Shown one piece after another: positions 1 through 32,751 of a DNA stretch of 32,751 nucleotides. Source of the DNA: Intrasporangium sp. (GTDB lineage: Bacteria; Actinomycetota; Actinomycetes; Actinomycetales; Dermatophilaceae); NCBI RefSeq assembly GCF_030452765.1, contig NZ_JAKDLO010000025.1:1-32751 (forward strand). The letters run 5' to 3'. A model generated the notes under the pieces. It saw only the letters and a list, made by a program, of their open reading frames with translations, made no database searches and was not told the origin of the DNA. Every line of letters starts with the position of its first letter. Position 1 is the first letter of the stretch. Position numbers and translations under genes: made by a program.

Positions 1-444
1 CTCCCGCTGGCCCCGCTGACCATCCCCGGCCCGGAGGCATCACGCGAGCCGGCCGAGGCGCACTCGGCTCCCGAGGACCATCCGGACGACGCCCAGCCCG
101 ATCCCGGTGATGCCGAGCCGGTCGAGGTGGAGACCGGTCCGGCTCCGGAGCAGCCGGCCGTCGCCGAGGAGACCGCCCCGACCCGGGTCGAGCCCGCCGG
201 CTCGGGGCTCGAGCCGCCACCGCACCCCGAGCCGGGGCAGGCAGTGGCACGCAACGGCGCGACACCCGGCCGCACGAAGCGGCCCCAGCCCAACGGCTCC
301 CCCGACAGCTCGGAGACGACTGGAGAGCCCGCGCCGAAGCCGCGTCGGCCACGGCCGCAGCACCAGCGTCCGCCCGCGCGACGCTCCAGCCGGCCGAGTG
401 TGCCGAGCTGGGACGACATCATGTTCGGCAGGAAGTCCGACTGA
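1..444 (+). CDS. sepH: SepH septation protein, C-terminal part (5'-truncated by window edge)
   Basis: The frame is open from base 1 to the TGA at 442-444, giving 147 codons of a protein whose start lies outside the window. The visible part is a low-complexity Pro/Glu/Arg-rich tail that ends in a conserved-looking block, VPSWDDIMFGRKSD. A disordered tail closed by a VPSWDEI(V/M)FG-like motif is characteristic of actinobacterial SepH (DUF3071 N-terminal domain), which stimulates FtsZ assembly during septation. The DUF3071 and helix-turn-helix part is not visible, so the call rests on the C-terminal motif and on its neighbours (thymidine kinase, phosphatase, DUF5998), which are familiar sepH neighbours in actinobacteria. 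It is convergent with the thymidine kinase gene, with 48 bp between the stops. Confidence 0.72.
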   Translation, partial: LPLAPLTIPGPEASREPAEAHSAPEDHPDDAQPDPGDAEPVEVETGPAPEQPAVAEETAPTRVEPAGSGLEPPPHPEPGQAVARNGATPGRTKRPQPNGSPDSSETTGEPAPKPRRPRPQHQRPPARRSSRPSVPSWDDIMFGRKSD

Positions 445-492
445 GCCGAGCCAACCCTCGGGGGCTCACGGCCGCGGATGGCCTGCCACCCA

Positions 493-1155
493 CTACCCGC
501 GGGGCTGGATGTCGAGGTCGAAGGGCAACGGTGCCGGCGAGGCTGCCCGTGCGGCGTGGGACGTCATCCGCCGCATGTAGTGGCGTCGGCACAGCACCTC
601 GTACTCGACGACGCCCGCCGCTGCTGAGGCGACGTCCCCGACGACGATCTGGTCTCCCTCGACGACCATGGTGCCGTCGATCACCCGGGCATTGACGGTT
701 GCCCGCCGACCACACCAGCACAGTGCCTCGACCTGGAGCACCTCGACGCGGTCGGCGAGCTCGATGAGCCGCTTCGAGCCCGGAAAGAGCTCGGTCCGGA
801 AGTCACTGGCGATCCCGAAGGCGAACACGTCGATGTCCATCTCGTCGACCACCCGCGCCAGCTGGTCGACCTGGCCGGCGCTGTAGAACTGTGCTTCGTC
901 GCAGATCAGGTAGTCGACGTGCAGCCCTGCTGTCGCCCGGCCGACGACGACATCCCAGAAGTCGAGATCGTGGCCGACCTCGATGGCGCCGGTGGCGAGG
1001 CCGAGCCGCGAGGAGAGCCGGTTCGCTCCCGCTCGGTCGTGTTGGCTGAAGATGAGTCCGCTGCGTCCTCGGGCCGCGTGGTTGTGGTCCATCTGCAACG
1101 CCAGGGTCGACTTGCCGCAGTCCATGGTCCCGGTGAAGAAGACGAGCTCAGCCAC
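493..1155 (-). CDS. tdk: Thymidine kinase (type II)
   Basis: Salvage enzyme that phosphorylates thymidine to dTMP with ATP in the cytoplasm. The 220-residue product has the P-loop TGTMDCGKST at residues 8-17, the DEAQFY block at 86-91 with the probable catalytic Glu87, and paired zinc-type ligands Cys146/Cys148 and Cys189/His192. This is the layout and length of the type II (TK1-like) family. I chose the GTG at 1155 because the protein then begins MAELVFFTG, as homologues do; the frame stays open further upstream but that part has no family similarity. It is the last gene of a minus-strand run and lies 74 bp downstream of the phosphatase gene. A GC-rich inverted repeat in that gap may separate the transcripts. 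Confidence 0.93.
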   Translation of the reverse strand: MAELVFFTGTMDCGKSTLALQMDHNHAARGRSGLIFSQHDRAGANRLSSRLGLATGAIEVGHDLDFWDVVVGRATAGLHVDYLICDEAQFYSAGQVDQLARVVDEMDIDVFAFGIASDFRTELFPGSKRLIELADRVEVLQVEALCWCGRRATVNARVIDGTMVVEGDQIVVGDVASAAAGVVEYEVLCRRHYMRRMTSHAARAASPAPLPFDLDIQPRG

Positions 1156-1180
1156 GACCCCGCAGCCTAGCGAGGCCCGG

Positions 1181-1201
1181 CCGGGCGGGGGTCCTGCCCG
1201 G
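1181..1201. terminator. GC-rich hairpin between phosphatase gene and tdk
   Basis: CCGGGC at 1181-1186 is complementary to GCCCGG at 1196-1201 with a 9-nt loop. It lies in the 74-bp gap downstream of the phosphatase gene, and there is no T-tract. It could be an intrinsic-type terminator or simply GC-rich spacer. Confidence 0.25.
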
Positions 1202-1229
1202 GGGAAAGGCCGCTCTCGGGCCGAACGCC

Positions 1230-2375
1230 TCAGCCTGCCGCTCGCGGTGGGATGACGATGACCGGGACCGCGATCTCGGCCTCGCTCGTCGCGCCATGCA
1301 CGCCGAGCAGCGCGAGGATCTCCTTGCGCATGAGCGTCGAGTGGACGACGGCGAAGCGATCCTGCATCACGACGACCAGGTCCCCGATCCTCGGCAGTAC
1401 GGCGGAGCGCGTCGTGCCGAACCAGCCCTCCTCGACGGCCTGCTCCCTCGTCATGACGCGGGCGAGCCCGGCGAGCCGGTCGCGCCATACCTCCGCCACA
1501 CCCTCGGTGGCCCCGGGCTCGAGGTACAGCTGCAGGTTGCGCGGCTCGCCGCCGACGTGCCGCACCCCCTGCATGAGGGTCGGTTCGTCCGCGAGGTCGA
1601 GCCGCCTGTCGAAGGGCACATCGACCATGCCGTGGTCGGCGGTGACCACGATCGACGTGTCGGCGGGGACCTGGCCGGCAAGGGAGGCCAGCGCTCGGTC
1701 GACGGACTCGACCTCATCGCCCCACTGCCACGACTGACAGCCGTGGACGTGGCCTACCTTGTCCACGTCGCCCCAGTAGAGGTAGACCAGCGACCGGCGC
1801 GCCGCTCGCACGCTCTCGACGCTGGCCGCGACACGCTCGTCGAGGTGCTTGGCGGCGCGGAAGCGCCCCCCGCGCAGGGCGGCGTTGGTCAGACCGGAGC
1901 CATCGAAGTAGCGCGGCCCGACACGGGTCACGGCCAACCCGTCCTGCTCGGCGGCCTGGAACACGGTGCGACTCGGCTGCCACCGCAGCGGGTCCGGCCC
2001 GTCCTCCCATGACAGCTCGTTCAGCAGGCGATCGGTCTCGGGGTCGAGCACCTGGAACCCGACGAGCCCATGTGAACCCGGTGGCAGCCCGGTGCCGAAG
2101 CTGCCCATCGAGGTGGCTGTGGTCGTGGGGAACCCGCACGGGATCCGCCTCGCCGCACCGAGGTGGTCGCGCAGGAAGGGTGCGTGCCCGCTGCGCCGGG
2201 CGAGCAGGTCGTAGCCGAGCCCGTCGATCAGGACGACGACGCAGCGGGGGGCCGGAGGCAGTCCGAACCGGTCGGCGCCGGCATAGCTGCCGACGCCGAC
2301 CGAGTCCGCGACAGAGGGGAGTACCGAGGCGAGCGTGCCGGGTGACCAGTCCGGCACCTGGACCTCGTCGCTCAC
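1230..2375 (-). CDS. Alkaline phosphatase superfamily hydrolase (nucleotide pyrophosphatase/phosphodiesterase-like)
   Basis: A 381-residue metal-dependent phosphohydrolase of the type I phosphodiesterase/nucleotide pyrophosphatase group. The visible metal sites are VLIDGLGYD (Asp51), YWGDVDKVGHVHG and VTADHGMVDV. The nucleophile block is GFPTTTATS near residues 81-89, where one of the threonines would be the nucleophile. No signal peptide is apparent, so it is probably cytoplasmic; the substrate is unknown. The GTG start at 2375 overlaps the DUF5998 stop by four bases (GTGA), which implies translational coupling. The order fusion protein, DUF5998, phosphatase, tdk looks like one transcription unit. 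Confidence 0.88.
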   Translation of the reverse strand: MSDEVQVPDWSPGTLASVLPSVADSVGVGSYAGADRFGLPPAPRCVVVLIDGLGYDLLARRSGHAPFLRDHLGAARRIPCGFPTTTATSMGSFGTGLPPGSHGLVGFQVLDPETDRLLNELSWEDGPDPLRWQPSRTVFQAAEQDGLAVTRVGPRYFDGSGLTNAALRGGRFRAAKHLDERVAASVESVRAARRSLVYLYWGDVDKVGHVHGCQSWQWGDEVESVDRALASLAGQVPADTSIVVTADHGMVDVPFDRRLDLADEPTLMQGVRHVGGEPRNLQLYLEPGATEGVAEVWRDRLAGLARVMTREQAVEEGWFGTTRSAVLPRIGDLVVVMQDRFAVVHSTLMRKEILALLGVHGATSEAEIAVPVIVIPPRAAG

Positions 2376-2983
2376 CGCCGGGCCATCCCACCGCCGATGC
2401 TGGCTGACAGGGTGCGCGCGAAGTCGAGGGCGGCGTCGACGGCGCCCTCGCCGTCGGCCGCGGCGCTGATCCGCAGGCTGATGTCGTCAGATGCGACCGT
2501 GCCCTCGAACCCGTGGTCTGCGGTGCACTCCGGGTCGGCGCACTGGGCCGGCAGCAGGTCGAGCCGGCTCACCGCACCCCAACCGATGGTCAGCGTGATG
2601 TCCCTCGAGTGCGTGCCAGAGCTGAACGTCTCCGGGTGCGCCACGACGTGGGTCACCATGACCCCGCGCAGGGCAGCGAGCGGCACGGTCTCGGTCGTCG
2701 CCGTGGCGGTCGAGGGGGAGCCGGGCTCGGAGAAGTCGTCGGCGTGGGCGATCACGAGCCGCCTGGGTGTGACGACGAGGACGGTGACGTGGCGCCGCAC
2801 GGTCTCCTCGTCGAACGTGGTCTCCTGGTGCACGAGGTGCGCGACCACCTCGTCCCCGGCGACGGCCGACTCGACGACGTCGCAGACGAGCGCCGGGTAG
2901 TAGCCGGCATGCGTGATGGCGAGAGTCAGGTCCTCGGGGAGAGCCTGGCCCTGCTCCTGGGAGACACGGCGCATGGGCCCCAT
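2372..2983 (-). CDS. DUF5998 family protein
   Basis: A 203-residue soluble protein of unknown function found across actinobacteria beside the same phosphatase and sepH genes. It has mixed alpha/beta composition and an internal CADPECTADH motif that could bind a metal, but no recognisable catalytic site. I chose the ATG at 2983 because an AGGAG lies 7 nt upstream; the in-frame ATG at 2974 is an alternative. Its stop overlaps the phosphatase start, and its ribosome-binding site lies just beyond the stop of the upstream fusion gene (14-bp gap). Co-translation with the phosphatase suggests a shared pathway, but the function is not known. Confidence 0.82.
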   Translation of the reverse strand: MGPMRRVSQEQGQALPEDLTLAITHAGYYPALVCDVVESAVAGDEVVAHLVHQETTFDEETVRRHVTVLVVTPRRLVIAHADDFSEPGSPSTATATTETVPLAALRGVMVTHVVAHPETFSSGTHSRDITLTIGWGAVSRLDLLPAQCADPECTADHGFEGTVASDDISLRISAAADGEGAVDAALDFARTLSASIGGGMARR

Positions 2984-2997
2984 CCTTGCACTCCTGC

Positions 2998-5697
2998 TCA
3001 CGTCATCCCCCGGCGACCAAGGTCCTTGCGGACGAGCGCCGGACGGACGACGACCTCGGCCCCGAGCGCGTCGACGCCACCGCTCCACGCATTGACCGGG
3101 TTGAGCTCGACGCCGGCGAGCTCGGGGTGGTCGTCGGCCATCACCGAGAGCCGGGCCACGAGGTCGCGCAGCGCGGCGCGATGCACCGGCGCGGCGCCCC
3201 GGTGCCCGGTGAGCAGCGGGGCCGCCTTGACACTGGTGATCAGGTCTCGTACGTCGACATCGGTCAGCGGCGGGATCCGGTAGGCGACGTCGTCGAGCAG
3301 CTCGGTCGGTGGCCCCGCCACGGAGAAGCTGACCACAGGCCCGAACAACGGGTCCTCCTGGGTACTCAGGACGCAGGACACCCCGGGCACCGCCATACGC
3401 TGGACCGCGAAGCTGCCGTCGGCCAGGGCACCCAGCCGCTCGCTGAGGGACTCGTACGCGTCGCGGACGGCCTCGGCGTCGCCCAGGTCGCCCCGGACGC
3501 CGACGATCCCGGGCTGGTGTCGCACGACCCGTGAGGTCGACTTGAGGATGACCGGGTAGGAGAGGCGTTCCGCAGCGGCCACCGCCTCGTCGACGGAGCC
3601 GACCGCGACCGCGGGCCAGAGCTGGATCCCGTAGCTCTCGAGCACCTCGCTCACCTCGTCGCGGGTCAGCGTCCGACCCTCGGGGCTCTCGAGCAGGACC
3701 CTGGCGATCAGGGCCTCGGCCCGCAACCGGTCGACGCCGGCGGGTGCCACCAGCGCACCCCGGTCCTTGGCGCGCCACTGCGCGTAGTGCGTCACAGCGT
3801 TGAGCGCACGGATCCCGTCCTCGGGCATCGTGTACGCCGGGACGATCCGCTGTGTCCCGCCGGCGTCCGCATAGGTGAGGCCCCCCTCGACGCCCCGTAT
3901 CCCCAGGAAGGTCGCCACACACGGCTTCTGGTGCCGGCCGGCCACGGTCCGAAGGGCCGCCGTGAGGTCCTCGTCACGGGTGGCCAGCGGGCGGATGAAC
4001 CCGGCGACGACACTGTCGACCTCGGGGTCCGCAAAGGCCGCCTCGAGGGCATCGGCGAACTCGTCGGCGCTGGCCTGCGCCGGCAACGACACCGGACCGT
4101 GCGTGACCTGCAGGCCCCAGCTCAGGCACGCCGAGGCACTGATCGCGCCCAGGGCATCGGAGTTGCCGACGATCGCGACGCGGCCCCCGGACGGGAGCGG
4201 CTGGTGCAGGGTGAGCTGGGCGACGTCGAAGAGCTGATGGATGTTCTCGACGCGGATGACGCCCGCCTGCCGCAGCAACGCGTCGAAGGCCCGCGGCGAC
4301 ACCCGGGTCTGCCGGGTCCGGTGCCCCGGTGGGGCGGCGAAGCTCGACACCCCGGAGGAGACGGCGACAACGGGCTTGACCATCGCGAGCTGCCGGGCGA
4401 TCCGCGAGAACTTGCGCGGGTTGCCCATCGACTCGAGGTAGAGGCCCACGGTGTCGGTGTCGGCATCGTCGATCCAGTACTGCATGAGGTCGTTGCCCGA
4501 CACGTCTGCCCGGTTGCCCGCCGAGGCGAAGACGGAGATCCCCAGACCGCGCCGGGCGGCCGAGGCGAGCACTGCGACCCCGAGTGCGCCGCTCTGGGCG
4601 AAGAGACCGAGCCGGCCCGCAGGCGGGACGACCGGTGCGAGGGTGGCATTGAGCCGGACGTCCGTGTGGGCGTTGATGAGCCCGAAGCTGTTCGGCCCGA
4701 CCATGCGCATCCCGGAGAGGCGGACCGTGCGCCGGAGCTGCTCCTGACGCTCGGCACCCTCGGAGCCGGCCTCCGCGAACCCCGCCGACATGACGAGCAG
4801 GGCCTTGACACCCGCCCGGGCGCAGTCGCTCACGACACCCTGCACCTGCTCGGCAGGCACGAGTACCACTGCGAGGTCGACCGGCCCGGGCAGGTCCATG
4901 AGGGACCGGTGAGCCGCCACCCCCTGCACCTCCTCGGCCTCGGGGTGGACCACGAAGAGCTCGCCGCGGTAGCCCGAGGCGAGGATGTTGGCCAGCACCA
5001 TCGCGCCGACGGAGTCCGGCCGCCGGCTGGCACCGATGACCGCGACCCGCTCCGGGAACAGGATCGTGCGCACGCTTCGAGACTCGGCCCGGTGCTCTCG
5101 GGACAGGGCGACCGCCTTCGACTGCTCGGTCGGCTCGATCCCGAAAGACAGGTCGACGACGCCGTCCTCCACCCGGTGGACCACCTCGTAGCCTGCGTCC
5201 TTGAACACCATGAGCATCTTGCGGTTCTGGGGCAGCACCTCGGCGGTGAACTTCTCGATGCCGATCTCACGGGCGACCGCAGCGAGGTGCTCGAGCAGGA
5301 CCGAGCCGATGCCGCGGCCCTGGAACCGGTCGGAGATGTTGAAGGCCACCTCTGCCGAGGAGGTCCCCTCGAGCAGGTCGAAGCGGCCCACGCCGACGAT
5401 GTCGTCACCGACGGTCGAGACGAGTGCGACCCGGTTGTGGTAGTCGACATGGGTGAAGCGGTGCAGGTCGCGGTCGCTCAGCTCCCTGAGGGGAGCGAAG
5501 AACCGCAGGTAGATCGACTCCTCCGACTGGGCGTTGTGGAACTTGCGCAGCGCCTCCGCGTCGTCGGGGGTGATCGGGCGGATATGGGCCACGGACCCGT
5601 CCCGGAGGACGACGTCGGCCTCCCACTGCTGCGGGGGTGCAGGCGGTGGGGCCTCGGCGGACTCCCGCACACCGGGCCGCGTCTCAGCGTCGGACAT
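2998..5697 (-). CDS. GNAT acetyltransferase / NDP-forming acyl-CoA synthetase-like fusion (Pat-type protein acetyltransferase)
   Basis: An 899-residue fusion. Residues about 30-190 form a GNAT domain (the acetyl-CoA loop FQGRGIGSVLLEHL is clear). Residues about 215-680 form the CoA-binding and ligase-CoA domains typical of ADP-forming acetyl-CoA synthetases (FPERVAVIGASRR, GPNSFGLIN, LFAQSGALGVA). Residues about 690-890 form an ATP-grasp domain (YPVILKSTSR, VELNPVNAW). The family includes bacterial lysine acetyltransferases of the Pat/PatZ type, which tune acyl-CoA synthetases. In E. coli PatZ the GNAT is C-terminal; here it is N-terminal, as in actinobacterial Pat proteins. The usual phospho-His HTGAL block appears as PPGHRTRQTRV, so the ligase half may be a sensor and not an enzyme; that is inference. 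It is divergent from the nitroreductase gene, with a 67-bp shared upstream region. Confidence 0.87.
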   Translation of the reverse strand: MSDAETRPGVRESAEAPPPAPPQQWEADVVLRDGSVAHIRPITPDDAEALRKFHNAQSEESIYLRFFAPLRELSDRDLHRFTHVDYHNRVALVSTVGDDIVGVGRFDLLEGTSSAEVAFNISDRFQGRGIGSVLLEHLAAVAREIGIEKFTAEVLPQNRKMLMVFKDAGYEVVHRVEDGVVDLSFGIEPTEQSKAVALSREHRAESRSVRTILFPERVAVIGASRRPDSVGAMVLANILASGYRGELFVVHPEAEEVQGVAAHRSLMDLPGPVDLAVVLVPAEQVQGVVSDCARAGVKALLVMSAGFAEAGSEGAERQEQLRRTVRLSGMRMVGPNSFGLINAHTDVRLNATLAPVVPPAGRLGLFAQSGALGVAVLASAARRGLGISVFASAGNRADVSGNDLMQYWIDDADTDTVGLYLESMGNPRKFSRIARQLAMVKPVVAVSSGVSSFAAPPGHRTRQTRVSPRAFDALLRQAGVIRVENIHQLFDVAQLTLHQPLPSGGRVAIVGNSDALGAISASACLSWGLQVTHGPVSLPAQASADEFADALEAAFADPEVDSVVAGFIRPLATRDEDLTAALRTVAGRHQKPCVATFLGIRGVEGGLTYADAGGTQRIVPAYTMPEDGIRALNAVTHYAQWRAKDRGALVAPAGVDRLRAEALIARVLLESPEGRTLTRDEVSEVLESYGIQLWPAVAVGSVDEAVAAAERLSYPVILKSTSRVVRHQPGIVGVRGDLGDAEAVRDAYESLSERLGALADGSFAVQRMAVPGVSCVLSTQEDPLFGPVVSFSVAGPPTELLDDVAYRIPPLTDVDVRDLITSVKAAPLLTGHRGAAPVHRAALRDLVARLSVMADDHPELAGVELNPVNAWSGGVDALGAEVVVRPALVRKDLGRRGMT

Positions 5698-5764
5698 GTC
5701 GCCATCGTGTCACGACCGGCCATGGCAGGACCCTCGGGCAGCGCCCGGATGCGAGAGTGAACCC

Positions 5765-6373
5765 ATGGAGTTCGACGAGGTGGTGCGTCGGCGCCGGATG
5801 GTGCGCCGCTACGACCCCGACCGCCCGGTTCCCGACGAGGTCCTCCTTCGCTGCCTCGACAACGCGGTCCGCGCCCCGAGCGCCGGCTTCAGCCAGGGGT
5901 GGGACTTCGTCGTCCTGCGAACGGACGACGAGCGCACCCGCTTCTGGGCAGCCACCACGGATCCGGGCGAGCGAGCGGACCCGTGGCGCAGCGGCATACA
6001 GGATGCGCCGGTGCTGATCCTCTGCCTGTCGCACAAGGACGCCTACCTCGATCGCTACGCCGAGCCGGACAAGGGATGGACCGATCGGAGCGAGAACCAC
6101 TGGCCGGTGCCCTACTGGGACATGGACGCGGGCATGGCGGCGCTGCTGATCCTGCTCACCGCCGTCGACGCGGGGCTCGGCAGCCTCTTCTTCGGGGTGC
6201 CGATGCAGTGTCACCCCGCGGTCCACGAGCAGTTCGGCATCCCGGGGGGTCGCACCGTGGTGGGAGTGGTCTCGCTCGGCTACGCAGTGCCGGGGCCGAA
6301 GAGCCCCAGCCTGCGGCGGCATCGACGCACCGGGGCGCAGGTGAGCCACTGGGGCCGGTTCGGGCGGCAGTAG
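5765..6373 (+). CDS. Nitroreductase family protein (FMN-dependent)
   Basis: A 202-residue protein with the nitroreductase N-terminal signature (EVVRRRRMVRRYDPDRPVP, where the Arg cluster contacts the FMN phosphate). It also has the RAPSAGFSQGWDFVV segment and the C-terminal VVGVVSLGYAVPGPKSP block. The central WDMDAGMAALLILLTAVDAGLGSLFF helix is typical of the dimer core. It would reduce nitro compounds, quinones or similar with NAD(P)H; the physiological substrate cannot be told. The ATG at 5765 gives the family's normal length. The frame is open upstream, but that stretch is antisense to the fusion gene's start. It is a monocistronic-looking gene, 91 bp before parC. Confidence 0.9.
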   Translation: MEFDEVVRRRRMVRRYDPDRPVPDEVLLRCLDNAVRAPSAGFSQGWDFVVLRTDDERTRFWAATTDPGERADPWRSGIQDAPVLILCLSHKDAYLDRYAEPDKGWTDRSENHWPVPYWDMDAGMAALLILLTAVDAGLGSLFFGVPMQCHPAVHEQFGIPGGRTVVGVVSLGYAVPGPKSPSLRRHRRTGAQVSHWGRFGRQ

Positions 6374-6464
6374 CCCGACCTCACGGCGTGGCAGCGCAGC
6401 CGCGTGCCTCGGGCTGGGGGATCATGGGGTGTTCACCCGCCGACCCCAAGGAGCACGACTCGGC

Positions 6465-8927
6465 ATGGCCCGCCGCACGAGCACCGCACCACCGGAGGAC
6501 TTCGAGGAGAAGATCGTCGGCATCGACGTGCAGGAGGAGATGCAGAACGCCTTCCTCGAGTACTCCTACTCCGTCATCTACTCCCGTGCCCTGCCGGATG
6601 CGCGCGACGGGCTCAAGCCGGTGCAGCGGCGCATCCTGTATGGCGCCAGCGAGCTGGGTCTGCGACCCGATCGAGGGCACGTCAAGAGCCAGCGCATCAT
6701 CGGCGAGGTGATGGGCAAGTACCACCCGCACGGCGACCAGGCGATCTACGACGCCCTGGTGCGGATGGCCCAGCCGTTCACCCTCCGGCTGCCCCTCATC
6801 GACGGGCACGGCAACTTCGGCTCCCTCGACGACGGACCGGCGGCCGCCCGCTACACCGAGGCCCGCCTCGCCCCTGCGGCGCTGCTCATGGTGTCGGGAC
6901 TCGACGAGGACACGGTCGACTTCGTCCCGAACTACGACGACACGCAGCTACAGCCGGGTGTGCTACCGGCGGCCTACCCGAACCTGCTTGTCAACGGCGC
7001 CTCGGGCATCGCCGTGGGCATGGCGACCAACCTGCCTCCGCACAACCTCGTCGAGGTCGTCGGCGCGGCTCGCCACCTCATCGACCACCCGGACTGCTCC
7101 CTCGATGACCTCATGAAGTTCGTCCCCGGTCCGGACCTGCCGACCGGCGGGCGGATCGTCGGGCTCGACGGGATCCGGGACGCCTACCTGACCGGTCGCG
7201 GCAGCTTCCGCACCCGGGCCACGACCCGCATCGAGTCGGTCACGCCGCGCCGCAAGGGCATCGTGGTGACCGAGCTGCCGTATCTCGTCGGCCCCGAGAA
7301 GCTCTTCGAGAAGATCAAGGACCTCGTCGAGGCCAAGAAGCTGCAGGGCATCTCGGACCTGAAGGACCTGTCCGACCGACAGCACGGTATGCGCCTGGTC
7401 ATCGAGGTCAAGAACGGCTTCAACCCCGAGGCTGTCCTCGAGCACCTCTACCGGCTGACGCCGATGGAGGAGAGCTTCGGCATCAACAACGTCGCGCTCG
7501 TGGACGGGCAGCCGCGCACCCTGGGCCTGAAGGAGCTGCTGCGGGTCTACGTCGAGTTCCGGACCGACGTCGTGCGGCGCCGCTGCGCCTTCCGGCTGCG
7601 CAAGCGGGAGGAGCGTCTGCACCTCGTCGAGGGGCTGCTCGTCGCGATCCTCGACATCGACGAGGTCATCCAGCTGATCCGCTCCTCCGACGACGCGGCC
7701 ACCGCGCGCACCCGGCTCATGGACGTCTTCGACCTCTCCGAGGTGCAGGCCACCTACATCCTCGACCTGCAGCTGCGGCGGCTGACGAAGTTCTCCCGGA
7801 TCGAGCTCGAGAACGAGAAGAGCGACCTCGAACGGGAGATCGAGTCGCTGCGAGCCCTGCTCGAGAACGAGAAGCTGCTGCGCCGGCTCGTCTCGGACGA
7901 GCTGGCCGACGTGGCGAAGGCGCATGGCACGCCTCGACGCACCGTCCTGCTCGAGAGCTCAGGCGCGGCCGCGGCGTCGGCCCCGCTCGAGGTCAGCGAC
8001 GACCCGTGCTGGGTGCTCCTCTCGTCGACCGGGTTGCTGGCGCGCACCTCGAACGCCGAGCCTCCGGGCTCCGAGGGTGCCCGCGCCAAGCACGACGCGA
8101 TCATCGGTGCGGTTCCCACGACCAACCGGGGCGAGGTGGGGCTGGTGACGAGCACCGGACGGATGGTGCGTCTGGCGGTGCTCGACCTGCCCGCGCTACC
8201 GCCCACCAACGGAGCACCGAGCCTGTCCGGTGGTGCGCCGCTGGCCGCCTACGTCGACCTTGCGACCGGGGAGGAGCCGGTGACGATCGTCCCCATCGGG
8301 GGCAACGCCCCCGCGCTCGCGCTCGGGACCGCACAAGGGGTCGTCAAGCGGGTGACGTCCGACGCGCCCAAGAGCTCCAGCTGGGAGGTCATCGCCCTCA
8401 AAGCCGGCGACCGCGTCATCGGCGTCGGAGTCGCGGCAGACCCCGCCCTCGACCTGGTCTTCATCACGAGCGACGCCCAGCTCTTGCGGTTCGGCGCCGG
8501 CACGGTGCGCCCGCAGGGTCGCAGCGCGGGCGGGATGGCCGGGGTGCGGCTCTCGCCCGGGGCCGAGGCGGTCTTCTTCGGCGTCGTCGACCCTCGGCAC
8601 GAGGCAGCGGTCGTCACGTCGGCCGGGTCCTCCGCCGCGTTGCCGGGCACGGTGGGTGGCTCGCTCAAGGTCACGCCGTACCGCGAGTTCCCCGCGAAGG
8701 GGCGCGGCACAGGTGGCGTGCGCTGCCACCGGTTCCTCAAGGGCGAGGACGTCCTCGTCCTCGCCCACGCCGGCAACACGCCGCTGCGTGCCAGCGCGGC
8801 GGCCGGCGTCGCAGTCGAGCTGCCTGCCGCGGACGGGCGCCGGGACGGCTCCGGCATGCCGACGACGCGGGTCATCGACCGCATCGCCTCGGCCGTCGGA
8901 GCTGTCCAAGGGGTCTCGGACGCCTGA
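6465..8927 (+). CDS. parC: DNA topoisomerase IV subunit A
   Basis: An 820-residue type IIA topoisomerase breakage-reunion subunit. With ParE it decatenates and relaxes DNA. The winged-helix core contains the active-site tyrosine Tyr130 in AARYTEARL, and the quinolone region is [10 protein letters not shown] at 88-97. The C-terminal part is a divergent beta-pinwheel without a good GyrA box (QRRGGKG); the nearest match is [11 protein letters not shown]. That lack, plus the convergent partner parE, argues for topoisomerase IV and against gyrase. I chose the ATG at 6465 because AAGGAG (6448-6453) precedes it; a GTG at 6429 is possible but has no family similarity upstream. The quinolone-contact position (Ser83 in E. 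coli GyrA) is Gln92. Confidence 0.93.
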
Positions 8928-8942
8928 GCCGCCTCAGGCGTC
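8919..8942. terminator. Bidirectional hairpin shared by parC and parE, containing both stop codons
   Basis: GACGCCTGAG at 8919-8928 and its exact reverse complement CTCAGGCGTC at 8933-8942 form a perfect 10-bp stem with a CCGC loop. The parC stop TGA (8925-8927) is in the left arm and the parE stop (TCA on the plus strand, 8934-8936) is in the right arm. The genes converge with only 6 bp between stops. There is no T-tract, which is common in high-GC actinobacteria. Function as a bidirectional terminator or mRNA 3'-end stabiliser is inferred. Confidence 0.72.
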
Positions 8943-11048
8943 GATCCGCTCCCGGTCGACCTCCGAGGCAGAGTCGATGATGAACTCCTTGCGCGGCGCC
9001 ACGTCGCTGCCCATGAGCAGCTCGAAGACTCCCTCGGCAGCCTCGAGGTCGCGCATGGTGACCCGTCGCAGGGTGCGGTGCCGAGGATCCATCGTCGTAT
9101 CGGCCAGCTGGTCGGCGTCCATCTCGCCCAGGCCCTTGTAGCGCTGCAGGGGCTGCTTGATCCGCTTGCCCTTCTTCTCCAGGGCGCTGACGGTCCGCCG
9201 CATCTCGGGCTCGTTGTACGTGTAGATGAGCTCGTTCTTCTTCGCCCCGTTGCCGATGACCTCGATCCGGTGCAACGGTGGCATTGCCGCGAAGACCCGC
9301 CCGGCCTCGACCAGAGGGCGCATGTACCGGAAGAACAGGGTGAGCAGGAGCGTGCGGATGTGGGCGCCGTCGACGTCGGCGTCGGTCATGATGATGACCT
9401 TGCCGTAGCGGGCGGAGTCCAGGTCGAAGGTGCGGCCCGACCCGGCACCGATGACCTGGATGATCGAAGCGCACTCGGCGTTCTTGAGCATGTCCTGGAT
9501 CGAGGCCTTCTGGACGTTGAGGATCTTGCCCCGAATCGGCAGGAGGGCCTGGAACTCTGAGCTGCGGGCCTCCTTGGCCGTGCCCATCGCCGAGTCGCCC
9601 TCGACGATGAACAGCTCCGAACGATCGACGTCGTGGGTGCGGCAGTCGCGCAGCTTGGCCGGCAGGGTCGAGGACTCGAGCGCATTCTTGCGCCGTTGCG
9701 TCTCCTTGTGCAGCCGGGCGCTGATGCGCGTCTTCATCTCGGTCACGACCTTCTCGAGCAGCCGGGCCGACTGGTCCTTGTCGCCGCGCTTGCTCGAGGT
9801 GATCCGTGCCGTCAGCTCCTTCTCGAGGACCTTCGCGACGATGGCGCGCACCGCCGAGGTGCCGAGGACCTCCTTGGTCTGCCCCTCGAACTGCGGCTCG
9901 GCGAGGCGGACCGTGACGATCGCGGTGAGCCCGGCCAGGACGTCGTCCTTCTCCGGCTTGTCGCTGCCGGTCTTGAGCCGTCGCGCATTCAGCTCCAGCT
10001 GCTTGCGGAAGACCTTGAGCAGGGCCTGCTCGAACCCGGTGAGGTGCGTGCCCCCTTTGGGAGTGGCGATGATGTTGACGAAGGACTGGACGCGGGTCTC
10101 GTAACCCTGTCCCCAGCGCAGCGCGATGTCGACCCCGCACTCCCGCTCCACCTCGGTCGGGGTCATATGGCCGCGGTCGTCCAGGACCGGGACGGTCTCG
10201 GTGAAGCTGCCGGACCCGGTCAGGCGCCACACGTCGGTGATGCCGGCGTCCGGTGCGAGGAAGTCGACATACTCGGCGATGCCACCCTCGTGCTGGAAGA
10301 CCTCCTCGGCCGGGGCGTCCTGCTCCCGGCCGGGACGCTCGTCGCGCAGCTCGAGGCGCAGACCCGGCACGAGGAACGACGTCTGCCGGGCTCGCGCCGC
10401 GAGGGCGTCGTAGTCCAGGGTGGCGTCCTTGAGGAAGATCTGCCGGTCGGGCCAGAACCGGACCCGGGAACCGGTCACGCCCCTCTTGACCTTGCCGACC
10501 ACGGGCAGGGCTCGCTTGGACTCGTACGCCGCGAACTGCGCCTCGGGCGAGTGGACCCCGACGGAGTCGGTGAACGTACCGGGCTCGCCCCGGCGGAAGC
10601 TCATCCCGTAGGTCTTGCCCTCGCGGTCGACCGCGACGTCAAGCCGGGCCGAGAGGGCGTTGACGACCGAGGCACCGACGCCGTGCAGCCCTCCCGACGC
10701 GGAGTACGAGCCGCCCCCGAACTTGCCGCCGGCGTGCAGCTTGGTGAAGACGACCTCGACCCCCGACAGACCGGTGCGCGGCTCGATGTCGACCGGGATC
10801 CCCCGTCCGTCGTCACGCACGACGATCGACCCGTCGGCCCCGAGGATGACCTGGATCTCGGTGCAGACACCGGCGAGGGCCTCGTCGACCGCGTTGTCGA
10901 TGATCTCCCAGAGGCAGTGCATGAGCCCGCGCTGGTCGGTCGAGCCGATGTACATCCCGGGTCGCTTGCGAACGGCCTCGAGGCCCTCGAGAACCTGCAG
11001 GTGACGGGCGGTGTAGTCGCCGTTGGTGGAGGTAGGGCGGGATGCCAC
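8934..11048 (-). CDS. parE: DNA topoisomerase IV subunit B
   Basis: A 704-residue ATPase subunit of type IIA topoisomerase. Visible elements in order are: the GHKL ATP site (EIIDNAVDEALAG, DDGRGIPVDI, GGLHGVGASVVNALS), the transducer (QSFVNIIATPKGGTH) and the TOPRIM domain (ELFIVEGDSAMGTAK; IIMTDADVDGAHIRTLLLT). The C-terminal PLQRYKGLGEMDADQL block closes the protein. Start choice: GAGG lies 8 nt before a GTG at 11048, whereas an ATG at 11054 sits only 2 nt from it and a GTG at 11075 has no Shine-Dalgarno; all three are in frame. It is convergent with parC. Confidence 0.94.
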   Translation of the reverse strand: MASRPTSTNGDYTARHLQVLEGLEAVRKRPGMYIGSTDQRGLMHCLWEIIDNAVDEALAGVCTEIQVILGADGSIVVRDDGRGIPVDIEPRTGLSGVEVVFTKLHAGGKFGGGSYSASGGLHGVGASVVNALSARLDVAVDREGKTYGMSFRRGEPGTFTDSVGVHSPEAQFAAYESKRALPVVGKVKRGVTGSRVRFWPDRQIFLKDATLDYDALAARARQTSFLVPGLRLELRDERPGREQDAPAEEVFQHEGGIAEYVDFLAPDAGITDVWRLTGSGSFTETVPVLDDRGHMTPTEVERECGVDIALRWGQGYETRVQSFVNIIATPKGGTHLTGFEQALLKVFRKQLELNARRLKTGSDKPEKDDVLAGLTAIVTVRLAEPQFEGQTKEVLGTSAVRAIVAKVLEKELTARITSSKRGDKDQSARLLEKVVTEMKTRISARLHKETQRRKNALESSTLPAKLRDCRTHDVDRSELFIVEGDSAMGTAKEARSSEFQALLPIRGKILNVQKASIQDMLKNAECASIIQVIGAGSGRTFDLDSARYGKVIIMTDADVDGAHIRTLLLTLFFRYMRPLVEAGRVFAAMPPLHRIEVIGNGAKKNELIYTYNEPEMRRTVSALEKKGKRIKQPLQRYKGLGEMDADQLADTTMDPRHRTLRRVTMRDLEAAEGVFELLMGSDVAPRKEFIIDSASEVDRERIDA

Positions 11049-11105
11049 GGTCATGTCCTCTTTCGTGCGTGTCACGGACCGGCTCGCACGCCGACCGGCG
11101 ACAGC

Positions 11106-11111
11106 ATGCTA
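11106..11111 (-). promoter_or_regulatory. Possible -10 element for parE
   Basis: TAGCAT on the minus strand fits the actinobacterial TANNNT -10 pattern and would place the start site about 50 nt before the parE start codon. There is no convincing -35. It is the only A+T-containing hexamer of this kind in the upstream gap. Confidence 0.3.
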
Positions 11112-11165
11112 ACGAGCGGCGCCGACAGCCCGCGGCAGGCTCGCGGCGCTCGGGGTGTGCGTCAG

Positions 11166-11507
11166 TCAGGCCAGCGCGGTGTGACAGGACAGGCGGGCTG
11201 CGAGCAGGGAGCCGACGCCACGGTTCTGTCACTCGTCGACGACCTCGATGGCGAGCTCGGCGCAGCTCGGGTGCTGCTTGTCACGGATGTACCTTGCGAC
11301 GCCCACCGCTTCCCCGCAGCGCCGCGTGATGGCGATGAGTGCCTCGTGATCGTGATGGTCGACCTCGGTGAAGTAGCGCAGCTCGGCGGTGGTGAGCCTG
11401 GGCTTGCCGGTGAGGTAGCGGGCGAAGCGTGATGCGGGGCTGAGTCCGGCGAAGATGTCGGCGAGCAGGCCCGCGTCCTCGGGCCGGATCGGGCGGACGC
11501 GCAACAT
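11166..11507 (-). pseudogene. GNAT N-acetyltransferase remnant, interrupted by an in-frame TGA at a Trp position
   Basis: From ATG 11507 the frame reads MLRVRPIRPEDAGLLADIF, a typical GNAT N-terminus, and continues through FTEVDHHDHEALIAI and AELAIEVVDE to a TGA at 11229-11231. Past that stop the same frame resumes QNRGVGSLLAARL, the acetyl-CoA-binding motif A (Q-x-x-G-x-G). In relatives the residue at the stop is usually Trp (VVDxWQGRG), so a single TGG-to-TGA change explains it. A second stop follows at 11166-11168, where the similarity has already faded, so the 3' half is lost. No ribosome-binding site is seen at 11507, and the upstream sequence is another decayed gene. The 92-aa product, if made, would lack the cofactor loop. 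Confidence 0.7.
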
Positions 11508-11922
11508 CGGGGGGCGTCTCGGGTGGGCGGCCCGTGCGCGGCGGTGCTCGGCGGCATACTGCAGCAGGTCGCGGCAGCCGCGGCGAGCGCCGCCGCGCGC
11601 TCGCGCCGGAAGGTGAGCAGGGCGACTTCGCAGGTTGGGCTCTCTCGCCAGCACAGATCACGTGCGCTCACCACCAGGGCAGGCTCCGCGCCGAGCAGAC
11701 CGCGCAGGTGGTGCAGCTCGCGGCGCAGGTTGGTGAGCGCCTGCTCATCGGTGGAGTCCGGCCAGAACGTGGCGGCGATGCGCTGGCGGGTCTGCGGAGC
11801 TCCGACGTCACGGCGAGCAGCGCGACCGACTCGAGGCTGCGCGAGGACTGTGCCCGCACGGCCCCCGCTCCGTCGCTGATCATCTGCTCACCCCGCAGCC
11901 TCACGTGCAGCAAGGCAGCCAC
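11508..11922 (-). pseudogene. SARP/BTAD-type transcriptional regulator remnant, frameshifted
   Basis: Starting at a GTG (11922) one frame reads VAALLHVRLRGEQ and SSRSLESVALLAVTS. A shift near 11800 then changes frame to PQTRQRIAATFWPDSTDEQ and TNLRRELHHLRGLLG, the winged-helix end of the BTAD/SARP family, followed by SARDLCWRESPTCEV and LTFRRERAAALAAAAA. Near 11580-11590 the similarity shifts again to RDLLQYAAEHRR and then runs into the GNAT remnant. The large effector and ATPase part expected of such regulators is absent, so this is a 5' scrap fused by deletion to the GNAT scrap. The alignment is from memory of the family pattern. Confidence 0.55.
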
Positions 11923-11948
11923 GTGACCAGTGTCACATCCTGCTGCGC

Positions 11949-12257
11949 GTGCGACCAGCCTCCGAGGGTGGTTCGCCACGACGGTGCGCGCACCGCGACC
12001 GCTTCGACGTGTTCCTCGCCGACGGGTTGCCGCCGCGCGCCCCCGTCCGCATCGTCGCTGTGCACCTGCGCTTGGACTCCAAGATGATGGACCGCAAGAT
12101 GGTGGCGCTGCGGGCACAGGCCGGCCAGACGGGACCGCTGATCGCAGCGCTCGGCGAGGACCGGGTGCGGCACTGGTTCGACACCGGGACCTTCGTCGCC
12201 GGCGACGCCGTAGCCGTCGGCCGCTCGGACTGGGGCACTTGGCGGCCCGCGGCATGA
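11949..12257 (+). pseudogene. Possible C-terminal remnant of a PIG-L family deacetylase
   Basis: The frame reads PVRIVAVHLRLDSKMMDRK and then ALRAQAGQTGPLIAALGE before a TGA at 12255-12257. The K-x-x-ALRA-x-x-x-QT-x-x-L pattern resembles the C-terminal helix of PIG-L/LmbE-type N-acetylglucosaminyl deacetylases. The metal-binding N-terminal half is missing and no ribosome-binding site precedes it. It lies divergent from the SARP remnant in an otherwise decayed stretch. It could instead be a short hypothetical gene. Confidence 0.35.
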
Positions 12258-12547
12258 CCGCACCGACAACCGCGGCGACCGGCAGAGGCCGTCAGGAGCC
12301 GGCTGGCCGAACGGTTGGCAGCCCCGCTGACGGGGTAACGATCCGGGTATCAGGGTGTCTCAATTGTCGAGCGTGCGCCTCAGGAAGGAATGAACGTGCT
12401 TCACTGTTGGAACATCCACGAGGTGCGATGACGCAGGATCGGAGGGCCGTCAGGCCAACGGGAGAGCGTCACAGCGCGTCAGAGATATGTGGAAAGATCC
12501 TCCCTCGCGGGGAGGACCCCGAGGACAAGAGAGAAGGCGAGAACGAG
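12258..12547. other. Gene-free stretch with two hairpins, upstream of the DUF7455 gene
   Basis: I see no supportable coding sequence. CCCCG (12322-12326) and CGGGG (12331-12335) form a tight tetraloop hairpin followed by TAACG, perhaps an old terminator. TCCTCCC (12498-12504) and GGGAGGA (12510-12516) form a 7-bp hairpin in the leader 30 nt before the DUF7455 start. No promoter pair is convincing. Confidence 0.4.
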
Positions 12548-12772
12548 ATGAAGACAGCACTGGCACCCGAGCTGACGGCTACAGACCGCTGTGACCGGTG
12601 TGGCGCGCAGGCCTACGTTCGTGCTCGCCTCGTGTCCGGCGGTGAGCTGCTCTTCTGCGCTCACCACGGTCGTGAGCACCTGCCCGCCCTCCAGGGCCTG
12701 GCCATCGAGATCCATGACGAGAGCGCTCGGCTGTCCGAGAGCCCGGTGATCGCTCCCCTCGACGAACGGTGA
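12548..12772 (+). CDS. DUF7455 family small zinc-ribbon-like protein
   Basis: A 74-residue protein with Cys15-x2-Cys18 (DRCDRCGAQAYVRA) and Cys37-x2-His40 (LFCAHHGREH), which together look like a small metal-binding ribbon. This family is widespread in actinobacteria, often near topoisomerase IV or the principal sigma-factor gene, and has no established function. The ATG at 12548 follows a purine-rich leader (GAGAAGGCGAGAACGAG). The leader carries a 7-bp hairpin (12498-12516), which could affect translation or mRNA stability. Confidence 0.83.
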   Translation: MKTALAPELTATDRCDRCGAQAYVRARLVSGGELLFCAHHGREHLPALQGLAIEIHDESARLSESPVIAPLDER

Positions 12773-12791
12773 CACGCTGACCCCGCTCACT

Positions 12792-13259
12792 GTGGCGGTG
12801 GGTGTCGCCATGTTGGTGGGACTGATCGGGATCGTCGTGCCGGTCCTGCCCGGGCTTTTCCTGGTCTGGGCAGCAAGCGCCGTCTGGGCGGTCGTCGAGC
12901 AGGGGCTGACAGCGTGGGTTGTGCTCACCGTCACGACGATCCTGTATGCCGCTGGGCTGGTGACGCAGTACACCGTCCCGGGGCGCCGGCTGCGTGAGGC
13001 AGGAGTGGCGACGAAGGTCCTCGTCGTTGCGATCCTCGCCGGGGCGGTTGGGTTCTTCGTGATCCCCGTCGTCGGCGCACCACTGCTGTTCGTCGGGGCG
13101 ATCTATCTCATGTCACGGGTGCGGATGGGCAGTCACGCTGATGCTTGGCTTGCCACGACGCACGCCGTGCGTGCCGTCGGCCTCAGCATGGGCATCGAGC
13201 TGCTGACCGCCTTCGCGATCATCACCACCTGGGTGGTTGGAAGCATGCTCCTGCGGTGA
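12792..13259 (+). CDS. DUF456 family membrane protein
   Basis: A 155-residue, strongly hydrophobic protein with about four membrane segments. The first contains GLIGIVVPVLPGLFLVWAAS, the Pro/Gly-rich signature of DUF456, and the internal YLMSRVRMGSHADAW cytoplasmic loop is also typical. Its function is unknown. The GTG at 12792 is used here; a CTG at 12777 would add five residues (LTPLT) that fit the family N-terminus, and neither has a strong Shine-Dalgarno. It starts 19 bp after the DUF7455 stop and may be co-transcribed with it. It is convergent with the DUF3040 gene (38-bp gap). Confidence 0.82.
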   Translation: MAVGVAMLVGLIGIVVPVLPGLFLVWAASAVWAVVEQGLTAWVVLTVTTILYAAGLVTQYTVPGRRLREAGVATKVLVVAILAGAVGFFVIPVVGAPLLFVGAIYLMSRVRMGSHADAWLATTHAVRAVGLSMGIELLTAFAIITTWVVGSMLLR

Positions 13260-13297
13260 CGCCTCGGTCGTCGAAGGTCACCAGTGCACCGCGTAGG

Positions 13298-13699
13298 TCA
13301 CCACTGGTCGCGTCGACGCTTCTCCCATCGCTGCTCCAGCCGTTCCATGAAACTGCCGTGGCTGGCCGTCTGCTTGCCCTTGCCTCGGGCCTGGCTCGTT
13401 TCTGCCGTGTCGCCGGACTTGACGGACCGCAGCGCGGTCCGTGCGGGTGAGATGGCGTAGGCGATGCCGGCGACCATGACGGCGAAGCCGATGGCCCCCA
13501 GCCAGATGAGCGAGCTCATGGCGGAGATGATCACCAGAGCGAGCCCGGCCACACCAGCCACGACACCGATGACGATGCGTCCCCGCCCCGGTTGACGGGC
13601 CCTCGTCTTCTGGATCCGCGAGGCGAATCGCGGATCCTCGGCATAGAGCGCCTCCTCCATCTGCTGGAGGAGCGCCTCCTCGTGTTCCGAGAGTGCCAC
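13298..13699 (-). CDS. DUF3040 family membrane protein
   Basis: A 133-residue protein with the DUF3040 N-terminus (ALSEHEEALLQQMEEALYAEDPRFAS), two closely spaced transmembrane segments at about residues 47-90 and a charged cytoplasmic tail. It is an actinobacteria-specific family of unknown role, commonly found between dinB and the mraZ/division cluster. The GTG at 13699 is fixed by an AGGGAGGT Shine-Dalgarno about 6 nt upstream; the longer open frame to 13765 lacks family similarity. It lies 80 bp downstream of dinB and probably has its own promoter. Confidence 0.85.
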   Translation of the reverse strand: MALSEHEEALLQQMEEALYAEDPRFASRIQKTRARQPGRGRIVIGVVAGVAGLALVIISAMSSLIWLGAIGFAVMVAGIAYAISPARTALRSVKSGDTAETSQARGKGKQTASHGSFMERLEQRWEKRRRDQW

Positions 13700-13760
13700 T
13701 TGGCACCTCCCTGTGCTGTGCGTCCGACTCTGCCGTCCGGTGTGATCTGGCTTGACACTG

Positions 13761-13766
13761 ATCATA
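13761..13766 (-). promoter_or_regulatory. Candidate -10 element for the DUF3040 gene
   Basis: TATGAT on the minus strand closely matches the TANNNT/TATAAT -10 consensus and lies about 60 nt before the DUF3040 start, just after the dinB stop. No good -35 is visible 17 nt upstream. Confidence 0.4.
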
Positions 13767-13779
13767 CGTGGACTCCCTT

Positions 13780-15036
13780 TCAGGATAGGTCCGGTTGGCC
13801 GTCCTGTGAACCTGAGCCGTCCTCGGGCATGAGGCTCGCCGGCCGGACTGAGCCGGCACCGAAGCGGGCACTGGCCCGGTCGACCGCACGGTCCGCCTCC
13901 CGCCAGCCCCGGTCCCGCTCGTCGAGCGTCGCCTGGATCGGGGTCCCGCTCGACGGGGCGAGCCCCTCGAGCCGAACCCCGACCAGCCGGATGCGCACCC
14001 TCTGCAGGCCGAGCCGGTCGAACAGCTCGACCGCCGTGGCATGGATCTCCCGGGAGACGTCGGTGTGGCCCCGCAGCGTCTTGGCCCGGGTGACCGTCGT
14101 GAAGTCGGCGAACCGGACCTTGATCGACACCGTGCGCCCGCTCATTCCGGCAGAGCGGGCCCGCGCCGCAGTCCGGTCGGACAGGCGCAACAGCTCGCGG
14201 TGCACGACGGCGGGGTCGTCGACGTCGTAGGAGAAGGTCTCGTCGGCGCCGATGGACTTCTCCTCGCGCTGCCGCTCGACCGGCCGTGGGTCACGTCCCC
14301 AAGCGAGATCGTGCAGGGTCCGGCCGGCGGCGTCACCGAGGGCCCGCTGAAGCGTCTCGACCGGGGTGTGGGCCAGGTCGGCGACGGCGCGCAGCCCGAG
14401 TCGGTGCAGGTGCTCCTCGGTGCGCTCCCCCACGCCCCAGATCGCCCCGACGGGCAGCTGGTGGAGGAAGACGACCGTCTCATCATGCGGGACGACGAGC
14501 AGGCCGTCGGGTTTGGCCAGCCCCGAGGCGAGCTTGGCGACGAACTTCGTCGCGGCGACGCCGACCGAGCACGTGATGCCCTGCTCGTCGGCGATGGTGT
14601 CGCGCACGATCTGGCCGATCTGCGCGGGTGGCCCGAGCCGCCGGACGGCACCGGACACGTCGAGGAAGGCCTCGTCGAGCGAGAGCGGCTCCACCTGGTC
14701 GGTGAACGTCGCGAACGTGGCCATGATCGCGTCCGAGATCGCGGCATAGCGACGATGATCGGGCGGGATCACGACGGCGTGGGGACAGAGCCGCCGGGCC
14801 TGTGACATCGGCATGGCTGAGGTGACTCCGAACGCCCGGGCCTCGTACGTGGCCGACAGCACGACCGACCGCCCGGAGCCGCCGATGATGACCGGCTGCC
14901 CACGAAGGTCCGGCCGCGACAGGAGCGAGGCGGATGCGTAGAAGGCGTCCATGTCGACGTGCAGGATCGGGCACCCGGTGTCGTCGGGCGGTCCGGGCTC
15001 GCTCCGGACCGGCACGCTGAACTGGCGTCTACTCAT
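13780..15036 (-). CDS. dinB: DNA polymerase IV (Y-family translesion polymerase)
   Basis: A 418-residue Y-family polymerase that copies past damaged template bases. Catalytic carboxylates are present: Asp28 in HVDMDAFYAS, and Asp121/Glu122 in SLDEAFLD. The steric-gate region is Phe32/Tyr33. A thumb helix-hairpin-helix (GAIWGVGERTEEHLHRLG) and little-finger domain follow. The intact active site distinguishes it from the catalytically dead ImuB accessory protein. It is the distal gene of the minus-strand run DUF6504-HEPN-dnaE2-methyltransferase-dinB (38 bp after the methyltransferase). It may therefore be part of the same SOS-controlled unit, or have its own promoter. Confidence 0.92.
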   Translation of the reverse strand: MSRRQFSVPVRSEPGPPDDTGCPILHVDMDAFYASASLLSRPDLRGQPVIIGGSGRSVVLSATYEARAFGVTSAMPMSQARRLCPHAVVIPPDHRRYAAISDAIMATFATFTDQVEPLSLDEAFLDVSGAVRRLGPPAQIGQIVRDTIADEQGITCSVGVAATKFVAKLASGLAKPDGLLVVPHDETVVFLHQLPVGAIWGVGERTEEHLHRLGLRAVADLAHTPVETLQRALGDAAGRTLHDLAWGRDPRPVERQREEKSIGADETFSYDVDDPAVVHRELLRLSDRTAARARSAGMSGRTVSIKVRFADFTTVTRAKTLRGHTDVSREIHATAVELFDRLGLQRVRIRLVGVRLEGLAPSSGTPIQATLDERDRGWREADRAVDRASARFGAGSVRPASLMPEDGSGSQDGQPDLS

Positions 15037-15074
15037 CTGGGCGGCCCCCGTCCGGCCTGTCGTACTCAGTGCCC

Positions 15075-15839
15075 TCAGCCGCGGCGGGCGACGACGTGCA
15101 GGGCACTGCCGAGGGTGCCGAGGACCTCTCGTCCCGGCCCACGCACGAGCAGGTCGTCGAGCTCGTCGAGAGCGGCCCGGTCGGCATCGGAGTCGATGAG
15201 GGGCGCCGGGACGAGATGCGAGAGGATCCCGGCACCACGGGCCTGCTCGATGGTGAACCCGGCCGCGGTGAGCAGCCCGGTGAGCCGGTCGAGGTCGAAC
15301 CGACGCGGTAGCGGGTCCTGTGCGCCCCAGCGCCCCTCGGGGTCGAGCAGAGCCGCGCGTGCGTGGCCGAACTCGCCCGCGATCGCCTTGGCGAAGACGA
15401 CGGCGAGGCGGCCGGCGACGATGAGGGACAGCACGCCACCCGGCCCGAGGACGCTCGCGCTCGCGCGCAGGGTGGCGGCCGGGTCGTCGACGAACTCGAG
15501 TGTGCCGTGACAGCAGACGAGGTCGAAGGTGGCACCGGACAGGACCGACACCAGGGAGTCGCCGTCGCCCTGTAGGGCGGTGACCCGGCTGGAGACGCCG
15601 GCGTCGCGGGCGCGGTCGCCGAGCGCGGCGAGGGCGTTGGGGCTGGGGTCGACGACGGTGACCCGGTGGCCGGAGACCGCGAGAGGGACGGCGACCCCGC
15701 CGGTGCCGCCGCCGAGGTCGAGCACGTCGAGGGGGCGTCCGAGTCGCTGGGTACAGCTCGCGGCGAGCCGCTCCGTGGCCGCGACCGCGGCGAAGGTCCG
15801 AGCGGCGGACCGGTGCCGGCCTCGCTGATCCTCGGGCAC
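15075..15839 (-). CDS. Class I SAM-dependent methyltransferase
   Basis: A 254-residue Rossmann-fold methyltransferase. Motif I is VLDLGGGTGGVAVPLA at about 39-54, the acidic motif II is TVVDPSPN, and the post-II region (CCHGTLEFVDDP) resembles UbiE/Smt-type enzymes. The substrate cannot be predicted. A strong AGGAGG 6 nt before the GTG at 15839 fixes the start. It lies 36 bp downstream of dnaE2 and 38 bp upstream of dinB, so it is embedded in the translesion-synthesis operon. Whether it has any repair role is unknown. Confidence 0.86.
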   Translation of the reverse strand: MPEDQRGRHRSAARTFAAVAATERLAASCTQRLGRPLDVLDLGGGTGGVAVPLAVSGHRVTVVDPSPNALAALGDRARDAGVSSRVTALQGDGDSLVSVLSGATFDLVCCHGTLEFVDDPAATLRASASVLGPGGVLSLIVAGRLAVVFAKAIAGEFGHARAALLDPEGRWGAQDPLPRRFDLDRLTGLLTAAGFTIEQARGAGILSHLVPAPLIDSDADRAALDELDDLLVRGPGREVLGTLGSALHVVARRG

Positions 15840-15875
15840 GGCGTCCTCCTCGGGCAGGAATGGTGCGGTCTCACC

Positions 15876-18800
15876 CTAGTGTCCTGCACTGCCCGGACTG
15901 GCATGCCACAGCTTGCGGGGAGCGGCTCCGGACGAGCCGGTCGGCACGAGGCCACCGATGGGCCGGGCACCGTGGACGGCGCCCCCCGCAGGGCGCACGT
16001 CGGCGTAGGGCGACTGCCGGTAGCCGGATGCGTGCACGAGGACCCGTCGGCTGCCGTGGTGCACCTGCGCGTCGGCGTCGGCGAGCACCTCGGCCCGCTG
16101 CTGGGCGGATCGCTCGGCCTCGGCCAGGGCCGCATGGAGCGCGGCCGGTCCGCCCCGGGACCATGCCTCCTGCAGAGCGCTCAGCTCCCAGGCGCCGGTC
16201 GCGCGGATGGACAGGCCCCGGGGGCCGGTCCTGCGGACCACCCCGCGGCACAGGAGCAGCCATGAGTGGAAGACGGTGGCGGCATACGGGCCCTGGACGT
16301 CCTCGAAGAAGGTCAGGTCGATGGGGCCGGTGGCGTCGTCGAGGGTGAGGAAGACGACGCGACGACCGGACCTGACCGGCGGTGTCTGGGTTGCGACCTT
16401 GACTCCGGCCACCCACACTTCGCGCCCGTTGCGGCCGGTGAGCAGGTCACGGGCGCGGCTGACCCCGAGCTCGGCGAGCGCCGGCTCGTAGAAGTCGGCG
16501 ATGTGCCTGCTCGCGTCCAGACCGAGCACCTCGAGCTCGGCACGCACGCGCTCCGGCCCGGTCATCTCGGGCAGGCCGCTCGTGGTCGTGAGCCGGGGCG
16601 TGTCACCGAGGTCGAGGGTCAGCTGGGAGGTGACCGGGCCGGCATGCGCGGCCGGCCCGTCGGACTGGGCTGCGGCCAGCGCGCGGACGTCGGGCGGTGC
16701 CGGCCCTTCCCCCCGGGGGGCAGGTATCGACGCGGCGCGCGCGCGTGTGCGGCGGGAGCCGGAGCATCGGGTACCTGACCAGCGCTCGAGCTCGGCGACG
16801 TGCAGGAGCAGGTCGCGCCGGGTGACCCTCCCCCGTTGCCCGACCTCGAGGGACGTGCCGATCCCGTGGATGCTGTCGAACCCGCCGGTGAGGACGAGCC
16901 GCTCGACCACCGGGCGGCAGACGTGGGCCCGCTGCCAGAAGTCGGACAGGCTGAAGTATGGCGCGCCTGCGACGATTCTCTCGACCTCGGCGTCGGTGAT
17001 GCCGTGGACGTCGGCGAGCGAGAGCCGAATCCCGGGGCGGCCGTCCGGGTCGGGCTCATAGCGGTAGCTGCCTGTGCTGACGTTGACGTCGAGCCCGAGG
17101 ATCGTCACACCGAAGGCCCGCGCGTCGTCGAGGATGAGCCGCTTCGGGTACATCCCGGGGTCGTGGGTGAGGACGCCGGCGAAGAGGGCGGCCGGGTGGT
17201 GCGCCTTGAGCCAGGCGGACTGGTAGGTCGGCAGGGCGAACGCCGCCGCATGTGCCTTGCAGAAGCCGAACGAGGCGAACGCCTTCAGGACCCCCCAGAT
17301 CCGGTCGGCCTCGCCCGGCTCGTAGCCGCGCGCGAGCGCTGCTGGGCGCCACCACCGCTCGACGCGCTCCTGTCCGTCGGTGCTGCCGAGGGCACGGCGC
17401 ACCTCGTCGGCCTCGGCCAGGGTCACGCCCGTCGTCTCGGCGACGATCCTCAGGACCTGTTCGTGGAAGACGACGACGCCCTCGGTCTCCGCGAGCGCGG
17501 GCACGAGCGACGGGTGGAGGCAGTCGCGCTCCCGCCAGCCCTGCCGCGCGTTGAGGAACGGGATGATCATGTCGGACTTGACCGGCCCGGGACGGAACAG
17601 CGAGATGTCGATGATGAGGTCGTCGAACCGCTCGGGCCCGAACTTGCCGATGAGCTCGCGCTGGCCAGGGCTCTCGATCTGGAAGCACCCGAGCGTCCGG
17701 GTCGAGCGGATCAGCTCGAAGGTCTCCTCGTCGTCGTGGGGCACCTGCGCCTCGTCGTCGAGGTCGATGCGCGCCCCCTCGACCCGGGCGACCTCGTCGA
17801 CCGCATGGGCCATGGCAGACTGCATCCGCACACCGAGGATGTCGAGCTTGAGCAGGCCGAGCGTCTCGACGTCGTCCTTGTCGAACTGGCTCATCGGGAA
17901 GCCCAGCCAGCTCGCCTCGACCGGCGTCCGGTCGAGCAGGCCGGAGTCGGACAGGACGACACCACAGGGATGCAGGGCGATGTGCCGGGGCAGGCCGTCG
18001 AGCCGCTCGACGAGGTCGAGGACGAGCTGGAGCCGGGGCGCATCGAACCCGCTCGCGCGCAGCTCGGGCAGCTCGGCCAGCGCGCTGCGGGCGTTGCGAG
18101 CAGCGATATGAGGGAACGCCTTGGCCATCGCGTCGACCTCGGCAGGCGGCAGCCCGAGAGCGGCACCGACGTCGCGGATCGCGTGACGCACCCGGTAGGT
18201 GTCCATCATCGAGACGCACGTGACGCGCTCCCCGCCGAACCGCTCGAGCACCCGCTGGTAGATCTCGGTCCGGCGCGCGGACTCGACGTCGACGTCGATG
18301 TCGGGCAGCTGGGCTCGCAGCGGCGAGCAGAACCGCTCCATGAGCAGCCCATGCCGCACCGGGTCGACCCCGGAGATGCCGAGCAGGTAGTTGACGATCG
18401 ACCCGGCGCCCGAGCCCCGCGCGGCGACCCGGACACCCATCTCGCGGATGAGGTCGCACACGGCGGCGACGGTGAGGAAGTAGGTCGGGTAGCCGAGCGT
18501 CTCGATGACGGCCAGCTCGTCCTCGAGACGTTCGCTGACCGCCTCCAGATGGGGTCCGGAGGCGGCGGGATAGCGGGTGCCGATCGCCTCCCGGCAACGC
18601 CTCGCGAGCACATGGTGCGGGCTCATCCCGGGCCGGATGCCGAGCACGTCGGGCTCGGGCAGGTGGACCGCCCCGACCCCGAGGTCCGCATGCGGGTCCT
18701 GGATGCACTCGCCTGCGAGCCGCATGCCCGAGCGGAGCAGCTCGTCGGCGGCCTCGCGGGCGAGCCGGCCGCCACCGGTCAGGCCGGACCCGCAGACCTG

Positions 18801-19652
18801 GGCGACGTCGAGCGCGAGACCGTGCATGAGCGGGGTCGGCGCGAGGTGGGCTGCCGTCGTGACCCGGTCGAGGTGGCGCGCGTCGAGCGGGACGAGGCGG
18901 CGGGCCGCGTCGAGCAGGTCGGCCACCGGCGCGTCCTGACGGTCGGCGTGCCGGACCGCGGCGGTGATCACGGCACGGACTCCGGTCTCGTGCGCGAGGG
19001 TGAGCATCCGTCCCGCCTGCCCGAGGCTGCCGGGCCGGCCCTCGGGACCGCCGTGGCAGACGACCTCGACAGCGACGCAGCCAGGCGGTAAGAGGGCGAT
19101 CCACCGCTCGAGGGCGGCACGAGCCGTCGTATGCCGCTTGGCGAGGACCGCGCGCCCGACGTCCGAGTCGGGCCCGAGCAGCACGACCAGCCGGCCGGGC
19201 GAGCAGTCCCCACGTGCGTGCTCCGCGACGAGCGCCGGTGTCGTCACGGCTCTCCCCCGCTCGCCACGCAGGTGCGTCGCGGTGACGAGCCGACACAGCG
19301 CTGCCCAGCCGGAGCCCGGCGCGAGCCCGGCTGCCCCGCCCCTGGCGAGCACCGTGATCCGGGGCAGCCGGGGGTCGACGACAGCCCCGCCCCGGACCGG
19401 GGCGCGGGTGCGAGGATCCGGTGCCTCGGCACCGGGACCGAGCGCGAGGTCGACCCCGAGGATCGGCGCCACGTGCGCCTCCAGGCAGGCCCGGACGAAC
19501 TTCACTGCCCCGTAGAGGCCGTCGCGGTCGGTCAGGGCCAGGGCCGGCTGCCCCCACGCGGCGGCACGCTCGACGAGCACCTCGGGCTGGGCGGTCCCAT
19601 AGCGCATCGAGTAGCCGGAGGCGACGTGCAGGTGGACGAAGCTGTCGGTCAC
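15876..19652 (-). CDS. dnaE2: Error-prone DNA polymerase III alpha subunit (DnaE2-type)
   Basis: A 1258-residue C-family polymerase. The N-terminal PHP domain begins FVHLHVASGYSMRYG. The polymerase core has the catalytic PDIDVD near residue 450 and the KAHAAAFALPTYQSAWLKAHHPAA fingers block, followed by helix-hairpin-helix and a C-terminal OB fold (VFLTLDDATGPIDLTFFEDV). In DnaE2 systems this enzyme performs damage-induced mutagenic bypass, usually with ImuA' and ImuB. At 1258 aa it is somewhat longer than many DnaE2 proteins. It starts at a GTG (19652) overlapping the HEPN gene stop by four bases (GTGA), so the two are translationally coupled. An SOS box lies upstream of the operon. Confidence 0.9.
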   Translation of the reverse strand: MTDSFVHLHVASGYSMRYGTAQPEVLVERAAAWGQPALALTDRDGLYGAVKFVRACLEAHVAPILGVDLALGPGAEAPDPRTRAPVRGGAVVDPRLPRITVLARGGAAGLAPGSGWAALCRLVTATHLRGERGRAVTTPALVAEHARGDCSPGRLVVLLGPDSDVGRAVLAKRHTTARAALERWIALLPPGCVAVEVVCHGGPEGRPGSLGQAGRMLTLAHETGVRAVITAAVRHADRQDAPVADLLDAARRLVPLDARHLDRVTTAAHLAPTPLMHGLALDVAQVCGSGLTGGGRLAREAADELLRSGMRLAGECIQDPHADLGVGAVHLPEPDVLGIRPGMSPHHVLARRCREAIGTRYPAASGPHLEAVSERLEDELAVIETLGYPTYFLTVAAVCDLIREMGVRVAARGSGAGSIVNYLLGISGVDPVRHGLLMERFCSPLRAQLPDIDVDVESARRTEIYQRVLERFGGERVTCVSMMDTYRVRHAIRDVGAALGLPPAEVDAMAKAFPHIAARNARSALAELPELRASGFDAPRLQLVLDLVERLDGLPRHIALHPCGVVLSDSGLLDRTPVEASWLGFPMSQFDKDDVETLGLLKLDILGVRMQSAMAHAVDEVARVEGARIDLDDEAQVPHDDEETFELIRSTRTLGCFQIESPGQRELIGKFGPERFDDLIIDISLFRPGPVKSDMIIPFLNARQGWRERDCLHPSLVPALAETEGVVVFHEQVLRIVAETTGVTLAEADEVRRALGSTDGQERVERWWRPAALARGYEPGEADRIWGVLKAFASFGFCKAHAAAFALPTYQSAWLKAHHPAALFAGVLTHDPGMYPKRLILDDARAFGVTILGLDVNVSTGSYRYEPDPDGRPGIRLSLADVHGITDAEVERIVAGAPYFSLSDFWQRAHVCRPVVERLVLTGGFDSIHGIGTSLEVGQRGRVTRRDLLLHVAELERWSGTRCSGSRRTRARAASIPAPRGEGPAPPDVRALAAAQSDGPAAHAGPVTSQLTLDLGDTPRLTTTSGLPEMTGPERVRAELEVLGLDASRHIADFYEPALAELGVSRARDLLTGRNGREVWVAGVKVATQTPPVRSGRRVVFLTLDDATGPIDLTFFEDVQGPYAATVFHSWLLLCRGVVRRTGPRGLSIRATGAWELSALQEAWSRGGPAALHAALAEAERSAQQRAEVLADADAQVHHGSRRVLVHASGYRQSPYADVRPAGGAVHGARPIGGLVPTGSSGAAPRKLWHASPGSAGH

Positions 19653-20107
19653 ACGCCGCTCCCGTCGTGGCGCGAGACGGCCAGGGCGGGGGTGGTCGAC
19701 TCGGGCAGAGGGGTGCAGAGCGGGACACCGAGCAGGTCCGAGACGATCGTTAGGAACATCCCCGACTGGCGCAGCAGGTCATCGGCCGCGCGCACGGTGA
19801 CCCACCCGCCGCGGTCGGCGAGGGTCTGCTGCCGCGAGGCCCCGGCGAAGAACGCAGCCCACTCCCCCAGCTCGGGCGCGACCTCGGGCAAGGCACGCCA
19901 GACGCTTCGGGGCCGACCTCGCAGAACGGGCGAGGTCCGCGCGGCGACGAGAGCCGCAGCTGCCCGAAGCGCCCCGAGACAAGCCTCGCGGTGGCGCTCG
20001 GCGGCATCGGCTGCCTGGCAGGCGGACTCGAGCGTCACCCGGGACCGCTCGAGCAGGTCGGTGACCGCGAACGGGAGGTGGGAGGCGGGCACAGGCATCG
20101 TGGTCAT
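19649..20107 (-). CDS. SAV_6107-type HEPN domain protein
   Basis: A 152-residue, mainly helical protein resembling the SAV_6107 HEPN family (LGALRAAAALVAAR; PELGEWAAFFAGAS; ADDLLRQSGMFLTIV). HEPN domains include RNases and nucleotide-binding helical modules. I do not see the R-x(4-6)-H ribonuclease motif, so a catalytic role is unlikely. The ATG at 20107 is preceded by GGGGAG. It lies 12 bp after the DUF6504 gene and overlaps the dnaE2 start by 4 bp, a tight coupling that suggests a partner or regulator of the error-prone polymerase. That role is inference. Confidence 0.8.
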   Translation of the reverse strand: MTTMPVPASHLPFAVTDLLERSRVTLESACQAADAAERHREACLGALRAAAALVAARTSPVLRGRPRSVWRALPEVAPELGEWAAFFAGASRQQTLADRGGWVTVRAADDLLRQSGMFLTIVSDLLGVPLCTPLPESTTPALAVSRHDGSGV

Positions 20108-20119
20108 CTCCCCACGCCC

Positions 20120-20479
20120 TCAGTCGGCGACCCGTACGAGCGACCACCGGCCACCGTCACTGCGGTCACCGGCGTCATAGCGGTCACCGCCGTCACCGCC
20201 GTCATGGGCGAGGTCGTAGACGCCCGGGTTGTAGGACCAGCCGCGGCTGGCCTCGACCCGCCAGATCTCGTGTTCGCCCGCTGCTGCGGCAAGGGCCGCT
20301 CCGGGCTCGGCGGGGGCATCGTGGTCGAGGGCATCGCGCCACCAGGCCCGTCGCTCGCGCCACTGGCCGAGCACGTCCCGCACGACGTATAGCCTCCCCC
20401 GCCAGATGAAGGCCTCGGGGCGGCTGGGTTGCCCTTCGCTGGGGCGGACCTCGACCGGATCACTGAACCTGCGCACCAC
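20120..20479 (-). CDS. DUF6504 family protein
   Basis: A 119-residue protein with VRRFSDPVEV at the N-terminus, a core FIWRGRLYVVRDVLGQWRE, and IWRVEASRG further on. DUF6504 proteins occur in actinobacterial dinB/imuB-dnaE2 neighbourhoods and have no known function. A strong AAGGAG 7 nt before the GTG at 20479 fixes the start. Near the C-terminus the gene has short repeats of a GTCACCGCC type (plus strand, about 20155-20205) that encode an Asp/Gly-rich linker (DGGDGGDRYDAGDRSDGG). It is first in the damage-tolerance operon, 156 bp downstream of a LexA-type box. Confidence 0.78.
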   Translation of the reverse strand: MVRRFSDPVEVRPSEGQPSRPEAFIWRGRLYVVRDVLGQWRERRAWWRDALDHDAPAEPGAALAAAAGEHEIWRVEASRGWSYNPGVYDLAHDGGDGGDRYDAGDRSDGGRWSLVRVAD

Positions 20480-20590
20480 GACACGTCTCCTTCAAGGACA
20501 CATCGACGCGGGAGCCACGACCCAAGTGGCCCAGCGGGCCACAGACCCCTACCGACGACTTCTGGTTGACTGGATGATCGAACGATCCGA

Positions 20591-20635
20591 CCCATCAAGC
20601 TGAGTCCCATCAAGCTGAGTCCCATCAAGCTGAGT
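20591..20635. repeat. Three perfect tandem copies of a 15-bp unit
   Basis: CCCATCAAGCTGAGT is repeated exactly at 20591-20605, 20606-20620 and 20621-20635. It sits in the 306-bp non-coding region between metF and the DUF6504 gene. The last copy abuts and shares one base with the SOS box, so the repeat lies in the predicted leader of the damage-tolerance operon. Confidence 0.95.
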
Positions 20636-20650
20636 CGAACATCTATTCGA
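20635..20650. promoter_or_regulatory. LexA-binding SOS box upstream of the DUF6504-HEPN-dnaE2 operon
   Basis: TCGAACATCTATTCGA matches the actinobacterial SOS consensus TCGAAC-N4-GTTCGA at 11 of 12 defined bases. It lies 156 bp upstream of the DUF6504 start on the minus strand. A TTGACA hexamer on the minus strand (20690-20685) lies about 35 bp further upstream and could be a -35 element, although the -10 is weak. LexA control of dnaE2 is established in mycobacteria; control here is inferred from the site. Confidence 0.8.
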
Positions 20651-20785
20651 ATACCTGCAAGGGTAACCCGTGACACCGACATCGTGTCAAGAGCGATGCC
20701 TTGCCCACCCACGCAGAGCTGGGGCCCCGCTCTCGCCCCGATGTCCGGGCCGGTCCGCAATCCGGACGACTCGTGGGTTCAGGCC

Positions 20786-21712
20786 TCAGACGGCGATCGG
20801 AACGCCGAGGTTCGCGTGCACCTCGAGCGCCGCCGAAGACCGGTTCATCGTGATGAAGTGGATGCCGGGAGCACCCTCGCCGAGCAGGCGCTGCGCCGAC
20901 TCCGTCGCGATCTCGATCCCCTCGGCCCGGATTGCCGCGGTGTCCTCACCGTGCCGGTCGAGCCGGTCGGTCACCGCCCTGGGCATCGGCTGTCCGGCCA
21001 GCTGCGCCATCCGGATGACCTGACGTGCGTTCGTGATCGGCATGATCGACGGCACGACCGGCAGCAGCGAGCCCCGTCGCGCGAGCGCGTCACGCAGGCG
21101 CAGGTAGTTGTCGACGTCGAAGACCATCTGGGTGATCGCGAACTCCGCTCCCGCCCGCTCCTTGCGCAGCAGCGTCTCGACATCAGCGCCGAGGTCACCG
21201 GACTCGGGATGACCGTCCGGGAAGGCCGCCACCCCGACGGTGAAGTCGCCCAGGCCCTTGACGAGGGCGACGAGCCCGTCGGCGTGGTCGAGCCCCTCCG
21301 GGTGGGTCGTCCACGGGGTCCCCAGGCCGCCGGCGGGGTCGCCGCGCAGGGCGAGGACGTTGCGGATCCCGACGCTCGCGTAGTGCCCGACCACGGACCG
21401 CAGCTCGGTCACCGGCGAGCCGACGCATGTCAGGTGCGCCATGGCCGTCAGCGAGGTCTCCTGGGCGATCCGCCCGGTGACCCGTACCGTCCGGTCGCGC
21501 GTGCCGCCGCCGGCGCCATACGTCACCGACACGAAGCTCGGAGCCACCTTCTCGAGATGCCGGATCGCCTGCCACAGCTGCGCCTCGGCCGCGTCGTCCT
21601 TCGGCGGGAAGAACTCGAAGCTGATGCTCGGTCGCTCGGCTCGGACCATCGCCGGGATCGACCGGGTGAACCGCTCCGCGCGCTCCATCGAGGACGCCGT
21701 GCCGTATGCCAT
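20786..21712 (-). CDS. metF: Methylenetetrahydrofolate reductase
   Basis: A 308-residue TIM-barrel flavoprotein that reduces 5,10-methylene-THF to 5-methyl-THF for methionine synthesis. Family blocks include ISFEFFPPKDD near the N-terminus with its catalytic-type Glu, VSVTYGAGGGTRDRT, the flavin/folate region NVLALRGDP, EFAITQMVFDVDNYLRL and the C-terminal GIHFITMNRS. The ATG at 21712 (MAYGT) gives normal length; an ATG at 21688 is an alternative. It is divergent from the polyprenyl synthase gene across 109 bp, an arrangement also seen at the M. tuberculosis Rv2172c-Rv2173 locus. Confidence 0.92.
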   Translation of the reverse strand: MAYGTASSMERAERFTRSIPAMVRAERPSISFEFFPPKDDAAEAQLWQAIRHLEKVAPSFVSVTYGAGGGTRDRTVRVTGRIAQETSLTAMAHLTCVGSPVTELRSVVGHYASVGIRNVLALRGDPAGGLGTPWTTHPEGLDHADGLVALVKGLGDFTVGVAAFPDGHPESGDLGADVETLLRKERAGAEFAITQMVFDVDNYLRLRDALARRGSLLPVVPSIMPITNARQVIRMAQLAGQPMPRAVTDRLDRHGEDTAAIRAEGIEIATESAQRLLGEGAPGIHFITMNRSSAALEVHANLGVPIAV

Positions 21713-21781
21713 GAGGCCACCGTACGTGTGGGGCCCCACCGACGCAGACCCGTTCCACCAAGGAGGACGCCCACCCCCGGT

Positions 21782-21787
21782 TAGGCT
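21782..21787 (+). promoter_or_regulatory. Candidate -10 element for the polyprenyl synthase gene
   Basis: TAGGCT fits the TANNNT pattern and predicts a leader of about 28 nt ending in the GGAGG (21813-21817) that precedes the GTG start at 21822. The -35 is not recognisable. Confidence 0.35.
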
Positions 21788-21821
21788 GGCCGCGTCCCGA
21801 GACCACCGCGACGGAGGAACC

Positions 21822-22916
21822 GTGTCCCGATCGACCGACCTGCGCGAGCTGCGTCGACGGGTCCAGCAGGCCACCGGCGAGCAGATCGCGGCAGCGTCGC
21901 GCGCCCTCGACCCGATCGGGCCCGGGCTCGCCCCGCGCGTCGCGGCCGTCTCGGGCCAGCTCGCGGGCGGCCAGGGCCGGCGCGCGAGCTTCCTCTACTG
22001 GGGCCACCGTGCGGCCGGCACGCCCGACTCGACCGAGCTCGCCCGGCTGGCCGCGAGCATGGAGTTCTTCCAGGGGGCCGCGCTGCTGCACGACGACGTC
22101 ATGGACCGCAGTGACACCCGCCGCGGTATGCCGTCCGCGCACCGCGCCGCCGCAGCGCTGCACGGGCAGCGGGGCTGGGCCGGCGACCCGGAGCGCTTCG
22201 GGGAGGGGACCGCGATCCTGGCCGGAAACCTCTGTCTGACGTGGTGCGACCAGCTCTACGCCACCTGCGGCCTGCCCGCCGCCGACCTCGCGCGCGGCCG
22301 TGCCCTCTTCGACCGGATGCGCACCCAGCTGATGGGTGGCCAGTTCCTCGACCTGCTCGAGTCGGCGCGTGGCTGGGAGGGCGTCGACCTCGAGGGGCGC
22401 ATCGAGTCCGCCCGCACGGTGATCCGCTACAAGAGCGCGAAGTACACGATCGAGCAGCCGTTGCTGATCGGCGCCCTCGTCGGCGGGGTGCCCGAGCCGG
22501 CGCTGCCCCACCTCTCGTCGTACGGGCTCGCCCTGGGCGAGGCCTTCCAGCTGCGCGACGACGTGCTCGGCGTCTTCGGCGACCCGGAGGCGACGGGCAA
22601 GCCGGCGGGCGACGACCTGCGGGAGGGCAAGCGAACGGTCCTGATCGCCTACGCCCTGGACGGGGCCCAGCCGGGTGACCGGCAGACCCTCGAGGCCCGC
22701 CTCGGTCGCGACGACATCGACACCGCGGGGGTCGACGACCTGCGCGACATCGTCAAACGGTCACGGGCGGTCGAGCGTGTGGAGAGCCTGATCGAGGTGC
22801 GGGTCACCGAGGCCCGGGCCGCGCTCGCCCGGGCCTCGGTGGCCGGCAGGCTCGACGAGCCGGCCGTCGACATGCTCGAGGAGCTCGTGTCCGTCTCGAC
22901 CGAACGCCGGTCGTGA
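21822..22916 (+). CDS. Polyprenyl diphosphate synthase (geranylgeranyl diphosphate synthase type)
   Basis: A 364-residue all-helical trans-prenyltransferase that condenses isopentenyl diphosphate with allylic diphosphates. The first Asp-rich motif is LLHDDVMD (Asp91, Asp92, Asp95) and the second is QLRDDVLGVFGD, both needed for Mg-diphosphate binding. The GQFLDLLESA and YKSAKYTIEQPLLIG blocks are also typical. Product chain length cannot be read with certainty. The GTG at 21822 has GGAGG 5 nt upstream, and the longer open frame is non-coding metF antisense. It corresponds in position to M. tuberculosis idsA2 (Rv2173), next to metF and the Rv2175c-like gene. Confidence 0.9.
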   Translation: MSRSTDLRELRRRVQQATGEQIAAASRALDPIGPGLAPRVAAVSGQLAGGQGRRASFLYWGHRAAGTPDSTELARLAASMEFFQGAALLHDDVMDRSDTRRGMPSAHRAAAALHGQRGWAGDPERFGEGTAILAGNLCLTWCDQLYATCGLPAADLARGRALFDRMRTQLMGGQFLDLLESARGWEGVDLEGRIESARTVIRYKSAKYTIEQPLLIGALVGGVPEPALPHLSSYGLALGEAFQLRDDVLGVFGDPEATGKPAGDDLREGKRTVLIAYALDGAQPGDRQTLEARLGRDDIDTAGVDDLRDIVKRSRAVERVESLIEVRVTEARAALARASVAGRLDEPAVDMLEELVSVSTERRS

Positions 22917-22924
22917 CCGCCGCG

Positions 22925-22960
22925 GCGCCTCGGCCCGCCACAACGCCTCGGCCCGTCACA
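22925..22960. repeat. Two 18-bp tandem repeats (plus a partial third) at the 3' ends of two convergent genes
   Basis: The units at 22925-22942 and 22943-22960 share CGCCTCGGCCCG followed by CCACA or TCACA, with two mismatches overall; a partial third unit starts at 22961. They fill the 39-bp space between the polyprenyl synthase stop and the Rv2175c-like stop, and the second unit contains that stop codon. Confidence 0.7.
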
Positions 22961-23339
22961 GCGCCTCCGCCTGGGCCCGCCGGCGGACCTCCCGCTTCCG
23001 CCCGGCCCACAGCGCGTCGATCGGAGCACCCGGCACGGGCAGCGACTCGTCGGGGGTGAAGAGCCACCGGATGATCTGCACGTCATCCATGCCGCCGTCC
23101 GCGAGCACGGTGATCGTCCCCTTCAGGTCCGCGCGCGGACCGACCTCGTCGTAGAACCGCGCCGGCACGGCAACCACGGACCGCCCCCCGATCCGCGCCG
23201 CGACGACCTCGCGCTCGGCGATGGACTGGCGCACCCGACTGAGCGGCATACCCAGGCGCTCCGCGACCTCAGGGACGGTCAGCCACTCACCGACGAGGGC
23301 CTCCAGATCGGGGTCGAGGGACTGGGACGGCGCGCTCAC
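22956..23339 (-). CDS. Rv2175c-like DNA-binding regulatory protein
   Basis: A 127-residue protein with an N-terminal winged helix-turn-helix (WLTVPEVAERLGMPLSRVRQSIAERE, about residues 19-44) and a C-terminal domain with the DVQIIRWLFTPDESL block. It resembles M. tuberculosis Rv2175c, a DNA-binding protein that is a substrate of the neighbouring kinase PknL. The GTG at 23339 is chosen to give MSAPSQSLDPDLEALVGEWL. In this window the pknL-like gene has been moved 6.4 kb away by a transposon, whose left end is 68 bp upstream of this start. The promoter must lie in that remaining stretch or in the transposon end. Confidence 0.87.
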   Translation of the reverse strand: MSAPSQSLDPDLEALVGEWLTVPEVAERLGMPLSRVRQSIAEREVVAARIGGRSVVAVPARFYDEVGPRADLKGTITVLADGGMDDVQIIRWLFTPDESLPVPGAPIDALWAGRKREVRRRAQAEAL

Positions 23340-23401
23340 GCGGCCAGTCTGCCACCAGCGACTCCCTCCATGGGCCCCTCTGCGTCGCCCGCCCACCGGC
23401 C

Positions 23402-23406
23402 CTCTA
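23402..23406. repeat. Left target-site duplication of the Tn3-family element (CTCTA)
   Basis: CTCTA directly abuts the left inverted end at 23407 and recurs directly after the right inverted end at 29793-29797. Five-bp duplications are the rule for Tn3-family insertion. Confidence 0.75.
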
Positions 23407-23444
23407 CGGGGTTGAGGAACAACGGACAGCGGTTAGCGGTAGCG
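23407..23444 (+). repeat. Left terminal inverted repeat
   Basis: The first 20 bp are identical to the reverse complement of the right end, starting with the GGGG typical of Tn3-family 38-bp ends. The next 18 bp align with three mismatches and small indels. Confidence 0.88.
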
Positions 23445-23572
23445 GCCGCCGAGCGGGTGGCAGTGTCGCGTCGGGCCCGTACGCTTGGAGTGCCTGCGGC
23501 AGTGGCTGCAGGAAGTGAGCCCGAGACCCGGCCGGACGACCGTGGCGCCCGGGCTTCGCGGCGTTCAGGGGG

Positions 23573-24178
23573 TCAGGGGCGTCTTGTCGCCTTCGGCTCT
23601 CCGGTCCGTTGCACTGCCCGGTAGACGGTGGAGCGGCCCACGTTGAACAGGTCGGCCAGGTCGGTGGAGGTGTGCTTGCCGCCGCGCCACAGCTCGACCA
23701 GGTGCACCTCTTGGGCTGGTCTGAGCTTGGGTTGCTTACCGCGCAGCCGGCCCTTGGCCTTGGCAACCTTCATCCCTTCCCGGGTGACGCATCCGGATCA
23801 GGTCCGACTCAAACTCGGCAATCATAGCCAGGACATTAACAGCAGCCGACCGACCGGGCAGTCGGGTCGTGCACTGGTCGTGCACCGATCCGCCGATGTT
23901 GAGCTTCACCTGCGCCTGGGTGAGTTCTTCGACGATGTTGCGGGCATCGATCAGGGACCGGGCGAGCCGGTCGAGCTTGGTGACGACGAGGATGTCGTCG
24001 GCGTGGCAGGCGGCGAGAGCCTCGCGCAGTCCGGGGCGGGCTCGGTTGGTGCTGGTCAGCCCGTGGTCGACGTAGATCCGCTCAGGCTTCACCCCAGCGA
24101 CTCGAGCGCGTCGCGTTGGGCGGTGAGGTCCTGGTCGTCGGTCGAGCAGCGGGCGTACCCGACGAGCATCGTGGCCAT
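23573..24178 (-). pseudogene. tnpR: Serine resolvase (TnpR) with multiple frameshifts
   Basis: From ATG 24178 the frame reads MATMLVGYARCSTDDQDLTA, with the nucleophilic Ser in CSTDDQD, and ends at a TGA created by loss of one G in a G-run (plus strand about 24092-24095). A second frame carries VKPERIYVDHGLTSTNRARPG, VVTKLDRLARS and AEFESDLIRMR, then an extra base near 23787 shifts it again. The third frame encodes the C-terminal helix-turn-helix (AKAKGRLRGKQPKL; LADLFNVGRSTVYRAVQR). An 11-bp tandem duplication (GTCGTGCACTG, about 23867-23887) adds a locally scrambled stretch. The recombinase is therefore inactive. Its position next to one end fits a Tn3-family module. Confidence 0.85.
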
Positions 24179-24487
24179 CGGTGACTGTACCGGTTGAGCC
24201 CGCTTCACCGGGCACCGGGCATTAGATCGGGCGGGTCTTACGGGATCAGGAGATGGCCGGTGCTCCGCAGAACCGGCGGCACTGCCGAAGGGGCGCGGAG
24301 TGTCCCGTTGGGGGATTGGGGGCGCTCATCGGTCCAGGCTGGCGAATAGGTCGGCCCCGAACTCTTCGATGTTCATCCTGTTGTTGATATCCCTCAGGGC
24401 TTCCGCGCGGCCGGCTTAAGATCACGCCGTCCAGTTCGCTGCTGTCGGGGCTGGGTTCGATCCCCTCGGTGAGGGCGAGTCGTCCGA
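24179..24487. other. Decayed stretch between tnpR and the permease gene
   Basis: The minus strand shows two coherent peptide scraps in different frames: LALTEGIEPSPDSSELDGVI just after the permease stop, and EALRDINNRMNIEEFGADLF ending at a TGA near 24330. They look like parts of one frameshifted gene downstream of the permease, but I do not recognise the family. If the Tn3 element had a res site it would be expected upstream of tnpR, in this area; I could not identify its subsites. Confidence 0.3.
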
Positions 24488-25846
24488 CTACTCCACGATG
24501 GTCATCTCTGGCGGTGGGACGCGGAGCCCACGGGTGAGGACGAGGAGGTACACCACGCCAAGGGTGAGCCAACTTGCCCCGAGGGTCAGTGCCGCGCTGT
24601 CGAGCTTGGTGAGCAGGTAGACGTCGACAATGGCGCCGATGAGGGGCACCACGACGTAGGTGGCGGGGTTGAGGCGGGACCCGGCTTCGGTGTGGCGGTG
24701 CCGTAGGAAGTAGCCGATCACGGACAGGTTCACCAGAGTGAATGCGGTGAAGGCGCCGAAGTTGATGAAGGAGGTCGAGGTGGCGACGTCGAGGAACAGT
24801 GCTCCGAGGCCGATGAGTCCACAAAGCACGATGTTGAGGATGGGAGTGGCGAACCGGTCGGAGAGCCGGCCGAAGAATCTTTTGGGGAGGACGCCGTCAC
24901 GGCCCATGGCGTACAGGAGCCGGGAGACGCTGGCTTGGGCGGCCAGCCCGGAGGTGAACTGGCCGATGATCAGACCGGTGAGGAAGACTGCGGCGAACAG
25001 CGCCCCGCCGATGGTCTTGGCGGTGTCCGCGGCCAGTGAGTCGGCATTGGCGAATGAGGAGCCGGGCTCGACGAGGGTCAGGGTGTAGGCGACGGTGACG
25101 AACACGGCCCCGCCGATGAGAGCGATGAGCATGATCGCGCGGGGAATGTTGCGCTGGGGGTCCCGGGTGTCCTCGGTGAGCGTGCTGACCGCGTCGAAGC
25201 CGAGGAAGGAGTACGCCGCGATCGCGCCGCCTGCGGCGATGGCGGAGAAGCCGCCCTCCCCCGTGAACGGGTTGGTCGACAGCAGCGAACCGCCGCCATG
25301 GTGGGACACCAAGTAGATGACCGCGAACAGGACGAAGAGGGCCAGCACCAGGAACTGCATGGCCATCAGCGCGAAGTTCGCCTTGTCCGCCACTTTCAGC
25401 CCGATGATGTTGAGGGCGGTGGTGGTCAGGATGAACAGTACGATCCACACCCACGTCGGCACCGAGGGGAACTGGCCGGTGAGGTAGGCAGCGCCGATCA
25501 ACCAGATCACCAGGGGCAGGAAAAGGTAGTCCAGCAGAATCGTCCAGCCGACGATGAAGCCAAGCCTGGCGTCTAGGGCCTTGCGCACGTAGGTGTAGGA
25601 GGAGCCGGCGACAGGGTAGTGCCTGGACATCTTTGCGTAGCTCGCGGCGGTGAACAGCATGGCCACCGTCGCCAAAAGGTAGGCACCGGCGCTGGCCCCC
25701 TTCGACGTTTCGGCGATGATGCCGAAGATGCCGAGGACGATGATGGGCGTCATGTAGGCCAGGCCGAACAAGGTCACCGATCTCAGACCGAGCGATGGCT
25801 CGAGGCGGGTCGGGTGGCTGGCTTGGTGGGTCTGCTCAGCAGTCAT
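24488..25846 (-). CDS. APC superfamily amine/amino-acid permease, PuuP-like
   Basis: A 452-residue integral membrane transporter with about 12 hydrophobic segments. TM1 contains LFGLAYMTPIIVLGIFGII with the glycine-broken helix typical of APC carriers. Further blocks strongly recall the E. coli putrescine importer PuuP: YPVAGSSYTYVRKAL, VGWTILLDYLFLPLVIWL, AYSFLGFDAVSTLTEDT, ASVSRLLYAMGRDGVLPKRFFG and INFGAFTAFTLVNLSVIG. A proton-coupled uptake of an amine or amino acid is likely; the exact substrate is inferred. Its ATG overlaps the stop of the upstream hydrolase gene (ATGA), so the two are translationally coupled. The frame is intact, unlike the transposition genes around it. Confidence 0.87.
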   Translation of the reverse strand: MTAEQTHQASHPTRLEPSLGLRSVTLFGLAYMTPIIVLGIFGIIAETSKGASAGAYLLATVAMLFTAASYAKMSRHYPVAGSSYTYVRKALDARLGFIVGWTILLDYLFLPLVIWLIGAAYLTGQFPSVPTWVWIVLFILTTTALNIIGLKVADKANFALMAMQFLVLALFVLFAVIYLVSHHGGGSLLSTNPFTGEGGFSAIAAGGAIAAYSFLGFDAVSTLTEDTRDPQRNIPRAIMLIALIGGAVFVTVAYTLTLVEPGSSFANADSLAADTAKTIGGALFAAVFLTGLIIGQFTSGLAAQASVSRLLYAMGRDGVLPKRFFGRLSDRFATPILNIVLCGLIGLGALFLDVATSTSFINFGAFTAFTLVNLSVIGYFLRHRHTEAGSRLNPATYVVVPLIGAIVDVYLLTKLDSAALTLGASWLTLGVVYLLVLTRGLRVPPPEMTIVE

Positions 25847-26733
25847 CGGTGATCCCCGGGATTTGGGTTACGGGGTTGCCAGTGGCCTTGCGCCATGTGG
25901 CCGTTGTAGGCGGGGAGGTCGATCGGGTCGTCGTCGGCGTGTAACTGCTGCCACATCCGGTTGAGACCGGCGGTGCCGCGGGTGCGTACCTCGCTCACCC
26001 GGTCGAGGTCGAGTACAAGGTGGGTTACCTCGCGTTCGGCGTGTGTGATCTCTGCCAGCACCTCGCCTTCTGGCCCGACGTAGATGCTTTGTCCCCGCCC
26101 GGGCGGGCCGGCGGCGTTTACGCTGAGGTAGAAGACCTGGTTCGCGATCGCGTTGGCCCGTGCGAGGACGAGTTCCTGCGCGCGGTCGGGTGTGGTGGTC
26201 TTGACGATGTTGAGGACAACCTCGGCGCCGTGCCAGGCGATCTGGCGCGTCGCCTCGGGGAACCAGCTGTCGTAACAGATGTTGATCCCCATCCGGCCGG
26301 CTTGGGGCACGTCGAAGGCCGTGAAATCTGTGCCCGACGCCCACGGCTCATGGGGTCGCCACGGGAAGACCTTGCGGTAGGACGAGACGAGTCGTCCTTC
26401 GGGGTTGTAGACGAGCGCCGTGTTGAATATCCGACCGTCGGCGCCACGTTCGGCGATGGAGCCCGGCACCAACCAGGCGCCAGCGTCCGCCGCCACCTGC
26501 CCTAGCGCTGCCACAAGCGGGCCCGTGAGGGGTTCGGCAACCCGGGCGAAGAAGGCCCAAGGGTCGTCCTCGCCATCCTTGTCTCCGAGAAGATGGACTT
26601 CGGGGAACACCACCATCTGGGTGTCCGGGCGGTCCTTCAGGATGCCGGCGACGTCGTCGGCGAACTTGGCCAACCTGTCTGCCCCGCTCACCGGCCGGGC
26701 CTGAACAAGGGCCGTCCGCCAGAGTCTCGTCAC
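25843..26733 (-). CDS. Nitrilase superfamily (carbon-nitrogen hydrolase) amidohydrolase
   Basis: A 296-residue enzyme with the complete Glu-Lys-Cys triad: Glu45 in VVFPEVHL, Lys121 in SYRKVFPWRPHEP and Cys153 in GINICYDSWFPE. This family cleaves amides, carbamoyl amines or nitriles through a thioester intermediate. The C-terminal segment (GLNRMWQQLHADDDPIDLP) suggests an amidase-like subgroup, but the substrate is unknown. The GTG at 26733 is fixed by GGAGGT about 6 nt upstream. It is coupled by a 4-bp overlap to a PuuP-like permease, which suggests import and hydrolysis of an amide or a polyamine-like compound. It is carried inside the degenerate transposon and appears intact. Confidence 0.87.
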   Translation of the reverse strand: MTRLWRTALVQARPVSGADRLAKFADDVAGILKDRPDTQMVVFPEVHLLGDKDGEDDPWAFFARVAEPLTGPLVAALGQVAADAGAWLVPGSIAERGADGRIFNTALVYNPEGRLVSSYRKVFPWRPHEPWASGTDFTAFDVPQAGRMGINICYDSWFPEATRQIAWHGAEVVLNIVKTTTPDRAQELVLARANAIANQVFYLSVNAAGPPGRGQSIYVGPEGEVLAEITHAEREVTHLVLDLDRVSEVRTRGTAGLNRMWQQLHADDDPIDLPAYNGHMAQGHWQPRNPNPGDHR

Positions 26734-26806
26734 ATCGACACCTCCATCGATTCAGCTGGTTGGCGCGATCCCGCTGTACTTTCGCGGAAGGACGCGCTCC
26801 CATCTT

Positions 26807-26923
26807 TCAAAGCTTGGACGGCGCCGTGCCGCGTCGCTGTCCCTGTGCGCCATCGACCAGCCCTACCACGGGATCGGCCTGCCCGTCACCGAGGTTGGTC
26901 CAGTCGACGCTAAGGGAACTCAT
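26807..26923 (-). CDS. Short open frame with a strong Shine-Dalgarno, possibly a truncated gene
   Basis: An ATG at 26923 preceded by GGAGG with 6-nt spacing opens a 38-codon frame beginning MSSLSVDWTNLGDGQADPVV and ending at TGA 26807-26809. It is the first reading frame upstream of the hydrolase (73 bp before its start) and could be a leader peptide or the N-terminus of a gene truncated in the element. I do not recognise it. Confidence 0.35.
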   Translation of the reverse strand: MSSLSVDWTNLGDGQADPVVGLVDGAQGQRRGTAPSKL

Positions 26924-27092
26924 GTGAACCTCCGGTTGATCGCAGAACCCATATGACCGACATCACTTTCGGAAGAGCCATGCTGCAACAACTCGGAGAT
27001 TTCCGATGTGCAATGCGGGCGCCGCCGCTGAGGTCAGATGTCCTGGGCCGTGAGCTGGAGCGCGATCCAGGCCCGACGCGCACCCTGGGGTC

Positions 27093-27122
27093 CTCGAGAG
27101 GGCTCCCCAGAGCCCTCTCGAG
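27093..27122. terminator. Perfect 13-bp hairpin with CCCA loop
   Basis: CTCGAGAGGGCTC (27093-27105) and its exact complement GAGCCCTCTCGAG (27110-27122) form a long stem. It lies between the decayed recombination genes and the cargo operon, and has no T-tract. It could terminate transcription entering from the right or insulate the cargo promoter. An alternative pairing CTGGGG/CCCCAG overlaps it. Confidence 0.6.
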
Positions 27123-27231
27123 CTGGCCCAGGCGGTTGCCAACAGTGATTCGTTGAATCCCCAGCTCTTGGACGAGGCACTCGAAACGGTGGAAGAGGAA
27201 GCGCTCGGCGCGCTGCAACACCTTGACAGGA

Positions 27232-27318
27232 CCGATAGCGGTACACCTCGCGGATCTCCCACGCGTGCTCGTACGCCGTCTGCGGGCACTACACATGCCG
27301 CTTCACACCCGGGGCCAA
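27232..27318 (-). pseudogene. tnpA: Internal scrap of Tn3-family transposase (TnpA, N-terminal DUF4158 region)
   Basis: The minus strand reads APGVKRHV, a TAG (plus strand 27289-27291) where a Glu codon would be expected, then QTAYEHAWEIREVYRYR. The (T/A)YEHAWEIRE block is a hallmark of the Tn3-family TnpA N-terminal domain, about 100 residues from the start. Similarity ends abruptly after YRYR. The TnpA start itself is 2.4 kb away at 29688, with other genes inserted between. Confidence 0.6.
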
Positions 27319-28213
27319 GGAGCCGGTTGTGGACCTTGGTGTAGAAGATCGCCACGCGCTGCCCGTCGGCGGTCAGGTCGTAGGTGTTGCTCTTCGGCCG
27401 TCGCGCGATCAGGCCCTTGCGGTGTAGCCGGGCCAGGTCGTAGCTCATCTGGTTGACGGTGTACTCGGCGGTCGGAACGCCGCGCAGCTGGCTCACCTGG
27501 GCACGCAGGCTCCGGTTGGTGAAGCCGAGGGAGTTCAAGGCGACGCACAGGGCGCCGAGCAGGGCCATGACCCGAGGATCTCCGAACCGTAGTGCGGGCG
27601 ACCTCCTGCCATCGTCGGTGACGGTGGACTGTGCGACCCGCTCAAAGGCTGGGCTCGCAAGGACACAACCCTGCCCGACACGTTCAGTATCGAGCAGGCG
27701 GGCATTGATGGCACGACCCTTGGCCTGGAGCTCGTCGAGATGTTCCAGACGCCGGTGACACAGGAGATCGTTGGGCTTGTTGATGACGGTCTCGACCCGC
27801 AGCGCACGGCCGTCCTTGAGGTACTGCTTGATCCGGGAGTTCTTGAAGAAGGCGTTGATGGTGAGCCCGACCGTGTCACGGGTGACGACCTTGGTCTTGA
27901 AGGTCTGCTCCACCACCGGTGGTCGACCACGGCCGGCCCGATGACCGCGGAAGATGAGCTCGATGTTCTCTGGCCGCCCGATCTCGAGGTTGTCGATCAC
28001 CAACGCCTCGAAGAACCCACGGGCGTGCCGTGGGGCGTCGAAGACGATGGTCCGGCAGACCTCGATGTGACGCATCGACACCCCCCACCAGTACCCGCCC
28101 TCCCGGTCCGTGGGTGTCAGGGGCAGGGGGAGCCGGCCCATCCATCGTTGGAAGAACACCTCGATGGCCCCGGGTCCGAGGCGATCGCAGATCGCCTGCA
28201 AACCGGCAGGGCC
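27319..28213 (-). pseudogene. C-terminal half of a conserved mobile-element protein of unknown function
   Basis: About 298 codons without a stop, starting GPAGLQAICDRLGPGAIEVF and continuing through RHARGFFEALVIDNLEIGRP, NSRIKQYLKDGRALRVETVI and RFGDPRVMALLGAL to a winged-helix-like end (ARLHRKGLIARRPKSNTYDL; IFYTKVHNRLL). I recognise this as a family of roughly 450-550 residues found in bacterial mobile elements, without a known activity. Its N-terminus lies at 29486-29593; the two halves are separated by a tyrosine-recombinase fragment. After HNRLL the sequence switches to TnpA, so the natural C-terminus is also lost or disrupted. Confidence 0.6.
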
Positions 28214-29487
28214 ACCCGGCGCAGGGTCCGCCCGGCCACGGTGCAGTCCTGGCCGGGCGCGGTGGTCCCCGCGGCGGCCAGGGACTGCGCGGCCACCGCG
28301 CGTCGGGCCTCGACCGCGGCGATCAGGGCGGTAACAGCGGGAGGCGTTGCGGGTGCGCTGGTCCATCCGGGACTTGCGCCGATCGGCTTCCTTGCGGTGC
28401 GGGATCTCTGCGGCCCGGATGGGGCTGGGGACCGCCCAGGGCGCCCACCTGGCCGGGTCGTCGGTGGCCCACTGGGCGATGTCGAGGTAGAACGCGCGTA
28501 CCGTCGCCAGGCAACTGGTGGCTCTGCGACGCGGGCTGTGGACCTCGGTGACGGTGCCGTCGGGCTGGCGGCGGCGGGTCGTCTTCATCCCGATGCGGGT
28601 CTTCCATCCGGCCGCGATCGCCGGGGCCAGTCGGAGCGAGTCGATCCCGGGGTGGTGCAGCTCCAGGTCCCGCCAGAACAGCCGCCCGAGGGTGTCGGCC
28701 AGCCGCACCAAGGTGACGTGGTCGAGGTTGACCTGGCGTTCCCGCAGGTAGTCGACCAGCAGCTCGCGCACCGGCTGGGCTTGAATCCCGCAGCGATCGA
28801 CCAGCTGCTGCACGCTGAGCTGCCGCTGGTCGCACTGCGCCCGCACCGTTGGCGCGGCGGTGCCGTCGAGCACGCCCAGGGCGTGCAGCAGCTGATAGAA
28901 GTACGGGCTCCGGTAGTGGGTCAGGTGCACACATCGGCGGCGACATCGAGGAGCTGCAGGCAGTCGCCGACGGTGATGTCGGCGACCCCGCCGCCCTTGA
29001 CTGCCATGATCACCGCGACCCGGTGCAACGCCACCCGGGTGGTGGACTCGCCGACCGGGTTGGCCTGACACAGTGCGGTCAGCTCGGCGAACCCTGCCGG
29101 GTCGCGGGTCCGGGCCATCTCGGCGGCCAGGCGTTTCGGGGTGGCCGGGGTCAGCAGCCAGGCCGGCTCGGGCCGCATCACGTCGGCACAGATCCGCGTC
29201 AGCAGGCCGGTGCCGAGCACCGCCGTGTCGAACCGGCAGTCGAACCCGGTGGTGGCCTTGCGCCGCCGGATCGGCATGGTCCTCCAGTCGGTGCGGCCGT
29301 CCTGACCGGCGCCGCTGGCCAGCAACCGCTGTTGCCAGGTGTCCCCGGGCTGCGCCTGCAGCCAGTCCAGGACGAAACGAACACCACGACGGCGGTTCTC
29401 CTCGCCGGACTCGGTGTCCGCGACGAACGGCGCGGCATGGAGCCGCTGCAGCAGCCCGGGCCTGGCCAGCCTGGTCGGCAGCCACAC
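28205..29487 (-). pseudogene. Tyrosine-recombinase/integrase-like gene fragment, frameshifted, lacking catalytic domain
   Basis: Frame one runs RLARPGLLQRLHAAPFVADT, RRGVRFVLDWLQAQPGDTWQ and VGDCLQLLDVAADVC. A shift near 28925 leads to HYRSPYFYQLLHALGVL, VRELLVDYLRERQ, LFWRDLELHHPGIDSLRLAP and VRAFYLDIAQWATDDPARWA, ending in SRMDQRTR. A second shift near 28330 continues as a helical linker before the fragment stops at about 28205. This is the N-terminal, core-binding-like half of the large transposon-associated tyrosine recombinases of actinobacteria. The catalytic R...HxxR...Y half is missing, so it is non-functional. Confidence 0.55.
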
Positions 29488-29593
29488 CGACCTGCAAGTG
29501 CGGCACATACCCATTGAGATAGATCCGGTCCAGGCACTGCACATCGAGCACGACATGACCATCGTAGAAGATCACCGATCCGAAGCACGTCAC
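29486..29593 (-). pseudogene. N-terminal piece of the split conserved mobile-element protein
   Basis: The frame from 29593 reads VIFYDGHVVLDVQCLDRIYL and NGYVPHLQVG, the characteristic N-terminus of the family whose C-terminal half lies at 27319-28213. It is in the same frame register as that half. After LQVG the similarity jumps to the tyrosine-recombinase fragment, so the gene was interrupted at this point. Confidence 0.6.
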
Positions 29594-29643
29594 CCATCAC
29601 AACAGCGTGCGCCCACAGACCCGCCCAGGCCAGCCCCAGACTC

Positions 29644-29688
29644 GGCGTACGCGGCGACCTGCTCATCGCTGAGGAACTCCACCGGCAT
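29644..29688 (-). pseudogene. tnpA: 5' end of Tn3-family transposase gene (TnpA)
   Basis: ATG 29688 opens MPVEFLSDEQVAAY, the standard N-terminus of Tn3-family TnpA (DUF4158 domain), about 100 bp inside the right inverted end, which is the expected place. Similarity stops after 14 codons; the frame then meets a TGA about 18 codons later. Confidence 0.68.
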
Positions 29689-29754
29689 GAGGCACGACGG
29701 TAGACCCACGACCAGCACCACACGGGCGAGCCGCTGAGCTGTGCCAAAATCGCG

Positions 29755-29792
29755 CCTATCGCTCACCACTGCTCCGTTGTTCCTCAACCCCG
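29755..29792 (-). repeat. Right terminal inverted repeat
   Basis: Read on the minus strand from 29792, this repeats the left end exactly for 20 bp and then imperfectly for about 18 bp. Confidence 0.88.
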
Positions 29793-29797
29793 CTCTA
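29793..29797. repeat. Right target-site duplication (CTCTA)
   Basis: Direct copy of 23402-23406, abutting the right inverted end. Confidence 0.75.
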
Positions 29798-29866
29798 CGA
29801 CGCACGGGCAGGGCAGGCGGCCGCGGGCTGCGGCCGCGCCTGGTCAGGATCACCGCCGCTGTTACG

Positions 29867-29872
29867 TAAACT
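29867..29872 (+). promoter_or_regulatory. Candidate -10 element of pknL; transcript may be leaderless
   Basis: TAAACT fits TANNNT and ends 6 nt before the GTG start at 29879, so transcription would start at or next to the start codon. No Shine-Dalgarno precedes the GTG. It lies outside the transposon, between its right end and pknL. Confidence 0.45.
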
Positions 29873-29878
29873 CTCCCC

Positions 29879-31813
29879 GTGACGTCCAGCGTGACGGACG
29901 CGCTCGTCGGTCAGGTCATCGACGGCCGCTACCGCATCCTCAGCCACCTCGCGGACGGGGGCATGGCCTCCGTCTACGTGGCGATGGACGCACGCCTCGA
30001 GCGCCGGGTCGCCCTGAAGATCATGCGTCCGGGCCTGGCCTCCGACCACCTCTTCGTCGACCGGTTCCGCCGCGAGGCCCGGGCCGCGGCTCGCCTGAGC
30101 CATCCCAACGTCGTGGCGGTCTTCGACCAGGGCGAGGACGGCGGTGAGGTCTTCCTCGTCATGGAGCTCGTGGCGGGCAAGACGCTGCGCGAGGTGATCC
30201 ATGCGGAGGCGCCGCTCACGGCCCGCGAAGCCCTCGCCGTCCTCGAGCCGATCCTCGAGGCGCTGCGCGCAGCCCACGACGCCGACATCATCCATCGTGA
30301 CGTCAAGCCCGAGAACGTCCTCGTCCGCACCGACGGCGAGGTCAAGGTCGCCGACTTCGGCCTGGCCCGCGCGGCCGGCAGCCAGAGCACGACCAGCCAG
30401 AGCGGCGTCGTGCTCGGCACGGCGTCATACCTGTCCCCCGAGCAGGTCGAGCACGGCACGTCCGATGCCCGCAGCGACCTCTATGCGGCCGGGCTGCTCC
30501 TCTTCGAGATGCTGACGGGGCGCAAGGCCGTCACCGGCGAGACCGCCATCCAGATCGCCTACCGCCACGTGCACGGCACGATCGAGCCCCCGTCCGAGAT
30601 CGTCCCGACCGTACCTACCGCCCTGGACGAGATGGTCGCGCGGGCCACCGCCACCGAGCCGGCCGACCGGTTCCCCGACGCCGCGACCTTCCTGGGGGCC
30701 CTGCGCAGTGTGCGCGGCCTGCTCTCGAGCGATGAGCTCGACCGCCGCGGCGTCGCCGGACCCGCTCCAGAAGCACCCTCGGAGCCCGACGCGCACCGGT
30801 CGACGAGCCCGACGCAAGCGCTGGGCACCACGACGGACCCACCGGCGGCACCTGCGGCCCACGAGGCGGCCCCGGTCCTCTCCCCGACTGCCGCGCTGCC
30901 GATTCCCGCCACGAACCAGCGGCCCCGCACCAGACGCAGGTGGCCCCTCGTCGCGCTGCTGCTGAGCCTGCTGGTGCTGGGCGGGTCCGCGGGATGGTGG
31001 TTCACGGTGGGGCCGGGCGGCACGACGCTCGTTCCTGACGTCGCCGGCGTCCGCCTCGAGCAGGCCGAGGGCAGCCTCGTCGCGCGCCACCTGCGGGGGG
31101 CACCGACCGAGGCGTTCTCGGAGTCGGTGCCCAGAGGGCAGGTGATCGGGCTGACCCCGACCGCCGGCACCGAGGTACGCAAACGCAGTGTCGTCACCCT
31201 CGTGGTCTCCAAGGGCCCGGAACGCTACACCGTGCCGGACCTGACCGGTGTCAAGGCCGGCCAGGTCGAGCGGACGTTGCACAAGCTCACCCTCACTCTC
31301 GGCCCACGCACCGAGCAGTGGAGCGAGACGGTCCCCAAGGGCGAGGTCGTCAGCCAGGACCCGGCCACGGGCACGTCCGTAGGGCGCGGCGCCGCCGTCT
31401 CCCTCGTCGTGTCCAAGGGCCGCGAGCCCATCACCGTCCCCGAGGTCGTAGGTAAGCCGCTCACCGACGCACAGGCCGCGATCACGGCGGCCGGGCTCGA
31501 GATCGAGCGCGCCGACGACGCGCACAGCGGCACGGTCGCCAAGGGCAGCGTCATCTCCCAGAAGCCGGCCGAAGGCACCCTGCACCGCGGCGACAAGGTC
31601 ACCGTCACCGTCTCGAAGGGCCCGGTCATGGTGCAGGTGCCGTCCGTGGTCGGCAAGCGCGTCAAGGCTGCGGAGAAGACGTTGACCGACCTCGGCCTCA
31701 AGGTCAGGATCGAACGGCCGCTCGGCGAGTTCTTCGAGCTCGTGCGCAACCAGAGCGTCCGGGCCGGCCAGAGCGCGCCGAAGGGCTCGACGATCGTGCT
31801 GACGGTGGTCTGA
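29879..31813 (+). CDS. pknL: PASTA-domain transmembrane Ser/Thr protein kinase (PknL-like)
   Basis: A 644-residue receptor-like kinase. The cytoplasmic kinase domain (about 18-280) has the Gly loop LADGGMASVY, Lys47, HRDVKPEN with catalytic Asp141, DFG at 159-161, and an activation loop rich in Ser/Thr before GTASYLSPEQ. A disordered Pro/Ala linker and a single membrane span (about 355-376) follow. Four extracellular PASTA repeats come next, each ending in VVSKG or similar except the last. Such kinases sense cell-wall fragments and regulate growth and division. The neighbour order matches M. tuberculosis Rv2173-Rv2176 (pknL), whose substrate is Rv2175c. The GTG at 29879 has no ribosome-binding site, consistent with a leaderless message. 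The gene is directly followed by a DMT transporter. Confidence 0.9.
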   Translation: MTSSVTDALVGQVIDGRYRILSHLADGGMASVYVAMDARLERRVALKIMRPGLASDHLFVDRFRREARAAARLSHPNVVAVFDQGEDGGEVFLVMELVAGKTLREVIHAEAPLTAREALAVLEPILEALRAAHDADIIHRDVKPENVLVRTDGEVKVADFGLARAAGSQSTTSQSGVVLGTASYLSPEQVEHGTSDARSDLYAAGLLLFEMLTGRKAVTGETAIQIAYRHVHGTIEPPSEIVPTVPTALDEMVARATATEPADRFPDAATFLGALRSVRGLLSSDELDRRGVAGPAPEAPSEPDAHRSTSPTQALGTTTDPPAAPAAHEAAPVLSPTAALPIPATNQRPRTRRRWPLVALLLSLLVLGGSAGWWFTVGPGGTTLVPDVAGVRLEQAEGSLVARHLRGAPTEAFSESVPRGQVIGLTPTAGTEVRKRSVVTLVVSKGPERYTVPDLTGVKAGQVERTLHKLTLTLGPRTEQWSETVPKGEVVSQDPATGTSVGRGAAVSLVVSKGREPITVPEVVGKPLTDAQAAITAAGLEIERADDAHSGTVAKGSVISQKPAEGTLHRGDKVTVTVSKGPVMVQVPSVVGKRVKAAEKTLTDLGLKVRIERPLGEFFELVRNQSVRAGQSAPKGSTIVLTVV

Positions 31814-31818
31814 CCCAC

Positions 31819-32718
31819 GTGAGACCGGCCACCCAGCGACGCGTCGCGACCCTCCTGCTGCTCGGCATCACCGCCGTGTGGGGGTCGACCTTCTTCCTCA
31901 TCCGCGACCTCGTCGCGTACCTGCCGCCGGTCGACTTCCTCGCGGTCCGCTTCGCCATCTCGGCCGTCATCATGGTCATCGTCTTCTGGCGGCCACTGCG
32001 CGCCCTGACTCGGCGCCAGCTCGTCATCGGGGCGGGGCTGGGGGTCGTCTACGGCCTCGCCCAGATCTTCCAGACCCAGGGCCTCGCCTCGACGCCGGCG
32101 TCGGTCTCCGGCTTCATCACCGGGACCTACGTCGTGCTGACGCCGGTCTTCACCGCGGTCCTGCTGCGCGAACGGGTCGCCGGCTCGACGTGGGCAGCGG
32201 TCGCGCTGGCCACCTCGGGCCTGGCCCTCCTGTCGCTCAACGGCCTGTCGGTCGGCGTCGGTGAGGCGATCACCCTGCTCGCCGCCGCGCTCTACGCGCT
32301 GCACATCATCGGGCTCGGCAAGTGGAGCGGCAGCGAGATCGCGACCGGCCTGTCGGCCGTCCAGATGGTCGTCATCGCCGTCATCTGTGTCCTCGGCGCG
32401 CTCCCGGACGGCATCTCGATGCCGTCCGGCCTCGGCCAGTGGGCCTCGGTGCTCTACATGATCGTCTTCGCCAGCATCGGGGCGCTCTGGGCCCAGACCT
32501 GGGCGCAGGCCCGGCTGCCGGCGACACGGGTGGCGATCATCCTGACGATGGAGCCGGTCTTCGCCGCGTCCTTCGCCGTGTGGCTCGGGGGTGAGGCGCT
32601 CACCGGACGCATGCTCGTCGGTGGGGCACTCGTGCTCATCGCGATGTATGCCGTCGAGCTGCTTGCGCGCCGGCGCCCCGGTGAGCTGCCGGCGGAGACC
32701 CTCCACCACGAGGTCTGA
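31819..32718 (+). CDS. EamA/DMT family transporter
   Basis: A 299-residue protein with about ten hydrophobic helices arranged as two EamA repeats. The first begins LLLGITAVWGSTFFLIRDLV (the WGSTF signature) and the second EAITLLAAALYALHIIGLGK, with the typical MEPVFAASFAVWLGGEALT block near the end. These are drug/metabolite exporters or importers of undetermined substrate. The GTG at 31819 lies 5 bp after the pknL stop, so the two genes are probably co-transcribed. Confidence 0.88.
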   Translation: MRPATQRRVATLLLLGITAVWGSTFFLIRDLVAYLPPVDFLAVRFAISAVIMVIVFWRPLRALTRRQLVIGAGLGVVYGLAQIFQTQGLASTPASVSGFITGTYVVLTPVFTAVLLRERVAGSTWAAVALATSGLALLSLNGLSVGVGEAITLLAAALYALHIIGLGKWSGSEIATGLSAVQMVVIAVICVLGALPDGISMPSGLGQWASVLYMIVFASIGALWAQTWAQARLPATRVAIILTMEPVFAASFAVWLGGEALTGRMLVGGALVLIAMYAVELLARRRPGELPAETLHHEV

Positions 32719-32724
32719 CCTGGA

Positions 32725-32737
32725 TCCACCGGGTGGA
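32725..32737. terminator. Short hairpin after the DMT transporter gene
   Basis: TCCAC (32725-32729) and GTGGA (32733-32737) pair across a 3-nt loop just after the stop. The window ends 14 bp later, so this may be only part of a larger structure. Confidence 0.3.
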
Positions 32738-32751
32738 CATCCCCCGGCCCG

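Follow-up and report, generated by a model that had tools for sequence, protein, structure and literature searches.

A defective Tn3-family transposon with permease-amidase cargo between an Rv2175c homologue and a pknL-like kinase gene

When analyzing the window (the whole stretch of DNA studied, 32,751 nucleotides), we found that the region 23407-29792 is, as judged from its sequence, a Tn3-family transposon. We are highly confident that it is a defective member of this family, that it was inserted with duplication of CTCTA between an Rv2175c homologue and a pknL-like gene, that it carries a permease-amidase cargo, and that the gene for a LysM-transglycosylase has apparently been lost at the same place. 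A Tn3-type insertion beside pknL is an ordinary event. As an example of an actinobacterial Tn3 subgroup, the element has well-defined ends and a clean duplication, and its cargo looks catabolic, not like a set of resistance genes. Among the literature matches listed for Tn3 elements of actinobacteria, for their decay and for LysM genes beside pknL, none had a title about this case.

Boundaries of the element

An inverted-repeat comparison gave two arms, 23407-23426 and 29773-29792, which are complementary at 20 of 20 positions and extend to about 38 bp once one 1-base gap is allowed. The left terminal inverted repeat (23407-23444, forward strand) also matches both ends of a transposon in Flexivirga meconopsidis Q11, and the right one (29755-29792, reverse strand) was placed by the inverted-repeat match. 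In 300 Markov-simulated sequences of the 7.2-kb region, inverted matches whose arms stood over 1 kb from each other reached at most 16 bp, against the 20 bp observed. The sequence CTCTA directly abuts the outer edge of each arm (23402-23406 and 29793-29797), as the two copies of a target-site duplication; by our estimate, a flush 5-bp repeat would arise by chance about once in 1000 cases. The first-pass annotation had described the 20-bp identical and roughly 38-bp imperfect inverted ends with CTCTA outside them, and all of these were recovered by sequence comparison.

Tn3-family terminal inverted repeats are about 38 bp long, and 5 bp is the usual length of the target duplication in this family. 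The element agrees with this description in its GGGG-starting ends of about 38 bp and its 5-bp duplication, and it holds a resolvase match (PF00239) in a gene whose frame is broken. A conserved GGGGT box in Tn3-family ends is described in PMC9579193. In the window, the terminal inverted repeat starts with a C ahead of GGGG, and the same extra C is found at three other loci (L034, L037, and L038). Read by eye, the Flexivirga sibling is also C-tipped at each end with a flush duplication outside, so the boundaries 23407 and 29792 look right. The GC content of the element is 67%, against 72-73% in the flanks.

The gap to the Rv2175c-like gene is 67 bp (23340-23406, assuming a start at 23339), and the gap to the pknL-like gene is 86 bp, or 81 bp without the duplication; the earlier figures were about 68 and 87 bp. 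Both neighbouring reading frames are still open, in agreement with the earlier statement that neither gene was obviously destroyed. The ends, the duplication and the sibling elements likewise support that annotation's reading of a Tn3-family element that inserted here and duplicated its target, with an Rv2175c homologue on one side and, on the other, a kinase gene, which is of the PASTA Ser/Thr type.

Broken transposition genes

The transposase and resolvase genes are both broken, a state that the first-pass annotation did not mention. The tnpR gene for a serine resolvase (23589-24215, reverse strand; PF00239), within a 697-bp stretch at 23589-24281, has several frame-changing indels relative to the open gene of the Flexivirga sibling. 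Two remnants of tnpA were located by blastn and tblastn on the reverse strand, one with the first codons (29614-29688, MPVEFLSDEQ...) and the other with codons ~92-119 (27223-27306). Neither holds any part of the DDE domain, whereas the locus L034, with the same ends, has an intact tnpA. Comparisons with the siblings by tblastx were set aside for their many low-identity pieces in GC-rich DNA.

Between the two tnpA remnants sits the sequence of a 538-aa hypothetical protein matching one on a Mycobacterium riyadhense plasmid. By tblastn, its C-terminal part (residues 204-500) lies at 27311-28210 and its N-terminal part (residues 12-37) at 29486-29563, both on the reverse strand. Inside this hypothetical gene, at 28346-29484 on the same strand, there is an integrase-like fragment, spread over two frames, which resembles a Rhodococcus plasmid protein over residues 44-416 of the latter; that protein carries the annotation site-specific integrase. 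The 538-aa protein corresponds to L054, 3877-5493, and is related to Mycobacterium plasmid proteins. The hypothetical and the integrase-like pieces had no Pfam or NCBIfam match. From this arrangement, the transposase end looks as if it underwent nested insertions and deletions, and the 538-aa protein, adjoining integrase-like and transposon relics, is possibly an unrecognised mobile-element protein.

A second Tn3-family element is present in this genome at 554-3868 of contig C122 (L040), with an open 1056-aa TnpA and with ends identical to each other over ~37 bases. These ends have 5 mismatches in 19 positions to those of the window's element. With up to 3 mismatches allowed, the 19-base end occurs in its own genome only at the two ends of the element described here, and mobilisation in trans by the C122 TnpA is therefore unlikely. 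A weak second TnpA match (26%) was found on contig C54.

Cargo genes

Two cargo genes on the reverse strand remain open: one for an APC-family amino-acid permease of 452 aa (24488-25846; PF13520/PF00324), and one for a carbon-nitrogen hydrolase of 296 aa, amidase/formamidase-like (25843-26733; PF00795). The permease start and the hydrolase overlap by 4 bases, and among solved structures the hydrolase has its best relatives in aliphatic amidases and formamidases. Of 248 genomes of the order, 14, this one included, have a match to the hydrolase with an E-value of 1e-40 or lower. Across the loci examined, which cover 12 of those 14 and again include this one, the permease adjoins the hydrolase in nine; at the other three (L047, L048, and L053) the short flanking DNA showed no permease gene.

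Neighbouring genes

The left neighbour is the Rv2175c-like gene (22956-23339, reverse strand; PF18367, PF21531), for which 23339 is the probable start and the longest frame begins at 23396. The right neighbour, assigned by family matches, is the pknL-like gene for a PASTA Ser/Thr kinase (29879-31813, forward strand) with four PASTA matches. The designation pknL is based on gene order; the M. tuberculosis PknL is not known to have a PASTA domain.

A conserved start-proximal sequence precedes the kinase gene (29850-29878, forward strand), with GTAAACT ending 6 nt before the GTG, and is a putative leaderless-type promoter. By eye, a TANNNT box lies a few bases before the start codon in 18 of 19 kinase upstream regions, own included, and it is absent from L016 at the place shown; this count omits L021, and the start is slightly off the aligned one in L009, L010, and L022. 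A TANNNT box near the start resembles leaderless actinobacterial promoters. The 45 bp before the kinase gene, which still hold the box, align with those of G001, a genome of the same genus, with a score of 65; none of 300 shuffles exceeded 35. Read from these bases, the kinase should still be transcribed, and since it keeps its start-proximal conserved sequence, little regulatory effect of the insertion would be expected. The left flank scored 31 against G001, no better than shuffles (maximum 32), and therefore the Rv2175c side of the insertion site is less well anchored; as weaker evidence, the sequence before the Rv2175c-like gene shares 14 bases with G001.

The LysM-transglycosylase gene at the locus

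In G001, whose kinase is 77% identical, a 344-aa LysM-SLT gene oriented like the kinase gene lies between Rv2175c and the kinase. We scanned the neighbours at 20 kinase loci, own included: Rv2175c lies beyond the LysM gene in eight, directly beside the kinase in four, and was not found within the locus DNA in eight, among them our own, where the element intervenes. The 12 relatives' loci with Rv2175c placed thus comprise eight with the LysM gene between (G001 included) and four with adjacent genes (G006, G011, G013, and G024), in which Rv2175c is within ~0.25 kb of the kinase and there is no LysM gene.

On a wider scale, 35 of 51 genomes have a LysM match on the same strand and upstream of the kinase, with our own genome entered as a miss; the distance is 143 bp or less in 34 and 318 bp in one. 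These 51 are the 52 of 58 genomes whose kinase matches were taken as putative orthologues, minus G057, which had no LysM search; for G042, G046, G053, and G056 the kinase match was chosen by higher identity and not by lowest E-value. Six genomes with weak, partial or unlisted kinase matches were dropped (G009, G029, G034, G035, G051, and G054). Among the five of these searched for LysM, four had no match and G029 had one on a contig other than the kinase's, which gives 35 of 56 over all genomes searched for both genes. At E 0.001, a LysM-SLT match is present in 42 of 56 genomes, our own being among those without one. The host genome gave no LysM-SLT match at this threshold; as a draft that is 97% complete, it leaves absence elsewhere uncertain. 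The lineage of this genome appears to have lost the LysM-transglycosylase gene.

These results correct the expectation of Rv2175c-pknL pairing carried over from M. tuberculosis, since in the relatives searched the kinase often follows a LysM-lytic transglycosylase gene. Its position ahead of the PASTA kinase in the family and the order makes a functional link possible, and this neighbourhood may tell more of the kinase's role in the cell wall than the pairing with Rv2175c.

Alternative explanations

A single joint history of insertion and gene loss could be drawn, in which the element entered the 3' part of the LysM-SLT gene, whose remaining part was then deleted on the left. The joined flanks are colinear with the 3' end of the G001 LysM gene, which lies about as far from the kinase start; they score 69, and the right flank by itself scores 65. 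Within the genus, represented by two genomes, the LysM gene is missing from this one only. Nevertheless, we consider such a history unlikely. The match of the left flank to the G001 gene is weak, being equalled by 93 among 2000 random segments, and it is absent in five other relatives; a LysM 3' remnant in this flank was accordingly not accepted. Moreover, G006, G011, G013, and G024 have neither the LysM gene nor room for the element; therefore, the LysM gene can be missing without the element. A broader proposal would have a cassette for amide import and hydrolysis spread by a Tn3-family element, with the arrival of that element tied to the loss of the lytic transglycosylase gene before the PASTA kinase; we regard it as quite improbable.

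The first-pass annotation had proposed that the element landed in a divergent promoter shared by Rv2175c and pknL and so uncoupled a kinase from its substrate. With the LysM gene already gone, the divergent neighbours would have stood 148 bp apart. However, the kinase keeps its own conserved box, and the Rv2175c side keeps the 14 bases in common with G001, which weigh less. A shared promoter as the normal state is not supported, given the gene lying between the two in G001 and in the other relatives of that group, eight of 12 with both placed. Separation as a regulatory event is not supported either: PknL of M. tuberculosis phosphorylates Rv2175c on Thr9, and the review PMC4601284 describes that N-terminal extension as unique to M. 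tuberculosis. With a start at 23339, the first 20 residues of the homologue in the window are free of Thr; the longer frame from 23396 would bring in one. Insertion into a shared promoter with uncoupling of the two proteins is thus very improbable. That two contigs were falsely joined is hardly credible even in a draft of 329 contigs, given that a flush target duplication and matching ends are unexpected from a false join and that the neighbouring genes are open.

For the preferred reading, that of a defective Tn3-family transposon inserted between Rv2175c and pknL, we propose the following course. TnpA-driven replicative transposition, as the Tn3 family would suggest, probably moved the element, and either this copy decayed after insertion or an already-decayed copy was moved by TnpA in trans. 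It now sits where the same-genus genome has the LysM-transglycosylase gene separating Rv2175c and pknL, and the kinase, with its start-proximal sequence kept, would be little affected. Weighing against this reading, no alignable empty site was found in the same genus, where the one genome compared, G001, carries the LysM gene at this place.

Comparison with related elements

The genome contigs were scanned with 19 bases of the element end, which gave five loci; the viral contigs had no match to it. An end match in a Pirellulales contig (L035) was taken as chance by eye. At a Streptosporangium locus (L036), the 19-base end is accompanied by 41 bp that match the start of tnpA, and this locus probably represents a related element or remnant. 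Among 297 genomes of the order scanned, no second genome with a pair of these ends was found, and single one-mismatch end matches in five of them were judged, by eye from the bases beyond, to be chance.

The locus L034, from the Actinomycetota MAG PROP1, is a minimal element at 838-4162. It has the same ends as the window's element, and its tnpA begins MPVEFLSDDQ where ours begins MPVEFLSDEQ. Its ends enclose one open 1050-aa transposase gene and no cargo, unlike the element here, and by eye no flush duplication lies beside them. The transposase matches the NCBIfam Tn3 model NF033527 with 858 bits (cut-off 500), together with Pfam PF01526 (DDE_Tnp_Tn3) and PF13700 (DUF4158), and among the best 12 of at least 5000 records its full-length relatives, 64-66% identical, are on Streptomyces plasmids and annotated as Tn3 family transposase. 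The 12 bases outside one end of L034 (827-838) differ at a single position from those of L037 (316-327), which may reflect a target preference or a shared flank.

A close counterpart is the 10.6-kb Flexivirga transposon (L065, 155-10761), which has the same ends, tnpA and tnpR at opposite ends, and a 5-bp duplication, by eye flush GATCG. Its DNA is 84% identical to the window over the 697-bp tnpR stretch and 86% over 149 bp at the right end and tnpA start (29646-29793); the tnpR end has a further match, 608 bp long and 84% identical, in a Promicromonospora contig (L066). The Flexivirga transposon differs from the element here in its open tnpR, in a tnpA of full length save one in-frame stop, and in its cargo, which at ~4848-9384 seems to comprise thioredoxin-like, CcdA-like and two flavoprotein reductase genes and may be of a mercury-resistance type. 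The cargo of the window has its own parallels on plasmids: the same permease-hydrolase pair lies adjacent on a plasmid of Arthrobacter sp. ERGS1:01, with 68% DNA identity, and the pair is adjacent on Streptomyces plasmids too.
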